Shown: positions 1 through 64,000 of the stretch, piece after piece
How positions within the stretch are numbered: the first letter of the stretch is position 1
Layout: the number at the start of each line of letters is the position of its first letter
From: Haladaptatus caseinilyticus
Lineage (GTDB): Archaea; Halobacteriota; Halobacteria; Halobacteriales; Haladaptataceae
DNA: 64,000 nt
Assembly (NCBI RefSeq): GCF_026248685.1
Contig: NZ_CP111036.1
Location: forward strand, 1,860,001-1,924,000
Direction: 5' to 3'
The notes under the pieces: generated by a model
Databases searched by the model: none
What the model saw: only the letters and a program-made list of their open reading frames with translations
What the model was told of the DNA's origin: nothing
Position numbers and translations under genes: made by a program

Positions 1-580
1 GAAGTTTTTCCACGCCGTCGAGCGGCGTCGTCACCCCGAACGACCGTTTCCACGTGAGATATTCGGCGAGATAGTCGAGATCGTATGACGTCTCGACGCC
101 GGGATAGCGTGGCATCGCCTGGATATCGGTCGAACAGACGACGGTGTCGCTCACGGTTCGCGTGTGGAAGAGCGGATACGACCCGAGTCGGTCGGTGACG
201 AAATGGACTGTCCGTTCGTCTCGGTCGTAGATGACGCCAGCGAACTGCCCGTTTACACGCTCGACGAACTCTATTCCATGCGAATCGTACAAATGCGCAC
301 AGTACGTCGTACTGTCCACTGTCGATGGTCGCGGTTCGTACGACCCGTCCGCTTCGACCCCGTACACTTCTCCCTGAATCCAGACCCGTGTGGAACCATC
401 ACTCGTCGTGACCGGCTGATCGTCCGCGAGCGACGAATGGAACGCCGTCGAAACTGCGACGTGATCGTCGGCGAACGTCGCGGTTCGATCGTCGTCCGCC
501 CATCGCATCGTCGGATGTGCCGCCACGCCGTGTGTTCGGTCCCCGAAAGCGCCGAACAGCCCTACCATATTCGTCCCCAT
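1..580 (-). CDS. Asparagine synthetase-like protein, N-terminal part (runs off left edge)
   Basis: Reading the minus strand from an ATG at 580 gives an open frame to the window edge (193 codons). It begins MGTNMVGLFGAFGDRTHG and contains NGQFAGVIYDR and FVTDRLGSYPLF, the pattern of the class II glutamine amidotransferase (Ntn) domain of asparagine synthetase B-like proteins. The family normally starts with Met-Cys, and the Cys becomes the catalytic nucleophile. Here neither ATG (580 or 568) is followed by Cys, so glutaminase activity looks lost and the protein may use ammonia or another amine donor. The synthetase (ATP-pyrophosphatase) domain would lie outside the window. A TATA-like stretch sits near 620-630. 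The family call is good; the substrate is unknown. Confidence 0.75.
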   Translation of the reverse strand, partial: MGTNMVGLFGAFGDRTHGVAAHPTMRWADDDRTATFADDHVAVSTAFHSSLADDQPVTTSDGSTRVWIQGEVYGVEADGSYEPRPSTVDSTTYCAHLYDSHGIEFVERVNGQFAGVIYDRDERTVHFVTDRLGSYPLFHTRTVSDTVVCSTDIQAMPRYPGVETSYDLDYLAEYLTWKRSFGVTTPLDGVEKL

Positions 581-1133
581 CGCCGCGCGCCCTCGTCACC
601 CTTCGACGCAGTAGCATCGGAGTATATGCCGCTAATCCTCCCATGAATTTCCGAAGGAACGGACCAACCGGCCGGGTCATGACGGCGTAACTCGCGTAGT
701 CGCGTTTTTCCCCTCATTGATTGTCACGGCACGGACAATCGGGCCGTCGTGGTATTGTTATAGACGGCCTGAGAGACTGATTTGGTGAACCTACTGGATC
801 GGTAATGACCCTCTTCCAACGCACGAACGCGTCATCATCTTCGAATATCGGTTCACTGACCGCCCTCCCCACGTTCGGGTTGACAGCGGTTCCGTACCCG
901 TCCGAACGCTATTCGACCCATCCTGCCATGAATTAGTACCGGAGGTCGTTCCGTGCGAGAAACCGACCCGTTACGAGGTGACGGACTCGAACGGGTGAGC
1001 GAGTCATTCTTCGCTCCGCATCTCGCTCGCACTCCTCCGTCCCATCGTAGAGCCACCGAACTTTACCGTAGCCCGTCCCTGACTTCGTGTTTTTCGTGAC
1101 TCGAAAATATATTACTCACGACTGATCGGCAGA
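581..1133. other. Intergenic region, no supported gene
   Basis: About 550 bases between two minus-strand genes. Only short frames of poor composition occur (a 67-codon minus frame at 853-1056 and a 44-codon plus frame near 805-939), neither with a recognisable domain. AT-rich patches lie near 620-630 (upstream of the synthetase-like gene) and 1105-1115. I see no RNA gene or repeat. Confidence 0.5.
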
Positions 1134-3815
1134 TTATCGTCGTGTTCGGACCACGAGCGTGTGTGAATCGTTCGGCTCCGCGTCCACGAGTATCTCCTTC
1201 CCACGATTGGTGATTCGAGTTTTACACGCCTCGACAGCCTCACCGTCGAGCGTCACCGACGCGATATCGGCGTCCCGTGGAACGACGTGACCGATAGTGA
1301 GGGTGTCGATTTCCACATCGGGCACGGTTCGCGTTCGATAGAGTCCGGAACCGCCGGGTGCCATCGCCGACATCGCGACGGCACCGTCGGACCCGAGGCG
1401 GATGCTCTTCCCGGCGACGCGTGGCAAATGCGGCGGGATCTGCGGCACGACCGTCAGGCGACGGCGGCCCATATCCGGTCGAACTCCGAGGTAGTGGCGC
1501 ACGACCGGCCAAAGCGTTCCGTACGTCCCCCACGCTTGGAGCACCATCGCTCGCGCGGTAAACCCCTTGTCGATGGAACGTCCGTAGGTCGGTGAGGGGG
1601 CGATTTCCGGCATCGCACCCGGCTGTTCGTCGGGGTCGGGAAGTTGGAGGTTCGCATTCGCATGCACATACCGTCGTTGCTGGTCGGGTCCCAACCGCCC
1701 GTAGTTCCCCTCGCCGACCGCCATAACCGCGCTGTTCAGCGTGAATATACTCCGCTCGGTGGCGTCCTTCGTGTGGTCGTACTCCGCCGCGTCACACCCT
1801 GGCGCGCCAGTGTGATAGAGTCCTTCGTTTCGACGTCGTTCCGAGTCGTCACCGACGCCACTGTAACAGTTCGACTCTCGAAGGGAGAGCGCGGCGTTGC
1901 CGTGCGCTCCGCTCGCGATTCCGGGAACGACGTCGCCCATCGTATCGACGTACTCCGCCGACATCGGGGTGACGCCGATCCAGTGTCGCTGGTAAATTCG
2001 GCGGTTCGTTTCGTCCTCGTCGGGCGGATTTTCGAGGGAACCGGCGTGTTGTGGGATCTCCGGAATCCACCACGTTTCCGTAAACGCACACTGCATCGCC
2101 CCCGCACGGTCGATCGCCCACTCGACTGTTTCTTCGTCACCCTTGCTCCGTGCCATATCGGCGAGTGCGTACAGGCCGCGAATGGTGTAAACGGCCACGT
2201 CCAACTTCCGATCACCCATACCGGGTCGTTCGACGTTTCCTTCGCCGGTCGGCCAGAGACCGCCGTCACCCGTGAGTTCCTCCACGACGTACTGCATCCC
2301 GTCGATCATGAATTCGTAGAGTTCGTCGCGGAAGTCGTCGTCACCGGTCCATCGCCAGATCGCATGCACGGCCATCGGGAGCTTGACCGTCTCGTCGGTA
2401 TTGCCCGAATCCGAGTTCGCGCCGTAGTACACCGACCCATCAGTAACGACTTCGTGGACAGCCTTTCCGGTCTCCCCGTTGACCAATCGGCTCACCTGCC
2501 GTATCGCCCGCATGTGATCTTTCGGCACGTCGAACTGTCCGGCAGCCAACGCCGCAAACGTCGTATATTCTCCGTCTACGGCGAACAGCCACTGATAATC
2601 CGGAAACCCGGCACCGTAAAACCGTAGTGTATCGATGTTTCCCAGTGGTTCCGGATACTCGGTCCCCTCGTTCGTATATCTGACGTCGAGGTCGTGTGCT
2701 TCCTGTACGCTGTCGGCGAGGTTTTGCTTGCTCCATTCGATCGACTGCTCCAACAGTGGGTCGCCGGGGAGCGAGATCCGCGTTCGATTCGCGATCGATC
2801 GGCGGTGCTCCACCTTGCGACGGAGCGTCGTGACCGGGTCGTAGAGAACGGATTCGAGCGTATCGACGGCGTCGTCCGGCCCGGATTCCGACCCAGCGAC
2901 GGCGACCCAGACCGTTCTCGACGAATTCGCGGGGACGTCGATTTCGTACCGAAGACGGCCGCCACGACCGTTTCCGGCTTTCGAATCGTCACAGCGTGCG
3001 ACCCTCGACTCGTCCGCCGTCCTTTCGCCGCTTTCGGCCTCGTCGGGGGGGCAGATGGTAGCCGGGGACTGTGGCCCCCAATAGCCGTCGCCGATTTCGT
3101 GGCTGACCGGTTCGAGCGTCGTGCCGACCGCTGTATTCCAGTCGTGGTGTGCCGCATTTTCGACTGGTGGCGTCCCTTCCTCCCGAAATCGAAGATATCT
3201 ATCCCCGAACTCGACCGAATCCTCGCGGTTGAACTCGCTTTGGGACGGCGACGTCCCGCTCCACGGATATGCGCTCATGAGTTCCGAACGAGCGTCTATC
3301 GTCAAGGTGAACGATTCGTCGTCGTCACCCGCGGTGAAACGGAGCCCGAAGAGCGCGGCGCGTTCGTCATCGGGGACGAAATCGGTTCGCTGGACGGATA
3401 CGTCCTCGTGGTTCGGGAGATCCATCGAAACGTATCCGAACCCGCTCGTGAACCGATCGGCCGGTTCGAGCCATTCGCCGTCGATGCCGAACCAGATGCC
3501 GTCGAGAAGCTTGATCGGGGGACTCCAGATGCCGCCCATCTCGCCGGAGATATGCCATCCCATCGCGGGGAACCGACCGGACTCATCGCCCACGATGTAC
3601 GCTCGGTTGCCGGTCGTCACGTATCTCCGGTCGGCCAATCGGTCCGTTACCGAAAGTGTCGGTGTTTGCGGAAGTTCGTCCGACGATCCCGTGGTCTTGG
3701 AGTCGTCCGCTGTCGCCGGTGCAACGACTGGTAACACGCTCGCCGCAACCGTCCCTTCGATGAATCGCCGACGGGTCGGATGATCACGGCTACTGCCATT
3801 GGTATTTCCTGACAC
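1134..3815 (-). CDS. Tat-exported six-hairpin glycosidase-like protein
   Basis: 893 aa starting at GTG. The N-terminus has a Tat signal (PTRRRFIEGTVAASVLP, about residues 13-30) ending near APATADD. A beta-rich region follows to about residue 330. Then comes an alpha-helical region with repeated W/Y-rich hairpins (QWLFAVDGEY, WRWTGDDDF, GGLWPTGEG, WIPEIPQHAG), typical of (alpha/alpha)6-barrel six-hairpin glycosidases such as glucoamylase-like or debranching-type enzymes. The C-terminus (about 790-893) looks like a closing beta-sandwich. It probably hydrolyses glycosides outside the cell. I cannot name the substrate or the GH family, and catalytic acids are not identifiable by eye. AT-rich promoter sequence lies at about 3850-3880. 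It appears to be monocistronic. Confidence 0.75.
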   Translation of the reverse strand: MSGNTNGSSRDHPTRRRFIEGTVAASVLPVVAPATADDSKTTGSSDELPQTPTLSVTDRLADRRYVTTGNRAYIVGDESGRFPAMGWHISGEMGGIWSPPIKLLDGIWFGIDGEWLEPADRFTSGFGYVSMDLPNHEDVSVQRTDFVPDDERAALFGLRFTAGDDDESFTLTIDARSELMSAYPWSGTSPSQSEFNREDSVEFGDRYLRFREEGTPPVENAAHHDWNTAVGTTLEPVSHEIGDGYWGPQSPATICPPDEAESGERTADESRVARCDDSKAGNGRGGRLRYEIDVPANSSRTVWVAVAGSESGPDDAVDTLESVLYDPVTTLRRKVEHRRSIANRTRISLPGDPLLEQSIEWSKQNLADSVQEAHDLDVRYTNEGTEYPEPLGNIDTLRFYGAGFPDYQWLFAVDGEYTTFAALAAGQFDVPKDHMRAIRQVSRLVNGETGKAVHEVVTDGSVYYGANSDSGNTDETVKLPMAVHAIWRWTGDDDFRDELYEFMIDGMQYVVEELTGDGGLWPTGEGNVERPGMGDRKLDVAVYTIRGLYALADMARSKGDEETVEWAIDRAGAMQCAFTETWWIPEIPQHAGSLENPPDEDETNRRIYQRHWIGVTPMSAEYVDTMGDVVPGIASGAHGNAALSLRESNCYSGVGDDSERRRNEGLYHTGAPGCDAAEYDHTKDATERSIFTLNSAVMAVGEGNYGRLGPDQQRRYVHANANLQLPDPDEQPGAMPEIAPSPTYGRSIDKGFTARAMVLQAWGTYGTLWPVVRHYLGVRPDMGRRRLTVVPQIPPHLPRVAGKSIRLGSDGAVAMSAMAPGGSGLYRTRTVPDVEIDTLTIGHVVPRDADIASVTLDGEAVEACKTRITNRGKEILVDAEPNDSHTLVVRTRR

Positions 3816-3942
3816 ACGTTCGAGAAGGGAAGCGGCATTCTTATCTCTTTCATAGAAATATAAAAATAATAAAATAGATACAAAATAGAACGTGGTGGCT
3901 CAGTGAATGGTGGATCGGTACCGGAGTGAAAGCGGATATCGG

Positions 3943-5475
3943 CTAACTCCGCCGTTCGGCCGAGGACGTTCCCGCTAGTTCTTCGGACGAGTCGCCCCGC
4001 TCTCGTTTTCGGAGATACTCGTGCACGCGGGGGCCGAACAGCCACTCCGACCAAGACAGTTCGAATCGGCGTCGGTCTTGTTCCGGAAAGCGCCGGTTTT
4101 CGGTCATACTGAAGTTTACGAGCGCGACGAACACGATACCCCCGATAGTGTTTCCGAGCACGACCGGAACGAAGAAGTCCCCGAAGACGGTTCCGAGGCT
4201 CGCGCTTCCGGCGAAAACCAAAAAGAGCACCTCACACGCACCGACGACGCAGTGAAAGAGGTCGGCGATGGGGATGATAATCATGATGGCGTACACGATA
4301 AGGAGTCGGGAGATCGTCTCCCGCGCAGCGTGAACCAACCATACCATCGTTGCGACGAGGCCGCCAGCGAAGATACCCTTGTAGAAGAGCGCGGACCACG
4401 AGGTGTGCATGGCGTGCTCGCCCAATCGGTGGGCTGTTTCAGCCACCGTGGGATCGAAAATACCGGTTCTCGCGAGGAAGAACGCACTGATTCCAGCGCC
4501 GATGACGTTCGCGGCGAGAACGATGGTCCAGAGGCGGAGCAGTTGCGGGAGACTGGCGAGACGCGTCAGAACGAGGGTTACCGGTGTCAGCGTGTTTTCC
4601 GTAAACAGCTGATAGCTCCCGATGACGATCATCACGAAACCGATGGGATACAGGAGGTTCCCCAGCCCCACGTTACCGGGGTACGCAGTCGTCATCGCTG
4701 CGCGTGCAAGAAACGTCGCACCGACGCTCAACCCCGCGGCGAGTCCACTGAAAAACAACAGTCGCGTGCTTCGTTCGATTTCGTCGTCCGCGGTCGCCGT
4801 TACTCGTTGAAAGATCTCGTCCGCCGAAAACCGATCACGAACGGCTTCGCCAGCGGCGGGTGCCCCGCGGCGGGAACGGTCTATCGTCTCACGGAGTTCG
4901 TGATTTTCGAACCGTAGCGATCGTTTCACGTCGGCAAGGTCCCCCGTATTCGCGATGGCGGCGAGCAACGGTTCGAACTCGTATGGGCCGTCGTACCGTT
5001 CACCGTTGATGTAGAACGTCGGCGTTCCGTTTACACCACTGTTGATGCCGTTCCGAAAGTCCGCCTCGACTCGTTCTTCGTGGACTCCTCGGTCGAGTTC
5101 GTCCGTGAATCGATCCACGTCCAGTTCGAGCTCCTCCGCGTAGCGGACGAAATCCTCTCGTGTGAGTGCATCCTGGCGTTGATAGAGGATGTCGTACATA
5201 TCCCAGAATCGACCTTGTTCGGCGGCGGCCTCCGCCGCTTCGGCGGCTTGCTGCGCTCGTGGATGCTGTTGTGTGAGCGGAAAATGACGAAAGACGAACC
5301 GAATCTGTGTTCCGACTCGGTTCAAAATTCGGCGGACGACGGGATAGAAATCGCCGCAGTAGGGGCATTCGAAATCCCCGTATTCGACGAGCGTGATCGG
5401 CGCATCGTCGGACCCACGAATATGATCTCGTTCATCCACCGGTACGGTCAGCGTGTTGTTTTCGGTTTGGCTCAT
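3943..5475 (-). CDS. DsbA-like thioredoxin fused to formate/nitrite-type (FNT) channel
   Basis: 510 aa. I start at ATG 5475 (MSQTENNTL), which has a GGTGGG Shine-Dalgarno-like stretch 6 bases upstream; an ATG six codons further up (5493) is weaker. Residues 1-190 are a DsbA/thioredoxin_4 domain with CPYC at 37-40 and the cis-Pro segment GVNGTPTFYING. Residues about 235-475 have six hydrophobic segments matching the formate/nitrite transporter fold, with the central-pore His at about 408 in the sequence LFHCVVGACE. The domain lacks an export signal, so the redox domain is probably cytoplasmic and attached to an FNT pore. Substrate unknown (formate, nitrite, hydrosulfide or another small anion). 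Fold assignments are firm; function is inference. Confidence 0.85.
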   Translation of the reverse strand: MSQTENNTLTVPVDERDHIRGSDDAPITLVEYGDFECPYCGDFYPVVRRILNRVGTQIRFVFRHFPLTQQHPRAQQAAEAAEAAAEQGRFWDMYDILYQRQDALTREDFVRYAEELELDVDRFTDELDRGVHEERVEADFRNGINSGVNGTPTFYINGERYDGPYEFEPLLAAIANTGDLADVKRSLRFENHELRETIDRSRRGAPAAGEAVRDRFSADEIFQRVTATADDEIERSTRLLFFSGLAAGLSVGATFLARAAMTTAYPGNVGLGNLLYPIGFVMIVIGSYQLFTENTLTPVTLVLTRLASLPQLLRLWTIVLAANVIGAGISAFFLARTGIFDPTVAETAHRLGEHAMHTSWSALFYKGIFAGGLVATMVWLVHAARETISRLLIVYAIMIIIPIADLFHCVVGACEVLFLVFAGSASLGTVFGDFFVPVVLGNTIGGIVFVALVNFSMTENRRFPEQDRRRFELSWSEWLFGPRVHEYLRKRERGDSSEELAGTSSAERRS

Positions 5476-5724
5476 GTGAAACCCACCATTCAACCCTCCC
5501 GCTTCAACGCGAAAGTTCGAATCCGACGAGAACGCGGGAGTCGGTAATCACGGCGTCTCCGGTCCATTCTCGGGGTCCGACCTTCGCTCGACAACCACTC
5601 CAACAATCGGTAGTACAGCCCTTGGCTAAGTAGTAGAATAACACTGTCGCCGATGGATACTCGTCCGCCGAGTAGTTCGAAACGATGTGCCCAGATTCGA
5701 GAGATGGTCGTAAGGCGAGATCGA

Positions 5725-8700
5725 TCAGTTTCCGGCTTTCACCGTCACTTGTACTTGCTCGCTCGTCCCGTTGGACTCGACTCGTAGGACGACCGTCCCC
5801 GACCGCATCCCCGTCAGCTCGCCCGTCGTCGGGTCGAACCGCGCGACGTATTCGTCGGCGGTTGCTTTCTGATCGTCTTCCCGCCCGTCGTTTTCGTCGT
5901 TCTCGTCGGCGTCCGCGACGAGCAGGTTCGAACTCCCATCCCAACGGACGGTTGCGGGATACCGAAGTGGGAACGTCAGGCCCGCCGCTTGCTCACCGGT
6001 TGCGATGACGGTTGCGGTCTCCCCGACGGCCAACGAATCGGGCGCGCCGAGGTCGATTCCCTCGAGCAGTGGTCGAACCTCGGCCCGAAGCCAATCCGTT
6101 CGTTCGACGGGGTCGTCGCTCCGTTCGATCCCTCCATCGATGCCGAACAGTCGCCATTCGCGGAATCCGCCGTTCGCCGCTGGTCCATAGGGGTCCTTTC
6201 CGCTGGTCCCGAGGACCGTGTAGGGAACGCCTTCGACGCGGCTGAAATCGACCGTCCCGGCGTGCCCAGCGACGTACGTCGCACCCTTCCCGTCGGACCG
6301 TCTTCGGAAGGCGGTCAGCCACTCCTCGATCAGTTCGGCCTCCATCCGGTCGCCGAGTTGGCTGTTGTCGGTCGGAAGCGGGTCACGGGTCGGATGATGG
6401 GCCATCACGACCACGTTGTTCACCGAATCGTCCGTAGCGGCTTCCTGCAGTCCCTGTCGGAGGTCGAACAGCTGTCGGAATTCCGCAGTTCGGAACGACC
6501 CGGTCGAGGAGTCGAGGAGGAAGAAACGAGTCCCGTCGTGGTCGAAAACATATCGTCGGTTTCCGAAGGCGGCATCGAAGTTCGATAGGTCGCTCGGTCC
6601 GACTCGCTCGTGGTTGCCGGGGATGTAGTAGACCGGAAGCGCGTCCCCGACTTCCTCGCGGAGAATGCGCTGTGCGAGGTCGTAGTCCCGAGCGTAACCC
6701 CTATCCACGAAATCCCCGACGATGACGAGAAATTCGGGGTCGGCCGCGACGATTTCACGAAGGGTTCGACGGGCCAATTCGACGGTCAGGCCGTCGGGAT
6801 TGTCGCCGACGAACTGACTGTCGGCCATCGCCGCGAACGTCCATCGGTCGTCGGAAAGCGTGTCGTTCCGGACGACCATCGGGTCCGGTTCGGTCTCCGA
6901 ATCGGGAACGGACACTGGCGGCGTCACCTTCACCGTAAGGTCATCGAACACGAGGCTGCCAGTGTACTGTTGGTCGGACGATGCTTCGACCGGATAGAGG
7001 TGCGAGAACTGCAGCGGATACTCCACACCCGCGGGAACGAGCGCTTCGACGTACTGCCACCCGGTCCAATCGACGCTGTACGTGAAGTTGAGGCGATGTG
7101 CGACGCCCGCGGCATCGTAAACGACGCCCCGGAGCCACGCGCCTCGTCCGTCACCGTGTACCCACACCCCGATACGCTGTGGTTCACCGGGGAGGTCGAT
7201 GTTCGATTCGGTTCTCGCATAGACCGCTCGTGTCGCAGTCGTCGTGCTGAAATCGTACTCCAATTCGAGGCCAGTCCCGTTTCGACCCTCGACGAACGAC
7301 ATCGACCCCTCGACCGCGCTCGGGTAGCGCGAAAAGTACCACGCCGAGGGGTCCTCGAAGCCGGACACCTGTTCGGTAGCCAGTCCGACTGATACCGGAA
7401 GATACGCCTCCTCGTTCAGCACGGAGACGGTGACGAGTGTCGAACCGTTCCTCCCCTTCGGCGTGACGCTGAAGACGCCTTCGTCGGTCGGTTCGATGGT
7501 TACGAGCGATTCGTCGTAGCTCAGGGAGATATCCCGTGGTTCGACCGGCGCGGTGTAACCCTGTGCATCGAACCCGAGCACCGCGAACGTCGAGGAATCG
7601 TCTGCCGCGAGACCGATCCGCTTCGTATCGGCCTCGATACGATCGAGATCGCCGAGAACGCGCAACTCGGTTGCACTTTTTGCCTGCCCTCTGTGCGCGA
7701 CTGCCTCACCGGAACCCGACTTCCGCGCGGTAACGATACCATCGTCGTCGAACCGTCCGAGCTTTCCGGGCACGGCCCGCCACTGTTTCGGCGTCGCTTC
7801 GACCGGTGTATACGTCTCGTCGTGTGCCATCGCTTCGAACTGGCGCGAGAGATTGGGGAAGACTCGGTGCGTGTTCTCGCCGTCGAGAACCGGTGTCACG
7901 TTGAATCCGTCCAGAGTGCCACTTCCCCCTTCGACCGCTAAGCCGAAGCCGTTGGACACCGGTCGCTCGCTGCCATCGGAGGGGTCATTTCGAACGCGAA
8001 CGCCCGCCTCGCCCGGTTCGCGAGCAACGAGGGTAGACGAGCCACCGCCGTCCAGATTGAGGGCGGCGCTCGCGCCGAGGTCTCGCATCGCTTCGCCGAG
8101 TTCACGGAGGCTCGCACCACGACTGTCGCGTTGGCGTCCGTCGACGACGAACAGGAACAGCGTCTTTCCGTCCGCGGAAACACCCGCTGCGGTTCGCGGT
8201 TCCAGTCGGTCATCATCGAGACTCTCGGGGATCTTTCCATCGATCACGAGCCGGGTGCCGCCACCGATGGCCACGTCCAACGGGCTGTTGGCGTCCGTTT
8301 TCGGCCCGTAGGTAACGGAAACCGAGTCGCCTTTCCAGAGTGCCGAGAGTGCGTCGGCACCCGCCCCCCGACCGGCGAGGACGTACGAATCGTCCGGAAT
8401 CGTGCCGTCGCCCGCCGGAGACGGCGACGACACGACCGTTTCGTTCCGAACGAGTACTTCCACGGTTCCGGGCCGCTCGACGTCGTTCCAGAGTGGCGTA
8501 TACAGTCCGATACCGCCGTCCGAGATCGTTGGTTGGTTCAGCGCCACGAGTGGATGGTTCCCGTTCGGTAGTTCCACATGCCCTTCAAGCACGACCTGTG
8601 CGATGCGACCAAGGCCATCCCGTTCGACGGCGACGGTACTCGTTCGGCCTGTCGCTGGCGACGACCGAATCTCGCCGTTACCGATTTCGGCTCCGATAGG

Positions 8701-9138
8701 TGAGTCGGTGTTCCCTATGTCGAAGAAATCGCCGTTGACGCCCGCCACTGCGCCCCTGTTTTCGGCGAGGGTCGAGACCGTCTCTCGACTCGTGACGCCG
8801 GGAGAGAGGAGTTGTCCGTCGTTCGATGCCTCGTCGAGCGCGACAGTGAGCAGGTCGCAATCGAGCCACCCGCGTTCGGTGAGACGGACGAACGACTGGT
8901 ACTCGATACCGGGTGCGACGGGTGTCGTTCCCGATTCGACGATTATCGCGTTTTCTGCCTCGCCAGCGAGCGTGGCGTCCTCGATTTCACCGAGGTCGCT
9001 CGTGAATCGACTTGCGTCTCCTGCCACCGCCGTCCCGACGCTTCCCGTCGCGGCCGCGCTCAGCGAGATCGCACCCGCAATGCCGTGGAGATAGTTTCGC
9101 CTCGACTCCGATACGTTTCGCTCCGGTGTTTCTGACAT
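5725..9138 (-). CDS. Exported phosphodiester glycosidase (NAGPA/DUF2233) plus calcineurin-like metallophosphoesterase
   Basis: 1137 aa from ATG 9138; a TTG two codons earlier is less likely because TTAATATTAAG at about 9160-9170 fits a TATA box for a leaderless start. The Tat signal is SRRNYLHG. The NAGPA/DUF2233 domain carries GVNGDFFD near residue 138 and NLDGGGSST near 362. Bacterial-Ig-like and carbohydrate-binding-like beta regions span about 400-740. The metallophosphoesterase domain (about 770-1020) has MADSQF, GDFVDRG, GNHE, MAHHPT and AGHAG metal ligands. A C-terminal Ig-like domain has an acidic Asp/Glu-rich insert. The architecture resembles B. subtilis YvnB. It probably cleaves phosphodiester-linked sugars of surface polymers and then releases phosphate; that sequence of steps is inference. 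Confidence 0.82.
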   Translation of the reverse strand: MSETPERNVSESRRNYLHGIAGAISLSAAATGSVGTAVAGDASRFTSDLGEIEDATLAGEAENAIIVESGTTPVAPGIEYQSFVRLTERGWLDCDLLTVALDEASNDGQLLSPGVTSRETVSTLAENRGAVAGVNGDFFDIGNTDSPIGAEIGNGEIRSSPATGRTSTVAVERDGLGRIAQVVLEGHVELPNGNHPLVALNQPTISDGGIGLYTPLWNDVERPGTVEVLVRNETVVSSPSPAGDGTIPDDSYVLAGRGAGADALSALWKGDSVSVTYGPKTDANSPLDVAIGGGTRLVIDGKIPESLDDDRLEPRTAAGVSADGKTLFLFVVDGRQRDSRGASLRELGEAMRDLGASAALNLDGGGSSTLVAREPGEAGVRVRNDPSDGSERPVSNGFGLAVEGGSGTLDGFNVTPVLDGENTHRVFPNLSRQFEAMAHDETYTPVEATPKQWRAVPGKLGRFDDDGIVTARKSGSGEAVAHRGQAKSATELRVLGDLDRIEADTKRIGLAADDSSTFAVLGFDAQGYTAPVEPRDISLSYDESLVTIEPTDEGVFSVTPKGRNGSTLVTVSVLNEEAYLPVSVGLATEQVSGFEDPSAWYFSRYPSAVEGSMSFVEGRNGTGLELEYDFSTTTATRAVYARTESNIDLPGEPQRIGVWVHGDGRGAWLRGVVYDAAGVAHRLNFTYSVDWTGWQYVEALVPAGVEYPLQFSHLYPVEASSDQQYTGSLVFDDLTVKVTPPVSVPDSETEPDPMVVRNDTLSDDRWTFAAMADSQFVGDNPDGLTVELARRTLREIVAADPEFLVIVGDFVDRGYARDYDLAQRILREEVGDALPVYYIPGNHERVGPSDLSNFDAAFGNRRYVFDHDGTRFFLLDSSTGSFRTAEFRQLFDLRQGLQEAATDDSVNNVVVMAHHPTRDPLPTDNSQLGDRMEAELIEEWLTAFRRRSDGKGATYVAGHAGTVDFSRVEGVPYTVLGTSGKDPYGPAANGGFREWRLFGIDGGIERSDDPVERTDWLRAEVRPLLEGIDLGAPDSLAVGETATVIATGEQAAGLTFPLRYPATVRWDGSSNLLVADADENDENDGREDDQKATADEYVARFDPTTGELTGMRSGTVVLRVESNGTSEQVQVTVKAGN

Positions 9139-9144
9139 CCGCAA

Positions 9145-9466
9145 ATATAACAGTGCTTATCTATCTTAATATTAACTCCCAATTACTAATTTTCACTACA
9201 TAGGTCATCCGTTTCCTTTCCACTCTATCGTTCGGATATCGTATGGACTCGGCCAGTAGCGTCCGGGTCTGTGGTTCGACGCTTGTTGGATGATGGTTTC
9301 ACATCGAAAAATCGACACGGGCGATTTGTGTCCCTCCGGTTGTGGTTATTTAGCAATCGTATCGTTCGAATTCGGTAATCAAAGTTGTGAATGAGGAATC
9401 CCCACACTTACCATCTGTTCGAAAAAATAATACGTCTCTCAGTTCGGGATTCAACTGTCTCCGCTC
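9145..9466. other. Intergenic region with promoter of the exported phosphoesterase
   Basis: AT-rich at 9140-9210, including the TTAATATTAAG promoter-like element for the minus-strand gene starting at 9138. A 60-codon minus frame at 9225-9407 has no supporting features. Nothing else seen. Confidence 0.5.
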
Positions 9467-9838
9467 TTACACAGTGATACTGAGGATTGGTGTCCGTGGC
9501 TGGTTCGGCTGTTCTGGTGCCGTCGCTGGTGGCCGTGCTGGAACATCCTCCGGTGGCTGGTTCGGCTGTTCTGGAGCAGTTACTGGCGGTTGGTTCGGCT
9601 GCTCCGGAACGTCGTCCGGTTTTTCTGGACCGTCTGTTGGTCGCTCCGGAAGGTCATCGGGTTGCTCCGGTGTTCCTCCCCACTGAACGCCGTTACATGG
9701 ACTGTCCATGCCGATAACACAGACGCCCATGCGGTCTTCAGCGTTCGACGGCGGTGCATTTTGCGCTGCGACCGACCCAGCACTGCTCAGTAGAGATACA
9801 CCTACGATAGCGATGATGACGAGCGTTCGTTTTTTCAT
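9467..9838 (-). CDS. Small secreted Pro/Glu-rich repeat protein
   Basis: 123 aa starting at ATG 9838 with a clear Sec signal peptide (MKKRTLVIIAIVGVSLLSS, cleavage near SVAAQ). The mature part has two Cys in MGVCVIGMDSPCNG. It then has imperfect repeats of PEQPNQPP, PEQPDDLPER, PEKPDDVPEQ and PARPPATAPEQ up to a short hydrophobic tail (TPILSITV). The repeats are visible in the DNA as ggttcggctgttc units. No enzyme domain. It is likely an extracellular or wall-associated peptide. No operon partner; the pilus genes upstream end 316 bases away. Confidence 0.7.
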   Translation of the reverse strand: MKKRTLVIIAIVGVSLLSSAGSVAAQNAPPSNAEDRMGVCVIGMDSPCNGVQWGGTPEQPDDLPERPTDGPEKPDDVPEQPNQPPVTAPEQPNQPPEDVPARPPATAPEQPNQPRTPILSITV

Positions 9839-10153
9839 ACGCGCAGATTCGGTTCACAGTTGCGATTCGAATAAACGACTTCATCGTTTGTTGTAGTTCA
9901 TACAGTTCGTCGTCACCTACCACGCAGACAAACGCCGCGTAAACGAACCGTATTGGGGCCCTATTTCCTCGATAGCCCCGACACGATTGCCGAACCCCGA
10001 TAATCTCGACATCTATCAGAGACGTTCTATCGATCTCTCCAAGCGTCCACACGTACGACCATCGTATCCGTTGATTGACCCCGAAATTGAACCGTTCAAT
10101 TCGAACGACAGGAGAAGCAGCTAAAAGGGGAGTCACTGCTTCGGAGTCCGAGG
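9839..10153. other. Gap between pilus operon and secreted-peptide gene, no gene seen
   Basis: About 315 bases. It presumably holds the pilus operon terminator and the promoter of the gene starting at 9838. A minus frame at 9738-10136 overlaps the secreted-peptide gene out of frame and has no domain features, so I do not call it. Confidence 0.45.
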
Positions 10154-10669
10154 CTATCGAACATATGATACGATCGTCACCTCGTACCAGCCTCGCTCGT
10201 TCGTCACGCGTAAGTCGAATGCCACAGCGAGGACGTGCGTTTCACCACCTCGATTTTGAACGACGACCCCGCGCTCCGCTTCGCATTCGCCGAACTGTCG
10301 ATTCGGCCCACTCGGGCAATTCTCCGATGTCCACTCCCGTGCTGCCGATCGATTGTACTCGACCTGATACACCGTTCCGGACTCGACCCGTGACGACCGT
10401 AAGGTGCCCAAATCCGATTCGAGGTCCGACCGAACCGATGAAACCGCGGCATCACGGTTGCGCCATCGATATGTCGCCGTAACGTCCCGCGTCGCATGGT
10501 GAACCGCCCGCGAGAGAACGCCGTCGGCGTTCTCGACCGGTTTGTCGTATTCGTCGCTCGCAGCCACATCACCGCTGTAGCCCAGTTGGAGGTACGCAAA
10601 AACGACTGGTGCGAGTGCCACGGCGACGATTGCCGCGGCCGCGAGCACGAGCTGTGCGCGATCCCTCAC
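10154..10669 (-). CDS. Pilin-like membrane-anchored protein (DUF7261-like)
   Basis: 171 aa. I choose GTG 10669, which overlaps the upstream stop as GTGA, over a TTG at 10684. It begins VRDRAQLVLAAAAIVAVALAP, a short positively charged stretch followed by one long hydrophobic helix, as in type IV pilin-like anchors. The rest is a beta-rich extracellular domain with two Cys (SENCPSG, FGECEAE) that could pair. It is the last gene of the seven-gene pilus/Tad-like operon. The role is probably a minor pilin or accessory surface subunit. The DUF number is from memory of the conserved haloarchaeal cluster and is not confirmed by a search. Confidence 0.7.
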   Translation of the reverse strand: MRDRAQLVLAAAAIVAVALAPVVFAYLQLGYSGDVAASDEYDKPVENADGVLSRAVHHATRDVTATYRWRNRDAAVSSVRSDLESDLGTLRSSRVESGTVYQVEYNRSAAREWTSENCPSGPNRQFGECEAERGVVVQNRGGETHVLAVAFDLRVTNERGWYEVTIVSYVR

Positions 10670-11070
10670 ACGTACCACACCCAAATCGTCACGTCACCGC
10701 TCGTCGTCGTCACCGTCGAAACACCGATCGGGATACCTGCCGGTTTCCGATAGCCAACGGCACCGTGGGGGGTTTCGACTCGGAACATGAGGTTGTCCGG
10801 CAAGATTCGATCCACACGCCGTTCCAGCGCGTCTCGTTCGCGGTCGAACGACTGGGGCGAGTCGATAATTTCGGCCAACCGAGTCGTCCCCTGATGTCGC
10901 GGCGGCTCGCTCGCCAGCACGGTTCCCGCATCTTCGGCGTACAGATCGAGCTGTGCACCACGAGTGTCGGGGGATGGAACGCCGAGTGCGAATCCCATTG
11001 CAACACCGAGAATAAATATAACGCCGATACCGGCTTCCACGACCGACAACGAGAGTTGTCCTCTATTCAT
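10666..11070 (-). CDS. Pilin-like protein (DUF7262-like)
   Basis: 134 aa from ATG 11070, overlapping the upstream gene's stop by 8 bases. It starts MNRGQLSLSVVEAGIGVIF, which has class III/type IV pilin character: a short polar stretch followed by a hydrophobic helix with an early Glu (VEAG, compare Glu+5 of pilins). The small domain after it contains VLASEPPRHQGTTRLAEII. Translationally coupled to both neighbours. Likely a minor pilin of the interrupted operon. Exact family unverified. Confidence 0.7.
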   Translation of the reverse strand: MNRGQLSLSVVEAGIGVIFILGVAMGFALGVPSPDTRGAQLDLYAEDAGTVLASEPPRHQGTTRLAEIIDSPQSFDRERDALERRVDRILPDNLMFRVETPHGAVGYRKPAGIPIGVSTVTTTSGDVTIWVWYV

Positions 11071-11767
11071 CGACCATCACCGCCAGCACGGCCTTTCGGG
11101 TGGTCGTCGGGTAGTACGTAACCCGGACGCTTCCGGTCGGAAGCGTGCTTCCGGACCCCTCGGTTTCGAACGCGAACCGAGTCGTTTCGAATCGCGAGAG
11201 CGATACCGAAAACGTCCCGTTGAGACCGGATTCGTTCCGCAGAACGATCCGACCGTTCGCTCGAATCGCACTCACGGTCGTTCCGGCCGGCGGTTGGACG
11301 ACCAGCGTCGCGTTCGACGTACGCCTCGGCAGAGTAAACCGAGGACTGCCGGGTGAAAGTCGTGGGGTTCGCGTCACTCGCTCTCGTCGCTCGACGAGTA
11401 CGACACGACGAATCGTCGGGCCACCGGTCGGATCACCCCGCTCGGCGAGGGTGGCATCGTTGAGGCCGATTCGCACGTCGTGAGTACCGATGGCCGGAAA
11501 CAGCACTTTCATCCGTTTCTCGTCGAGTCTGTCGAGCTCGGCCGCAACGAGGACGTTCGACCGAACCGTCACCGGGCTTTCGTCGCTTACCATTCGTTCG
11601 CTCACCGCAACGCCGACCTGCCGAGCCGTGGCGTCCCGCTTCGAGCTGAGAAAGGCCCTGTCGGCCATTCCCACGCTCAATCCGGTTACCATCGTCAGGA
11701 TGAGCAATGCAACCGCCAGTGCTGGGAGATTCATCTGCCCCCGCAGATTCGTCCGACACCCGGTCAT
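11063..11767 (-). CDS. Pilus-operon membrane-anchored protein (DUF7263-like)
   Basis: 234 aa from ATG 11767, overlapping the previous stop as ATGA. The N-terminus MTGCRTNLRGQMNLPALAVALLILTMV is a single N-terminal hydrophobic helix after RGQ, followed by a beta-rich outside domain (about 45-225) without Cys pairs. The RGQ/RAQ-then-helix pattern recurs in this gene's neighbours, suggesting related pseudo-pilin anchors. Probably part of the pilus tip or base complex; no enzymatic motif. Confidence 0.7.
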   Translation of the reverse strand: MTGCRTNLRGQMNLPALAVALLILTMVTGLSVGMADRAFLSSKRDATARQVGVAVSERMVSDESPVTVRSNVLVAAELDRLDEKRMKVLFPAIGTHDVRIGLNDATLAERGDPTGGPTIRRVVLVERRERVTRTPRLSPGSPRFTLPRRTSNATLVVQPPAGTTVSAIRANGRIVLRNESGLNGTFSVSLSRFETTRFAFETEGSGSTLPTGSVRVTYYPTTTRKAVLAVMVDE

Positions 11768-12219
11768 GACTCGTCTCCCCGTTCGAGCTTTACGACGAGA
11801 CCAGTCCGACCGCTGTAAATCACGACGACCGCTGGCTCGTAACTCGACCAGTTCCCACGCACCGTCGCGACGTGTGCTGGCACCGCGAGTCGCGTGCTCG
11901 TGTTCACACGTTCGTTCGGGTGAACCAGCGTGATATTTCGCCCCTTCGCTCGAACCTCGTATCCAGTTCCGCGAATCGTTTCCGGAAGTGTGACCCGCAT
12001 TCGACCACGAACGGCGGTTCCGTTCGCAGGAATTGCTTGCTGTATTCGCTCTGCAGCCTTGGAAAGGACGCGATCACCGACTTCCTCCCCAACTGCGGTT
12101 CGGTAGTCGGGAACGACCCCACCGTACAGTGTCGTCGTGATCAACCCGACGTATAACAGTACCAATCCCGCTTCGAGCGTCTTTCCGATAACCGGGCTTA
12201 CCGCTCGGTCGTCCATCAT
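11764..12219 (-). CDS. Pilin-like protein with RAVSPVIG N-terminus (DUF7266-like)
   Basis: 151 aa from ATG 12219 (a second ATG follows directly). The start MMDDRAVSPVIGKTLEAGLVLLYVGLI shows the RAVSPVIG motif of haloarchaeal type IV pilins, the prepilin peptidase recognition region ahead of the hydrophobic helix. The remaining 110 residues are a small beta domain. It overlaps the upstream gene by an ATGA junction and the downstream gene by ATGA. Of the five small genes this is the best candidate for a processed pilin subunit. Confidence 0.75.
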   Translation of the reverse strand: MMDDRAVSPVIGKTLEAGLVLLYVGLITTTLYGGVVPDYRTAVGEEVGDRVLSKAAERIQQAIPANGTAVRGRMRVTLPETIRGTGYEVRAKGRNITLVHPNERVNTSTRLAVPAHVATVRGNWSSYEPAVVVIYSGRTGLVVKLERGDES

Positions 12220-12926
12220 TGGACCTCCGTTCGCATATCGTGTACGACGAGATACGCGAACCGACGTCCGGGATATCGTGCGACGATGCTCGGAACGCCA
12301 TCGTCATCGAAGTCGCGCATCGTCGTCGTGGCGTTCTGGCGCTCGAAGTATCGACGCCACGCAGTCGCCGTTTCCGTCTCGATAGCAACCCGGTACGTCC
12401 CGTTGCCGAGCGTCGTTCGAGTGTGCGTGACGTTCGTTCGAACGAGCGCAGGCGTACCGGTCTTCGAAACGACGATCCGTTCCGATGCGTTGAGTTTCAC
12501 GGCACCGACGACCAACACGCCACCGTCACGGGATGCCGTTATCGGTGGGCGGGTATCTATCCGTGCGGAATCGTTCGTCCCGCGAACGACCGATCCGGCC
12601 ACGTACGCGATTCGCCTATCTCCCCCCGTAAAAACCAGCGCATCGACTGAGATCGCTCGGACGACACCCGATTCGTCCACTATGCGGAGTTCACGCTCCG
12701 CGGTTTCTAACCTCCCCTTCGAAAACGAAATTCTACCGCGATGGACCCCCGTCGATTCGACTGGGGAGAACGCACGGTTCATGTCCGTCGCGACGCGAGT
12801 CGCATCGGCAGTCGCAGCATTGCTGTCGACGACCAGACCGACACTCGCGGTCAACGACGCAAGCGAGAGCACAACCGTCCCGAGGAGGAGAGCGACACCG
12901 ACGACGTTCGACTGCGCACGCGTCAC
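12216..12926 (-). CDS. Pilin-like protein (DUF7289-like)
   Basis: 236 aa. Start chosen at GTG 12926, giving VTRAQSNVVGVALLLGTVVLS. This creates a GTGA overlap with the F-protein stop; a frame open further upstream (to 13034) would lie inside that gene. It has the AQSNVVGVALLLG pilin-like N-terminus, with one transmembrane helix, then an outside domain that includes VFTGGDRRIAY and WRRYFERQNATTT and ends FAYLVVHDMRTEVQ. Probably a pilin or minor pilin. Conserved neighbour of F-type pilus proteins in haloarchaea (from family knowledge). Confidence 0.72.
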   Translation of the reverse strand: MTRAQSNVVGVALLLGTVVLSLASLTASVGLVVDSNAATADATRVATDMNRAFSPVESTGVHRGRISFSKGRLETAERELRIVDESGVVRAISVDALVFTGGDRRIAYVAGSVVRGTNDSARIDTRPPITASRDGGVLVVGAVKLNASERIVVSKTGTPALVRTNVTHTRTTLGNGTYRVAIETETATAWRRYFERQNATTTMRDFDDDGVPSIVARYPGRRFAYLVVHDMRTEVQ

Positions 12927-14839
12927 AACATTCCCGCCCCCGAAAAGACGAAGTACGCGATACCGACGAGTGCGGCAGAGTGGAGCAGTGCCTCGTAGAA
13001 CCCTCGACCCGCATAGCCTGCGAACCAGCCACATGCAACCATCGTCGTTTGCGTGACGACGTAGAACCGCTGTCGGTCACGTGCCGGCTGCACCGCGTTC
13101 GGATCGAGTGCCAACCCCGCACTTGACGTGGACACCGCCGACAACTGCGAGAAACTATCAAGGACGTACGCGTTCACGGCGATCATGATGCCGACGACGA
13201 GCAGTGCGGTGGTCCACCCCACTACCACGTAAACCTGCATAGTAGATCGAAGCGCTTTCTTTTCGTGGTAGAGTCGGCCGATTTCGACCTGCAACGTATC
13301 GAACACGGTTTCGGTGTCGCCACCGACATCCAACGTTCCGGTGACGAGTCCGATCGTTTGGTTCGCCAACGGCGTACCGACGCTGGCGACGAATCGCGTC
13401 AGTGCATCCCGTCGAAGGTCGCCGTCGCGTGTAGTGAGGTTTGCATTGAACGCGAGGTCGTTCACGTCCTGTTGGAGCGCTCCGAGGTCGATGTCGCGCG
13501 CGACACGCTGAACTGCGGCGGAGAATGGCCGACCCAGTCCAACGTGGCCGGACACCGCATGGACGAAGTCCTTGATTTCGCGGTCTTTCGCATCATCGAG
13601 ACGTGACCGCCGGACGGAGACGAGACCGACGGGGAGCGCGAACGCGACGTAAGAGAGCAATATCGTATTGGCGGGGGAGTACTCGAGCATCCAGAGCAGA
13701 CCGGCGGCACAGAGTGCTATCGGAACCGCTAGTAGCACCGTGTTCGCGGGATTGACAAGAATCGTCGGGAACAGCTCGCCGACGCCTGTCGAACGGGCAT
13801 ATTCCGGTGATGACTGGTCGGCAGGGCGGAGCGACGCCATCACCGCTGCTGCACCCGCGCCGACGACGAGGATGAACCCACCACTGCCGTAGATGATGAC
13901 CGCCCGAATCGAAAGCCAGCTGAATGGTCGTGGAGCAGGTGCGGCCATGCTGGGCGCAAGCACGCTCATCACCGTGAGAACGATAACCAGAAGCGCTGGA
14001 ATGACCAGCAGAACGATGAACATCTCCGCGACCAGTTCGAGAAAGCCCTGTGCCTGGTCGCGCGAGCGTGATTGCCGATGGCTCAGCATCCGACTCTCCA
14101 TGCGAAGATACTGTTCGAGTGCATCAGGGCCCTGTTCTGCGTGTTCGCGGAATTTGAGCAAGAACGGTGCGAGCACGTCCCGCGACGGCGTATCCCTGGC
14201 GACGAGCCGGAGGCCGTCGTCGATACTTCCGGTCAGGGCGGACTTGTTCAACACCTTCCGAAACGCGACGGCGGTTTCGCCGTAGGATTCCTCCCTATCG
14301 GCGACTTTCCGGAGCATCGCCAACCGGTCGTCGCTGCCCGACGAAAGAGCACGGAGATACCGAACAGCACCGGGCAAGGTTCGGTCGATGTTCGTTCGGC
14401 GCGCGCTCGCCGACCAACTGAGATAAAGTCCGCCGAACCAAATCACCGTTCGCTTTCCGAGACTGGCACAGACGACTGCGATAGCGGTCGCGGCGTACGT
14501 TCGCTGCATATTTGGCACCCGAATCCTATCGAGCACCGGTAAACCGTCGTGGAGAAATGACACCATCCCCGCGAGAACGGTGTCGGGAACCGCGACTATC
14601 AGTAAAAATATCCAACAGAACGTCGCGAGGAAAACGACCCATGAAATACCATATATTCGGGAGAGAAACACGTCGAAACTGGCGTTCACGTCGGTGGCGC
14701 GGTAGCGTTTCCGATCGTGGTCGTGGCGAGTGTGGTCAGCGTGCCGCGAGAACAGCGCGTACAGCGCGCGGTCGAAGAGACTGAGAGAACTGGAACTGTA
14801 TTCGGTCGAATCGGTAGCGTGCGTTTCTGTGACCGTCAT
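12923..14839 (-). CDS. Type II/IV secretion system F-family membrane protein (TadC/PilC-like)
   Basis: 638 aa from ATG 14839, overlapping the ATPase stop as ATGA. It has two T2SSF-type cytoplasmic helical domains (about 150-260 and 410-530), each followed by hydrophobic helices, for a total of around nine membrane segments: near 60-80, 110-135, 265-290, 310-335, 355-395, 550-570 and 600-635. The double T2SSF layout is the usual haloarchaeal form of the pilus platform protein. It would work with the ATPase encoded just upstream. That ATPase gene is broken, so this platform is probably without a motor unless the element excises. Confidence 0.85.
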   Translation of the reverse strand: MTVTETHATDSTEYSSSSLSLFDRALYALFSRHADHTRHDHDRKRYRATDVNASFDVFLSRIYGISWVVFLATFCWIFLLIVAVPDTVLAGMVSFLHDGLPVLDRIRVPNMQRTYAATAIAVVCASLGKRTVIWFGGLYLSWSASARRTNIDRTLPGAVRYLRALSSGSDDRLAMLRKVADREESYGETAVAFRKVLNKSALTGSIDDGLRLVARDTPSRDVLAPFLLKFREHAEQGPDALEQYLRMESRMLSHRQSRSRDQAQGFLELVAEMFIVLLVIPALLVIVLTVMSVLAPSMAAPAPRPFSWLSIRAVIIYGSGGFILVVGAGAAAVMASLRPADQSSPEYARSTGVGELFPTILVNPANTVLLAVPIALCAAGLLWMLEYSPANTILLSYVAFALPVGLVSVRRSRLDDAKDREIKDFVHAVSGHVGLGRPFSAAVQRVARDIDLGALQQDVNDLAFNANLTTRDGDLRRDALTRFVASVGTPLANQTIGLVTGTLDVGGDTETVFDTLQVEIGRLYHEKKALRSTMQVYVVVGWTTALLVVGIMIAVNAYVLDSFSQLSAVSTSSAGLALDPNAVQPARDRQRFYVVTQTTMVACGWFAGYAGRGFYEALLHSAALVGIAYFVFSGAGML

Positions 14840-16404
14840 CCTCGCACCTCTCGCGAAACACGTTCCACCGTCGCCGCCTCGTTGTTCTGCAAGTCAGCAA
14901 GGAACGAAAACAGCTCCTCGAAGTCCGTCATCCCCTCCCGCTCTAAATACTGCACGTAGCCGTGTTTGCGGTGGAACTCGGCTTCGATATCTTCGATACT
15001 TCTGTCGGTACGGTTGGCGAGCCGGTGGAAGAACTGAAATCCGAGTTCGCGCTCTTCGTCGCCGAGTTGTGGATGATCGTACTCGATCTGGAAGGTTCCG
15101 TCGTGGTCACGCCACACGATGGTGTTCCAGTGAATCGTGGTCTCATCCTTGTGAATTACTCCACAACGGCCGTCTAAATCGGCGAACTCGTCTTCGCTCA
15201 CCAACTCCACGATTTCGCCGACGTATCGCTCGCCATCTACGTATCGGGGGAAAACAACGAGGTCGATCTCCCGCAAGAGGTAGGACGGAAGGCCCTGCTC
15301 TATGACGCGGTTGACGAGTTTCTCGATGTTTTCGGCGTGTGTCGTCCCGAGGAGTCCATGGCCCGTGTTCAGCGATTCTGCGAACGTCTGGAACGAGGCA
15401 GGCGAGTTGATTTCGGCGATGACCTCCACGTCCGGATTGAGATAGTTACATTCGGTCATCAAATCGGCCATCGTCACCCGTTTGTAGTCGCTCTCGTGGT
15501 CACGAGTTGTAAGCGAAACGCCGGTTTCGTGCGGTAAACGATCCTCACGCGACCCTTCGTCGATACTGATTGGGCGGTCGCGGTACGGGATGAACGGCAT
15601 ATGCGCGTTCATCAACGTCGTCTTTCCGACTCCCGTTTGTCCGGAAAACAGCGCGACGCCGTGGTGTTCGTACAACTGCCAGAGCAAGGTGACGATTTCC
15701 GTGGAGAGGCTGCCGCCGTCGAGCAGATCGACGGGCGTCATCGTGTCGGGCGCCTGTTTTCGAATCGAGATATGAGGGCCGCCCTCCGAAATAACGGGGA
15801 GGGCAACCGCACAGCGGATCGTCTCCTCGTCCGGCACGCCGTCGGGCGAGAGGTTCACCTTCGCACTCGGATTGCTCGCGTTGAGTTCCACGCCGTCGGA
15901 GGCAGCCATCTGTGTAACGACGTTGACGAACGCCGATTCGTCCTCGAAGGCGAGGTTGGTCGGAATGCGCTCGCCGTGACCGATAGCACGACCGCGCGGA
16001 ACGACTTTGATTCGCTCGCCGACGCGATTGGCTTCGATGTCCTCCAACAGACCATCCCGAATCGGGATGGTCAACTTGCCGTGCCCGACGTAGTCGCGGA
16101 GCACGTAATAAACCAGATCCGAAAGTCGGTCGTCCGAAAACCGGTGATCGACTGGTGGTATGGCGAGGTCGTACTCGGCGAGCGCGGTTCGGACACGATA
16201 CTGTACCGCATCGAGCCACGCTCGAGTATTTCGTGCCGTGAGCCGCCGTGAAAGGAACTGCTGGGCACGTTCGCGGACGAACGCCGAACGGTCGTCAACG
16301 ACGCCCCCGACGTTCGTCTCCCAGATGCGTTCCTTACATTCCTCGATGAGTCGGTCGTCGTCCGGCAGAAGGTTGGGTTCGATGACGGCGTACTTCGTCG
16401 CGAA
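14836..16404 (-). pseudogene. C-terminal part of pilus/secretion ATPase, severed by the integrated element
   Basis: The frame from 16404 to 14836 carries the ATPase core: Walker A SGQTGVGKTT, DPDVEV-type Asp/Glu region with VEVIAEINSPASF (Walker B/catalytic Glu), then TGHGLLGTTHAEN and LLREIDLVVFPRYV, as in FlaI/TadA/PilB-type secretion ATPases. It joins in frame at FATK|YAVIEPNLL to the N-terminal part at 21689-22336. The open frame continues 150 bases into the element as far as a TTG at 16554, but those 50 codons are not family-like and contain no ATG, so translation from there is doubtful. Intact, the protein would be 733 aa, including 518 residues after the junction. The stop overlaps the next gene as ATGA. 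Confidence 0.88.
16392..16404. repeat. Attachment site, left (13-bp core)
   Basis: Sequence acttcgtcgcgaa, identical to 21691-21703. The core has internal dyad symmetry (TTCG-tcg-CGAA). Read on the minus strand it encodes Phe-Ala-Thr-Lys plus the first base of Tyr in the ATPase frame. Located 179 bases from the recombinase start. Confidence 0.85.
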
Positions 16405-16582
16405 ATGCCCGGTAAACGTTTCACGACGAAATTGGTGAAAAAAGAAAGCAAGCGGCAACCCGGTGAGACGAAAATGTTGGAGAATGTGAGTGAATTTGCC
16501 GGACGATGTTGCCGGTACAGGGGTGAGAATAGGCGCATGTTGCCGATAACCCAATGCTCATACCACAACCCATAGACCCAAT

Positions 16583-17725
16583 ATGGTTAATAAGGCTACT
16601 GACGACGCTCATAATCAAACCACGGCGGCTTTCGCAGGAAACACAGATATGAACGCTCAAACACCTGCGAACGGAGTACAGCACGAGGTACCGATTCGGC
16701 AAGCATTCACCGACTTTATAAGGGATATGGAGTCACAAATGGCGTATGCCACTGTGATGAACAAAAAGAACGTTTGTAGGCAGTTTACTGAGTGGGTCGA
16801 AGACTTAGAGGACTGTACGCTGGCTACACTGTCGGGGTACCACCTCGGTCAGTTCAGTGCGTACCTGCGTGACGATAAAGACTTGAAGGATATTACACGC
16901 AAGCAGTACCTCTGTGAAGTCCGTACGTTCCTAACATGGTGCGAGAACAAGGAGATTGCACGAACGGGGATTAGCGACCGTATAGAGCTACCACAGCTTA
17001 CCAAAGACGACATTCGTTCAGACGCGAAAATCAAACCCGACCGGGTACGGTCAGTTCTCGCGTATCTGGATAAGTACCGTCATGCTCGAAAAGAACACGT
17101 GTGGATACACTTGCTATTCAAAACAGGCGCGAGAATGTCTGCAATTCGTCATTTGGACTTGCGGCACGTCCATCTTGACCGGGGGCGTCCATATCTCGAA
17201 TTAACCCACCGTCCCGAGAAAGGAATGCCACTTAAGAACGGTAACAAGGACGCGAAGAACGCTGAGAGACCAATCCTCATATCTGAGGATACCGCAACCC
17301 TGCTACGCGAGTATATCCAACACAACCGACACAACGTAACCGAAACAATCGAGAAAGAGGATGGTCAGACGGTCGAACTAAACCCATTATTGACAACAAG
17401 ATACGGTCGATGGTCGCATTCCTCCACCCAAGACGTAGTGTATCAGTGGACGTGTCCTGCGGCAACTGGAGGAGAGTGTGAGGTACACGGCACGGAAATA
17501 CCTTCCCGTGACGACGCTCACGACTGCCGCAAGTACGAAGGACACAGTGTTTCGCCACATAAACTGCGTGCCGCAAGTATCGTTCATCACCGGAACCGTG
17601 GTATAAGTGTCGAAACTGTGTCTGAAAAGATGAATGTGAGTATCCCGGTTATTAAAACACACTATGATAAACCTTCGACATCAGACCGGCTTGACCGACA
17701 GGCTGGAATCATAGATAAACTGTAG
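16583..17725 (+). CDS. Tyrosine recombinase/integrase of the element
   Basis: 380 aa (alternative ATG at residue 23). SAM-like core-binding domain at about 35-125 (AFTDFIRDMESQM, TRKQYLCEVRTFLTWCE). Catalytic domain at about 150-365 with Arg184 in GARMSAIRHLDL, HKLR (His326, Arg329) and Tyr361 in VIKTHYDKPS. The usual GH motif before the Tyr is replaced by SEKMNVS. An inserted Cys/His knuckle (Cys291, Cys299, His302, Cys315) precedes box II, as seen in other haloarchaeal integrases. It should recombine the 13-bp att cores for integration and excision. The gene is intact and attP lies outside it, unlike SSV1-type integrases that split on integration. Confidence 0.92.
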   Translation: MVNKATDDAHNQTTAAFAGNTDMNAQTPANGVQHEVPIRQAFTDFIRDMESQMAYATVMNKKNVCRQFTEWVEDLEDCTLATLSGYHLGQFSAYLRDDKDLKDITRKQYLCEVRTFLTWCENKEIARTGISDRIELPQLTKDDIRSDAKIKPDRVRSVLAYLDKYRHARKEHVWIHLLFKTGARMSAIRHLDLRHVHLDRGRPYLELTHRPEKGMPLKNGNKDAKNAERPILISEDTATLLREYIQHNRHNVTETIEKEDGQTVELNPLLTTRYGRWSHSSTQDVVYQWTCPAATGGECEVHGTEIPSRDDAHDCRKYEGHSVSPHKLRAASIVHHRNRGISVETVSEKMNVSIPVIKTHYDKPSTSDRLDRQAGIIDKL

Positions 17726-17795
17726 TCTCTCGTCCTACCCACCCTGCCTATGTTCGTTACTTAAACCGAAGCTATCTCTTATTACTTAAACTAAC

Positions 17796-17814
17796 CGAAA
17801 GACTTAAATAGTAG
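17796..17814 (+). promoter_or_regulatory. Promoter of small-gene operon (BRE/TATA)
   Basis: CGAAAGACTTAAATAGTAG matches the archaeal layout of a purine-rich BRE followed by a TTAAATA TATA box. The same 18-bp string with one change recurs at 19257-19274 before rep. If used, the transcript would start near 17825-17830 and have a leader of about 260 bases. Confidence 0.55.
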
Positions 17815-17889
17815 TAGGTATATTGTCTGTGTGTAGGATATATAAGTCCTACAATCAATGTTGTTCGACATATCCCTCAATTTGGGATA

Positions 17890-17918
17890 GTAGAGCGGTC
17901 AATCCGCTCGCCCTCTAC
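17890..17918 (+). other. Nested hairpins in the leader of the small-gene operon
   Basis: GAGCGG (17893-17898) pairs with CCGCTC (17904-17909) across the loop TCAAT. Alternatively GTAGAG (17890-17895) can pair with CTCTAC (17913-17918). The two stems share bases and so are mutually exclusive. It could be a regulatory RNA leader or just a DNA-binding palindrome. Confidence 0.4.
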
Positions 17919-18087
17919 GGGTTTTGAACGACAATCTGACGAATCTCGAAAGTTCATCTTTCGGAATTGTTACGTTATCGTTGCGGGAGCTAATCCCCCG
18001 TATTAATAGGTTAGCGGCGGTTTCCGGCAGGTTCCCGACCTTCTTGAAATTAACCTGTCATCTTAACAATCATATAGGTGATATATT

Positions 18088-18258
18088 ATGTCAAACAAAA
18101 TGCCAATCTGGTTCGAGCCAGAACAGCGAGAAGATGTTTTTGAAGTTATTTCCAAGCGTTTCGGCGAACGGTCGAAGAATGGAGTAGCTGACGGTCGTGC
18201 AGTTAGAGAAATTATTAAAGAATACGACGAGATTGTGGGAGGTGAGAGATATGACTGA
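18088..18258 (+). CDS. Small element protein (56 aa), unknown
   Basis: Starts MSNKMPIWFEPEQREDVFE and ends EYDEIVGGERYD; predicted almost fully helical and charged. Its stop overlaps the next gene's ATG by 8 bases, and the Shine-Dalgarno of the next gene lies inside its end, so the pair looks translationally coupled. It may be a DNA-binding or regulatory peptide. No family recognised. Confidence 0.65.
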   Translation: MSNKMPIWFEPEQREDVFEVISKRFGERSKNGVADGRAVREIIKEYDEIVGGERYD

Positions 18259-18412
18259 GATTTTAAATGTAGAACTGACAGATGAGCAAAAGCGACACAT
18301 CCAAAGACGCAAGCAGGAGTCGGGAGATTCCATGAACACGACAGTGTTCTTACAAAATGAATATATCCCGCAACTCATTGAGCAGGATATGGAGAGTGAC
18401 GACGATGGGTAA
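18251..18412 (+). CDS. Small element protein (53 aa), possible ribbon-helix-helix
   Basis: The ATG at 18251 is preceded by a strong Shine-Dalgarno GGGAGGTGAG (from about 18237), which decides this start over an in-frame ATG at 18197. MTEILNVELTDEQKRHIQRR suggests a short beta strand followed by two helices, an RHH-like order, but there is no firm match. It overlaps the next gene by 8 bases. Probably a regulator of the element. Confidence 0.62.
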   Translation: MTEILNVELTDEQKRHIQRRKQESGDSMNTTVFLQNEYIPQLIEQDMESDDDG

Positions 18413-18716
18413 TGAATCTGTCACTATCGCCATTGACGACGAAACCGGCGAGCGACTTCGAGCAGTAAAGGAACTGCTGTTTGACGACGACGATAGTCAC
18501 TCATATCAAGAAACAGTCAAACGACTTGCCACCCTTCGACTTGAGGAGGAGGAGCAACGAGTGCAGGCCATATCGGAAGCACAAGAGCGTATGAGCGATA
18601 GTTTCGGCGATTCTGTTGAGAACTACACATCTTCGGATGAATGCCGCTCACAGGACAGTGAGGTAGCTTCTAAGCAAGCTGAAGTGGCGGATAAGATGTT
18701 TAACAAAGGTGACTAA
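18405..18716 (+). CDS. Small acidic element protein (103 aa)
   Basis: Begins MGNESVTIAIDDETGERLRA; a strand then helix at the N-terminus could be RHH/antitoxin-like (residues 5-45). A long Glu/Gln-rich helix (EEEEQRVQAISEAQERM) and an acidic polar tail follow. It overlaps the upstream gene and is followed after 2 bases by the next, so all four small genes form one operon. Function unknown. Confidence 0.65.
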   Translation: MGNESVTIAIDDETGERLRAVKELLFDDDDSHSYQETVKRLATLRLEEEEQRVQAISEAQERMSDSFGDSVENYTSSDECRSQDSEVASKQAEVADKMFNKGD

Positions 18717-18718
18717 GC

Positions 18719-19003
18719 ATGCAGGGACAAAGTGTAGGTACAATCACTGTTCCGATGGATGTGTATAATGCCCTAAGACGAGCAGACGCTAATGGAGGGT
18801 TAGAGCATCTGTCAGATAGATATGAAAAAGAAATTGCTAAGTCCGATATGCAATTGTGGGTTCTCCAAGCAATAGCTGAGAAATCTAAAGAACTTGAGGG
18901 AATTGACGCAAGTGGTGACGTTATGGCAGACGTAGACGGTACGATTATCGAAATCGGTCAAGACCGTGACGACGAAGGTAACTTCGTTTCCCGATTCCGT
19001 TAA
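18719..19003 (+). CDS. Small element protein (94 aa), unknown
   Basis: MQGQSVGTITVPMDVYNALRRADANG, then a helical middle (EKEIAKSDMQLWVLQAIAEK), then an acidic beta-like end (ADVDGTIIEIGQDRDDEGN). Last gene of the four-gene operon. The N-terminal TITVPMDVYNALRRA string is again strand-then-helix as in small DNA-binding proteins. Not recognised further. Confidence 0.62.
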   Translation: MQGQSVGTITVPMDVYNALRRADANGGLEHLSDRYEKEIAKSDMQLWVLQAIAEKSKELEGIDASGDVMADVDGTIIEIGQDRDDEGNFVSRFR

Positions 19004-19443
19004 ACTCACGCCAGCTAAGTCCTTAGACCACTGTTTAGGGTTTTATTTTCGGTTCAATCTCCCATTGTTTAGGAGCTTCAGTTTGTTTTTCTCCGATTCG
19101 TAAGAATCCACGCCATCTAAGGCTTCAGCCTGACGTTCTCACTTCGGCTAAAATCGGCTTCATGAGCTAATTCCCAGCATAGCGATATGGCGCATATCTT
19201 ATCATTTTGGCAAGTATTTTTGTTGAAACAGTAAATATATCTAACATACGGCAACGGAAAGACTTAAGTAGTAGGAGCTACAATACTATTTAAAGATAAC
19301 CAATACCGAAAATCATGAATGGCGGTCGTCCAGTCAGTCGAACAACCTTACTCGTTCCCACGCGAGCTACAGTATAAACAACTCACTCATTATACTTAAA
19401 GGTTTCGATTTTCTATCGGTTGTCATTCATGTAGGATATAAAC
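19004..19443 (+). other. Repeat-rich region upstream of rep, candidate replication origin
   Basis: 440 gene-free, AT-rich bases directly before an HUH Rep. Direct repeats: CACGCCAKCTAAG at 19007-19019 and 19109-19121; CAYTGTTTAGG at 19029-19039 and 19063-19073. A second promoter copy lies at 19257-19274. CATGAATG occurs at 19314 and 19443 with its inverse CATTCATG at 19424. Clustered short repeats beside rep are the usual layout of a plasmid origin and Rep operator; the nick site is not identified. Confidence 0.45.
19257..19274 (+). promoter_or_regulatory. Promoter copy upstream of rep
   Basis: GAAAGACTTAAGTAGTAG, 17 of 18 bases identical to 17797-17814. Spacing to the rep ATG is about 170 bases. 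The shared promoter string suggests joint control of rep and the small-gene operon. Confidence 0.5.
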
Positions 19444-19450
19444 ATGAATG
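19424..19450 (+). promoter_or_regulatory. Inverted repeat overlapping rep start codon
   Basis: CATTCATG (19424-19431) and CATGAATG (19443-19450) form 8-bp arms over an 11-base spacer that contains TAGGATATAAA. The right arm includes the ATG at 19444. A further CATGAATGG lies at 19314-19322. The TGTAGGATATA string (19430-19440) also occurs at 17832-17842. A likely operator for autoregulation or a Rep binding site; inferred only. Confidence 0.5.
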
Positions 19451-20814
19451 GAATACAAACATCTCAATCTACGACTTTAAGTACTACACAAACAACCGAC
19501 AACGCGGCCCCGGAGCGCGCCTGTGTTCACTCCTTTGGCGAGGATGGAACAGATGACAAGAGGATTATACGTCTTGTAGCAGACTGTGCTGGCTATCTCG
19601 GCAAAGAGGCTGGCGATACTGTACCTGTAAACGAGGTAAGACTACAAGCAGAAGCGAACGGCTACACCGAAGACGAGTTTTATCAAATCCTTGATGAATC
19701 GGGGGCTATCGGCAAGGATAGATTCGTCGTACCTGAACGTGATGGGTCTATCTTTGGTGAGCTTTGGGAACCACATACGACATTCTTCGAGAAAGCACAG
19801 GCAGACGCACGAGGAGAACCACAGGCACAGTATCGGGAGAATACACCACGAAAGTATCCGAACTGCCTACCACCGGCTAATCCTTATAAAATCACTTCGC
19901 GCCTAAACGGATACACTTGGGTTCAGGCAAGTAACGGCTATCTCAAGATGGATAAAGACGTGCACACTCAACAATCTGTCAAAAGACGCCATGGCCGAAC
20001 CAAGGATGTTGAACGATACTGCATAGAGAACTTCGAGAATCTAACTACAGTCTGGCTTACATTCAAGATACCCGAAAAGACAGTTGGCGGAAGCTGGCGG
20101 AATCCGATTGCACATATTCGGGAGTTTGAGCAAGGATATGACTCGGTTTACAGTAGTCTCTATCATCGTCTCAAGACACGCGACGACTACGAGTATGCAG
20201 GTGTCAGATTGTTCGCTTCCCGTCGAACTGGATACACGCATATGCACGTCGCTCTTTGGGTAAACGCGGAGCTATCCCGCGAATACTTTGAGCCTGTAGT
20301 TGACAACTTTGTGAACAATGCACAGACTGCAACGATGGAAGATAACCCGTATGACAAAGCCATTCGTATTCGTAATGTCAGTGATTCGGATGTTCAATTA
20401 GAGCAATCGGGCAATACGGACGTTGACAGAAAACGAGGAGCTACGACGAAACTCCCATCCGAAGTAAGTGGAAATCTTGATGTACTCAATAGGTATGAGG
20501 ATACGACCGATTCACCTTCTGCCGAACTGCTACACGCTACTGCGCTCTTTGAGGCTGGCAAGAAGGCATGGAATCCCTTCGGGAGCTTTAACGAGATTGC
20601 TGATGGGATGAATACCTTCACGCGGAAGGCAGAAAGGGATGCGAAAAACTCGGACTGCCTACCACCGTCTGATCTTTCTAAAGAGATTAGCAGTGATTGT
20701 TTGATAGACTACTGTAATCTGAATGACTTGCTCTCACAAATCTCCCCGGCCAGCATACCACCGGCTAATGTTTCAAAGCCTATTCAGTCCTCTAAACTCT
20801 CGCCCTTCGACTGA
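19444..20814 (+). CDS. HUH-type replication initiator (Rep) of the element
   Basis: 456 aa. The N-terminal 45-95 looks like a winged-helix segment (RIIRLVADCAGYLG). The core has TTVWLTFKIPEK (motif I region) and the HUH metal site GYTHMHVALWV (His266, His268). The later segment, RYEDTTD then ATALFEAGKKAWNPFGSF, resembles the haloarchaeal rolling-circle Rep region that normally follows the catalytic Tyr; Tyr351 is the candidate nucleophile. It should nick the origin to start rolling-circle replication. Preceded by a repeat-rich 440-bp region. The last 31 bases overlap the convergent regulator gene. The polar C-terminus (about 395-456) is variable. Confidence 0.8.
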   Translation: MNGIQTSQSTTLSTTQTTDNAAPERACVHSFGEDGTDDKRIIRLVADCAGYLGKEAGDTVPVNEVRLQAEANGYTEDEFYQILDESGAIGKDRFVVPERDGSIFGELWEPHTTFFEKAQADARGEPQAQYRENTPRKYPNCLPPANPYKITSRLNGYTWVQASNGYLKMDKDVHTQQSVKRRHGRTKDVERYCIENFENLTTVWLTFKIPEKTVGGSWRNPIAHIREFEQGYDSVYSSLYHRLKTRDDYEYAGVRLFASRRTGYTHMHVALWVNAELSREYFEPVVDNFVNNAQTATMEDNPYDKAIRIRNVSDSDVQLEQSGNTDVDRKRGATTKLPSEVSGNLDVLNRYEDTTDSPSAELLHATALFEAGKKAWNPFGSFNEIADGMNTFTRKAERDAKNSDCLPPSDLSKEISSDCLIDYCNLNDLLSQISPASIPPANVSKPIQSSKLSPFD

Positions 20815-21155
20815 CCCCCATCATTTCGTATGGAGCTTTGGGTAGTATTGTATTCTCGCGCAAGAGCGAGATGTTCGCCTAACGGTTCGTGCTCAAAGTA
20901 TCGAACCATCTCGGTACGAGGGTCGTATTCAACGACTCCGTTATCCCGCAACTTCGGAAGATGAACATGCCGTATCTCCGTCTCAATCGACTGGCGCGGG
21001 GTTTCTACAACTTCCGAGACTTCAGAGATAAGCGTCTCAAGCGAGACTGCCGAATCGTCGGTTTGGTGCAGTTCGTTAAGGATGCACCGACGTTGGTCGT
21101 TTCTCAAAAGGTCAAAGGTAGTGTTTAGGTCAAGATATAATGATTCTTTACTCAT
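20784..21155 (-). CDS. DUF7344-type winged-helix regulator of the element
   Basis: 123 aa from ATG 21155. FDLLRNDQRRCILNELHQ followed by SLETLISEVSEVVE and HVHLPKLRDNGVVEYDPRTE is the DUF7344/ArsR-like winged-helix pattern common in haloarchaeal genomes and viruses. Convergent with rep, overlapping its end by 31 bases. A good candidate for the repressor that keeps the element quiet, but no operator assignment is possible by eye. Confidence 0.8.
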   Translation of the reverse strand: MSKESLYLDLNTTFDLLRNDQRRCILNELHQTDDSAVSLETLISEVSEVVETPRQSIETEIRHVHLPKLRDNGVVEYDPRTEMVRYFEHEPLGEHLALAREYNTTQSSIRNDGGQSKGESLED

Positions 21156-21690
21156 TGGGCAGACAGATGGGAGTCACGGGGATAAGTGATGGGGATACAT
21201 TCAGTTCTATAGCTACCCCATTTGTGGCACGTTCACCCCCGGAGTTGCGTTGTCAAAACACCCTTGCAAACCGCTCATTAATATTCTTATCAGAAGTCTA
21301 ACTTTTCCTTGATTCTGGGCACTATCTGCTCACTCGTATTTTTTCGAGGCAGACCAGATAATATACGCTTAGCTCAAGGGGAGGTATGGTACTCATTAAC
21401 AAAGGACAAATACTCTACGCTCAACAGGGTGGTCTCTAAAGTTCGCTGGGGGTTGGTTGGTTGGTGCTTGCAAATGCAGGCTATAAAAATTCTTTGATTC
21501 GTCCGATGAAATAAATTCCTCTTGCTCGAAAGAGGGTGCTTGCATTAGCAAACTTCAAATGGGGACTGAGGTGATAATTATGCTGGTAGATTATCTAATC
21601 TAATCCCATGCACAATAGTTAAGTTCTTGCCGCCCGTTGCTACTTTTACGAAAGCCCACACGGTAGGTACGTGTGCGCGTCAGTCCTATC
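21156..21690. other. Element right-end non-coding stretch
   Basis: About 535 AT-rich bases between the regulator start and the right attachment repeat. It must hold the promoter of the minus-strand regulator, and perhaps integrase or excision-factor arm sites. A 62-codon plus frame at 21309-21497 lacks any recognisable start context or domain. No clear repeat array found. Confidence 0.45.
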
Positions 21691-22336
21691 ACTTCGTCGC
21701 GAAGGAGTCGGTACCGAGCAGGTGTTCCCGATAGATGACGACCGGTATCCGAAAGCTTCCGAAGGTGACTGTATGCGTTTCGACGCGTTCACTTGCGAAC
21801 CGTGCGAGATAGTCCGCGTCCGCCGAAAGCTCGGTGTCGGCGGGCGCGTAGTTTTCGGTGTGGACGACGAGCCGGTCGCCCGCCGCGTCGGCGACTTCAA
21901 TGTGGTCGTCCAACGCGAGCGGTGTCAATTTCCCGAGGCAGAGCAGTTCTGCCAGCGCGTGGTACTCGACGCGCCGCCGCCCGTCCGGGGAGAGGTCGGT
22001 GAGCCGGTCGATGGCACGTCGGTATTTCGGGTCGAACCCGCGTTCGACGCACTCCACTGCACCTTCGCGCGTCAGCGGACGGCGGAGATTTGCGGTGGCA
22101 AAATGCTCTCGGATTCGAACGAGAGCACGTTCATCGCGTGCGCCGAGTACGGGAGTTCGAACGTCGTAGTGAAAATCGTCGTCCTTCTCCCGAATCGTGG
22201 CGACGACGCCGGGATGGAGTTCGCGCTGGTCGCGCACGTCGGGGGCGTACCACGCCTCGGGGTCGTCCGGGGGAATCGGCGGCGGGACGATACTGGTGGC
22301 AGGTGAACTAGTCGTTGCCGTATCGAGTGGAGACAT
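21689..22336 (-). CDS. N-terminal part of the split pilus/secretion ATPase
   Basis: 215 aa from ATG 22336, ending ...LLGTDSFATK then TGA, the TGA falling at the element edge. It contains PEAWYAPDVRDQRELHPG and an N-terminal regulatory-type domain with EHFATANLRRPLT and LAELLCLGKLTPLALDDHI, fitting the all-N-terminal region of haloarchaeal secretion ATPases. It lacks Walker motifs. It has its own good promoter, so a truncated protein could be made. Rejoined through the 13-bp repeat it continues as YAVIEPNLLPDDDR of the fragment at 14836-16392, giving 733 aa in one frame. Confidence 0.82.
   Translation of the reverse strand: MSPLDTATTSSPATSIVPPPIPPDDPEAWYAPDVRDQRELHPGVVATIREKDDDFHYDVRTPVLGARDERALVRIREHFATANLRRPLTREGAVECVERGFDPKYRRAIDRLTDLSPDGRRRVEYHALAELLCLGKLTPLALDDHIEVADAAGDRLVVHTENYAPADTELSADADYLARFASERVETHTVTFGSFRIPVVIYREHLLGTDSFATK
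21691..21703. repeat. Attachment site, right (13-bp core)
   Basis: acttcgtcgcgaa, identical to 16392-16404. On the chromosomal side the dyad extends one base per arm: the rejoined chromosomal site reads CTTCG-tcg-CGAAG. On the minus strand the ATPase fragment reads Phe-Ala-Thr-Lys then stops at TGA in element DNA. Confidence 0.85.
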
Positions 22337-22364
22337 CTCGGTTACGCCATGGTGGTTTGTTTCT

Positions 22365-22382
22365 TCAATTTAAACTTTCGGA
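22365..22382 (-). promoter_or_regulatory. Promoter of the pilus operon
   Basis: On the minus strand CCGAAAGTTTAAATTG is a textbook archaeal BRE (CGAAA) plus TATA (TTTAAA), centred about 35 bases before the ATG at 22336, which implies a leader of about 10 bases. The whole downstream operon (seven genes) is now separated from it by the element. Confidence 0.65.
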
Positions 22383-22633
22383 AACCATATCAATGCATAA
22401 TTATATCAACAACATGGTGTATTGTACGCCAGGCGTATTTGCTGAATTACTGCCTCAACCGGCTACGGCCGAAACGACGACAGTGACATGGGTGAGGAAC
22501 TTTCGCTGGCGTTTCATTATACTATTATCGAATCGCGACGTTCGCCCGTGGTCTTTCGATCGGACATTTTTCAGCAATTGTATCAGGTTTATTATTATTC
22601 TCTTATTCTCATCCCTCACGTACTGTTCTCGCG

Positions 22634-23071
22634 ATGTACGAAAACATCCTGATACCGACGGACGGGAGCGAATCAGCATCGAAAGCGGTAGCGGAAGCTA
22701 TCAGATTGGCGGACGTCTTCGATGCGACGCTCCACACCATCTACGTGGTTGACCTCGGTGAGATCGGGATTGAAACGTACGAGGGTGCGGTTCTAAACAA
22801 TCTCGAAGAGGTGGGGGAAAACGCGGTTGCAAAGGTGCTCGAACAGGCGGCGGACGCGGGTGTCGAAGTGAACAGCGAAGTCGTTACCGGTGGACATCCC
22901 TATCGTGGAATCCTCGACTACGTGGACGACCACGACATCGACCTCATCGTGATGGGTACCCACGGGCGACGGGGGCTCAACCGGTATCTCCTCGGCAGCG
23001 TCACCGAGCGAGTCGTACGCTCGGCCACCGTCCCGGTGCTGACGATTCGCGACGGAAACAACGCTACGTGA
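22634..23071 (+). CDS. Universal stress protein, UspA family
   Basis: 145 aa, a single Usp domain. MYENILIPTDGSESASKAVAEAI is the ATP-binding N-terminal strand with the Asp. GTHGRRGLNRYLLGSVTE is the G-x2-G-x9-G-S/T nucleotide motif near residues 110-125. VPVLTIR closes the fold. A cytoplasmic ATP-binding stress protein; the actual stress is unknown. Divergent from the interrupted pilus operon, with 297 bases between starts. A TATA-like TTTATTATTA lies near 22588. Confidence 0.9.
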   Translation: MYENILIPTDGSESASKAVAEAIRLADVFDATLHTIYVVDLGEIGIETYEGAVLNNLEEVGENAVAKVLEQAADAGVEVNSEVVTGGHPYRGILDYVDDHDIDLIVMGTHGRRGLNRYLLGSVTERVVRSATVPVLTIRDGNNAT

Positions 23072-23114
23072 TGGGACCGGGACGTGTCCGGATTTCCCAC
23101 TGGGGCGGTTGCCG

Positions 23115-24158
23115 TCAGAAGCGCCGTGTCTCCCAGTGGTTCCAGTTCTCGACGAGTTCATCGACCAGTTCCGATCCGACTCGATAGACGTTCGTCACGC
23201 TGGGGCGGAAACCACCGGAATCCGCGGCGAGGCTCTCCTGTACCGTCTGACACTGATGTGGCTGGTCGAAGTTCGAGACGCTTCGGAGACTGACGTAGCG
23301 GTCCAAATGCCCGAACCGGTCGAGAACGCGTGCGGTCGCGAAGTCCTCCATTTCGGTAGTGGCGTAGGTACTCACGCCGTACTCCTCGGCGATGTGCGCG
23401 GCTTGGTCGGAGAACGTGGAGCCGTGCCAGTACGTATCGCCGCACATCGTCGTTCCGACGCCGACGAACGGGTCCGATTGAGCTGTTTCTTGCGAATACA
23501 GCTTTCGGTACTCCTTCGCGCGCTCCGAATCGGTCAGCGAGACGCGTTTTCCGAGCCGGTGTGCAGTTTTCACGAGTCCGTCGTTCAACTCGTAGGCGTG
23601 ATCGGGGCGATGCGGACGAAACATCATCGCGTGTGGGTCGGCTTCACCATCCGAACGTGACCAGCGATGTACCAAATCCCAATCGGCGACACCGTCGCTC
23701 ACGAACACCGACCCGAGCGTTCCGACATCCGGTGGCGAACCGGCGATGCCAGCGGTAACGAAATAGGCGTTCTCGAAGTCGAATTCGGGTGATCGGAGTA
23801 TCGCGGTCAACGACGAGGCGGCGTTCGTCTTTCCGATTCCGACGACGGTTCCGGCGACACCGTCGTCGTTGTGATACACCGGTGCGAACGCTCCGGGAAC
23901 GTCCACGGTGTGGGTCAAGTCGTAGTTCTGGTACCACAACTGAAACTCACCGGGCGCGTCGGTCGTACCCTCTCGCTTTTTCAGATCCGCGACTTCGAAC
24001 GCCGCGATGACGAAAACGTTTACATCGACTTGATCGGTCGCCGCCTCCGGAGACGTGTCCGTCTCTCCCGTCGCGCTACCTGCAAAGCCTGCACCGAGGG
24101 TTGCACCGGTCGCCTTGAGGAACTGTCGCCGAATCATCGCGTTCCGCTTTTGTACCAT
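23115..24158 (-). CDS. Purine nucleoside permease-like protein, Tat-exported
   Basis: 347 aa. I start at ATG 24158, since a TTTAAT promoter element at about 24195-24204 lies downstream of an ATG at 24206; ATG 24137 is also possible. Tat motif MIRRQFLKATGATLGAGFAG. The body follows the NUP (PF06516) family, related to nucleoside phosphorylases: VFVIAAFEVADL, YFVTAGIAGSPPDVGTLGS and ATTEMEDFATARVL, the last like the phosphorylase nucleoside-binding EMED site. Known members support purine nucleoside uptake in yeast, but the fold suggests binding or phosphorolysis outside the cell. Export is predicted from the signal. Confidence 0.82.
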   Translation of the reverse strand: MVQKRNAMIRRQFLKATGATLGAGFAGSATGETDTSPEAATDQVDVNVFVIAAFEVADLKKREGTTDAPGEFQLWYQNYDLTHTVDVPGAFAPVYHNDDGVAGTVVGIGKTNAASSLTAILRSPEFDFENAYFVTAGIAGSPPDVGTLGSVFVSDGVADWDLVHRWSRSDGEADPHAMMFRPHRPDHAYELNDGLVKTAHRLGKRVSLTDSERAKEYRKLYSQETAQSDPFVGVGTTMCGDTYWHGSTFSDQAAHIAEEYGVSTYATTEMEDFATARVLDRFGHLDRYVSLRSVSNFDQPHQCQTVQESLAADSGGFRPSVTNVYRVGSELVDELVENWNHWETRRF

Positions 24159-24359
24159 ATCGGTGATCTCAGATTCATGCCCTTCAAGATATCGAATTAA
24201 ACGCAACTATATGCATATTCTTGTGTTGAATCCATATGTTATATGCAAATTCTTGTATGCTATCGGGGTCGGTCGTTGCGGCTGTCCGTTCGAAATCGAA
24301 CGGCCAACAGAACCGAATCACGTCGGTGCATACTCCTCGAAGGCCTCCTTCGACACGCT

Positions 24360-25628
24360 CTACAGCCGACGAACCGTTTCGGAAACGACATCGACGCCGA
24401 TAGGGAGCGACTCCTCCTCGATGTCGAATCGAGCAGTGTGGTGACCGTAGGGGTTGCTCGCGCCGATTCCGACGTAGGTCGCTTGGCCACCGTTCTCCTG
24501 CACGCGCCGGATGAGATAGGAGGCGTCTTCGCTCCCGGCCATGTCATCGCAGGCGACGATTTCGTCCACGCCGTCGACGTCCCGGGCCGCGTTCGCGACT
24601 GCCTCAGCGATGTCGGTATCGGCGGCGAACGTCGTCGTCTTTCCATACAGTCCCGTTTGTACGTCCACATCGTGCATGTCCGCTGCCGCGGAGACCACCC
24701 GTCGCGCTCGTTCGAGCATGGAGTCGTTGAGGTCGGCGGAATCGCCGCGAACCTCGACGCGCATCTCGACGTGTTCCGGGATGATGTTTTGTGGATTCGG
24801 TGACCGAACCTGCCCGACGTTGATTCGCGTGACACCGTCGCTGTGTCGCGGCAATCCGTAGAGGTTTTGTATCGCGGCTGCGGCCGCCTGAAGCGCGTTT
24901 CGACCTTCTTCGGGTGCGCCGCCCGCGTGGCTTGGCTCCCCGTGGAACGTCACGTCCAGTTTCGCGTTCGAGAGCGGGTGTTCGAACGCCGCGACGACGG
25001 TTCCCGTCTCGATACCGAGCCCGAGATGGATCGCGACGAGGTGTTCGACGTCGTTCAGATGGGCCGTTTCGCTCATCGGGAGACCACCGCGGCCGCCCTC
25101 CTCTGCGGGTTGGAAGAACAGCTTCAGCGTTCCATCGAACCCTCCGCCTCGGTCGAGTTCGCGTGCGACACCGACGCCGATGGCGGTGTGGCCATCGTGA
25201 CCGCAGGCGTGCATCTCGTTGGGATGTGTGCTGACGAACCCCTCGTCGACGGGTCGATGGTCGTCGTCCTGCGCTTCGGTTCGTTCGAGAGCGTCCATAT
25301 CGACACGGACACCGACAACGGGCCCGGTGCCGTCACCATAGGTTTTGCTGGCGACGAGCCCGGTGATACCGTCCATTCGTTCGAGATACTCCTCGGGTGC
25401 GCCTTCCCGTCGCGCTCGTTCGACGGCGGCGAGCAGCTCGTCCTCCGGTGGAACGCCGAGCCGTTCGTCGGGAGCAACTGCCTCGTCTCCGAGGTGGAGC
25501 GTGAAGTCGCGTTCCGCGAGTTCGTCGGCGACGAGCGCGGTCGTTCGAAACTCCTTCCACCCGGCTTCCGGATAGGCGTGAAGGTCTCGACGTAAGTCCA
25601 CTACCGATCGATTGTCACTATCTGACAC
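24360..25628 (-). CDS. M20 family amidohydrolase/peptidase
   Basis: 422 aa using GTG 25628 (VSDSDNRSVVDLRRDLHAYPE); a TTG at 25655 is the only alternative nearby and no ATG fits. Metal-binding signature MHACGHDGHTA, then FFQPAEEGGRGG with the catalytic Glu, FHGEPSHAGGAPEEG of the dimerisation domain, and a C-terminal HHTARFDIEEESLP. It fits the AbgA/hippurate-hydrolase-type N-acyl amino acid amidohydrolases (two-zinc, cytoplasmic). An acidic insert, DERLGVPPEDELLAAVERAR (about 60-80), makes the N-terminal part longer than usual. It lies next to, but divergent from, a dipeptide-type importer and may process its cargo. Confidence 0.88.
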   Translation of the reverse strand: MSDSDNRSVVDLRRDLHAYPEAGWKEFRTTALVADELAERDFTLHLGDEAVAPDERLGVPPEDELLAAVERARREGAPEEYLERMDGITGLVASKTYGDGTGPVVGVRVDMDALERTEAQDDDHRPVDEGFVSTHPNEMHACGHDGHTAIGVGVARELDRGGGFDGTLKLFFQPAEEGGRGGLPMSETAHLNDVEHLVAIHLGLGIETGTVVAAFEHPLSNAKLDVTFHGEPSHAGGAPEEGRNALQAAAAAIQNLYGLPRHSDGVTRINVGQVRSPNPQNIIPEHVEMRVEVRGDSADLNDSMLERARRVVSAAADMHDVDVQTGLYGKTTTFAADTDIAEAVANAARDVDGVDEIVACDDMAGSEDASYLIRRVQENGGQATYVGIGASNPYGHHTARFDIEEESLPIGVDVVSETVRRL

Positions 25629-25715
25629 AGGGGGCAAACGGCCGAGTGTGAACAAAACACTATGGATTGCGGTAACGCGTGTCCGCTTGATTTAATGGCT
25701 GTAATATGAATTATG

Positions 25716-25725
25716 TTTAATTTAT
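25716..25725 (+). promoter_or_regulatory. TATA-like element of the first dipeptide ABC operon
   Basis: TTTAATTTAT, centred about 27 bases before the ATG at 25748, predicts a leaderless transcript and supports that start over the in-frame ATG 17 codons later. Confidence 0.5.
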
Positions 25726-25747
25726 CCTACGATTATCATTTCTAACC

Positions 25748-27502
25748 ATGAAAAAGCTTTTTGGCCGATTGGCATCTCGTCTGAGAAGACGCATGGCAAG
25801 GCGTGACACGACAACATACAACATAGATCGTAGACAGTTCTTGGGTATCGCCGGTGCGCTCTCGAGTGGAGCACTAGCCGGTTGCTTTGGCCAAGGTTCC
25901 GACGATTCGTCGGGCGGTAACGATGGTGACAAGGTGCGGCTGAACGTCGCGCTCTCCGCGGAAGTGTGGAACTTCGACCCCGCACTGTGGACGGATACCG
26001 CGACGAGCACCATCGGCGGTCTCGTCTACGACGAGGTAATCGAACTCACGCCGGACAACAAACTGAAGCCAGGTGTGGTCGAATCGGTTCCCGAGGCGAC
26101 GGCGGGCGGAAAAGCGTTCGAGTACAAACTCCGTGAGGGACTGAAATTCCATAACGGCGACGACGTCACCGTCGAGGACTTCAAATACTCCGTCGATTGG
26201 ATCCTCAACCCGGACAACAAATCGCCCATCGCGAGCCGATTTCCGTTCGTCACGGGGACGGAAATCGTCGGCGATAGGACGCTTCGATTGAACCTCGAGC
26301 AGCCGTTTTCGACGCTGAACTGGTGGTTGACCCGCGGACTCGAAGGTATCGTTCCGAAAGGCTCGCGTGGCAACGTCGCAAAAGGCAAGGGTCCGAGCGG
26401 CCTCTCGACCGACCTCACGAAGAATCCGGAGGGTGCAGGCACGGGACCGTTCAAATTTTCCGAGTGGAAAAGCGGCAGCCACGTCCTGTTGACGAAATTC
26501 GACGATTATTGGAAGGACGACCAACCGAAAGTCGATGAAATCAAATTCAACTTCATCTCGGAAAACTCCACCCGTCTCGCGAGGCTCCGGTCCGGAAACG
26601 TCGACCTGACGAACAAGGTACCACCCAAGGATTTCGAGTCGCTGAAAAACCGCCCGAAAGTCCAGACGGAAAGCGTCCCCGGAAACACCACCGAGGTGCT
26701 GTACGTCAACCTGATGGAAAGCGGGGACAACCCGATGAGCAACGTCAACAACCGTCGGGCTGTGCTGTTCGGCACCGACGCACAGGAAATCGTGGACGAG
26801 GTGTTCCACGGTCAAGGCGTGGTTCAGAAGGGGCCGTGGTATCCCGACGACGAGTGGACCTCTCCGAAGCTGAAGAAAATGAACATGTACGACCCGAAGA
26901 AGGCCAAAGAGGAGTTGAAAAAGGCCGGAAATCCGGACGGGTTCTCGATGGAGATCCTTGCCACGAAAGGGTCGTGGTTCAAGGACGAGGCGGTCATCAT
27001 CCAGAATCAACTCTCCCAGATCGGCATCGACGTCACCGTTACGACGATGGACAAATCGACCCTGTTCAATCAGGTCTACGGAACGACGGATTGGCACGCT
27101 GCGATGGAGGACTGGGGTCAGTCGATTCCGGTTGCCACGTACTGGCTCGATGCCGGATACGCGGACAACAACCACAACCACAACAACTGGCACCATCCGT
27201 CCGAGGACCTCAAAGATCCGTACGAGGCGAGCGGTCCTCCGGCCCCGAAAGATGCGAAGGGTGATTTCTCGAACGGTCACGAGTGGTTCGTCTCCCGACT
27301 TCGGGAGGCACAATCCGCGGGAAGCGAGCAGAAACAGAAGGAAATCGTCTGGGAACTCGAAGAGTATCTCGTCGAGAACGCCATCCAGATCGACCTCGCG
27401 TACGTGAACAAGCTGGAGGCGTGGAACAACTCCGTCTCCGGGTACGACATCGGGACGTTCGAAGACGAATACCGCACCGCGATGGTCGGGAAGGGGAACT
27501 AA
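25748..27502 (+). CDS. Dipeptide-type ABC importer, substrate-binding lipoprotein (system 1)
   Basis: 584 aa. A long basic n-region is followed by the Tat motif DRRQFLGIAGALSSGALAGC; the Cys is the lipidation site, so the protein is anchored outside the membrane. The mature part is the SBP_bac_5 fold: AEVWNFDPALWTDT, LREGLKFHNGDDVTVEDFKYSVDW, and ending YVNKLEAWNNSVSGYDIG. The family binds peptides, nickel or other solutes; substrate not deducible here. First gene of a five-gene operon on the plus strand, transcribed away from the M20 hydrolase. Confidence 0.9.
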   Translation: MKKLFGRLASRLRRRMARRDTTTYNIDRRQFLGIAGALSSGALAGCFGQGSDDSSGGNDGDKVRLNVALSAEVWNFDPALWTDTATSTIGGLVYDEVIELTPDNKLKPGVVESVPEATAGGKAFEYKLREGLKFHNGDDVTVEDFKYSVDWILNPDNKSPIASRFPFVTGTEIVGDRTLRLNLEQPFSTLNWWLTRGLEGIVPKGSRGNVAKGKGPSGLSTDLTKNPEGAGTGPFKFSEWKSGSHVLLTKFDDYWKDDQPKVDEIKFNFISENSTRLARLRSGNVDLTNKVPPKDFESLKNRPKVQTESVPGNTTEVLYVNLMESGDNPMSNVNNRRAVLFGTDAQEIVDEVFHGQGVVQKGPWYPDDEWTSPKLKKMNMYDPKKAKEELKKAGNPDGFSMEILATKGSWFKDEAVIIQNQLSQIGIDVTVTTMDKSTLFNQVYGTTDWHAAMEDWGQSIPVATYWLDAGYADNNHNHNNWHHPSEDLKDPYEASGPPAPKDAKGDFSNGHEWFVSRLREAQSAGSEQKQKEIVWELEEYLVENAIQIDLAYVNKLEAWNNSVSGYDIGTFEDEYRTAMVGKGN

Positions 27503-27568
27503 CGCCGACAGACACCCGTTTTTCCGAATGCAATACAATACTACACACCGCGGGACGGTGCATCGCCG

Positions 27569-28537
27569 ATGAGTATGGCCAGGTACGTGTCGAAGCGACT
27601 GCTTCTCACCGTTCCCGTTTTGTTGGGCGTGAGCGTGGTCGTTTTCGGCCTCGTCCACCTCGCGCCGGGGGGTCCGGTTCGGGTGATGCTCGGTCCGCTT
27701 CAGAGCGCGGAGTTGGTCGAGCAGATTCGGGCGGATTTAGGCCTCAACCAACCCCTGTACGTCCAGTATGGCCAGTGGTTGTCGAACGTCCTCACCGGGA
27801 ACTTCGGTACGTCGTGGACGGTTCAGCAAGGAACACCGGTGAACACGCTGATCGGTGAGCGGCTACCGGTAACGCTCGAACTCTCGATACTGAGCATGCT
27901 GGTCGCCATCTCTATCGCCATTCCCGCAGGTATCATCAGTGCGGTACGACAGAACAAGAGTGCGGACCACGCGGCGCGCATCGCCGCTCTCGCCGGGATA
28001 TCGATCCCGGATTTCTGGCTCGGTATCATCCTCATCATGATATTCGCCGTCCAGTTCGGATTTCCGTGGGCGACGGGCGGATGGGTACCACCGTGGGAAG
28101 ATCCGGTTACGAACCTCAAACAGCTACTGCTGCCCGTCATCACTCTCGGTACGGCGTATTCGGCCCTCATCGCGCGAATGATGCGCTCGGAGATGGTCGA
28201 TGCGCTCGGCCAGGATTACATTCGGACGGCCCGAGCGATGGGCATCAAAGGGCAGGAAGTCGTCCTCAAGGACGCGACCAAGAACGCGCTGATTCCGGTC
28301 GTCACCGTCATCGGAATCGGCCTCGGGCAGTTGATGAACGGGGCGATTCTCACGGAGACGGTGTTCGACCTCCCGGGCGTCGGTCGGTTGTTGATAACTG
28401 CCATCGACCGCCGGGATTACCGGGTCATTCAGGCGCTCGTGCTGTTCATTGCGGTCGTCTTCGTGTTCTCGAACCTCATCGTGGACGTGTTGTACGCCTA
28501 CCTCGACCCGCGCATCAGATACGACGGAGGGAAGTAA
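27569..28537 (+). CDS. Dipeptide-type ABC importer, permease DppB-like (system 1)
   Basis: 322 aa with six membrane helices. The N-terminal SKRLLLTVPVLLGVSVVVF is typical of DppB/OppB. It has the cytoplasmic EAA-type loop (IRTARAMGIKGQEVVLKDATKNALIPVV) that contacts the ATPases. A large extracytoplasmic loop follows helix 1. It begins 66 bases after the binding protein and is followed 1 base later by the second permease. Confidence 0.92.
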   Translation: MSMARYVSKRLLLTVPVLLGVSVVVFGLVHLAPGGPVRVMLGPLQSAELVEQIRADLGLNQPLYVQYGQWLSNVLTGNFGTSWTVQQGTPVNTLIGERLPVTLELSILSMLVAISIAIPAGIISAVRQNKSADHAARIAALAGISIPDFWLGIILIMIFAVQFGFPWATGGWVPPWEDPVTNLKQLLLPVITLGTAYSALIARMMRSEMVDALGQDYIRTARAMGIKGQEVVLKDATKNALIPVVTVIGIGLGQLMNGAILTETVFDLPGVGRLLITAIDRRDYRVIQALVLFIAVVFVFSNLIVDVLYAYLDPRIRYDGGK

Positions 28538-28538
28538 A

Positions 28539-29546
28539 ATGGCGATTCAAGACGAACGATCGAACGTACACGACTCGAACAGTACCACGAGCGACCACCG
28601 AAGCCAACTGGAGATGTTCTGGCGGGAGTTCCGCCGGAACAAACTGTCGCTCGTCGGCGGAAGCATCATCGCTGTGATGATACTGACCGCACTGTTCGCC
28701 CCGGTGCTGGCACCACACGATCCGATACAGCAGTTCGACGCGCCGGAGGGCGAACACAACCCACTGCCGCCGGGAGCGACAGTCATCGAGAAGGACGCCA
28801 GCGGGCAGACGATCGGAACGACGACGGTACTGCTCGGTACCGACCATCACGGTCGCGACATCCTTTCGCGGCTCATGTTCGGATTACGAACGCTCCTGAC
28901 CGTCTCCCTCGGCGTCGTGTTGTTCTCGATGGCTATCGGCGCGACGGCCGGGGCGATCGCTGGCTACTACCGCAATAGCTGGGTGGACGAGATCATCATG
29001 CGGTTTATGGACATCCTGTTCTCGTTCCCGAGTCTCATCTTGGCGATCGCCGTGCTCGGTGTGCTCGGTGTCGGAAAAACTTCGTACGGGTCGTTCACGC
29101 TGCCGAACCTGCTGAAGATAATCGTCGTCATCGGAATCGTCTACATCCCGAGCTTCGCCCGCGTCATGCGCGGTTCCGTACTGAAGGAGATGGAAGAGGA
29201 CTACGTCGATGCGGCGAAGGCGCTCGGCGCGAGCGACCGACACGTCTTGACGAAGGATATCGTCGTCAACACGATTCCGACCGTCGTCGTGCAGGCGACG
29301 CTGTACATGGGAACTGCGGTGCTGGCGAGCGCGGCACTCTCGTTTCTCGGACTCGGAATCCAACCGCCGAAAGCAAGTCTGGGATTGATGCTTTCGAACG
29401 CCCGTGGCTATCTCTATAGCGGCGAATGGTGGTATTCGGTGTTCCCCGGCGTCATCATCGTGCTGGCGATTCTCGGCTTCAACCTGCTGGGTGACGGCCT
29501 GCGCGATGCGCTCGACCCACGGTACACGGAGGAGGGTGCAGAATGA
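28539..29546 (+). CDS. Dipeptide-type ABC importer, permease DppC-like (system 1)
   Basis: 335 aa from ATG 28539 (MAIQDERSNVHDSNSTTSD); an earlier in-frame ATG at 28449 is inside the previous gene. FWREFRRNKLSLVGGSIIAVMI is the usual OppC N-terminal segment, LGTDHHGRDILSRLMFGLRT is the conserved OppC signature and DAAKALGASDRHVLTKDIV is the EAA loop. Six predicted membrane helices. It overlaps the next gene by 4 bases (ATGA). Confidence 0.92.
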   Translation: MAIQDERSNVHDSNSTTSDHRSQLEMFWREFRRNKLSLVGGSIIAVMILTALFAPVLAPHDPIQQFDAPEGEHNPLPPGATVIEKDASGQTIGTTTVLLGTDHHGRDILSRLMFGLRTLLTVSLGVVLFSMAIGATAGAIAGYYRNSWVDEIIMRFMDILFSFPSLILAIAVLGVLGVGKTSYGSFTLPNLLKIIVVIGIVYIPSFARVMRGSVLKEMEEDYVDAAKALGASDRHVLTKDIVVNTIPTVVVQATLYMGTAVLASAALSFLGLGIQPPKASLGLMLSNARGYLYSGEWWYSVFPGVIIVLAILGFNLLGDGLRDALDPRYTEEGAE

Positions 29547-30604
29547 GTGGTCCAGTCCTCTCCGTCCGTGACCTCGTCACTCGCTTCTACACCGAAGAAG
29601 GAACGGTCAAAGCCGTCGAGGGGACGTCGTTCGACCTCTACGAGGGCGAAACGCTCGGCATCGTCGGCGAATCCGGGTCCGGAAAGAGCGTCACCGCACT
29701 GTCGGTGATGAAACTCATCGAAAAACCCGGCCGTATCGAAAACGGGGAAATCATCTACCGAGGGGATGACCTTCGGGAGAAGTCCGATGCCGAAATGCGT
29801 CGCATCCGAGGCAACGAAATCGCCATGATGTTTCAGGACCCGATGACGAGTCTGAATCCGGTGTTTACCGTCGGCCAACAGATCGCCCGCGTGATTCGCA
29901 CGCACAACGATATTTCGGAGGCCGACGCCCGCGAACGGGCGATCGAGTTGATGGCTGACGTCGGCATCCCGGAACCGGAGTCGCGAATCGACAACTATCC
30001 CCACCAGTTCTCCGGTGGGATGCGTCAACGGGCGTTGTTGGCAATGGCGATCTCCTGCGAGCCGGACGTGCTCATCGCCGACGAACCCACGACGGCCCTC
30101 GACGTGACCATCGAGGCCCAAATCTTCGACGTACTCGACGAGTTGCAGGAAAAGTACGGCATGAGCATCATCCTCATCACGCACGACCTCGGCGTCGTCG
30201 CGGGGAGTTGTGACCGCGTCGCGGTCGCATACGCGGGACGCATCGTGGAACGGGCGAGTGTCGATGATCTGTTCGACAGTCCCCGTCATCCCTATACCCG
30301 TGGATTGATGCGGTCGATGCCGCGTCTTCGCGGTCGAAGCGACCGACTGACACCCATCGAGGGGAACGTGCCGAACCTCATCGCACTTCCGAGCGGTTGT
30401 TCGTTCCATCCGCGATGCCCACATGCCACGGAGGCGTGCAAACGGTACGACCCACCACTTCGAACGGTCGAACCGAACCGGGAGGCCGCGTGTCTTCACG
30501 CGGCCGGATACGGTTCGATTCCGGGCGATGGAACCGCCAGTAGGGCCGTGACGGATGGTGGAGTCGGTGAAACGACGGCTGATGGAGGGTCGGACGATGA
30601 GTGA
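29543..30604 (+). CDS. Dipeptide-type ABC importer, ATP-binding protein DppD-like (system 1)
   Basis: 353 aa. Walker A GESGSGKS (about 39-46), ABC signature FSGGMRQR (about 154-161), Walker [10 protein letters not shown]-loop ITHDLG. The C-terminal oligopeptide/dipeptide extension carries [15 protein letters not shown], a Cys-containing signature known to ligate an iron-sulfur cluster in some DppD proteins. Pairs with the next gene as a heterodimeric motor. Acidic tail of about 25 residues. Confidence 0.92.
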
Positions 30605-31691
30605 CGACCCACTCGTGGAAGTCCAGGGCCTGACGAAACATTTCGTCCAGCAGGACGGCATCATCAACCGCTATCTCGGTAACACGGAGACGGTGAAAGC
30701 CGTTCAGGACGTGAGTTTCGACATCGAACGGGGAGAAACGTTCGGATTGGTCGGCGAGTCCGGAAGCGGAAAATCGACGACTGCACGGTCGCTGCTTCGA
30801 CTCGACGAACCGACCGACGGTGTCGTCCGATACGACGGCACCGACTTCACCAAACTCGGGAGCGGCGAGGTAAAATCGATGCGAAAGCAGATGCAGATCG
30901 TGTTTCAGGACCCCGCATCGAGTCTAAACCGGAGGAAGACCATCGGTCAAATAATCAAACAGCCGATGAAGATACACGGCCTCTACGCCGGTGAGCGGGA
31001 CGAGCGCATCGACGAACTCATGGAATCGGTCGGCCTGCCGCCACAGTGGTCGAACCGATATCCACACGAACTGTCGGGCGGGCAACGCCAGCGCGTCGGC
31101 ATCGCGCGTGCGCTGGCGGTTGACCCCGATTTCATTGTCGCCGACGAACCCGTTTCCGCGCTCGACGTGTCGATCCAGGCCCAGATACTGAATCTGCTTT
31201 CGGACCTGCAGGACGAGTTCGACCTCACGTTCCTGTTCATCGCCCACGACCTCTCGGTCATCCGCCACGTCTGCGACAGGGTTGCCGTGATGTATCTCGG
31301 CGAAATCGTCGAAATAGCCGAAACGGACGAACTGTTCGCCAGTCCACAGCACCCCTACACGCGGGCACTGCTATCGGCGATTCCCGAACCGGATCCGGTA
31401 CTCGCCAGACAGCGCGAAGTGCTGTCTGGCGAGGTCCCGTCGCCGATCGACCCGCCAAGCGGATGCTCGTTCCATCCGCGGTGTCCGAACGCGACGGAGG
31501 AGTGTCGTTCGGTGGACCCCGCTCTGGAACAGGTCGATGGGGGGACTGAGGGCCATCACGCCGCGTGCGTCCACGTGACGGCGTTCGAATCGGAGACCGG
31601 TATCGCCACCGACGAAGTCGCCATCGACGAACGATACAGTATCGACTCGTTCCCCCACGCGAACGGCGTCGGCGGGGGAGCGACGGACTGA
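30597..31691 (+). CDS. Dipeptide-type ABC importer, ATP-binding protein DppF-like (system 1)
   Basis: 364 aa from ATG 30597, which overlaps the previous stop by 8 bases; an in-frame ATG at 30555 is less likely. It has Walker [10 protein letters not shown], the Q-loop region FQDPASSLNRRKT, signature [15 protein letters not shown], Walker B FIVADEPVSALDVSIQ and H-loop IAHDLSV. The C-terminal extension again contains [15 protein letters not shown]. Second half of the import motor. Confidence 0.92.
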   Translation: MSDDPLVEVQGLTKHFVQQDGIINRYLGNTETVKAVQDVSFDIERGETFGLVGESGSGKSTTARSLLRLDEPTDGVVRYDGTDFTKLGSGEVKSMRKQMQIVFQDPASSLNRRKTIGQIIKQPMKIHGLYAGERDERIDELMESVGLPPQWSNRYPHELSGGQRQRVGIARALAVDPDFIVADEPVSALDVSIQAQILNLLSDLQDEFDLTFLFIAHDLSVIRHVCDRVAVMYLGEIVEIAETDELFASPQHPYTRALLSAIPEPDPVLARQREVLSGEVPSPIDPPSGCSFHPRCPNATEECRSVDPALEQVDGGTEGHHAACVHVTAFESETGIATDEVAIDERYSIDSFPHANGVGGGATD

Positions 31692-31693
31692 CC

Positions 31694-31903
31694 ATGTCGC
31701 TCGCCCTGAAACCGCTCCTCCGACTCGGGCTGACGTTCGCCATCGTCTGGTTCTATCTGGGCTTGACGGGGACGTGGTTCGACGGGTGGCCGCGCGTGCT
31801 CGTGACCATCGCGCTCGGCATTCCGACGTGGCTCGTCGTCAGCCGCGCGCTGTTCCCGGCGAGCGATTCGGATCTACGGTTGGACGAAAAGTGGGACGAA
31901 TAA
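31694..31903 (+). CDS. Small two-helix membrane protein
   Basis: 69 aa from ATG 31694, two bases after the DppF stop, so probably the last gene of the importer operon. MSLALKPLLRLGLTFAIVWFYLGLTG is one hydrophobic helix, PRVLVTIALGIPTWLVVSRALF is a second, and the tail is acidic (SDSDLRLDEKWDE). No family recognised. A longer frame open upstream overlaps DppF and is not supported. Confidence 0.65.
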   Translation: MSLALKPLLRLGLTFAIVWFYLGLTGTWFDGWPRVLVTIALGIPTWLVVSRALFPASDSDLRLDEKWDE

Positions 31904-31999
31904 GGACGGCTCACTGAAACCGAGCGTGAGGGATACTCGCGTTCAGAAGTCATGAACCGCCTCGGTGATTCGGTTTTCGCGGTTCGTGACGCCGTACCG

Positions 32000-32554
32000 T
32001 TAGTGACGACCCTCTGCAAATTCCTCCACGATTTTATCACAGAACGCGGGCAAGTCGTCCGGATCACGGCTGGTTACCAATCCTTGGTCGACAACGACCT
32101 CCTCGTCGACCCATTTTCCTCCCGCATTGCGAATGTCGGTCCGCAAACTGGGATACGAGGTAAGCGTTCGGCCATCGACCACGCCCGCCTCGATCACGGT
32201 CCATGGACCGTGACAAATCACGCCCATCGGCTTGCCCGCCTCGGCGAACTCCCGTACCAATCGCACCGCGTTCTCGTCGGCACGAAGTCGGTCGGCACCG
32301 ACGGCACCACCCGGAACGAGTAGTGCATCGTACTCGTCCGACGATATCTCGGAGAACGTTCTCTCGACCTGAAACGAGTCGCCCGGTTCGAGGTCGTTGT
32401 TGACCGTGCGAACCTCACCGGTTTCGGCACCGATGACATCGACGGTTCCCCCGGCATCCTCAACCGCTTCCTTCGGTTCGGTGAACTCTACTTGTTCCGT
32501 TCCCCGCTGTGCGATGAAAATCGCCACTGTCGTGTCGTCGAGTGTGTCTGCCAT
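32000..32554 (-). CDS. DJ-1/PfpI family protein (class I glutamine amidotransferase fold)
   Basis: 184 aa. N-terminal TVAIFIAQRGTEQVEFTEPKEAVEDAG, the nucleophile elbow GVICHGPWTVIEAGVVDGRTLTS with Cys near residue 114 followed by His, and DALLVPGGAVGADRLR. The motif is that of PfpI/YraA-type proteins (glyoxalase, deglycase or chaperone activities reported; protease reports disputed). Cytoplasmic. Monocistronic. Confidence 0.9.
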   Translation of the reverse strand: MADTLDDTTVAIFIAQRGTEQVEFTEPKEAVEDAGGTVDVIGAETGEVRTVNNDLEPGDSFQVERTFSEISSDEYDALLVPGGAVGADRLRADENAVRLVREFAEAGKPMGVICHGPWTVIEAGVVDGRTLTSYPSLRTDIRNAGGKWVDEEVVVDQGLVTSRDPDDLPAFCDKIVEEFAEGRH

Positions 32555-32650
32555 CCTTATCTCCCCCGGAGAGTCCTGGACTCCGCAGACTATGTTAAAT
32601 ATTGTGGCGACCCGTTTGCTGTCGTGATTGTATGTCTCTTAGGTGACCGG

Positions 32651-33871
32651 TCACTCCGGCGAAGTCGTCTCCTTCTTCCCCCGTTCGATACGATTACCCA
32701 GTCGGTAGACGGCGCGGAACGCGACCAACGCGATGCCGACTTCGAGGAGTCCGGTCACCGTGAATGCCATCGTAAACCCGAGTCGGTCGGCGAGGCCGCC
32801 GCCGACGAGGAAGCCGGTCAGGAATCCGAGGCTTCCGAAGGCGTTGAACCCGGCCATGGCGACGCCGCGGTCGCGGTCGGGCGCTACGTCAGTCACGAGT
32901 GCCATCGTCGCCGGGGAAACGAGTGCGCCGCAGACACCGACGGCGATCATCGCTCCAGCGGCGATGGGAATCGAGGGTGCGAGTCCGACGGCGATGACGG
33001 TGACGCCGTAACAGATCGAGCCGACGATGACCGGTACGAACCGGCCGATTCGATCGGAGAGTCGTCCCATCGGATACTGGAGGAGTGCGAACGGGGCGAA
33101 AAAGAGCGCGAGCATCAGTCCCGTCGTACCCGCATCCAAGCCGAACTCGGTCTGGAAGTACAGGGTCCCGACGAGCGCGAAGAACCCAGCCGTCAATCGG
33201 TCGATGAAGCCGAACGCGTACGGTATCGTCAGTTCCGGACGGTCACGGAGTCGCGCAAGAGCCGTCGCGACGGTCGCGTGTGAGGAGGACGGGACGTGTT
33301 CGGGAATTGATATCGCGAGCAGCCCGGTACCGAACATGAGTGCGCTCGCGGCGACGAGCGGGGTCGTGGGGTGAATCTCGGAGAGTTGCCCGCCTATCGG
33401 CGCACCCATCGCAGTGCCGAGGCCGATAGCGATACCGGCCGCACCCATGTTCCGGCCGTGGCCCCCTCGAAGATCCATCAACATCGTCATCGACAGTGAG
33501 AACGCCGCGATCGTTGCAGCACCCTGTGCGACCCGAAGCCCCAACACGGAACCGAACGAGAGGTCGAGCGTCGGCGCGACGGCGAGTGCCGCGTACCCGA
33601 TAGCGCCGCCGAACGCGCCAGCCACCACGAACGGGACGCGTTTTCCGAGACGATCGCTCAGATGTCCCCACACGCCCGCACAAACGACGAACGCGGCGAA
33701 TTCTGCGACAAGAAACCACGTCCCTCCGTCGAGTCGGTCGGTCGCACCGAGATGGACGACGAGATCCGGGACACCGGGATAGAGGAGTACCTGTGCGAGT
33801 AGCACCGTCCATATCACCGCGGCGAGGCGGACGCGCTCGCCGCGTCCACCGTTCGTCAACCGACCCATCAT
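32651..33871 (-). CDS. Major facilitator superfamily transporter
   Basis: 406 aa with 12 predicted membrane helices. The MFS motif A between helices 2 and 3 is GHLSDRLGKRVPF, repeated in the second half as GRLSDRIGRFVP. It looks like a drug/multidrug efflux-type (DHA1) carrier by its helix pattern. Two adjacent ATGs (33871 and 33868). Substrate unknown. Confidence 0.88.
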   Translation of the reverse strand: MMGRLTNGGRGERVRLAAVIWTVLLAQVLLYPGVPDLVVHLGATDRLDGGTWFLVAEFAAFVVCAGVWGHLSDRLGKRVPFVVAGAFGGAIGYAALAVAPTLDLSFGSVLGLRVAQGAATIAAFSLSMTMLMDLRGGHGRNMGAAGIAIGLGTAMGAPIGGQLSEIHPTTPLVAASALMFGTGLLAISIPEHVPSSSHATVATALARLRDRPELTIPYAFGFIDRLTAGFFALVGTLYFQTEFGLDAGTTGLMLALFFAPFALLQYPMGRLSDRIGRFVPVIVGSICYGVTVIAVGLAPSIPIAAGAMIAVGVCGALVSPATMALVTDVAPDRDRGVAMAGFNAFGSLGFLTGFLVGGGLADRLGFTMAFTVTGLLEVGIALVAFRAVYRLGNRIERGKKETTSPE

Positions 33872-34108
33872 CGGTGATTAGGGTCGCCGTCGGAAAATCC
33901 TATCTACATTGTCGTGCCGACTCGACCCGTTGGCCCCCTCCATCGACCAAGTATGGTTTTGAAAGCGTGCAATAAATATCGATTCCGAAAATCCATCTTG
34001 TAACGTCGGAAATATTCAAATTACATTTAGTACAAATAACTCCTCAAATATTTATTTGATTTAACTTTAGATAAATATAACAGTTCACTCGGCGATTTAT
34101 TACTGTCC

Positions 34109-35938
34109 ATGTCGGGCAAAAACAGCGGCCGAGAGTCGAAACAAAGTACGAACGACGATCGATTTCGCATGAATCGGCGGCAGGCACTGCAACTCGCGGG
34201 TCTCTGTGTTGGGAGTTTGGCGGTTCCGGGAATCGGCTCTACCGACGTTCGAGCGGCGTCGGACTGTGCGAACGGGCCGTTCGAACGAACGTATTCCGGT
34301 GCGACGGTGAACATCGCTCACCTCGATAGAAAGCGGGGGCGGAAAGAGGGATCTAAAAAGCGGAGCGGTCCAGCGTCCCCAGCAAGCGAGCGGGAGATGG
34401 AATCGCTGCAGTCGAACGCCGAAAGGGGACGGCACGGACGACGGTCGCGGAACGAGGAACGAGCCGACGAGGACGACGAGGGACTGTCGATTCACGACGA
34501 ATACGACGGTGTGGGGGCGGAAGGGACACGCGGCGGTGTTCCGTCGGATTCACAGATCGCGACGGGGCGAAGCAAGAACGTTCACGCGCTCAACCAGCAG
34601 ATCGCTGTCTTCAACAAACGTTCGGGGAACCAACAACTGAAGGTACAACTCGAAGATCTGTTCGAACCGGTCATCGACGAACCGGAAGGCGGGTTTGCCT
34701 ACGGCTATCCGTTCGTTTTCGACCCTCGGGCCAGATACGACCGCAACGAGGATCGGTTCGTTATCGCCGCAGTGCAGTACGAACCCGGAATCACGGCGGA
34801 CGGCGAAATCGTCGATAGGGAAGAACAGGAAGAAGGAAAGGAACCGGGAGAGGAGGAAGGCAAAGAGGGCGACTCGGAGCCCCTCCAACGCCCACCGAAA
34901 GGCTGGTGGTGTATCGCCGTTTCCGACAACAGCAATCCGAACGGAAAGTGGCACGTCTACCGCATCCCGCCGCTGAACAACGAAGGACTCGTCGATTACC
35001 CGACGCTCGGACTCGACCGGGACGCGGTCTACCTCGCACAGAACTTCTTCGGCGAGGAGTTCGAGGTGACGATGGTGACCCTTGACAAGGAGGCGATGTA
35101 CGACGGTCGGGACGTGACGGCGAACCACTTCACCGCCCTCGACAATCCCGACGTCGCCAACGAGGACTTTACGGTCCAACCCGCGCTCCAGCCGTTCTCG
35201 GGCGGTAGCGACGGAACGTTCTATCTCGTGGATAGCGTCTTCCCGTCGCCGACCGCCAGCGCGCTTACACTCTGGGAAGTGACCGACCCGGTAAACGACC
35301 CGTCGCTCGACTGTTTCACCGTCGATGTCGAGGAGTTCGCCTACCCGCCCACGGCCCGGCAGCCAAACTCGGAAAAACGCATCGACACCCTCGGAACGCG
35401 GCTGATGAACGCGGACTACAACGACGGGTCGTTATGGACGGCGCACACGATTCAGTACGACTGGAACGGCGACGGGAATGCCGTCGCCGCCATCAAATGG
35501 TACGAAATCGACACGGAAGCCCGTGAAGTCGTTCGGAGCGGCGTTTACGGCGATCCCGACAGGTCCTACTTCATTCCGACGGTCGGGTCCGACGGCGATT
35601 CGACAGTCATCACGCATAACGTGAGCGGGCCGGACACCTTCCCGCGAATGGACGTTCTCGGCCGGAACGGGGATGACCGGGGAGATGACGGTAACGAAGG
35701 GAATGATGACGAAAACGGATGGCGGTCAGTCGTCGTTCAGGACGGTGAATCGCGGTACGACTACGGCGAGGGTGAAGACGTCATGCGTTGGGGAGATTAC
35801 AACGGCGTCAGCCTCGATCCCGACGAAAGGACGTTCTGGACCGTGAGTCAGTACTCGCCGGACATCAACATCGACCCGGATGCGGAGGAGCGCGACCCGT
35901 ATCACACGCGAATCGCGGAAATCTCGCTCGACGACTGA
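34109..35938 (+). CDS. Tat-exported acidic protein, possibly beta-propeller
   Basis: 609 aa. Tat motif MNRRQALQLAGLCVGSLAV (residues 22-40) preceded by a polar leader; the TATA-like AGATAAATATAAC at about 34068-34080 supports the ATG at 34109. Low-complexity charged stretches lie at about 75-145 and 235-260 (many Glu/Lys/Gly). The core has repeated WCIAVSDNSNPNGKWHVYRI-, FYLVDSVFPSPTAS- and LWTAHTIQYDWNGDG-like blades, suggesting a propeller, and an EDVMRWGDYNGVSLDPDE motif near the end. An extracellular binding or enzyme protein; not identified further. Confidence 0.65.
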   Translation: MSGKNSGRESKQSTNDDRFRMNRRQALQLAGLCVGSLAVPGIGSTDVRAASDCANGPFERTYSGATVNIAHLDRKRGRKEGSKKRSGPASPASEREMESLQSNAERGRHGRRSRNEERADEDDEGLSIHDEYDGVGAEGTRGGVPSDSQIATGRSKNVHALNQQIAVFNKRSGNQQLKVQLEDLFEPVIDEPEGGFAYGYPFVFDPRARYDRNEDRFVIAAVQYEPGITADGEIVDREEQEEGKEPGEEEGKEGDSEPLQRPPKGWWCIAVSDNSNPNGKWHVYRIPPLNNEGLVDYPTLGLDRDAVYLAQNFFGEEFEVTMVTLDKEAMYDGRDVTANHFTALDNPDVANEDFTVQPALQPFSGGSDGTFYLVDSVFPSPTASALTLWEVTDPVNDPSLDCFTVDVEEFAYPPTARQPNSEKRIDTLGTRLMNADYNDGSLWTAHTIQYDWNGDGNAVAAIKWYEIDTEAREVVRSGVYGDPDRSYFIPTVGSDGDSTVITHNVSGPDTFPRMDVLGRNGDDRGDDGNEGNDDENGWRSVVVQDGESRYDYGEGEDVMRWGDYNGVSLDPDERTFWTVSQYSPDINIDPDAEERDPYHTRIAEISLDD

Positions 35939-35967
35939 GCGACCGATCGCTTCGACCGATCGTTTTC

Positions 35968-36600
35968 TCAGACGCCGGGTCGTTCTTCGAGCGCGAGCGC
36001 GATGCCGAAGCCGACGAGGACGCTGGCGCTCGCGTATCGAAGTGCGTTCCGAATACGTTCTCGCTCGGTTATCGTTCGGCGTGCCCGACTGGAGAAGACG
36101 GCGAGGATCGACTGATAGCAGAAACCGAGCATTCCGAACAGGGCGCCGAGCATGAACGTCTGGACGGCGAAACTGCCGCCGGGTTGGACGAACTGAGGGA
36201 GGAAGGCGAGGAAGAACACGGCGACCTTCGGGTTGAGAACGTTGATCGTGAACGCCTGTCGGAACGATTCGCCGTGCGTTTGGCCGGTGTCTTCGGGCGT
36301 TATTTCGAACTCATCGCCGTTTCGGAACGTCCCGACGCCGAGGTAGACGAGGTAGCCCGCTCCGACGATTTTGACGGCGGTGAACGCGAGGGCCGACGCT
36401 TTCAGGACGGCGGACAGTCCGAGTACGGCGGCGGTAGTATGAACGAGACAGCCGGTAGACGTTCCGGCAGCGGCCGCCACGCCTGCGGTTCGACCGTCGC
36501 TGACGCTCCGTTTGAGCGTGTACATGCTGTCCGGTCCGGGTGCGACGTTCAGCGCGAGCGCTGCCGGGACGAACGCGAGCAAAACGCCCATGTCGATCAT
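35968..36600 (-). CDS. LysE/RhtB family amino acid exporter
   Basis: 210 aa with five to six membrane helices. NVAPGPDSMYTLKRSVSDGRTAGVAAAAG is the LysE/RhtB signature (P-GP-D near the N-terminus, then the G-x-G-x-A-G-T helix). VYLGVGTFRNG and AFTINVLNPKVAVFFLAFLPQFV are the usual conserved blocks. Exports an amino acid or similar. Ends 30 bases from the convergent exported protein. Confidence 0.9.
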   Translation of the reverse strand: MIDMGVLLAFVPAALALNVAPGPDSMYTLKRSVSDGRTAGVAAAAGTSTGCLVHTTAAVLGLSAVLKASALAFTAVKIVGAGYLVYLGVGTFRNGDEFEITPEDTGQTHGESFRQAFTINVLNPKVAVFFLAFLPQFVQPGGSFAVQTFMLGALFGMLGFCYQSILAVFSSRARRTITERERIRNALRYASASVLVGFGIALALEERPGV

Positions 36601-36691
36601 ACGTGAACGTCAGGGGCATCCGGTATAAACGCTGGGTGGCTGAAGGAGCCTCCTTCCGACCGTCGGGGCGCCCGAACTGGTCGTCCTGTTC

Positions 36692-36715
36692 ACGATACTC
36701 TCGCGAGAGTATCGT
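36692..36715. repeat. Perfect 24-bp palindrome, possible terminator
   Basis: ACGATACTCTCG followed directly by CGAGAGTATCGT, 12-bp arms with no spacer. It starts one base after the stop of the small gene at 36716-36856 and lies between it and the LysE-type gene. No T-run follows on the minus strand, so either a hairpin-type 3' end or a protein-binding site is possible. Confidence 0.5.
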
Positions 36716-36856
36716 CTATGCACGCTCCGCCGTTTCGTCGGCGTCGCGCCCGCGCCCGTCGTTCGATTCCGTGGATTCGGCGTCGTCGGACCGTCCGAAC
36801 AACCCGAGATGCAGGTAGGCCCATGCCTCCGCCCTCTTTTTCCGTGTCATTTTCAT
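36716..36856 (-). CDS. Small basic/acidic hypothetical protein (46 aa)
   Basis: Minus frame from ATG 36856: MKMTRKKRAEAWAYLHLGLF, then an acidic Asp/Glu/Gly tail (GRSDDAESTESNDGRGRDAD), ending ERA. A basic amphipathic start and acidic tail look protein-like, and the stop is immediately followed by a perfect palindrome. Too short for family recognition. Evidence is composition and context only. Confidence 0.45.
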   Translation of the reverse strand: MKMTRKKRAEAWAYLHLGLFGRSDDAESTESNDGRGRDADETAERA

Positions 36857-37023
36857 CGTTCTCCGTGTCGTCGATCGTCGCTTCACCCGTCCCTATGATT
36901 TAGGGGAACCTAAAAGTTTGGTCGCGGCACGGATTCGAATGACACTGGCTGTCCGACTTTCCTCGAAACCGAGCCACAAAAGCCACCACCTCCCATCGAT
37001 TGGTATAACACGAAACCGTACCA

Positions 37024-37497
37024 ATGTCCCGGACAGATTCGGACGACCAGTTGGGGTTCGACCAGAACGTCGATTATCTCGGACGCGCACTCAGAGCTAT
37101 CGTCCCGCAGTGGGTCGCCCAACGAAGCATCACGACAACCGTCACGACCGACCGACCGAGATACGAGGTCGGCGACGAGATACGAATTACGGTCGTCTTC
37201 GAGAACCGACTCCCGGTTCCGATGGTCGTCGAAACGCCGCGACAGCGACTTTGGGGATGGGAAGTGGATGGGCAGCTCGAGGCGAGTGACCAACCCTACT
37301 ACGTCCGCGACAGACCGAACGCGTTCTACTTCCGAGCGCGAGAGAAAAAGCGCGCACACGTGACGTGGGACGGCCGATTCGAGCGGCGCGACGAATCGGC
37401 CCGCGTCCCGGCCGAACCGGGGGAGTACACGATCAGCGCCTATCTCGCGACGGACGACGAACGGCCACGTGACGGGACGACCATCACGCTTCGATAG
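37024..37497 (+). CDS. Conserved haloarchaeal protein with Ig-like/BsuPI-type fold
   Basis: 157 aa, cytoplasmic (no signal). After a 40-residue N-terminus comes a beta-sandwich pattern: DRPRYEVGDEIRITVVFENRLPVPMVV, then WGWEVDGQLEA, then AEPGEYTISAYLATDD. This resembles the intracellular proteinase inhibitor (BsuPI) fold of alternating strands. Function not known. Ends 20 bases from the convergent second dipeptide transporter operon. Confidence 0.65.
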   Translation: MSRTDSDDQLGFDQNVDYLGRALRAIVPQWVAQRSITTTVTTDRPRYEVGDEIRITVVFENRLPVPMVVETPRQRLWGWEVDGQLEASDQPYYVRDRPNAFYFRAREKKRAHVTWDGRFERRDESARVPAEPGEYTISAYLATDDERPRDGTTITLR

Positions 37498-37517
37498 CGC
37501 GATGAGACTGTCGTCGA

Positions 37518-38825
37518 TTATCGCTCCTGTATCCCCTCGACAACGTCATCGCGGTGTCGGTGACACGCCGCATCGTGCGGCCCCGTTCCGAACTCCGACG
37601 GCACCTCGTAGTCAGGAATCCGTTTCGCACAGATGCTTCCCTCCGCGAACGATTCCGTGAGGCGTTCTTTCGCACCGTCCCAGTCGTCGCGCAGGATCTG
37701 CTTGATCGCCTCGTCGATGGTCCGTCCAGCGTCGCCATCCGGCATCGACCCGTCGAAGAATTCGACGAGGATGTCGGATTCGCCGTCCGGTTCGAACGAG
37801 CGGCGTTGTACCTCCCGAAGGAATCGTCGGGTGTGTTCCCACTCGACGGGAGACAACTCGTACTCGGGCGGTGCGATAAGTTTCGGACACCGCGTTCTGA
37901 ACCGACAGCCACTTGGCGGGTCGATGGGACTCGGAACGTCGCCTTCGAGGACACCGCGGGTTCCCGTTTCGCGGGGGTCCGGCACCGGAATCGATTCCAA
38001 CAATGCCTGTGTGTAGGGATGCTGTGGATTTTCGTACAGCTCCTCCTTGTCCGCGAGTTCGACCATCTGCCCGAGATACATCACGGCGACGCGGTCGGAA
38101 ATGTGGCGAATGACCGAGAGGTCGTGGGCGATGAACAGGTACGTCAGCCCGAACTCGTCCTGCAGTGACCGCATCGTGTTCAGCACTTGTGCCTGGATCG
38201 ACACGTCGAGCGACGAGACGGGTTCGTCACAGACGATGAAGTCCGGATTCACGCTCAGGGCACGGGCCAGATTCACGCGCTGTCGTTGCCCACCCGAAAA
38301 GGCGTGCGGATGCCGGTTGTAGTGTTGCGGGTCGAGACCGACCTTTTCGAGGAGTTCGCGTGCTCGTTCCTCGCGACCCTCCGAATCGTACATTCCATGG
38401 GCTTTCATCGGCTCCTCCACGATGGGACCGATTTTCATCCGCGGGTCGAGCGAGGACTGTGGGTCCTGGAAGATCATCTGCATGTCCTTGCGCTGATTTC
38501 GCACCTCCTCGTCGCCCATCTCGGTCAGGTCCTGGCCTTTGAAGTAGATCGTCCCTTCCGTCGGGCTCAGCAGTCGAAGGATGGTTCGCGCCAACGTACT
38601 CTTTCCACAGCCGGACTCGCCAACCAACCCCAGCGTTTCGCCCTTGTGAATCGTAAACGACACGTCTTCCACCGCACGAACCGATTCCGACGACTCGCCG
38701 AACAGTCCGGAGAGGAAGCCACCACCGTCGGTGAAGTGCTTCGTGAGCCCTTCGACTTCCAGAAGCGGTTCGCCCATCGCCGTGTCGTCCTCGTCGAGTT
38801 GTCGCGCTGTCATCGAATCGCTCAT
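37518..38825 (-). CDS. Dipeptide-type ABC importer, ATP-binding protein DppF-like (system 2)
   Basis: 435 aa from ATG 38825 ([15 protein letters not shown]), one base after the upstream stop; longer frames overlap the previous gene. Walker [10 protein letters not shown], signature [15 protein letters not shown], Walker [18 protein letters not shown]-loop IAHDLSV. The oligopeptide extension has [12 protein letters not shown] (fewer Cys than system 1). A C-terminal segment of about 90 residues ([14 protein letters not shown] to VVEGIQER) is unusual; it is acidic and contains Cys in [13 protein letters not shown] and HDAACHRH. Confidence 0.9.
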
Positions 38826-38826
38826 T

Positions 38827-39960
38827 TCAGTTACCCCCCTCCGGTCGGTCGGCGAGTGCGTCGCCTGTGATTCCCGACTTCGTGCGAACCTCGATCGGGT
38901 CGCTGAACCAGTATCCTGCGTCGAACTCGTCGTGTTTGATGCAGGCAGACCGGTGTGAGGCCTCGTCCGGGTCGTCCCTGTCGCTGACTTCCCGACACTC
39001 GGGGTGAACCTCGACACAGGCTTCACGGGCGTCCGGACAGCGCGTGTGGAAGCGACACCCTCGCGGGGGGTCGATCGCTTCGGGCATCACGCCTTTCACG
39101 GGCTCCAGTTCGTGCACGGTCTGGTCGGGGCGCGGCATCGAATTCAACAGGGCTTCCGTGTAGGGATGTTTCGTATCGTAGAACAGGTCGTCTACCGTCG
39201 CCTGTTCCACGATTTCGCCGAGATACATCACGTTGACACGGTCACAGAGCTCGGCGACGACCCCCATGTCGTGGGTCACCCAGATAAAACTCGTATCGTA
39301 TTTGTCCTGCAGATCGTTCACCAACGAAAGGATTTGACCCTCGACGGTCACGTCCAGCGCCGTCGTGGGTTCGTCCGCGATGATGAGGCTCGGTTCGCAG
39401 GCCAACGCCATGGCGATGAGCACACGCTGGCGCATCCCACCGGAGAATTGGTGGGGGTAGTTGTCGTAGCGTGCTTCGGGTTCTGGAATCCCGACCTCGC
39501 GAAGCATGTGCACCGCTTCTTCCTTTGCCTCCTTTTTCGAGAGGCCGCGATTGATTTCGATGAACTCCCGAAGCTGATTGCCGACCGTGAACACGGGATT
39601 CAAGCTCTCCATCGGATCCTGGAAGATGATGGCGATCTCCTTGCCACGAATCCGCCGTCGCATCTCCTCGTTCGACAGCATCTCGTCGCGCGTCTCCAAT
39701 TCGCCGTCCGGCCCTTCTTCGACGCCGAACAGCAGTTCATCCTTGAAGCGGACTTCGCCCCCGACGATTTCGCCGGGATGATCGATGAGGCGGAGAATGC
39801 TCTGGGCGGCGACGCTCTTTCCGGCCCCGCTTTCGCCCACGAGGCCGACGATTTCGCCCTCTTTCACGTCGAAGGAGATACCATCGACCGCACGAACGAC
39901 GCCTTCCTCGGTGAAAAACTGTGTCTTCAGATCGTCGATTTTGAGTATTGTCTCTGTCAT
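38827..39960 (-). CDS. Dipeptide-type ABC importer, ATP-binding protein DppD-like (system 2)
   Basis: 377 aa. Walker A GESGAGKS, signature [15 protein letters not shown], Walker [16 protein letters not shown]-loop VTHDMG. Insert of about 25 residues after the Walker A region ([20 protein letters not shown]) compared with system 1. The C-terminal extension has [15 protein letters not shown]. Confidence 0.92.
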
Positions 39961-39970
39961 TATCTTCTGA

Positions 39971-40960
39971 TTAGTTGTTTATTCGTGGGTCGAGCGCGTC
40001 TCGCAGGCCGTCCCCGAGCAGGTTGAACCCCATCACGGTGATGAGAATGGCGAGGCCGGGCCACAGGCTGAACCACGGGTCGGGAAGCATGTAGCCACGT
40101 GACTGATTCAGCATCTGGCCCCACGATGGCGTCGGCGGTTGTGCGCCGAAGCCGAGGAACGAGAGACCGGCCACGATGAGGATGCTGATGCCGACCTGCA
40201 AGGTTGCCTGCACGAGAACGGGTGCGAAGCTGTTCGGGATGACGTGTCGGAGGATGATGTTTCGGTCACGCACTCCCGCGGCACGTGCCGCCTCGATGTA
40301 CTCTTCCTCGCGTACGCTGACCACGCGCGATCGAATCAGCCGGGCGAACACGGGTATCGTCGTGATACCGACGCCGATCATGGCGAAGGTCAAATCGCGG
40401 CCGAACGCGGCCATGAACGCGATGACGAGCACGAGGAACGGGATCGCATACAGCGTCTCGACGAGGCGCATCAGCGCGTCGTCTATCCACCCGCCGTGAT
40501 ACCCCGCGACGGCGCCGACGAGGGTGCCCGCGATGAGCCCGAAGCCGGTCGAAACGATGCCGACCTGCATAGCGATTCGGGTCCCATAGACGAGTCGGAC
40601 GAGAATGTCGCGGCCGCGGTGATCGGTTCCAAGCGGATATTTCCACGTCCCGGTTCCGAACGTGTTCTCCATCCCGACCGGTGGGAGGAGGATCCGTGCG
40701 TTCGCGGGGTCGTTCACGGGATTGTACCAGAACCGACTCGCGATGGCGTAATCGAACAGTTTCGCGTCTATCCACGCGAAGACGGCGACGGCGAGAATGA
40801 AGCTGATGGTGTAAAAACCGATTCTCGCGGTCGTATCCCGGCGAATTTGATCGAGCGTATATCGCCAGCCGACACGGGACTCAACCCTTTCGTCGGAGTC
40901 GTATCGCTCGTTCGACTGCGATTCGCGGAGTTTGTCGGATGAAGTTTCACCTGTTCCCAT
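39971..40960 (-). CDS. Dipeptide-type ABC importer, permease DppC-like (system 2)
   Basis: 329 aa, six membrane helices. Signature GTDHRGRDILVRLVYGTRIAM and the EAA loop EAARAAGVRDRNIILRHVI. A 35-residue charged N-terminal leader precedes the first helix. A loop between helices 1 and 2 (about 75-115) is expanded. Two bases from the upstream permease, ten from the ATPase gene. Confidence 0.9.
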   Translation of the reverse strand: MGTGETSSDKLRESQSNERYDSDERVESRVGWRYTLDQIRRDTTARIGFYTISFILAVAVFAWIDAKLFDYAIASRFWYNPVNDPANARILLPPVGMENTFGTGTWKYPLGTDHRGRDILVRLVYGTRIAMQVGIVSTGFGLIAGTLVGAVAGYHGGWIDDALMRLVETLYAIPFLVLVIAFMAAFGRDLTFAMIGVGITTIPVFARLIRSRVVSVREEEYIEAARAAGVRDRNIILRHVIPNSFAPVLVQATLQVGISILIVAGLSFLGFGAQPPTPSWGQMLNQSRGYMLPDPWFSLWPGLAILITVMGFNLLGDGLRDALDPRINN

Positions 40961-40962
40961 CG

Positions 40963-41961
40963 TCAGTCCACCTCGTCGTAGGTCACGCGGGGATCGATAT
41001 ACGCATACGAAAGGTCAGTGAGGATGACGCCGACGACGAACGTCAGGCCGAAAAAGACCGTCGTTCCCATGACCAGCGGATAATCCTGATTGTTGATCGC
41101 CGTAATGATGAGCCGTCCCATTCCGTTGATGTTGAACACCGTCTCGGTCAGTACGGCTCCGCCGAGCGCGGAAGTAAGTTGGAGTCCAACGACGGTAATG
41201 ACCGGGAGTTGTGCGTTGCGGAAGGCGTGTTTTCGCAGAATCGTTCGTTCGGAGACTCCGTAGGCACGCGCCAACTTCACGTACTCCTGCTGGAGGACCT
41301 CCAACATCGACGACCGTTCGATTCGGGTAATCGCCGCCATCTGAAGGGTCCCGAGCGAAAGGGTCGGCAAGAGCAGGTGCATCCCCGTCTGCCAGAAGAC
41401 GTCGAGTTGCGAGGACGCCCCTTCGACAGAACTGGGGTTCGCCCATGGGAGAACCAGCCCCGTCGCTGGGAACCAGTTCAGATGGTACGCGAAGACGATG
41501 ATGAGCATCAGCCCGATCCAGAACGATGGCGTACTGACGCCGATGAGGGCGACGATACGCGACACGTGGTCGGTCGGTTGGTTCCGCCGTCTGGCGGAGA
41601 TGATGCCGAGCGGAATGGCCGTCACTAGTGCGAACGTGAAACTAGAGAGCATGAGCAGGAGCGTCACCGGCAGTCGCTCCATGATCTTCGTCAGTACGGG
41701 CGTTCCGTAGTAGATACTCTGGCCGAAGTCACCCTGTACGAGCGCGGTGAGATAGTTCACGTACCGCACGGGGAGCGGTTCGTCCAGGCCATACTGCGCC
41801 CTGATTTCCTGGACCATCTCTGCACTCGGGGATGGCCCGAGCATGATCTGGACGGGGTCGCCCGGAATCGCGTTCGTCAGCAGGAACGTAATCGTCGCGA
41901 TTCCGATCAGAACCGGGATAGCTTGCAAAGACCGGCGAATCGTGTATCGGAGAATTCCCAT
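40963..41961 (-). CDS. Dipeptide-type ABC importer, permease DppB-like (system 2)
   Basis: 332 aa. RYTIRRSLQAIPVLIGIATITFLLTN is the usual first helix. The cytoplasmic loop LARAYGVSERTILRKHAFRNAQLPVI is the EAA-type ATPase contact. Six helices. Downstream of the binding protein by 36 bases. Same gene order as system 1 (binding protein, DppB, DppC, DppD, DppF). Confidence 0.92.
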   Translation of the reverse strand: MGILRYTIRRSLQAIPVLIGIATITFLLTNAIPGDPVQIMLGPSPSAEMVQEIRAQYGLDEPLPVRYVNYLTALVQGDFGQSIYYGTPVLTKIMERLPVTLLLMLSSFTFALVTAIPLGIISARRRNQPTDHVSRIVALIGVSTPSFWIGLMLIIVFAYHLNWFPATGLVLPWANPSSVEGASSQLDVFWQTGMHLLLPTLSLGTLQMAAITRIERSSMLEVLQQEYVKLARAYGVSERTILRKHAFRNAQLPVITVVGLQLTSALGGAVLTETVFNINGMGRLIITAINNQDYPLVMGTTVFFGLTFVVGVILTDLSYAYIDPRVTYDEVD

Positions 41962-41997
41962 GTATGTCGTTGAATCGTATCGAAACGGGGTCGATGG

Positions 41998-43584
41998 TTA
42001 CTGCGACCCGATGGATGCGTTCGTGTAGTTGGTCGCGACCACGAAGCTCAGAACGGGGTGTGCCTCGAACCCGTTGACGTCGTTTTTCATCCCGAAGCTG
42101 TTTTTCAAGTTGTAGGCCGGAAGATGCGCCCGGTCGTTCAGCATTTTCGTGATGGCGTTCTTGTACAGCCTCTTGCGCTTCTGTCGGTCCGCGGACCGTC
42201 GCGCCTGATTGATCTGTTTGTTGATACCGTTGTAGTAGGTGCCGTCCGTCGTACCGTGTGCTTCCTTCGTGAAGAAGTAGTACGTGAACGCGTCCGGGTC
42301 AGGGGTTCCGGACCAGCCGAGCGTGTACATGTTGTAATCGTTCGGGTTACCCGAGACGTATTTGTCGAGGAACGCACCCCAGTCCAGTCGTTGGACGTTG
42401 GCATTGTACCCGGCCTCCTTGATGCCGTTCGCGACCGTGACACCCAACTGTTCGCGCTTGTCGTCCGGCGGGACGATGATGTTCGCGTTCCAGTTGTCCG
42501 GCACCGAATCGGACTCGTCGAGAATCGTCTTCGCTCGGTCGATGTTCTTGCCGTGCGGAATGTTTTTCCACTCCTTTAGCGGCATTCCCCACTTTTTCGA
42601 AATCAGCTCCGGCAGCGGACTGTACTGGCGGACCCCGCTCGGTTCCACGAAGTTCGACACCGCTTGGTCCATGTCGAAGCAGTAGTCGATGGCTTCTCGC
42701 ACTTTGGGGTCGGCCGTCGGCCCGTTCTTGCAGTTGAACGCGAGATAGAAGTACCCCATCCCGTCGACAGATGCTATTTTCGCGTCGCCCATGCTTTTTA
42801 CCTGTTGCCAGAGCTTGGGCGGAATTTCCTCGATTACGTCGCTTTCGCCGGTCTGGAGGCTCGTCAGGCGAGTCGTCGGTTCTTCGACGGGCTTGAATTC
42901 GATTCCTGCGAGGTTCGGTACCGGCTCCCCCCAGTAGTCGTCCCACCGGGAGATTTTGGCCATATTCCCTTCCTGCCAGCTATCGAATTTGAACGGGCCG
43001 GAACCGACCGGGTTTTTCTTGTTGAACTTGCCCTTGTCCTTTTCCCGAACGCTCTTCGGAACGATAGACCACGTCAAGGCGTTCATGAACGGACCGTATG
43101 GATATTTCAAGTCGAACTTGATCTTCCGTTTGCCAACCTTCGAGATGGACTTGATCATGTTCAACTCCGCCGCGTTCTCGGTCTCTTCCTTGACTGGCGC
43201 TTCGAACGAGTATTTTATGTCCTCGAACGTGACAGGGTCACCGTTTTGGAACTTCGGACCCTTCTTCATCTCGACGATGTACGTTTTTCCGTTGTTCTTC
43301 ACCTCGGGTTCGCTCGTCGCCATCTGTGGGACGACGTCGATACCCTTATTGTAGGTGTACAGCCCCTCGAAGACCTGACTCGCCACCTGTGAAGATGGTA
43401 CGTCGTTGAGGACGATGGGGTCGAACTCAAGCGGACTCTTGACCTGTGCGAGGGTCAGCGTACCGCCGGAGTTCGTTTGTTGGCTCCCCGAGCAACCGGC
43501 GAGTGCCGCGATACCAGCACCGCCAAGCCCCTGGAGGAGCCGTCGCCGTTTTATAGCATCCGGAATTGTGTCGTGATCGATCAT
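41998..43584 (-). CDS. Dipeptide-type ABC importer, substrate-binding lipoprotein (system 2)
   Basis: 528 aa. Signal IKRRRLLQGLGGAGIAALAGCSGSQ, a Tat-type lipobox with the Cys near residue 31. SBP_bac_5 features: VEMKKGPKFQNGDPVTFEDIKYSF, PVGSGPFKFDSWQEGN and GWSGTPDPDAFTYYFF. The sequence differs enough from system 1 to predict another substrate. Starts the operon 37518-43584. Confidence 0.92.
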   Translation of the reverse strand: MIDHDTIPDAIKRRRLLQGLGGAGIAALAGCSGSQQTNSGGTLTLAQVKSPLEFDPIVLNDVPSSQVASQVFEGLYTYNKGIDVVPQMATSEPEVKNNGKTYIVEMKKGPKFQNGDPVTFEDIKYSFEAPVKEETENAAELNMIKSISKVGKRKIKFDLKYPYGPFMNALTWSIVPKSVREKDKGKFNKKNPVGSGPFKFDSWQEGNMAKISRWDDYWGEPVPNLAGIEFKPVEEPTTRLTSLQTGESDVIEEIPPKLWQQVKSMGDAKIASVDGMGYFYLAFNCKNGPTADPKVREAIDYCFDMDQAVSNFVEPSGVRQYSPLPELISKKWGMPLKEWKNIPHGKNIDRAKTILDESDSVPDNWNANIIVPPDDKREQLGVTVANGIKEAGYNANVQRLDWGAFLDKYVSGNPNDYNMYTLGWSGTPDPDAFTYYFFTKEAHGTTDGTYYNGINKQINQARRSADRQKRKRLYKNAITKMLNDRAHLPAYNLKNSFGMKNDVNGFEAHPVLSFVVATNYTNASIGSQ

Positions 43585-44080
43585 ACTTTGTATATATTCG
43601 TGTTTCGCCGCTCGTTCGAATCGGTGTTATCGTACCGAGCAACTGTCGCGTCTTTTGACCGAACAAACCATTGTTATTGGGTGGCTGAAAACGCCCTTCT
43701 TGTCCGGTAGTGACCTCATACTGTAATTTGTGAATAATAGTTACGTATGCTCGCTTCGGTGTCGTTTTATGGCTACTGTGGGCCTCATCGGCGCTTCTGC
43801 GTGTTCTTTGCAGATAGCACTAAGCAACGATTCACATACTCTATTCTACAATATTGTCGGCAAATACGAGGCGTTTCGAGGTTGAACCCGAAACGAGGAC
43901 AATGAAGTGAACGGTGAATGATTCGAGTGGTCATCCAACTGGACTCGTCGTCGAACGATGTCCATGATGGCCGCGACATTTATCCGTGAATCGGTTGACA
44001 TGCTCTTGCTTGCGGTCCGTCATCGGAGGGGTCGCAGCTGTTCCTCGGGCGAACGGAACGTCCGCCGAGGTTACTGAGCG
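43585..44080. other. Divergent promoter region, no supported gene
   Basis: Nearly 500 bases between divergent starts of the binding protein (minus) and the antiporter (plus). AT-rich tracts at about 43590-43600 and 43720-43740 could be promoters. Minus frame 43785-43979 (64 codons) and a 38-codon plus frame near 43770 have no supporting features. Confidence 0.45.
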
Positions 44081-45928
44081 ATGGCCACTGATGCATTACT
44101 CGTTTCGGCGTCGATAATCCTGCTCGGAGCCGTGTCGAAGCTCCTCGCCGACCGATACGGTATCCCGAACGTCGTCTTTCTCCTCGGATTCGGCATTCTG
44201 TTCGGTCCGGAGATGATCGGCCTTCTCGACCCGACGTTGTTCAACGACAGTCTCTCGACAATCGTCTCGCTTGCGGTCGCAATCATCGTCTTCGAGGGTG
44301 CGTTCAGCCTCTCGCTTTCGAGAATACGGTCAGCATCAACCGCGACGCTCAGACTCGTCACTCTCGGCTCCGCGATTACGTTTCTCGGATTGAGTCTAAC
44401 GATTCGCTTCCTGCTCGGCCTTCAGTGGAGCCTTTCGTTTCTCATCGGCGCACTCCTCGTGGCGACCGGTCCGACCGTGGTAACGCCGATACTGGAACAG
44501 ACGAACGTCCGAGAGGGCGTGAAAACGACGCTCGAAACCGAAGGCATCGTCAATGACCCCGTTGCTTCCGTATTGGGGGCAGTCATTTTCAGTGCGGCGG
44601 CGCTCGGAAAGGAGCCGTTCACGCGCGGTGGACCGGTAGACGAAGAAGTCATCATCGAGTTCGTCACCACGCTCAGCGTCGGCGTCCTCATCGGTATCGT
44701 CGCCGCAGTCGGGATCGGCTACGTGCTTCGAAATCTCAGCCGAAAGCCACAGGATTCGAGGCTCGCCGTACTAGCGACGGCACTCATCACGTTTGCCATC
44801 GCCGATCTATTCGCATCGGAGGCGGGCGTCGTTTCGGTCGCAGTAGCCGGGTTGCTGTTGGGAAACGAGGATATCCCGTACGATCAAGAAATCGCGGGGT
44901 TCAGCGGAGACATCACCGCGATCGTCTTGAGCATCGTCTATCTCATTCTCGCGTCACTGCTTCGCTTCGAGGAACTCGTGGAGTTCGGCCTCGCCGGCGT
45001 CGCCGTCGTGCTGGTCGCAATAGTGGTCATTCGACCACTCAGCGTCCTTCTCTCGACCGTCAACTCCGATTTCACACGCAACGAACGGCTGTTCATTTCG
45101 GCTGTCGGCCCGCGAGGGATCATCCCTGCATCTACTGCGACCCTCTTCTCGCTCCAACTCGCGACGGCAAACGTGGAAAACGCGAACAACGTCGTCGGCG
45201 TCGTCTTTCTCGTTATTCTCGCGACGGTTGTGGTAGAGGCGGGCGGCGCGCCGTTCATCGCAAAACGACTCGACATCGTACCCATGACGATACTCATCAT
45301 CGGCGGAAGCAGCATCGGACGGACCCTCGCGGAGCGTCTCGAGGATAGGGGTGAAAACGCCATCATCATCGAGCGCGACGCGGATACTATGGCCGACCTC
45401 CGAGCGGAAGGGTTCTCGGTCGTTCACGGCAATGGAACGAACGCCACAGTCCTCCAGGATGCAGGTGTGAGCGACGCGAAAATGGTGGTTGCGGCGACTG
45501 GCGAAGACGACCAGAACATCCTCGCGTGTCAGACCGCTCGGACGAAGTTCGGCATCGAAGACCTGTTTGCACGGGTGAACGACCCGGCGAACGTGGACGC
45601 TTTCGAGGACCTCGGGGTGCGAACCACGACGCCTGCGCTCGCAACGGTCGATACGCTGGACGACCTCATCCTTCGGCCGAGCCTGTTCGAGTGGCTTTCC
45701 AGCGTCGGCGACGAAAACGAGATCACCGAGGTGACCGTGGGTTCCGAATCGGCTATCGGAACCGAACTCCAAACCGTCTCGTTTCCGGACGAAAGCATGG
45801 CAGTGCTCGTCCGACGGAACGGCGAGTATTTCATCCCGGAATGCGACTTCGTGCTCCAGGAGGGAGACGTGGTTACCGTTTTGGGAACGGCTGACGCTGT
45901 CGAAGAGGCGGCGGCGATGTTGGAATAA
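44081..45928 (+). CDS. Na+/H+ (CPA1-type) antiporter with C-terminal TrkA-N and TrkA-C domains
   Basis: 615 aa. Residues 1-400 hold about 12-13 membrane helices with cation/proton antiporter segments (FEGAFSLSLSRI, EGIVNDPVASVLGAVIF with the transport Asp). Then a TrkA-N Rossmann domain (ILIIGGSSIGRTLAERLEDRG, IIIERDADTMADLRAEG) at about 405-525 and a TrkA-C domain at about 540-615. The regulatory domains bind NAD(H) or nucleotides and gate transport. Haloarchaeal fusions of this type are common. Membrane protein; role in pH and sodium balance. Confidence 0.9.
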   Translation: MATDALLVSASIILLGAVSKLLADRYGIPNVVFLLGFGILFGPEMIGLLDPTLFNDSLSTIVSLAVAIIVFEGAFSLSLSRIRSASTATLRLVTLGSAITFLGLSLTIRFLLGLQWSLSFLIGALLVATGPTVVTPILEQTNVREGVKTTLETEGIVNDPVASVLGAVIFSAAALGKEPFTRGGPVDEEVIIEFVTTLSVGVLIGIVAAVGIGYVLRNLSRKPQDSRLAVLATALITFAIADLFASEAGVVSVAVAGLLLGNEDIPYDQEIAGFSGDITAIVLSIVYLILASLLRFEELVEFGLAGVAVVLVAIVVIRPLSVLLSTVNSDFTRNERLFISAVGPRGIIPASTATLFSLQLATANVENANNVVGVVFLVILATVVVEAGGAPFIAKRLDIVPMTILIIGGSSIGRTLAERLEDRGENAIIIERDADTMADLRAEGFSVVHGNGTNATVLQDAGVSDAKMVVAATGEDDQNILACQTARTKFGIEDLFARVNDPANVDAFEDLGVRTTTPALATVDTLDDLILRPSLFEWLSSVGDENEITEVTVGSESAIGTELQTVSFPDESMAVLVRRNGEYFIPECDFVLQEGDVVTVLGTADAVEEAAAMLE

Positions 45929-45952
45929 CCCCAGTCACAACCGTCTCTCGGC

Positions 45953-46732
45953 TCACCGTGAATCCTCGTACGCCGAGCGAAGCGTCCACTCGCCATCGGT
46001 GAAGAACGGCGATCCGGGATAGCCCGCACCTCGCCAGAGGGCGTCGATCGGGTCGGCGAGTTCGGCGCGAACGTCGGCATCGAAGTTCGCGAGGGTGACG
46101 GGAAACGGGGCGAGAACATCGTCGCCGATTCGACCGGGGTCATCATGGACGCTTTCACCCGGATCGAGCCGTTCTCCGCCGGCACCGTACATCGTGAGTG
46201 TGACGTGAATCGGGGCCATCTGTTGGTGGTACGCGAGAACGCGGAGATATCGCCGAACACAACCCGTCAAGTCGATTTCGAGTGTTCGCCCGTCGAGATG
46301 TGTCGGTTCACCGCCCTCCCACGACCCGTCGAACGGGAGGGCCGAAACGGATTCGACGACACCGTTCGAAAAGAGGTGCGAATAGCCGGCACAGCTGTCA
46401 TGCTCGCTACCCCGGTCGCGCTCGACGTATGCGCCGAACCCATCGGCTGTCCACGTTCCGCGCACGTCCTCGTGATTTCCGAGCACCGGCAGTTGGGTCG
46501 GTCGTGACGGATCGGCTTCAGGCAATATCGAGTGTTCCGCGAGGTCGATGGCGTAGCCATCATCGTAGACGGCATCCGGAACGATGTGGACGACGATGCC
46601 ACGTCGTGCGTCGAAATCGAAAAACCCGTCGCCGGCAACGATTGTGTCGAGACGACGTTCGTGGAGTGCCGTCGCTTGTTCGTTCGATCCACCGGCGTAT
46701 TTTGCAGCCATGACCGCGTCTCGATAGCTCAT
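45953..46732 (-). CDS. Protein resembling the C-terminal part of Schlafen/AlbA-type proteins
   Basis: 259 aa, apparently complete from ATG 46732 with a stop directly upstream. The segment EQATALHERRLDTIVAGDGFF then IVVHIVPDAVYDDGYAIDL resembles the region that follows the AlbA_2 (Schlafen) nucleic-acid-binding domain in larger haloarchaeal proteins. The AlbA domain itself is absent. The rest (100-259) is mixed alpha/beta with Trp-rich segments. It may be a stand-alone module or a truncated relic. Assignment weak. Confidence 0.5.
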   Translation of the reverse strand: MSYRDAVMAAKYAGGSNEQATALHERRLDTIVAGDGFFDFDARRGIVVHIVPDAVYDDGYAIDLAEHSILPEADPSRPTQLPVLGNHEDVRGTWTADGFGAYVERDRGSEHDSCAGYSHLFSNGVVESVSALPFDGSWEGGEPTHLDGRTLEIDLTGCVRRYLRVLAYHQQMAPIHVTLTMYGAGGERLDPGESVHDDPGRIGDDVLAPFPVTLANFDADVRAELADPIDALWRGAGYPGSPFFTDGEWTLRSAYEDSR

Positions 46733-46842
46733 TTAGTGTCGGATATCTGTCCGCGAGCGTGGATAAGTGAACTGGTAGACAGTATCGTGAACCGAACGGC
46801 TCATTTAACGTTCGTGATACGGTAACAATAGCTCGAATCGAG

Positions 46843-48276
46843 TTACTGCTGGTCAGTTTCGATTCGGGAGAACGGCTTTCGAATCCGATATCCTCGCCAG
46901 TATGCCTCCATGGAACCCCATGCTCCCGTTGTTCCGAGCAGCACCGCCAGCGCGAACACGTCGTCCACGTCGGCCCATCCGGGAAGCGCGTACAACACCG
47001 CGTTCAGCACCATCTCCGGGATGGCCTCTTCGATGGCGTCCATGGCTTGTCCAGCCAGTCCGAGGAGGCTGACCCCGTTCTGCGTCTTCGTCCGGGTACC
47101 CTCATTTTCTTGACTGTTTGCGTCGTCGTTCGCGCCCGAAATCGGTTCTCGACCGGCGATATCAGCTCGCTGGGCGCTTTCGCCGCCCGCACTTTCGTCG
47201 CCAGTTCCGAGGCGTTCGGCGTCGTATGGGAAGTGGAGTTCGACGCTCCAGACCGGTTCACCGTTTTCGTCCACCTCGACGACTCGGTTGCCGTGCGTGT
47301 CGGTGATGAGGGTGTTGCCGTTCGGTAGTCTGTCGGCGTCGCGGGGCCACTGAAGTCGGTTGTCTCGCCAGACCCAGCTTTGTTCCCAACTCCCGTTCAC
47401 GCGTTGGTATTCGACGATTCTGTCGTTGTGCGAGTCGGCGATAATGACTGCCGGGCCGCCCTGCGATTCGGGAATGTAATCCGGGTTGTGCTGGCCGAAC
47501 AGCCACTTGTGATTGCCCTCCTCGCCGATCGTCCAGTTTTCGACCACGCCCGTCGTCCGGTTGAGGAAGACCACTTGGTCCTGGTTGCGGATGCTTGCCA
47601 TGATTCGCCCGTCTTCGAGGACCTCAACGTCGTTGACGTGTGTGAAGTCGTACGGATATGGGCCACCGCTTTTGTGCGAGTAGTGGGAGAGGGCAAGCCA
47701 TTCCCACGTCACGATGCCGCTCGACGTGTTGACGACGAAAACGCGGTCACGCTCGATATCGGCGACGGCGAAGTGAGTTCGGTTGATCCGGTCCACGTCG
47801 TGCCACCTGTTCGTATACGGGAGCGTGTACCCTTTGTAGGTCGGCACGATTCGACTGTACAGTCGTGTCGTGTGGTCGGTCGATAGATTGAGTCGCTCGA
47901 TGACCATCCGACGGCAGGCTGACGCGCCGTCACACTGTTTCGGTCGCAGATCTTCGGTTCCGACGTACGTCACCGTGTATTTTCCAGTCGGGCTCGGGTC
48001 CACGTCAGAGTAGTAATCGAGCGTATCGTTGTAGTACCGAACTGTTCCCTCGGAATCGAAGGCGACGAGTTTAGCGCCGACGGACGGGCTTTTGTGGTCC
48101 GTGGCGACCGTCAGTTCGTTCGGGGGGATATGCTGAATCCCATGGGGACCGTCCTCCATTCCGGCGCGAACGTTGTTCGATCCGGTCACGCTGGCCACGA
48201 AACCAGTGGCCAGCACCATCGTGGAGAGAGTAAAGAGGAATGCAAAGATGAGGCGAACGTGTGTACGGGAGGGCAT
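46843..48276 (-). CDS. Arylsulfotransferase-like beta-propeller membrane protein
   Basis: 477 aa. One N-terminal helix (LIFAFLFTLSTMVLATGFV) and a C-terminal hydrophobic region (about 425-460) anchor it with the bulk outside. The centre is a WD-like propeller with repeats such as HVNDVEVLEDGRIMASIRNQDQVVFL, QHNPDYIPE, ADSHNDRIVEYQRVNGSWE and DADRLPNGNTLITDTHGNRVVEVDENGE. This matches arylsulfotransferase (ASST) family proteins of haloarchaea. The catalytic His of bacterial ASST is not assigned. A low-complexity Gly/Glu/Ser linker joins propeller to anchor. Confidence 0.78.
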   Translation of the reverse strand: MPSRTHVRLIFAFLFTLSTMVLATGFVASVTGSNNVRAGMEDGPHGIQHIPPNELTVATDHKSPSVGAKLVAFDSEGTVRYYNDTLDYYSDVDPSPTGKYTVTYVGTEDLRPKQCDGASACRRMVIERLNLSTDHTTRLYSRIVPTYKGYTLPYTNRWHDVDRINRTHFAVADIERDRVFVVNTSSGIVTWEWLALSHYSHKSGGPYPYDFTHVNDVEVLEDGRIMASIRNQDQVVFLNRTTGVVENWTIGEEGNHKWLFGQHNPDYIPESQGGPAVIIADSHNDRIVEYQRVNGSWEQSWVWRDNRLQWPRDADRLPNGNTLITDTHGNRVVEVDENGEPVWSVELHFPYDAERLGTGDESAGGESAQRADIAGREPISGANDDANSQENEGTRTKTQNGVSLLGLAGQAMDAIEEAIPEMVLNAVLYALPGWADVDDVFALAVLLGTTGAWGSMEAYWRGYRIRKPFSRIETDQQ

Positions 48277-48569
48277 ATACTATGATTTTATCACATCTTT
48301 CATAAACCCAACTGATTTGTCGCTCTCCCATTTCTCAAGAAGGACCTGTTCTCACGTTCTACGGATCGCGTGATGACTTCCCACACTCGTCGATACGTCC
48401 GTGGACGTACGCACACCACTCATCCAGCGTTTGATGCATTCGTTCCGTTGCCCCCGAGAGCGGCGTCGGTTCGTGTCGATATACGTGTCCACCCCCGTCC
48501 AGCAATCGTCGCCGCCGACCGGCCAATCCCTTTTCCCGCAGGGTTGCCTCACTCGTTTTCGTTCGGGAG

Positions 48570-49292
48570 TCACCCGTACGCCCGCCGCAGGTAGTCGATG
48601 AGTTCGTTCACCGACCCTGGGTCGTACGTCCAGAATCCGTAGAACTGGTTGGAGTCGCGCTCCTCGGCTACGAGGGCACATTTCTGTAAGTCGTCGCTAC
48701 CGCCATCGTAGACGAGAAACCATATCATGCCGATTTCATCCGTCCCGGCGGTATGATACGTGATATTCCGCACTTGCGGTGGTTGCCAATCCGATTCACC
48801 GTAGATATGGATGGCCAAATCGGTCTCGTCCGCCAGTCGCCGGTAGACGGGTACCTGGGCTTGGAACGCATTCAGCGACTGAAAGCCGACGTGCAACTCA
48901 CCCCGACCGACTCGCCACGCGCGGTCTTCGATCTCCCGACTCGTACCCAACATCTGTCGTCGGTCGAACGAGGAAAACAACGTTCTGTCGAGGAGGGACA
49001 GGAGGTCGCGGAAGCGCGACGAATCGAACTCCGGGTTCCACGGGACGCGGACCGGCGGCGTGAGAAATTCTCGTAACGGAGCAAGTCCGATGGCTCCCCG
49101 AAATCCGTGACGGTCTCGAACGACGAGGAATCCGTTCCGTCTGACGCTCCGCAGTCGCTCGTGCTTGACCACCACGTTTTTCGTTTCGAATTGCTCGCCG
49201 AGGTCGGTCGTCGGTTCGGCGCTGTACACCGTGAGCGTCTTCGTCTCACGCTCAACAGCGGCGATTTGGTCGTGTAGGAACGTCCGATTCAT
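48570..49292 (-). CDS. DICT sensory domain protein
   Basis: 240 aa. I start at ATG 49292 (MNRTFLHDQIAAVERETKTLTVYSAE); an upstream TTG at 49394 would overlap the preceding gene. The DICT domain features are KTLTVYSAE near the start, FETKNVVVKHERLRSVRRNGFLVVRDR and the C-terminal GFWTYDPGSVNELIDYLR. DICT is a small ligand-sensing domain common in haloarchaeal regulators. Follows a DUF7344 gene by 47 bases, typical of a sensor-regulator pair. Confidence 0.8.
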   Translation of the reverse strand: MNRTFLHDQIAAVERETKTLTVYSAEPTTDLGEQFETKNVVVKHERLRSVRRNGFLVVRDRHGFRGAIGLAPLREFLTPPVRVPWNPEFDSSRFRDLLSLLDRTLFSSFDRRQMLGTSREIEDRAWRVGRGELHVGFQSLNAFQAQVPVYRRLADETDLAIHIYGESDWQPPQVRNITYHTAGTDEIGMIWFLVYDGGSDDLQKCALVAEERDSNQFYGFWTYDPGSVNELIDYLRRAYG

Positions 49293-49339
49293 TTGCTGTT
49301 CGCCCTCCGTTTTTGATCGTGCCGTCTCCTCGCACAGTG

Positions 49340-49768
49340 CTACCAACTCGTGTTCGGATCGGGGCTGTTTTCGTAGTCGTTTCGCTGTGCCCAATCGAGG
49401 AGTCGGGCGACGGGGGGTGGTAACTCCGCGAGCGTGAGGACGGCTTTCCGGTCGTCGTAGCGAGCGAGACCTGCATCCTCGAGTGCAGGAATATCCGCCT
49501 CTCGAAGTTCCGTTGCTAACTGCTCACGGTCTACAGACGAGGCCATCCGATACTCGCGTGCATGAATCCAGCCGGTGAGAACGTCCGCCAGTTCGTCCAT
49601 CGTGATTCGCTCGCGCTCCTTGAGGACGTACAGTACGTACCGCCGCCGCTGATTCGCCAACGCTCGGTAAATCGGGTCGTCTATCGATTCGTCCAGGAGG
49701 ATATCGTACAGGTCATCCGGCTCGTCTTCCCCCACGGTGTGGCCCTCCCCATTCGGAACGTACATCAT
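49340..49768 (-). CDS. DUF7344-type winged-helix regulator
   Basis: 142 aa. PIYRALANQRRRYVLYVLKERERITMDELADVL is the DUF7344/ArsR-like helix-turn-helix core, followed by READIPALEDAGLARYDDRKAVLTLAEL, the wing. Acidic N-terminal 25 residues. Probably co-transcribed with the DICT gene downstream and regulating with it. Confidence 0.85.
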   Translation of the reverse strand: MMYVPNGEGHTVGEDEPDDLYDILLDESIDDPIYRALANQRRRYVLYVLKERERITMDELADVLTGWIHAREYRMASSVDREQLATELREADIPALEDAGLARYDDRKAVLTLAELPPPVARLLDWAQRNDYENSPDPNTSW

Positions 49769-49852
49769 GATTATCCCTAAACTTTCTGACCACCATTGGA
49801 TAGCTCTTCGTTCTACCGCTTCACTTGAAAAATTGTAGCGGTGGTCCTCGAA

Positions 49853-50791
49853 CTACGGTCGTCGGATGAGGAGGGTCGCACCAGCGAGACCGCTCAGAAG
49901 GACCCATAGTTCCGGAAGGGATGGGATATCCATGTCCGGGAGGAATGGCAGCAGTGGCTGGTTACCGTTGATCGGCGTTCCTCCGATGTCACACGAAGTA
50001 ACCATTCCGGATGTTCCACCGGGGAATTCACACTCCGGAGGCCCGGATTTCACGACGACGCGGGAAATCTCCTGATCCGATTCCCAACTCGCCATAATTG
50101 GTTCACTCGGCTCACCCGGTTTCGTTACGACATTAGTGATGGTGACGCCCATCGGGTCGCCACCCTCCGGCACGAACTGCGATCCATCCCACTCGAACTT
50201 CACGAGCAGTTCCTCTTCGCCCGTATCCGGATTGATGACGTAGAACTGGATGTTACTGATTGCACGAATCGGTTCGGTGGTCGTGGTAGTCGTCGTTGTC
50301 GTGGTAGTCGTTGTTGTGGTCGTTGTGGTTGGCGTTGTCGTTGGTGTTGTGGTCGTCGTGGTTGGCGTCGTCGTTGGCGTTGTGGTTGGCGTTGTCGTTG
50401 GTGTTGTGGTCGTCGTGGTTGGCGTCGTCGTTGGCGTTGTGGTTGGCGTTGTCGTTGGTGTTGTGGTCGTCGTGGTTGGCGTCGTCGTTGGCGTTGTGGT
50501 TGGCGTCGTCGTTGGCGTCTTCGTCTTCGGTGGACACTTCTTCTTGATCTTCTTCTTCGGCGCAGAACATGCAACCGCGCCTTTCTGCTTGTCCGAATTT
50601 CCTTGCTTTACTTTCTGTTGTTGGTCGGCTGAAGCGTTTGCCTTCTGCCAACTGCTTTGGTCTGGCTTGTGATTCGTTACTTTCGGCTGTTCGTGATCGC
50701 TGTCTGCGAGAACCGTTCCAAGTGATCCCATATGGACCGCCCCGAACACCGCGATTGCGATGAGAGCGATCCCTAATTTTTTGTTGGTCAT
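49853..50791 (-). CDS. Secreted Thr/Pro-repeat surface protein
   Basis: 312 aa from ATG 50791, chosen because it gives a proper signal peptide (MTNKKLGIALIAIAVFGAVH). A Lys-rich stretch (KKKIKKKCPPKTK) is followed by about 75 residues of PTTT/TTTP repeats (likely O-glycosylated stalk), encoded partly by a 57-bp tandem repeat. A beta-rich domain follows (ISNIQFYVINPDTGEEELLVKF). A C-terminal hydrophobic helix ends LIRRP (ELWVLLSGLAGATLLIRRP), typical of anchored haloarchaeal surface proteins. Confidence 0.75.
   Translation of the reverse strand: MTNKKLGIALIAIAVFGAVHMGSLGTVLADSDHEQPKVTNHKPDQSSWQKANASADQQQKVKQGNSDKQKGAVACSAPKKKIKKKCPPKTKTPTTTPTTTPTTTPTTTTTTPTTTPTTTPTTTPTTTTTTPTTTPTTTPTTTPTTTTTTPTTTPTTTTTTTTTTTTTTTTTTEPIRAISNIQFYVINPDTGEEELLVKFEWDGSQFVPEGGDPMGVTITNVVTKPGEPSEPIMASWESDQEISRVVVKSGPPECEFPGGTSGMVTSCDIGGTPINGNQPLLPFLPDMDIPSLPELWVLLSGLAGATLLIRRP
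50340..50510. repeat. 57-bp tandem repeat within the Thr/Pro stalk gene
   Basis: The unit beginning gttggtgttgtggtcgtcg recurs at 50340, 50397 and 50454 with the same 57-base (19-codon) period. The copies look nearly identical, a hot spot for slippage or recombination that would change stalk length in steps of 19 residues. Confidence 0.75.
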
Positions 50792-51053
50792 CGATGAACA
50801 TCGGACGGTAAATTCGTCCACGGCCGGATACCTCCGCAAATACCTTTAATCAAGGAAATCGTTCACGAATTATTTCGCTCAGTAGGATCCCCGTGAGTTT
50901 CGTTAGATCCATCCATATCTCGCACAAAAACATTTTAACCGTCTACAGGGATTCCCTGCTGCAAACCCGACTGAATCGTTTTTATCTACTCTGCCCTCTA
51001 CCCTCGTCCTCTGACTTCGATAGCGAAGCAAGAGGCACACTCGATCTCCGGTA

Positions 51054-51698
51054 CTACAGTCGAGTGTCCAAATATCGGCTTACCACGAAGAGCACGCCGC
51101 TTGCAACGAACGAAAACAGCGAGACAGTCGCAACGCTGAGACCCGTGCCGGAGGGATCGAACGGCCCTTTTTGTCCGGTCGTCGAGTATTGTTGAATCGT
51201 TTCGACGCCCGAAAAGCCGAATAGGAAGAAACCGAGCGTTATGCCGAGGAGTAGTACGCCGCCCACGAAACCGTAGAACGATGCCATCTCTTCGACGCTG
51301 AGGAGGTTTCGCATTCGGCGTTCGCTGAGTGCCGATCCGCCGCGGAGTATCGAACCGGCGACGGCGACGTGTGCCACCGCCGTCCCCAGTTCGAGAATGA
51401 GGACGAGTGCTCCCGGCATCAACACCGTTGGCGAAGACGTCAGTGGGTCGCCGCCCGGGTACAGGGCAGCGACGTCCGACGGATACACCAGTGTGATGGG
51501 TGCGACGAGCGCCAGCGCAAGCAGGAGGACGCTCTGCCACGCCAATTTCGTCGGAATCGATTGGTCGAAAATGCTGTGCCGACGGACGCGCAGTCGCTCG
51601 TACTTCGAGCCGTTGATAATCACGTCCGCGATGTCGTCGTCGATGTAGTCTGTCTGTCCCGTCACGGTATGCACCTTGCTGTGCAGGTGTTTTCGCAT
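51054..51698 (-). CDS. Hypothetical four-helix membrane protein
   Basis: 214 aa. Soluble N-terminal 45 residues (DDDIADVIINGSKYERLRVRRHS), then about four membrane helices near 52-72, 90-112, 140-162 and 185-206, with ALSERRMRNLLSVEEMAS between. Unassigned. The N-terminal part includes ADVIINGSKYE. Conserved hypothetical; function unknown. Confidence 0.65.
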   Translation of the reverse strand: MRKHLHSKVHTVTGQTDYIDDDIADVIINGSKYERLRVRRHSIFDQSIPTKLAWQSVLLLALALVAPITLVYPSDVAALYPGGDPLTSSPTVLMPGALVLILELGTAVAHVAVAGSILRGGSALSERRMRNLLSVEEMASFYGFVGGVLLLGITLGFFLFGFSGVETIQQYSTTGQKGPFDPSGTGLSVATVSLFSFVASGVLFVVSRYLDTRL

Positions 51699-51978
51699 CG
51701 GTATTCGCTTCGAGGATATACCGTTATCGGAACGTCAATCAGCCATTATTCGGACCGTTCGACGAGTGGTGGAATGAGTTGCCACCGAGAGTGTCCTTCA
51801 AAATCGCGACTCGCTTCGGCGGATTCGTGCCGCAAAGCGTCGTATCGTCTCACCGAGCTCATTCACAGACAGGGAACAATGCGGTGTCGTCTGTACGCTC
51901 GTTGCATGCGTATTCGATCCCGAAATTTCACTGAGGAACACGAATCACTATAGCCACCGGAGAGAACGATGGTGACGG

Positions 51979-53103
51979 ATGACTCATTACGACACCATCG
52001 TCGTCGGCGTCGGGGGAATGGGCAGTGCAACGGCGTCCCATCTGGCGAACCGGGGACAGGACGTACTCGGACTCGAACGCTACGACGTGCCACACGCACA
52101 GGGGTCGTCACACGGTGTGACCCGGATCATCCGGAAAGCGTACTACGAACATCCGGACTACGTTCCGCTCCTCGAACGCGCCTACGACCTGTGGCGAGAA
52201 CTGGACGACGGGCACCCGACACAGCTCCTGCACACGACGGGCTGTATCGTCGCGGGCCCCGAGGGAAGCGAGAAAGTCGCCGGTGCACGCGAATCCTGCG
52301 AGAAACACGACATTGACTACGAACTGCTCTCGGCCGCGGAAATCAACGACCGCTATTCCGGCTACGACCTCCCGGAGGATTTCGTCGCCGTCGTGGAACC
52401 GGAGGGTGGGTTTCTTCACGTCGAACAGTGCGTTGTCGCCCACGTCCAGTCGGCTCTCGGAAACAACGCGGAGATTCGCGCCAGGGAAGCGGTTCTCGAT
52501 TGGGAACCCACGCCGGATGACGGTGTCCGCGTCGAGACGGACAAAGCGAGTTACACAACGGACACGATGGTCGTCACGGCGGGTGCATGGGCCGCGAACC
52601 TGCTTCCGACGTTGGAACCGCGGGCGGTTCCGGAGCGACAGGTACTCGGCTGGTTCCAACCGGAATCGCCCGAACGCTACCAGTCTCACAGCTTTCCCGT
52701 TTTCACCGTGGAGTGCGAGGAGGGCTACTTCTATGGGTTCCCGGAGTACGGCGTTCCAGGGTACAAGGTCGGCAAATACAACCACTTCCGCGAACAGGTG
52801 AACCCGGACGAGATGGCAGAGCCGGATCAGGCCGACGAACGCGTCCTCCGCGACTTCACCGAGCGCTATTTCCCCGACGCCGCGGGGACGACGATGCGCT
52901 TGGAAACGTGTCTCTTTACCAATTCTCCGGACGGACATTTCATCATCGATACGCTTCCCGACCACCCGCAGGTCGTCGTCGGTGCGGGCTTTTCCGGCCA
53001 CGGGTTCAAACTCTCGAGCGTCGTCGGCGAGATTCTGGCGGAGTTGGCCATCGAAGGCGAGAGCCGACACGACATCGACCTGTTCTCGGTGAATCGGTTT
53101 TGA
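51979..53103 (+). CDS. FAD-dependent N-methyl amino acid oxidase (SolA/sarcosine oxidase-like)
   Basis: 374 aa. The N-terminal dinucleotide fold is MTHYDTIVVGVGGMGSATASHL. GSSHGVTRIIRKAYYEH is the monomeric sarcosine oxidase signature, and ETCLFTNSPDGHFIID carries the Cys that binds FAD covalently in this family. Ends VGAGFSGHGFKLSSVVGEILAELA. It oxidises an N-methyl amino acid (sarcosine, N-methyl-tryptophan or similar) to the amino acid, formaldehyde and hydrogen peroxide. Convergent with the following DAO-type oxidase, 13 bases between stops. Confidence 0.88.
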   Translation: MTHYDTIVVGVGGMGSATASHLANRGQDVLGLERYDVPHAQGSSHGVTRIIRKAYYEHPDYVPLLERAYDLWRELDDGHPTQLLHTTGCIVAGPEGSEKVAGARESCEKHDIDYELLSAAEINDRYSGYDLPEDFVAVVEPEGGFLHVEQCVVAHVQSALGNNAEIRAREAVLDWEPTPDDGVRVETDKASYTTDTMVVTAGAWAANLLPTLEPRAVPERQVLGWFQPESPERYQSHSFPVFTVECEEGYFYGFPEYGVPGYKVGKYNHFREQVNPDEMAEPDQADERVLRDFTERYFPDAAGTTMRLETCLFTNSPDGHFIIDTLPDHPQVVVGAGFSGHGFKLSSVVGEILAELAIEGESRHDIDLFSVNRF

Positions 53104-53116
53104 GGAATGAGCCGAC

Positions 53117-54247
53117 TCACTCGAATCGAGTCACACTGAACTGTTCGATATCGACCGATTCGCCGCTGATTCCGTCGGCGACCAGCTTTCCGCTGTACGG
53201 TCCGAGTTGTAGACCCGTCGCTCCGTGGCCGGTCGCCAAATGAACTCCCTCGACGGTCGGAATCGGCCCCAACACCGGCAGTTGGTCGGCCGAGCGTGGC
53301 CGAAGGCCGACTCGAATTTCGTCTACCGCTGCGTCCCGGAGACCCGGTGCGACACGAAGTACCTCGTCGAGGACCTCGTGGACGCCCTCTACCGTCGTTC
53401 GTGGTTGGAACCCGGAATCGGTTTCGCGGGTTGCTCCGACCCCGACTCGGTTGTCCGGCCATGGTACCATGTAGTGACCGCGAAACGCACCGAGGATGGG
53501 CCACGACGCCGTATCGGCATCGTGGCAGTCGAGGTGAATGATTTGGCCGCGTTGTGGTTCGACCGGAATCGAGACGCCGAGCGATGTTTCGAACGCTTGC
53601 GACCACGCCCCTCCGGCGACGACCACGGTTTCGGCGTCGTAGCTGTCGCCGTCAGCGGTGTTGACCCCCGTGACGACCCCGTTCTCGTGGACGATATCCG
53701 TCACGTCCTGCTCGACGGTTGTGAGGCCGTGATGTTTTCCGGCACGAAGCAAGGCGGCCGTAAACATCTGAGCGTCTACCCGTGCCGCGTCGCTGTATGC
53801 ACGGCATCGCTGTGTGGGGGCCAGTGCCGGGAATTTCGAACGCGCTTCGTCCGACGTGAGTTCAGTCGTCGTCCCCGGTTCCGGTTGGCCGAACCTCGAT
53901 CGTCGTTTCTCGATTCGGTCCGTCGTGGCATCGAACTCCGGTACCTCGTCGTCGCCGACGGCTACCGAGAGGAGTTCACAGTTCGAGTACCCCGTGTCGC
54001 CGTCCTGTTCCTCGGTCAACCGTTCGTCGAGGGTTGGATAGTAGGCGGCGGCGTCCAACGCGAGTTCGAACCATTCGTTCGAAGCGGTTCGACTGCTCGT
54101 CGCTGGTGAGATGATTCCCGCGCCTGCGTCGGTCGCACGACCGTCGTCGTGACGGTCGATGAGGAGCGTCTCCACGTCACGTCGTGCGAGATGGTACGCC
54201 ACGGACGCGCCGACGATGCCACCTCCGACGATGATAGCGTCGTACAT
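53117..54247 (-). CDS. FAD-dependent amino acid oxidase/dehydrogenase (DadA/DAO family)
   Basis: 376 aa. MYDAIIVGGGIVGASVAYHLARRDVETLLID is the FAD-binding Rossmann start. The C-terminal motif is HLATGHGATGLQLGPYSGKLVADGI. The body follows the glycine/D-amino acid oxidase (DAO) superfamily. It probably removes the amino group from a D-amino or secondary amino acid. Paired convergently with the SolA-like enzyme, suggesting a related pathway. Substrate unproven. Confidence 0.85.
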   Translation of the reverse strand: MYDAIIVGGGIVGASVAYHLARRDVETLLIDRHDDGRATDAGAGIISPATSSRTASNEWFELALDAAAYYPTLDERLTEEQDGDTGYSNCELLSVAVGDDEVPEFDATTDRIEKRRSRFGQPEPGTTTELTSDEARSKFPALAPTQRCRAYSDAARVDAQMFTAALLRAGKHHGLTTVEQDVTDIVHENGVVTGVNTADGDSYDAETVVVAGGAWSQAFETSLGVSIPVEPQRGQIIHLDCHDADTASWPILGAFRGHYMVPWPDNRVGVGATRETDSGFQPRTTVEGVHEVLDEVLRVAPGLRDAAVDEIRVGLRPRSADQLPVLGPIPTVEGVHLATGHGATGLQLGPYSGKLVADGISGESVDIEQFSVTRFE

Positions 54248-54353
54248 GGTCGTATTCGAACGGCGACCGTCTCAGTCGTATCGGTTCCGACAATTCGGAC
54301 GGGGTTTTCGATGGTTCTTCGTTCGAGGGAACCCCGTCATGGTGTCGATTCCG

Positions 54354-55880
54354 TCACTCACCTCGCGCTTTCACGTATCGATGAATCCCCGGAACCTCCG
54401 TTCCGATCGCTCCCTCGATGAACTCCACGAACGCCCCGTCTTCGGGTTGCAGACATCCCGTGAGGGCGACTGCGACCAATCCCAGAACTCCCGACAGCAC
54501 GAGGAACACGGGAAGCGTTATGGCGGTCAGTGTCAACCAGTTTGAGGCGAGAATCCCGATCGGAAACAACACGACGGGTAGCACGAGATAGGTTCGCGCG
54601 GTGTACGTCGAAAGCGGGTTGATACCGGATTTCCACTGGAGTACGACGTTGAACGCGACGTTGCGAAGAACGTACGCACCGGAGGATGCGACCGCGGCGC
54701 CGACGAATCCGTGCCGCGGAATCAAGAATACGTTCAGGGCGAAGTTGAGCGCGAGCGTCAGCACGTCCACCCGGAGGATGGATTTCGTGTATCCAAGCGC
54801 GGCGAGCGTCGTCCGGTTTCGCCCGGCGGCCGCGCTCGTGAAGAAGCCGACGGAGAGGATGGCGAGCGCGATACCTCCGCCAACGTACTGCTGGCCGAAG
54901 AAGATCGAGAGCACGTCCTCCGGAAACACGGTGAACACCAGAAACGCGGGAAACGTGAACACGTATATCCACTTCGTCGTGATGCGGTAGATGTCGGTTA
55001 TTTCCTCGTGTTCGCCATCGGCGTCGAGTCGTGAAGTGAGTGGCAGATAGAGATAGCCGAACGAGGAGATGACCATCAGGAGGCTGTTCGCGAGAGGGTA
55101 GGCCGCGTTGTAAACGCCGACTTCGGCGGAGGTTCGCATGTCCGCGAGCATGAGGGTGTCCATCCGGGTGAGGAGGATCGATAACACCATCGTGACGATG
55201 AGGGGTGCCGAATAGGTGAGTAGTTCCCGACCGTGCGTTCGTATCGGCCCGACGAGTCGGACCAGTCGATTCGAGAGGAAATAGACGACGACGAGCGTAC
55301 CGAGCGTCGCGACGAAGTACGCGTAGCCGACCGAGAGCAAGTCGAATCCAGTTCCGAGTAAGCCGATCAACAATACGATGCGCAGACACGGATGGAGAAA
55401 GTCCTTGGTGTACAGTTTATAGCGCGTATTTTCCATCCCACGAAGTGCGCTGACGCCAACCGTCAGACCGACGCTGGCGGGGATCGTGATGATGAACAGC
55501 GGAACCAGTTCGCTGGATGTCTCCGTCTCGAACAAAACGCCGGTTATCCGGTCGATATTCAGCAGCAAAACCGCGGAAACGATGAGGCTCACCGCAAGCG
55601 AGACGGTCAACCCGAGTATCCAAACGCCGCGGACATCCCGTTCGTCCTCGAACCGGGAAACGAATCGTGGGATGCCATCGTTCAGGCCGACAAGCGATAT
55701 CGTGGTTCCCACCGTCATGATGGCGAAGGCGATAGTTACCTCGCCGTAGAGTTCCGGTGAAAACCGCTGGGCGATTACCATTCGTTCGACTAATCGGCCG
55801 ATGGATGCGACAGCGACGCCGAGGACGATGAGCACTGAACTCGACAAGAGGTCCGAAAGGTGAGTATTATTTTCTGCCAT
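54354..55880 (-). CDS. Polysaccharide/oligosaccharide flippase (Wzx/MATE-like)
   Basis: 508 aa, about 14 membrane helices. The AQRFSPELYGEVTIAFAIMTVGTTISLVGL region is the N-terminal Polysacc_synt pattern, and GIPRFVSRFEDERDVRG is a typical loop. It carries lipid-linked glycans across the membrane. Located near a GT4 glycosyltransferase and an exported beta-helix protein, so a surface-glycan role is likely. Confidence 0.88.
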   Translation of the reverse strand: MAENNTHLSDLLSSSVLIVLGVAVASIGRLVERMVIAQRFSPELYGEVTIAFAIMTVGTTISLVGLNDGIPRFVSRFEDERDVRGVWILGLTVSLAVSLIVSAVLLLNIDRITGVLFETETSSELVPLFIITIPASVGLTVGVSALRGMENTRYKLYTKDFLHPCLRIVLLIGLLGTGFDLLSVGYAYFVATLGTLVVVYFLSNRLVRLVGPIRTHGRELLTYSAPLIVTMVLSILLTRMDTLMLADMRTSAEVGVYNAAYPLANSLLMVISSFGYLYLPLTSRLDADGEHEEITDIYRITTKWIYVFTFPAFLVFTVFPEDVLSIFFGQQYVGGGIALAILSVGFFTSAAAGRNRTTLAALGYTKSILRVDVLTLALNFALNVFLIPRHGFVGAAVASSGAYVLRNVAFNVVLQWKSGINPLSTYTARTYLVLPVVLFPIGILASNWLTLTAITLPVFLVLSGVLGLVAVALTGCLQPEDGAFVEFIEGAIGTEVPGIHRYVKARGE

Positions 55881-56202
55881 ATGATCTGAGGTGGCCAGGC
55901 AGGGGTGGCGAAACGGGGTGTTCGTTCCATGACGACGGATGCCACCGTCGTCGATTCGTTCTCGTGTTCACGATAGGGAAATCAAGGAGGCAAGCCGGCT
56001 TTGTTATGGCTCGCATACGATGGCGTAACCACGCCCAACGAGTTCGATTTCCTACTATTTCGATGGAACCATCGGTTCGAAGAACTCCGTCGATGGATAC
56101 ATCGATCGTCGGTGCGGTGGTTCACACAATCGTCTTACCGATTTGAGAGAACCGAGTGCGTACCGCAAGAATATTAATATCCGAATTTGCATTGAAGACT
56201 GC
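55881..56202. other. Divergent promoter region between flippase and beta-helix protein
   Basis: About 320 bases. ATATTAATAT at 56171-56180 is a TATA box for the plus gene at 56203. The minus strand must hold the flippase promoter. No gene or strong repeat seen. Confidence 0.5.
56171..56180 (+). promoter_or_regulatory. TATA box of beta-helix protein gene
   Basis: ATATTAATAT, 23-32 bases before the ATG at 56203, implies a leaderless transcript and decides that start against an in-frame ATG at 56143. Confidence 0.6.
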
Positions 56203-57486
56203 ATGGCACGCGACAGCAGCAAAACGAAACACGATAGACGAATCTGCGGCAGTCTCGTTGACCGTCGCTCGTATCTGAAACTGACGGGTTCGACCGCACT
56301 CGCGGTTGCAGGTGTCGGAACCTTCGGTGGCGGCGCGGCCGCGGCGGAGTACGAAACGATCACGATCCCTGCGAACACGCAAAAGCAGTTCCAGGTCGGA
56401 AGCGGCGAGACGTTCGAGAACACGCTCATCGACATCAGCGCGACGGGGGCGGACGCTCGAATCGTCGCGAGCGGGTCCGACTGGACGATTCGTAACGTCG
56501 GGTTCACGGGAGCAGCGGACATGAGCGGCCCCCACTCGCCGGGCAAAAACCTCGGCGGTTATCCGAATCTCATCGCCGCCTCGGGTACCGGTACCATCGA
56601 ACACGTGTATCTCGGTGATGGCGTCTCGGGCGACATGGTTCGAAAGGGCGCAATCGGTGTTTCAAGTTCCCACGACGGACACATCAACCTGAACGAAGTG
56701 ACGATGAACGGCTGGACAGGAAACGCGATTTATGCGGGTGGCGCGGCAAAATCCAGCGGTGGGGGCGGGACCCTCGCTTTCGACCGCTGTCTCCTCAAGA
56801 ACAACAACATCAGCCACCTTCGTATCGCCACCGACGGTACGACCGTCAAAAATACGGTTATCTACAACACCGAAGACGTACCGCTCCACCCGATTAACGG
56901 CGGCGTCGTCAACTCCCGTGGCGTCTACGATGGCTACGGAACGTCGGGCAACGTCATCGAGTTCGAGAACTGTCACATCGACTGCACCGACGCCAACACG
57001 AACGGCGGGGCCTCCGCGCTGGCCGCCACGAAGACGACGTTCCGCGTCAAAGATTCGCAGGTCAAAGGCCAACTCATCGGCAACGTCGAGACGACGAACG
57101 TCGGCGAGAACCCATCGCACGAACCACCAAAGGGTGCACCCACGACGGCCGAGCAGGCCGCGAGCGGGTCGGGAGCGTCCGGTGGAAATTCCGAGAACGG
57201 CGGAAGTTCAGCGAAGACCGGAACCGACAACTCCGGAAACGGCGATAACTCCGGCTCGAAGAGTGGCGACAACGCGGCTGACTCCGGCAGTTCGGGCGAC
57301 ACGGCTTCGAACTCCTCCGATTCCAACGACACCTCGAAAAAGACACCGCCTGCCGACGCCGAGGTGAACGAACAGCGAGTCTCCGCAGCTCCCGGATCCG
57401 CCGATAGCTACTGTTTCACCTACGAGGGGCGCCGGTACTGCTTTGACTTCAGCAATCTCTCGACGCTTGTGAAGCAGCTCATTTGA
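56203..57486 (+). CDS. Tat-exported right-handed beta-helix protein
   Basis: 427 aa. Tat motif VDRRSYLKLTGSTALAVAGVG, cleavage near GGAAAAEY. Residues 50-290 show repeating short strands with Asn/Gly turns (SDWTIRNVGFTGAADMSG, HINLNEVTMNGWTGNAIYAGG, FENCHIDCTD), typical of pectate-lyase-like beta-helices. Then a Ser/Gly/Asn/Asp-rich linker (about 300-385) and a C-terminal SYCFTYEGRRYCFDFSNLS motif with two Cys. Likely a surface carbohydrate-binding or -cleaving protein; no catalytic site assigned. Precedes the GT4 gene. Confidence 0.75.
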   Translation: MARDSSKTKHDRRICGSLVDRRSYLKLTGSTALAVAGVGTFGGGAAAAEYETITIPANTQKQFQVGSGETFENTLIDISATGADARIVASGSDWTIRNVGFTGAADMSGPHSPGKNLGGYPNLIAASGTGTIEHVYLGDGVSGDMVRKGAIGVSSSHDGHINLNEVTMNGWTGNAIYAGGAAKSSGGGGTLAFDRCLLKNNNISHLRIATDGTTVKNTVIYNTEDVPLHPINGGVVNSRGVYDGYGTSGNVIEFENCHIDCTDANTNGGASALAATKTTFRVKDSQVKGQLIGNVETTNVGENPSHEPPKGAPTTAEQAASGSGASGGNSENGGSSAKTGTDNSGNGDNSGSKSGDNAADSGSSGDTASNSSDSNDTSKKTPPADAEVNEQRVSAAPGSADSYCFTYEGRRYCFDFSNLSTLVKQLI

Positions 57487-57674
57487 GGTTCCTCGGTCAC
57501 TGCGGTCCCGATCGATCCGATACGTTCCGTCTTTTGGCCCGCTCAGATCGCGCGTACTCACCGGTAGGTCGAGCGTACGCCCTCGAAACTGCAACTCCAC
57601 TGGTTCATAACAAAATGAAACCGACCCTTCGAGTTCGAGAACGGGCGACGATCAGCCAGTTGCACCGACCGACC

Positions 57675-58883
57675 ATGAAATCTCACCAGGCGAGCGACGA
57701 ACGCACGAAGGCGGCCAGTTTGGGGACCGGAAACGCCGAACAATTGACCATCGGGACGTATTTCAGCAACGCCGGGACACGGGATGCGGGTGGCGTCGTG
57801 ATGTACGTACAGGAACTGGTGGATGCACTGGCGACCCACCAGCCGGCGTATCTGTACACCGATGCCGGGGAGTTGACGCCGAAAATGCGCAGAACGGAGG
57901 CGCACATCGTTCAGTTGGAGGCCGAACACGGCGTGTTGGGGGAGCTCATTGCAAGACTTCCGAACACGGGTTCCGCCGTGTCGTCCGTACTGGACGAAAA
58001 TCTCTCCCCCCTCCTTCGAGGGGTTCGGGATGGGACGATTCACCACATAAACGAAACCGTCGATATCCTCGTGACACACGATTTTCTGGACGACCTCGTT
58101 CTCTCCAATCTCCTCGATATTCCCGTCGTTCGCGTCTTTCATGGCTTCGAACGAGCAGGCGTCGGAATGCGGGTGCGTGAGCGACTTTCGACGGGCTACT
58201 CGGTGGTGAACTCCGAGCAGACGAAACGGGAGTTCGTCGACCACCTGGAGTACGAACCCGACGGCATCGTGTACCCCGGTGTCGATATCGACCGGTTTCG
58301 CCCCGACGTGACCCCGGCGTTCGACCGCGACGAGTGGACGATCCTGTACGTCGGTCGGTTCGTCGAGTCGAAGGGGCTCTTCGACCTCGTGGATGCGGTT
58401 GCCGAACTACCGGACGACGTTCACCTCCACCTCGTCGGCCGGGGAGATATCGACACCCTGAAACGGCGAATCGAAGCCCGCGGGATCGAATCGAGGACCA
58501 TCATCGAGGGAACGGTGCCACACGACGAACTGCCGGGATACTATGCTTCTGCGGACGTATTCTGCCTTCCCTCGTGGTACGAGAGCTTCGGAATGGTAAA
58601 CGTGGAAGCGATGGCCTGCGGTACTCCGGTCGTGACGACGGCGTTGGACGGCGTTACGGAGTACGCCGTCGATTGCGAGACGGCGATGCTCGTGCCGCCG
58701 AGCGCGCCGGGCGAACTCGCAGACGCGGTCGCATCCCTTCGCTCGTCACCTGGGCTGAGGGAACGACTCGAAAGGAACGGCCGGGAGACGGCGAAGCAGT
58801 ACTCGTGGGAAAGGGCCTCGGAACGGCTCGTGGAGACGTGTCGCGAAATCGTCGCGGACGCCGATTCCTCACTTCAGCGATGA
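57675..58883 (+). CDS. Glycosyltransferase family 4-type (GT-B fold)
   Basis: 402 aa from ATG 57675; ATG 57615 is an alternative with 20 more residues. N-terminal TIGTYFSNAGTRDAGGVVMYVQELV acceptor-side domain. The C-terminal GT4 domain has ILYVGRFVESKGLFDLVDAVAEL and the EX7E-type motif SWYESFGMVNVEAMACGTPVV with the catalytic Glu pair. Transfers a sugar from a nucleotide-sugar to a surface glycan or lipid. Its stop overlaps the convergent ModE-like gene by 15 bases. Confidence 0.88.
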   Translation: MKSHQASDERTKAASLGTGNAEQLTIGTYFSNAGTRDAGGVVMYVQELVDALATHQPAYLYTDAGELTPKMRRTEAHIVQLEAEHGVLGELIARLPNTGSAVSSVLDENLSPLLRGVRDGTIHHINETVDILVTHDFLDDLVLSNLLDIPVVRVFHGFERAGVGMRVRERLSTGYSVVNSEQTKREFVDHLEYEPDGIVYPGVDIDRFRPDVTPAFDRDEWTILYVGRFVESKGLFDLVDAVAELPDDVHLHLVGRGDIDTLKRRIEARGIESRTIIEGTVPHDELPGYYASADVFCLPSWYESFGMVNVEAMACGTPVVTTALDGVTEYAVDCETAMLVPPSAPGELADAVASLRSSPGLRERLERNGRETAKQYSWERASERLVETCREIVADADSSLQR

Positions 58884-59576
58884 ACGCGGCACCGCCCGTG
58901 TCGCAGTCGCCTTGAACGAAACGACGACTTCCGTGCCGGGTTCCAACCCCAGCCGTTCGACGCTCGTCGTCGTAACCAGTGCGAGAAAAGGCGATGAATC
59001 ATCGGTACCGACCGTGACGCGAGCGATTCGCTCGCCACGCTCTATGTCCCGAACCGTGCCCTCGAACTGGTTTCGCGCACTTGTCTCATCGCCCCGTGGG
59101 GCCGATTTCGGACTGTACAGCGTTATCACGTCCGAGCGAACGAACACCTCCACGTTTTCGATGCCCGGAGGAACCAGCGCCCGGACGATTCCTGTGTCGG
59201 TTTCCACGAGTCCGAACTCGCCATCTCGTTCGAGGACGGTTCCATCGAGTACCGTTTCGTCCACCTCGGTCAGGCCGGACGACTCTGCGGTGAGTCGGCG
59301 AAACTGCTGAAGGAGTTCCCACGCACACTCGGTCACGGTGCTCCCGCCGCCGCTCGACCCGCCACGTTCCCGACATACCAGCTCCCCGAATTCGGCTTCC
59401 AGTTCCACGATCCTCCGCTGTGCGTGTGCGTATGATCGCCCGAGGGAGCTCGCGGCCGCGTTCAGTGACCCCTCTTCGTCGATCGCGTGGAGCAGTTGTG
59501 CGTCCCTCGCGTCGAAGGCGACCCCGCCGGCGACGAGTTGTGCATCGAACGTGGGCCGGGGTGTGTCGTCCGTCAT
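58869..59576 (-). CDS. ModE-like regulator with TOBE domain
   Basis: 235 aa. N-terminal winged helix (DARDAQLLHAIDEEGSLNAAASSLGRSYAHAQRRIVELEAEFG) as in ModE/LysR-type N-domains, then a middle region (SGLTEVDETVLDGTVL) and a C-terminal TOBE/Mop domain (NQFEGTVRDIERGERIARVTVG) that binds molybdate or tungstate. Downstream of and in line with the TupABC importer, probably regulating it by oxyanion binding. 22 bases separate it from tupC. Confidence 0.85.
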   Translation of the reverse strand: MTDDTPRPTFDAQLVAGGVAFDARDAQLLHAIDEEGSLNAAASSLGRSYAHAQRRIVELEAEFGELVCRERGGSSGGGSTVTECAWELLQQFRRLTAESSGLTEVDETVLDGTVLERDGEFGLVETDTGIVRALVPPGIENVEVFVRSDVITLYSPKSAPRGDETSARNQFEGTVRDIERGERIARVTVGTDDSSPFLALVTTTSVERLGLEPGTEVVVSFKATATRAVPRSSLK

Positions 59577-59598
59577 CGTCGTCTTCCCGTTTCGCCCC

Positions 59599-60378
59599 TC
59601 AGTACATCAGTTCTCCGGCGACGAACTTCCGCGTTCGATCGTCGTCGGGCGTTTCGAACACCTGTTCGGGTGGGCCGGTTTCGATTATCGCGCCGTCGAG
59701 CAGCACGCCGACCCGGTCGGAAATTCGCTCCGCTTGATGCATGTCGTGAGTCGCCACGACGACACCCAGTCCTTGTTCCTTCGCGTCGGCAACTGCATCC
59801 TCTATTTCGGCCGTGTTCCGCGGGTCGAGGTTCGAGGACGGTTCGTCCAGCAGTAGAATATCGGGGTCGGTTGCGAGTGCCCGCGCGAACGCGACGCGCT
59901 GTGCTTCGCCCCCCGATAGCGACAGTGCGTTCTGGTTTCGCTTGTCGGCCAACCCAACGGTTTCGAGCGCAGCGTTCACGTCCGAGTCAGTTTCCGATGT
60001 CGCCGTTTCGCGGCCGAGGATCCGCTCGATCGTCGTGTGAATCCGCTCCGACCACGACCGCCGGATTCGGCGGCCGTAGGTCACGTTTCGTTCTACGGGC
60101 GCGTTGAACAGCGACGGCTCCTGAAACACCATACTGACCCGTCGTCGGACTTCCAACCGGTCGTCCTCCGACAGTCGCCACATGTCCCGATCCTGCCAGC
60201 GTACCGTGCCGGAATTCGGCGGGTGAAACATGGCGAGGAGACGCAGGAGCGTCGTCTTTCCCGTTCCCGATGGGCCGACGATCGTGACGACTTCGCCAGG
60301 TTCGACCGAGAGCGAAACGTCGCCGAGAACCTCGTCCCCGTCGAACCCGTGTGAGACGTTCGTTGCGGAGAGCGTCAT
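59599..60378 (-). CDS. tupC: Tungstate-type ABC importer, ATP-binding protein
   Basis: 259 aa. Walker [15 protein letters not shown]-loop FQEPSLFNA, signature [15 protein letters not shown], Walker [17 protein letters not shown]-loop [11 protein letters not shown]. The short ATPase without a TOBE tail fits TupC/WtpC or the related phosphate type; genomic partners support tungstate. ATGA overlap with the permease. Confidence 0.87.
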
Positions 60379-61079
60379 TGCTGAACGTCACCTCTCCCTC
60401 TGCTTCGACTGCGAACCCACGACCCGAGGACGTTCACGCAGAGAACGAGGACGAGCAACAGTGCGCCGAGTACGAGTCCTGTTTCGTATCGCCCTTGTCG
60501 CGCTTCGACCGTGATCGCTGTCGTGAGGGTTCGCGTGTACGACGTGCTATCACTGAAGACGATATTTCCGCCGACGATGAGTATCGAACCGACTTCGCTG
60601 ATCGCACGGCCGAACCCGGCGAGCACTGCGGTGACGATGCCGTATCTCGCTTCCTTGACGACGAGGACGCCGACATCCGTCTCCGTACCACCGAGCGTGA
60701 ACGCCGCGTCACGAACGCCCTGCCCGACCGATTCGATGGCGGAGAGGCTGATGCTCGTGATTACTGGCGTCGCCAGCACGAACTGGGAGGCTATCATCGC
60801 GGTCGGCGTGAAAACGAGGCCCAACTCGCCCAGCGGACCTTGGTTCGAGAGCAGCAGGAGGACGAGCAGGCCGACCACGACGCTCGGAAAGCCCATTCCG
60901 GTGTTGATAATCGCGGTGACGACACGTTTGCCGGGAAAGTCGGCGAAGCCGACGACGACCGCGACTGGCACGCTCACGACCGTGGAGAGCGCTACGGCCG
61001 TCATGCTCACGTATAGCGAGACGGCGGCGATGCTCACGAAATATTGCCAGTCCGCGCCGGGAACGAGTTGGATAAGCAT
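60375..61079 (-). CDS. tupB: Tungstate-type ABC importer, permease
   Basis: 234 aa, five to six membrane helices. The EAA-type loop is in [63 protein letters not shown] is the TupB/WtpB C-terminal region. Translation coupled to tupC. Confidence 0.87.
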
Positions 61080-61122
61080 GGTCGGGATGATGAACGTGGA
61101 CCGACGTCACTGCCGACCGGAG

Positions 61123-62127
61123 TCAGTAGTCCGCGGGGACTTCCCGCTCGACCCACGAGAGGTACTGTTTGTCCTCACGCGAGAGGGACTTGGCTTGCTT
61201 CGCCGAGTACCCCTGTGGGACATACTGCTCGAACTCCGGTTTTTTCGACAGCGCGTTCGGGAAGAACAGTTGTGACCCGTTTGCGGTGTAGTTGTCGATG
61301 AGTTTCTGTCCCTTCGGACTGGTCAGGAACCCCGCGTACGCCATCGCGGCCTGATAGTTGACGTTGTCGTGTTTCGCGGGGTTGACCGGAATGACGCCGT
61401 ACGGGTTTTTCAGAACGACTGGACCGCCTTTGAGTGGTCCCTGCACGAGAATGGTAAGATCGATTTCGTTTTTCATCGAGAGGTACGTTCCACGGTCGGC
61501 AATCGTATAGGCGTTGGACTGGTTCGCCTGCGTGAGCGTATCGCCCATACCCTTCCCGACCTTCCGATACCACTTGCCGCTCGGTTTTACACCGGCCTGC
61601 TCCCAGATGGCGAGTTCCTTCTTGTTCGTCCCCGAATCGTCGCCGCGGGAGAGGAACGTCGCCCTCCGCTGTGCGATGGTGGAAAACGCCTTCGTCGCGC
61701 TCGACATGCCTTTGATGCCCGCAGGGTCATTCTTCGGGCCGACGATGACGAAGTCGTTGAACATCACGTCTCGGCGGTTGACGCCGTGGCCTTGCTTGAG
61801 GAACTCGTCTTCGGCACTGCGTGCGTGAACGAGAATCACGTCGGCATCCCCGTCCTTCGCGGTTCGGATGCTCGCGCCGGTTCCCTTCGATATCGTCTTG
61901 ACAGTGAGGCCGAACTCGTCTTCGAACTCCGGATTGAGTTCGTCCAACAGGCCGGTGTCGTACGTGCTCGTCGTCGTCGCGAGGATGAGTTCGCCGTCAC
62001 CGATTGCTCCCTTTCCGGATGACCGTTTGCCTTCGCTCTGTGCACCGAACGACCCAGTACAACCGGCGAGTCCGGCGAGGGCACCGACACCCATCGCCTG
62101 AACGAATCGCCGCCGTTGTATCGTCAT
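61123..62127 (-). CDS. tupA: Tungstate-type ABC importer, substrate-binding lipoprotein
   Basis: 334 aa from ATG 62127 (MTIQRRRFVQAMGVGALAGLAGC); Tat lipobox Cys22 after RRRFVQAMG. An earlier ATG at 62154 is possible. The TupA signatures are LATTTSTYDTGLLDELNPEFE, DADVILVHARSAEDEFLKQGHGVNRRDVMFNDFVIVGP and FLSRGDDSGTNKKELAIWEQ. The protein captures tungstate for tungsto-enzymes. First gene of the tupABC-modE-like operon. Confidence 0.9.
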   Translation of the reverse strand: MTIQRRRFVQAMGVGALAGLAGCTGSFGAQSEGKRSSGKGAIGDGELILATTTSTYDTGLLDELNPEFEDEFGLTVKTISKGTGASIRTAKDGDADVILVHARSAEDEFLKQGHGVNRRDVMFNDFVIVGPKNDPAGIKGMSSATKAFSTIAQRRATFLSRGDDSGTNKKELAIWEQAGVKPSGKWYRKVGKGMGDTLTQANQSNAYTIADRGTYLSMKNEIDLTILVQGPLKGGPVVLKNPYGVIPVNPAKHDNVNYQAAMAYAGFLTSPKGQKLIDNYTANGSQLFFPNALSKKPEFEQYVPQGYSAKQAKSLSREDKQYLSWVEREVPADY

Positions 62128-62445
62128 AGAAACAACGTTGTGTGAATCTTTCATAAGGATTTCGCCATGGATGCAATCGCTACCGGTTACCGAAACTGAA
62201 ACCCGAATCGAAGGGCTTCGAAGGACAGTGCGTGTTTGGTAGCCGGACGATGTCCTCGAACGGAGTTTCAAATCGCCCTTCCGACGTTCGGGTCGTCGTG
62301 CAGATGCGAGACGTGCCAGTATCGTGCAGTAACCGCGTTCTTCGAGATTCGAGGGACGTGCCGGCCGTTTTCCGCGGATAGATGAATCCTACTTCCTCAC
62401 TAGCGAGGGAGTAGCTACTTGCTTGTTCCAATCGTATGGTATCTT
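62128..62445. other. Divergent region between tupA and SOUL protein gene
   Basis: About 320 bases holding both promoters. A short near-palindrome (acaacgttgt) lies just upstream of tupA at about 62131-62140; it could be part of an operator, but the evidence is thin. No gene seen. Confidence 0.45.
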
Positions 62446-63072
62446 ATGTCACGCTCCGTCGGCAGACCGCTTACACTCGCCGTTGGGACCATCGCCACCC
62501 TCGGACTTGCATGGGTCGGCTGGGGTGCCTACGTCAGGTTGACGACCAAACGGGTTCCTTACACCACCGCGCTGACGCTTGATGGTGTTGAAATCAGACG
62601 GTATCCTGACACGGTGGTTGCACGCACGACTGCCGACACCGAGGGGGAGGCGTTCCGGAAATTGTTCGGGTACATCGAGGGTGACAACCAGGCACGCGAA
62701 GAAATCGCGATGACCGCACCCGTAACTACCGGACCGGAAAAAATCGCTATGACCGCGCCAGTCGCGTCCGAACGGTCCGATGACAGCGTCACGATGGCGT
62801 TTTTCTTGCCGGGCGAGTACACCGCCGAGGGTGCACCGAAACCGAACACCGACGACGTTAGCATCGAACACGTCGGTGCTCGTACGCTCGCGGTTCGTCC
62901 CTTCTCGTGGTACGCGACTCGCGACAGGATCGAAACGAACCAGCGACGACTGTTCGAGGCCCTCGCCGCACATGATTTGACGCCGACGGGTGAACCGTTC
63001 TTGTTGCGCTACGAGGACCCGTACACACCGCCGTTCATGCGGACGAACGAGATTGCAGTCGAACTGAACTGA
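62446..63072 (+). CDS. SOUL family haem-binding protein
   Basis: 208 aa from ATG 62446 (MSRSVGRPLTLAVGTIATLG), with one N-terminal membrane helix or signal anchor. The SOUL domain has VEIRRYPDTVVARTTADTEGE, IAMTAPVTTGPEKIAMTAPVAS (the repeated MTAPV motif) and RPFSWYATRDRIETNQRRLFEAL. Members bind haem or tetrapyrroles; role in haloarchaea unknown. The MTAPV repeat is characteristic. Confidence 0.9.
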   Translation: MSRSVGRPLTLAVGTIATLGLAWVGWGAYVRLTTKRVPYTTALTLDGVEIRRYPDTVVARTTADTEGEAFRKLFGYIEGDNQAREEIAMTAPVTTGPEKIAMTAPVASERSDDSVTMAFFLPGEYTAEGAPKPNTDDVSIEHVGARTLAVRPFSWYATRDRIETNQRRLFEALAAHDLTPTGEPFLLRYEDPYTPPFMRTNEIAVELN

Positions 63073-63254
63073 CACGGAATCGAGGAAGACACCGACGAGG
63101 ACCTCCGACAGTTGGAAACTCGGATGCGCCCTATTCGAAGCACAGTTCGGCGCGTCGTTCGAGGACGTGACCGGTTACGAGACGACGGGCAGGCACGGCC
63201 ACTAAGTTTTCGAACCGATTCCATTTTTAGTGGACTCGTGCGGATAGTTCGGAT

Positions 63255-64000
63255 ATGGAGTACGACTACGACTGTATCGTCGTCGGTGGGGGGCCGGCGG
63301 GACTCCAGTTCGCCAGGGAGATCGTCTCGAACTCCGATCGTTCCGTCGTCGTTCTGGAGCGGAACGACGACCTTCGAGCGAACGACAAATCGACCGGCGG
63401 AACGTTCGAGGAGGTTATCGACCGCTACGATATTCCCGAGGATGTCATCATGGGCGCAAACGACACCATCACTTTCGAAGGGCCCACCGAACGCAGTCGG
63501 CTCGACATTTCGGGATACGTTCTCGATTTTCCACGGTTGCTGGCGTTTTTGGGTGACGATGCGGCAGCGAAGGGTGCTGAGATTCGACTCGGAACGACCG
63601 TCACCAAACCGATACTCGAATCGGGGACGGTTCACGGGGTTCGATATCGGGACTCCGATGGGGAGGGGAAGCTTCGCGGAAAAGTGACCATCGATGCGAC
63701 CGGACCGAACGCCGTCATCACCTCCGACTTGGGCTTTTTTGACACCGAAACCGCTCAGCGAGGGATCGGCCTCGAATACGAAATCGAGGGCGAGTACGAG
63801 ACGGACGACACGATGCTGTTCAATTTCGACCACGAAAACGCCCCCGGGGGATACGCGTGGACGTTTCCGGCCGGGGATGACGTGTTCAAAGCCGGCGTCT
63901 GTTGGGTGGACGAGTACCATGCTCGACACGGAAACGGTACCCCCATTCACGAGGCCGTCGAGCGCTGGGTAAACGACGACCCACGGTGGCACGTCGAGCG
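63255..64000 (+). CDS. Geranylgeranyl reductase-like FAD oxidoreductase (runs off right edge)
   Basis: Open from ATG 63255 to the window end (248 codons). MEYDYDCIVVGGGPAGLQFAREIVS is the FAD-binding GxGxxG start. Later motifs are SGYVLDFPRLLAFLGDDAAAKGAEIRLGT, ATGPNAV and WTFPAGDDVFKAGVCW, the last fitting the GGR family (archaeal lipid saturation or related flavoprotein oxidoreductases) with its conserved P-x-G region. Function of this paralogue is not certain; C-terminal half is missing here. Confidence 0.78.
   Translation, partial: MEYDYDCIVVGGGPAGLQFAREIVSNSDRSVVVLERNDDLRANDKSTGGTFEEVIDRYDIPEDVIMGANDTITFEGPTERSRLDISGYVLDFPRLLAFLGDDAAAKGAEIRLGTTVTKPILESGTVHGVRYRDSDGEGKLRGKVTIDATGPNAVITSDLGFFDTETAQRGIGLEYEIEGEYETDDTMLFNFDHENAPGGYAWTFPAGDDVFKAGVCWVDEYHARHGNGTPIHEAVERWVNDDPRWHVE

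Follow-up and report, generated by a model that had tools for sequence, protein, structure and literature searches.

The fusion gene and its two domains

What might a DsbA-type thioredoxin domain do for a channel of the formate/nitrite transporter (FNT) family? The question is raised by a gene of Haladaptatus caseinilyticus in which the two are joined, lying in a stretch of 64,000 nucleotides that we refer to as the window. A first-pass annotation had suggested redox gating by way of cysteines near the pore, or sulfide/thiol-linked transport. We found no description of FNT-DsbA, NhaA-DsbA or a peroxiredoxin-DsbA pair in the literature searched.

The gene occupies positions 3943..5475 of the window on the minus strand, as do the features of its protein given below, and is an intact open reading frame of 510 amino acids plus stop (ATG start at 5475, stop at 3943-3945) with the MSQTE- start common to the fusion orthologues. 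Residues 15-174 (4954..5433) form a DsbA-type domain without a signal peptide, recognized both by Pfam, as Thioredoxin_4 at residues 15-174 (E 4.9e-27) and as DSBA at residues 28-173 (E 9e-18), and in the structural model. The CXXC, the cis-Pro and the helical insertion of the DsbA-type thioredoxin fold are all present in the fused domain, alignment placing the CPYC active-site motif at residues 37-40 (5356..5367) and T151-P152 in the cis-Pro loop (GTP(152)T; 5020..5025). AlphaFold2 modelled this domain with pLDDT mostly 80-97, and the best PDB match of the model was BdbD 3EU3 (TM 0.82 normalised to the target). A linker of residues 175-219 (4819..4953), with a conserved cytoplasmic pre-TM1 segment (RSRRGAPAAGEAVRDRFSADEIFQR) common to FNT and FNT-UspA paralogues, leads to the FNT domain at residues 220-455 (4111..4818). 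There Form_Nir_trans (PF01226) matches at full length (profile 1-239 of 240, E 2e-50, 171.9 bits vs a curated cut-off of 34.6). The FNT part of the AlphaFold2 model of the full protein was poor, its alignment holding only four FNT sequences, and pore distances were not taken from it; a search of viral contigs for FNT relatives to deepen the alignment found none. The only cysteines of the whole protein are C37, C40, C409 and C414. Overall, the Pfam matches, the CPYC at 37-40, cis-Pro152 and H408 bear out the initial reading of a DsbA-type domain followed by an FNT domain.

The channel part has the pore residues of YfdC-type FNTs

To assign pore positions, a profile of these FNTs was aligned with FocA, HSC and LCIA structures, using the FocA numbering of PMC5525234. 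The hallmarks of the family, including the Asn of TM3 and of TM6, are in place: the invariant histidine of FNTs corresponds to H408, confirming the central His picked out in the first-pass annotation, and the Omega-loop L-x-T (L290-F291-T292, FocA L89-F90-T91; 4600..4608 by structure alignment) and the GN of TM6 likewise align with these structures. The S-loop and the start of TM5b (4234..4254 by alignment) hold H408 (FocA H209), C409 (210), V411 (A212) and C414 (215); further equivalents are Y276 (F75), F280 (L79), L290/T292 (L89/T91) and I401 (F202).

YfdC-type FNTs are marked by a constriction of Y-I-H-V rather than F-F-H-A, a Gly at N172 and aromatic residues at L79 and N254 (PMC5525234). 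In the fusion the constriction is formed by Y276, I401, H408 and V411, with Gly at N172 and aromatic residues at L79 and N254 (columns FAGG, YPIGF and FFVPVVLGN). The charged, mostly basic residue of YfdC at G86 corresponds to S287 here, while other fusions carry G, N or R at this position; since a basic residue is only a 'mostly' feature of YfdC, S287 does not exclude membership. Features of FocA, NirC and HSC (Phe202, Asn172, Asn254) are replaced, and the NCBIfam equivalog models for FocA and NirC score far below cut-off. Judged by these residues, the channel part of the fusion is a YfdC-type FNT. LFHCVVGACE, at first taken for an altered pore motif, does differ from FocA and turns out to be the ordinary pattern of the YfdC subfamily.

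Known YfdC-type FNTs (E. coli YfdC; YfdC-alpha/beta, Mukherjee et al. 2017, PMC5525234) share this signature and a long N-terminal segment with the fusion but have no DsbA domain ahead of the channel, and the text of that survey mentions neither a thioredoxin nor a DsbA domain. Their substrate is unassigned in the survey, and E. coli YfdC is still uncharacterised (PMC10971958). Haladaptatus caseinilyticus itself also encodes an FNT with two UspA domains (L002, G000:C5:578228-578938), an architecture that appears widespread in the haloarchaeal order. Such FNT-UspA-UspA proteins belong to the same FNT subfamily, share the pre-TM1 segment and likewise have an added cytoplasmic stress-type domain, but they carry two C-terminal UspA domains instead of an N-terminal DsbA and form a separate clade.

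Location and relatives of the DsbA domain

No export signal precedes the fused DsbA domain, the protein starting at the domain; several other DsbA-like proteins of the window genome begin with Tat/lipoprotein-like (lipobox-like) leaders. The fused domain thus lacks the export signal of a classical periplasmic DsbA, the oxidase that works with DsbB, and is unlikely to share its extracytoplasmic location. The termini of FNTs are cytoplasmic, as established in FocA-type structures, and the domains added to relatives of the fusion (C-terminal UspA; C-terminal DsbA in Salinibacter) are predicted on the same side. From the missing leader and the cytoplasmic FNT termini we infer a cytoplasmic DsbA domain and, likewise, the topology of the channel.

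The domain is most closely related to small soluble proteins from many bacterial phyla and to the C-terminal domain of NhaA in Actinomycetota. Closest, at 48-60% identity, are soluble DsbA proteins paired with an AhpC-TSA peroxiredoxin, which unlike the fusion have no membrane domain. Consistent with this, the DsbA domains of the fusions cluster together in the domain tree (support 100/94), nearest to soluble, mostly peroxiredoxin-paired proteins (support 83/70). In haloarchaea the family is uncommon: at the threshold used, 8 of 117 genomes had a member. Cytoplasmic DsbA-type reductases in oxidative stress are known in FrnE of Deinococcus and NCgl2478 of C. glutamicum (PMC8945050, PMC8280269), which share the DsbA fold with the fused domain but belong to other subfamilies.

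The NhaA-DsbA proteins of Actinomycetota carry the same DsbA type on an ion transporter. They differ from the fusion in that the transporter is a Na+/H+ antiporter, the DsbA is C-terminal and falls in a separate DsbA clade, and a peroxiredoxin neighbour is lacking (one distant, weak case among 44 genes). This DsbA type has been fused separately to NhaA and to FNT. One NhaA-DsbA, from Geodermatophilus (L049:4408-7299), has an extra cyclic-nucleotide-binding domain.

Soluble relatives are encoded next to a peroxiredoxin

Of 34 loci with the soluble DsbA gene, drawn from many phyla, 22 have an AhpC-TSA peroxiredoxin gene directly beside it, and in 20 of these 22 the peroxiredoxin stop lies within about 30 bp of the DsbA start on the same strand. 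The tight pair of a peroxiredoxin and a small cytoplasmic DsbA recurs in many bacterial phyla (L007-L083, e.g. L030:5444-6516 and L083:5489-6534). Two further ORF clusters that recurred near soluble DsbA genes were set aside as spurious, since they overlap the DsbA gene on the opposite strand. Close haloarchaeal peroxiredoxins numbered six in 18 genomes, and all six lie beside a DsbA-family member. That neighbour is the DsbA-FNT itself in two species of Halocatena, H. marina and H. salina, the H. marina fusion being the genome's only DsbA-family member at the threshold used; in Halosolutus the gene order is redoxin - DsbA - DsbA-FNT. An adjacent peroxiredoxin gene accompanies the fusions of H. 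marina, H. salina and Halosolutus but is absent at the window locus, and no close member of the paired peroxiredoxin was found in the window genome and several other fusion genomes. Thus, either the partnership is not universal or another peroxiredoxin substitutes. The motif YPADxSPxC (x mostly W) is conserved in the peroxiredoxin; the second cysteine is replaced by Ser in some of these proteins, a variability which suggests that the enzyme needs an external thiol partner.

Spread and history of the fusion

Among 293 genomes of the order, we identified 17 intact copies of the DsbA-FNT in 16 genomes of four families. Both domains are in one frame in all 17 and both are under purifying selection (dN/dS 0.07-0.14 in DsbA, 0.05-0.12 in FNT); the fusion is therefore not a gene-calling artefact. 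Identity to the window protein is 85-86% for the orthologues of H. litoreus and H. pallidirubidus. CXXC is kept in 16 of the 17 intact fusions, the exception (L126) having lost the first, nucleophilic Cys and having an FNT part without any cysteine. The same survey returned one broken copy (G186, L127) and one fragment (L102). The broken copy, from the genus Haladaptatus (G186:C1 about 749700-751180), has a frameshift and an in-frame stop, either of a pseudogene or possibly of a sequencing error. Plasmid records of Halocatena salina, Natrinema versiforme, N. zhouii, Halosolutus gelatinilyticus and Halostagnicola larsenii also hold the fusion, labelled merely 'formate/nitrite transporter family protein'; some of these coincide with genomes of the 293-genome survey. 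The survey covers one haloarchaeal order, and bacterial fusions may be undercounted.

A fusion in reversed order is encoded on plasmid pSR116 of Salinibacter ruber (L191:7995-9569), with FNT (32-268) followed by DsbA (317-482) and a degenerate CPTS. Its FNT groups with the haloarchaeal fusions L123-L126 (support 100/99), and its DsbA domain sits on a long branch, so that it may be either a rearranged or a separate fusion. The gene adjoins one for bacteriorhodopsin. When this long branch was added, the DsbA tree held two changes of fusion state. The tree of the FNT part holds three to five, with the stand-alone FNTs L103/L105 strongly supported as nested among the fusions, and is best read as one fusion with later losses.

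Neighbouring genes and possible cargo

The neighbours of the window locus are unrelated glycosidase/phosphoesterase genes, and apart from close kin there is largely no conserved neighbourhood around the fusion. On one side, a large protein (5728-9156, minus strand) has phosphodiester glycosidase (NAGPA) and calcineurin-like phosphoesterase domains. On the other, a 921-codon open frame (1137-3899, minus strand) has a Tat-like leader and matches nothing in Pfam at E 1e-4; in L115 the fusion adjoins a relative of this frame.

An H. salina plasmid (L193:1019-8198) carries, by Pfam, formamidase, an AmiS/UreI channel, a second formamidase, the DsbA-FNT and the peroxiredoxin, possibly as a unit for formamide use and formate disposal. 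Formamidase yields formate and ammonia, and its release of formate fits formate disposal by the FNT in H. salina. Formate is thus our best guess for the cargo, as a lead from context. Formamidase was discarded as a general neighbour of the fusion, being found at one of 27 loci examined and absent from most fusion genomes. As for the earlier suggestion of sulfide/thiol-linked transport, we found no specific support for sulfide, the sole substrate hint being formate at this one locus.

Possible roles of the DsbA domain

C409 and C414 are the protein's only cysteines outside CPYC and both are present in 13 of the 17 fusions, as might be expected if CPYC exchanged thiols with them and the pore itself were redox gated. 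However, homologues that lack the pore cysteines, which the first-pass annotation had named as evidence against its proposal, do occur: C414 is absent from four fusions (L123-L126), two of which (L123 and L126) also lack C409. Furthermore, both cysteines are common in FNTs that have no DsbA. The sampled stand-alone and UspA-fused FNTs commonly have Cys at one of the positions or at both, about ten of the stand-alone FNTs compared have it at that of C414, and FocA of known structure 3KLY also has His-Cys (FEHCIANM) at the C409 position (210). By homology, C409 and C414, in the S-loop/TM5b, would sit level with the central constriction and past it, away from the cytoplasm and hence from the DsbA domain, which makes direct thiol exchange unlikely. 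We therefore regard such gating as very improbable, and a relay from CPYC to the pore cysteines is not supported as a general mechanism. What stands of the earlier proposal is the redox link as such, since the soluble DsbA relatives are co-encoded with a peroxiredoxin.

Two other explanations dispense with gating altogether. The DsbA enzyme might act on or need the cargo of the channel, for example by releasing sulfide or a thiol for export, in which case the fusion would serve metabolite channelling. K370 (4366..4368 by alignment) occupies the FocA L167 position, where nitrite and hydrosulfide channels have a basic residue (PMC5525234), and a rhodanese-MBL gene adjoins the fusion in three Haladaptatus loci, as DsrE genes lie near that of Salinibacter. 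We consider this improbable: paralogous FNTs that have no DsbA keep K370 as well, the neighbouring genes just named are not retained from one locus to the next, and across bacteria the DsbA family pairs with a peroxiredoxin, not with a sulfur enzyme. Alternatively, the channel could be mainly a membrane anchor or co-expression partner of a peroxiredoxin-reducing DsbA, with no functional crosstalk. Recruitment of the domain by unrelated transporters (NhaA, FNT) at either end is in line with such tethering, and the H. marina fusion seems to replace the soluble partner. But the FNT part is full-length, has lost none of its pore residues and shows a low dN/dS, suggesting that channel function is kept, and the close peroxiredoxin is absent from most fusion genomes; tethering alone is, in our judgement, rather unlikely.

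The reading we favour, with a probability of about 0.4, is a YfdC-type weak-acid channel carrying a cytoplasmic, peroxiredoxin-linked DsbA module whose redox state alters the channel by domain contact. The channel, pentameric by family homology, would pass small monovalent anions or their acids. The fused DsbA would derive from a soluble cytoplasmic family acting as redox partner of the adjacently encoded 1-Cys-like peroxiredoxin, and its redox state would be set by peroxide through the peroxiredoxin, or by the cellular thiol pool. The domain may then alter the channel at its cytoplasmic entrance via domain contact, not via a disulfide with the pore cysteines, so that weak-acid flux would be matched to oxidative stress. 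A narrower version, in which the cytoplasmic DsbA, oxidised by the peroxiredoxin, switches a formate (weak-acid) channel open or closed, and FNT and NhaA recruited the same module as a gate, seems doubtful to us. The peroxiredoxin partnership of the fused domain, the formate cargo and the gating are read from context only. The loss of the nucleophilic Cys in L126, the CPTS of Salinibacter and the stand-alone FNTs nested among the fusions, which manage without a DsbA domain, argue against the favoured reading, as do the missing close peroxiredoxin of the window genome, the unrelated genes around the window locus and the confinement of formamidase to one locus.

The fusion is a new domain architecture of known families, and if peroxide-responsive gating holds true, it would be a redox-gated FNT without a described counterpart. 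YfdC-type channels are a large FNT group without an assigned substrate, for which the fusion and the formamidase/amide-channel locus offer concrete leads on the substrate as well as on its regulation. Since a cytoplasmic DsbA is paired with a peroxiredoxin in many phyla and has been recruited separately by two families of transporters, ion transport may be linked quite generally to the peroxide/thiol state, a link of which we found no description in the literature searched.

Follow-up and report, generated by a model that had tools for sequence, protein, structure and literature searches.

A plasmid-like element with a tyrosine recombinase gene within the pilB1-type pilus ATPase gene of Haladaptatus caseinilyticus

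The comK prophage of Listeria interrupts a host gene and is actively excised. A host gene that would likewise be restorable on excision, as judged from the sequence alone, is interrupted in the haloarchaeon Haladaptatus caseinilyticus; unlike the Listeria prophage, the element found there is archaeal and non-viral as far as seen. The archaeal virus BJ1, which encodes a tyrosine recombinase, is integrated in an HMG-CoA reductase gene (PMC8371274), and the attachment site of the present element lies within a protein-coding gene as well, but here the target is a pilus ATPase gene and the cargo a 5.3-kb plasmid-like set with a DUF1424 replication protein (Rep). The orthologous gene of Haloferax volcanii, pilB1 (hvo_0620), was hit in a transposon mutant with reduced adhesion, and there, as here, pilC1 and a pilin gene are located downstream (PMC6491452); in contrast to that laboratory transposon, the present insertion is a natural, site-specific element. 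Small haloarchaeal plasmids of the DUF1424 type (records of 1.6-2.5 kb) carry the same replication protein family as the element; in four records the identity is 23-35%, along 21-43% of the Rep protein, and none of these four was among the best 20 of 23 records matching the integrase. The window analysed comprises 64,000 nucleotides of the H. caseinilyticus genome, and the features considered are compiled in Table 1.

Table 1. Features of the pilB1 locus and the inserted element (positions refer to the window)
Feature	Position	Strand	Remarks
Five small genes downstream in the same operon	10154..12920	-	DUF7289, DUF7266, DUF7263, DUF7262, DUF7261
pilC1-type membrane platform gene	12923..14839	-	T2SSF match; 4-nt overlap with pilB1 stop
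pilB1 C-terminal fragment, native part, 522 codons with FATK	14836..16404	-	FlaI-like core, Walker A
att core copy 2, ACTTCGTCGCGAA	16392..16404	.	exact 13-bp direct repeat of copy 1
Inserted element, 5.3 kb	16405..21690	+	between exact 13-bp repeats
50 element-derived codons, in frame with C-terminal fragment	16405..16554	-	openness, composition
Three TTGCCG motifs (16496, 16509, 16540)	16496..16545	.	fourth at 21627 near other element end
Tyrosine recombinase, 380 aa, open frame	16583..17725	+	Pfam, PHROG integrase families
TATA-like TTATTA	16588..16593	-	39 nt upstream of TTG 16554
Three small overlapping/adjacent ORFs (71, 119, 94 aa)	18197..19003	+	function not assigned
DUF1424 putative replication protein, 456 aa	19444..20814	+	Pfam PF07232, E 5.5e-10, above cut-off
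DUF7344 protein, 123 aa	20784..21155	-	Pfam PF24035, E 1.5e-14
pilB1 N-terminal fragment, 215 aa	21689..22336	-	ends ...SFATK, TGA directly after repeat core
att core copy 1, ACTTCGTCGCGAA	21691..21703	.	repeat family D10

The interrupted gene and the inserted element

The interrupted gene is classified as encoding a PilB1-type (FlaI-like) pilus ATPase. Its rear half matched the Pfam family T2SSE (E 2.4e-19) and contains the Walker A motif GQTGVGKTT, which the sequence-only reading had already described as intact. Orthology with hvo_0620, overlap with a pilC1-type gene and a subsequent series of pilin-like genes were found together. The orthology rests on the start of a published hvo_0620 primer (PMC6491452) rather than on the hvo_0620 sequence itself: the first 15 nt of the primer matched exactly at the orthologue start in three Haloferax loci (L103, L111 and L113), and of the two other Haloferax loci checked only L104 starts with MPTQG, though its DNA does not match exactly, whereas L102 has a different start. 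FlaJ models remained below the cut-off for the pilC1-type gene, as did the pilin N-terminus match of the DUF7289 gene.

The pilB1 gene is split by the inserted element at about codon 215 of 733. Joining the flanks once via the 13-bp repeat yielded a frame of 734 codons with a terminal stop only, and the rejoined product showed 90.3% identity to that of Haladaptatus litoreus (L094) over 730 residues with no gaps. The N-terminal fragment was 87% identical to residues 7-218 of the orthologue at L038, and both halves contain neither stops nor frameshifts. The core is present as a single copy in the empty site, being identical in the intact genes of the relatives L094, L095 and L043 and deviating by one mismatch each in L038, L040, L041 and L042, and it is located at both ends of the element in the occupied site. 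The interruption of the gene is clearly beyond chance. A plasmid falsely joined to the chromosome during assembly would be compatible with the plasmid resemblance of the Rep gene and with the single copy of the element in the assembled genome, but both junctions fall exactly at the shared 13-bp core, as recombination predicts, and contig 1 has a length of 2.65 Mb, which makes such an artefact extremely unlikely.

The element is classified as a plasmid-like integrative element encoding a tyrosine recombinase and a DUF1424 Rep, and the GC content of its interior is 0.39-0.50 compared with roughly 0.55-0.64 in the flanking genes. Tyrosine recombinases are characterized by the catalytic pattern R...HxxR...Y, and the uninterrupted recombinase frame of the element specifies R184, HKLR at 326-329 and HY at 360-361 (Y361); the Pfam model Phage_int_SAM_5 scored just above and Phage_integrase just below the curated cut-offs, and the XerD/XerA models were below the cut-off. 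The Rep protein contains HMH at 266-268, which we take to be the His-x-His motif of rolling-circle Rep proteins, and the DUF7344 protein is perhaps a regulator. No Pfam family was assigned to the three small ORFs, the first of which gave a weak match to a PHROG of unknown function, and searches with Pfam and PHROG recognised no virion gene in the element. ARAGORN detected no tRNA gene as a target in the window. An SSV-type element with a suicidal integrase, whose gene contains the attachment site and is split when the element integrates, was considered and rejected, since the integrase frame is whole and the core lies outside of it. Relatives of the integrase reached at most 37% identity among the matches listed from 243 genomes (query excluded), and the peptide pattern gave no matches in the genome-contig and viral-contig sets; the Rep protein had no matches in the viral-contig and phage sets and only distant ones elsewhere.

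Very probably, a site-specific insertion of this plasmid-like element disrupts pilB1, and the foreign codons in front of the rear half are an accidentally open element end. The tyrosine recombinase of the element itself would have mediated the insertion at the 13-bp site in the host gene. Integration would have duplicated the core, so that the front half stops right after the core and the rear half begins within it. The pilus ATPase would thereby have been disrupted, and pilC1 along with the downstream pilin-like genes would have been separated from the native promoter, with a probable polar effect on these genes. With neither the core nor the recombinase damaged, pilB1 could be regained through precise excision, and the element is presumably excisable. 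A reversible switch, in which the element leaves pilB1 under certain conditions and restores the pilus like an actively excised prophage, would agree with the intact core repeats, the open recombinase frame with its expected catalytic residues and the seamless gene formed by the joined flanks. The same appearance is, however, expected of every recent integration, and no insertion at this codon was present in the other genomes examined, leaving such a switch improbable.

The element-derived codons and translation of the rear half

The frame at 14836-16554 on the minus strand, previously described as a C-terminal ATPase fragment, was recovered as an ORF of 572 aa with a TTG start. The 150 bases attributed to the element were confirmed as 50 codons, all of them beyond the 13-bp repeat, and they are devoid not only of ATG, as had been noted, but also of GTG. 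The TTG at 16554 had been regarded as the sole start; a second in-frame TTG at 16458 is also located within the foreign part. In the native sequence, the candidates next in line are GTG 16104, TTG 16074 and TTG 16047; an ATG in frame is not reached until 15909.

An open upstream stretch of 50 codons or more occurred with a frequency of 0.19 at real element positions and of 0.29 in first-order Markov sequence derived from the element end. A second frame at this junction stays open for 60 codons, so that the foreign extension does not exceed chance expectation. The composition of the 50 codons is non-haloarchaeal, with acidic residues at 1 of 50 positions compared with 93 of 522 in the native part and a GC3 of 0.44 compared with 0.72. 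All four plus-strand copies of TTGCCG in the element are situated near its ends, three of them within the 50 codons, a pattern that was spotted post hoc; the reverse complement has six copies across the element, one of them at 16453. The motifs are possible integrase arm sites. The 50 codons are probably non-coding DNA of the element end, perhaps an integrase-binding arm, that is open by accident and would permit at most weak, accidental expression.

In H. volcanii, 72% of the protein-coding transcripts are leaderless, and GUG starts account for 6-9% of the leaderless transcripts (PMC4983044). Replacement of AUG by GUG or UUG abolished initiation in one leaderless transcript according to a study cited in PMC4983044, which itself regards such single start-codon tests as not generalisable. 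The TATA-like box of Table 1, one of five TTWTWA matches on the minus strand of the element, may direct weak transcription into the rear fragment. Lacking a credible start signal despite its open frame, the rear half most likely represents a gene remnant of the ordinary, silent kind; we infer that it is not translated, and hybrid translation appears unlikely. The proposal that the ATPase core is probably untranslated held insofar as loss of function is the likelier outcome, because the ATPase is split by the element and its rear half lacks a normal start.

A hybrid motor, in which an element promoter and TTG 16554 or TTG 16458 would give rise to a chimeric ATPase with a foreign N-terminus that sustains pilus assembly, is conceivable because the element interrupts the gene at the margin of the motor core. 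The alignment with the FlaI model starts at residue 205 of the H. litoreus protein, and in the AlphaFold model a low-confidence link at 209-211 is followed by a strand at 212-218; the cut, placed by these models at the margin of the FlaI-like core, would leave the rear half, free of stops and frameshifts, with nearly the whole known motor part, which could matter if translated. The frame is moreover open as far as TTG 16554, and TTATTA is present at 16593 on the minus strand. On the other hand, only TTG starts are available, UUG did not support initiation in the one leaderless transcript tested, and the TATA-like box would produce a leader of an estimated ~10 nt, a length class that is rare in H. 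volcanii (PMC4983044). The foreign codons specify hardly any acidic residues and are low in GC3, and the hybrid would lose an N-domain of roughly 200 residues that is alignable in 34 of 34 orthologues. A hybrid motor is very unlikely, and a chimeric motor under selection finds little backing in view of the non-haloarchaeal composition, the chance-level openness and the possible attachment-arm motifs. An open hybrid frame need not be a gene.

Breaks of pilB1 in haloarchaea and sequence change in the rear half

Taken alone, the split of pilB1 by the plasmid-like element is an ordinary insertional one. Six further genomes of the genus (G031, G090, G152, G161, G166 and G190) have an uninterrupted gene, as does G142, which belongs to the same family. 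Among 116 haloarchaeal genomes holding pilB1, 11 contain a broken copy, with the breaks spread over several codons and unrelated in cause; in this count, a fragment at a contig end (G160) was not scored as broken, and partial alignments with open frames of ~700 codons or more were scored as intact without being read singly. The causes include elements with a recombinase pair at P-loop codons as well as Hachiman defence genes, and in G033 the gene is cut after codon 563. Different elements have repeatedly struck this pilus-motor gene across haloarchaeal families, and at differing codons. Where pilB1 is broken elsewhere, a profile of 30 integrases detected no member of the present integrase family among ORFs of at least 80 aa (L066-L077), and the readable P-loop inserts carry a different pair of recombinase-like genes, which argues for several element families; a single element family behind all breaks was rejected on these grounds.

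Of 243 genomes, 236 gave matches to the PilB3-type paralogue of the host at E values up to 1e-60, some of these matches being other paralogues. The matches listed all cover almost the entire length, one of them containing an internal TGA; weaker and possibly broken copies would fall outside the list, so that the comparison of break rates with pilB1 is only suggestive. That unrelated mobile elements of haloarchaea favour pilB1 as a target, since blocked pilus assembly would benefit element or host, and reversibly so, with the elements serving as on/off switches of the PilB1 pilus, seems quite improbable; the benefit might then consist, for example, in a block of pilus-dependent entry. With these repeated breaks by different elements, it becomes testable whether mobile elements and the loss of pili are linked.

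It is possible, if doubtful, that the lineage could already do without pilB1 or bore a cost from it, and that the element landed in a gene being lost. The varied events behind the 11 broken copies are in line with this idea, as are four further T2SSE-type ATPase genes in the host, the lack of a high-scoring match in G102, G181, G186 and the incomplete G171 among 28 genomes of the family, and the report that pilB1C1 is missing from Haloferax gibbonsii LR2-5 (PMC7921747). Change in the rear half was judged by counts of private changes. With 14 private amino-acid changes at 429 positions, the rear half ranks highest of seven sequences (others 4-10), slightly above its six relatives, and one of the changes replaces V by D at a column that is invariant in 34 aligned orthologues (V499 of A1); these changes may reflect early decay. 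The excess is small, however, and silent private changes are high here too (20 of 149; others 6-22). With the taxa used for pilC1 there was no clear relaxation, the rear half showing 8 private amino-acid changes at 404 positions (others 4-40) and pilC1 itself 17 at 338 (others 5-46). YN00 estimates for three pairs gave a dS near 1 and a dN/dS of 0.08-0.10.

The insertion and the target gene

The insertion in pilB1 of Haladaptatus caseinilyticus is real, well defined and site-specific. A repeat search of the window placed the 13-bp core ACTTCGTCGCGAA at one border of the element and an exact second copy at the other, and the GC content drops to 0.39-0.50 between the two copies. The six element frames contain no internal stops, and the recombinase carries the residues R184, HKLR 326-329 and HY 360-361, which we take to fit the active site of tyrosine recombinases. 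The core, in which a short dyad TTCG-TCG-CGAA can be read directly, is identical in the fetched loci L094 (Haladaptatus litoreus), L095 and L043, deviates by one mismatch in L038, L040, L041 and L042 and by one to three mismatches in the seven more distant orthologues shown. That protein-coding genes serve as integration targets of archaeal elements is already reported in PMC8371274. No report of an integration into pilB1 was found in titles or abstract beginnings of the open-licence papers listed, which is weak evidence of novelty.

The protein of the relatives runs unbroken through GTDSFATKYAVLEPNLL at the split site, and fusion of the window flanks once through the repeat yielded 734 codons with a terminal stop only. 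The fused product shares 90.3% identity with the H. litoreus protein over 730 residues without a gap, and the identities of the window pilB1 to three named Haladaptatus are 93%, 92% and 89%. By sequence, the split ATPase is assigned to PilB1: a published primer (PMC6491452) supplies 15 bases at the hvo_0620 start codon of Haloferax volcanii, and these exactly match the orthologue start in three Haloferax species (L103, L111 and L113). A pilC1-like gene adjoins pilB1 with a 4-nt overlap and is followed by five small genes, the first of which resembles a pilin N-terminus at a score under the cut-off; the host possesses four other T2SSE-type ATPase genes. According to PMC6491452, adhesion of H. 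volcanii is lowered by a transposon in pilB1 and a pilB1-C1 deletion is rescued by pilB3-C3 in trans, and Haloferax gibbonsii LR2-5 is described as devoid of pilB1C1 (PMC7921747).

Private amino-acid changes amount to 3/154 in the front half versus 0-4 in six relatives and to 14/429 in the rear half versus 4-10, the highest value among the seven, while private silent changes number 8/53 versus 1-9 and 20/149 versus 6-22, respectively. With the taxa set available for pilC1, the rear half shows 8/404 versus 4-40 and pilC1 17/338 versus 5-46. One V to D change affects a column that is invariant across 34 orthologues. These sequence counts fit either a recent insertion without clear relaxation or slight early decay.

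Features of the window and breaks of pilB1 in haloarchaeal genomes (G, searched genome; L, fetched locus)
Feature	Position	Strand	Remark
13-bp repeat, first copy	16392-16404
13-bp repeat, second copy	21691-21703
Tyrosine recombinase	within element		380 aa; domain search
DUF1424 putative replication protein	within element		456 aa; domain search
DUF7344 protein	within element		domain search
Three small ORFs	within element
pilB1 front half	21689-22336	-	ends GTDSFATK, then TGA
Hybrid frame	14836-16554	-	572 codons, TTG start
TTATTA	16593	-	upstream of TTG 16554
G000 (window)			break at codon 215
G059, G082, G147, G208			break at P-loop codons, about 473-495 of reference
Halorubrum vacuolatum	L166		named genome; break at P-loop codons
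H. halophilum	L167		named genome; break at P-loop codons, with recombinase-like pair
G020, G131	L072:2070-5880; L073:14500-18305		after codon 436, HamA and HamB (Hachiman defence) replace pilB1 end and pilC1 start
G033	L074:9025	-	cut after codon 563
Halorubrum alkaliphilum	L162:7098		named genome; cut at codon 562
G114, G183	L068:18279-18285; L075:2579-2582		frameshifts
G156			front part lost
Pair-bearing elements at P-loop	L070:6624-14707; L067:2044-8449; L167:3969 onward		remnants in L201, L224

The hybrid reading frame

The frame that joins the rear half to the element is most likely a by-product of the insertion. As the sequence-only reading had stated, it reaches 150 bases into the element without an ATG: codons 1-50 (16554-16405) are on the element side of the repeat and include neither ATG nor GTG. 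TTG 16554 is not the sole start, since the foreign part has two TTG codons; the native in-frame starts are, going inward, GTG 16104, TTG 16074, TTG 16047 and ATG 15909. The probability that a frame stays open for 50 or more codons in the upstream direction is 0.19 when the starting points are actual positions of the element and 0.29 in Markov sequence modelled on its end. The foreign part contains 1/50 acidic residues versus 93/522 in the native part, and its GC3 is 0.44 versus 0.72. On the plus strand, TTGCCG occurs four times in the element, always near its ends, and three of the four copies lie inside the 50 foreign codons; of 100,000 random placements of four sites, 0 put them all this close (within 165 bases) to an element end, the motif having been picked post hoc. 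Its reverse complement is present in six copies, mostly in the element interior. The 50-codon stretch probably represents recombinase-binding arm DNA.

Leaderless transcripts make up 72% of protein-coding transcripts in H. volcanii, with GUG starts in 6-9% of the leaderless ones, and a study cited in the same source (PMC4983044) reports that changing AUG to GUG or UUG abolished initiation in one leaderless transcript. From the TTATTA motif, a transcript could arise whose leader before TTG 16554 is estimated at about 10 nt, and weak expression of the rear half is therefore possible.

A hybrid motor is conceivable from the FlaI-like homology and the AlphaFold model of the H. litoreus protein, a model that is only moderately confident (mean pLDDT 70.4, pTM 0.49). 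FlaI-like homology extends over residues 205-601 (NCBIfam NF058587), far under the equivalog cut-off. In the model, the N-domain is confidently predicted between about residues 30 and 170, residues 209-211 form a weak link and residues 212-218 a strand; the best PDB matches are archaeal GspE and FlaI. The cut falls after residue 215, with the core retained in both halves; given the homology start and the link, it is thus located at the edge of the motor core.

Breaks of pilB1 in other haloarchaea

The more interesting lead is the wider pattern of pilB1 breaks. Of the 243 genomes of the order that were searched, 116 gave a match to this ATPase with E no higher than 1e-60, and the gene is broken in 11 of these 116; G160 was omitted from the count, as its fragment ends at the contig end. 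The frameshifts suggest that this pilus was lost repeatedly. The sequences following the cut in G033 and Halorubrum alkaliphilum are similar, with the cut at NTG, and codons 562-563 are perhaps a further insertion site. A PilB3-type control, among the matches listed, is only suggestive. Both genomes with a Hachiman replacement belong to the same genus.

In L066, L067 and L070, the insert at the P-loop contains two neighbouring recombinase-like genes, the second of which matches Phage_integrase in L067 and L070; the pair was not found in the G208 stretch fetched at pilB1 (L071). The ends of the L070 insert share TCTACTAGTAGA, and TGAACGCT is repeated on both sides. One pair member used as query was present in 30 of the 243 genomes and adjoins the P-loop codons of pilB1 in five of the 30 (L066, L067, L070, L201 from G102 and L224 from G013), and pair remnants lie about 8 kb from the pilB1 cut in L074. 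The stretches around the remaining matches, some of which end at contig ends, gave no pilB1 match. In different haloarchaeal families, the pair-bearing elements directly follow the P-loop codons (GKTTLMNA) of pilB1.

Elsewhere in the window, the minus-strand frame 3943-5493 combines a thioredoxin/DsbA-like domain with a formate/nitrite transporter domain, and a frame of 1139 codons (5725-9144, minus strand) combines a phosphodiester glycosidase domain with a calcineurin-like phosphoesterase domain.
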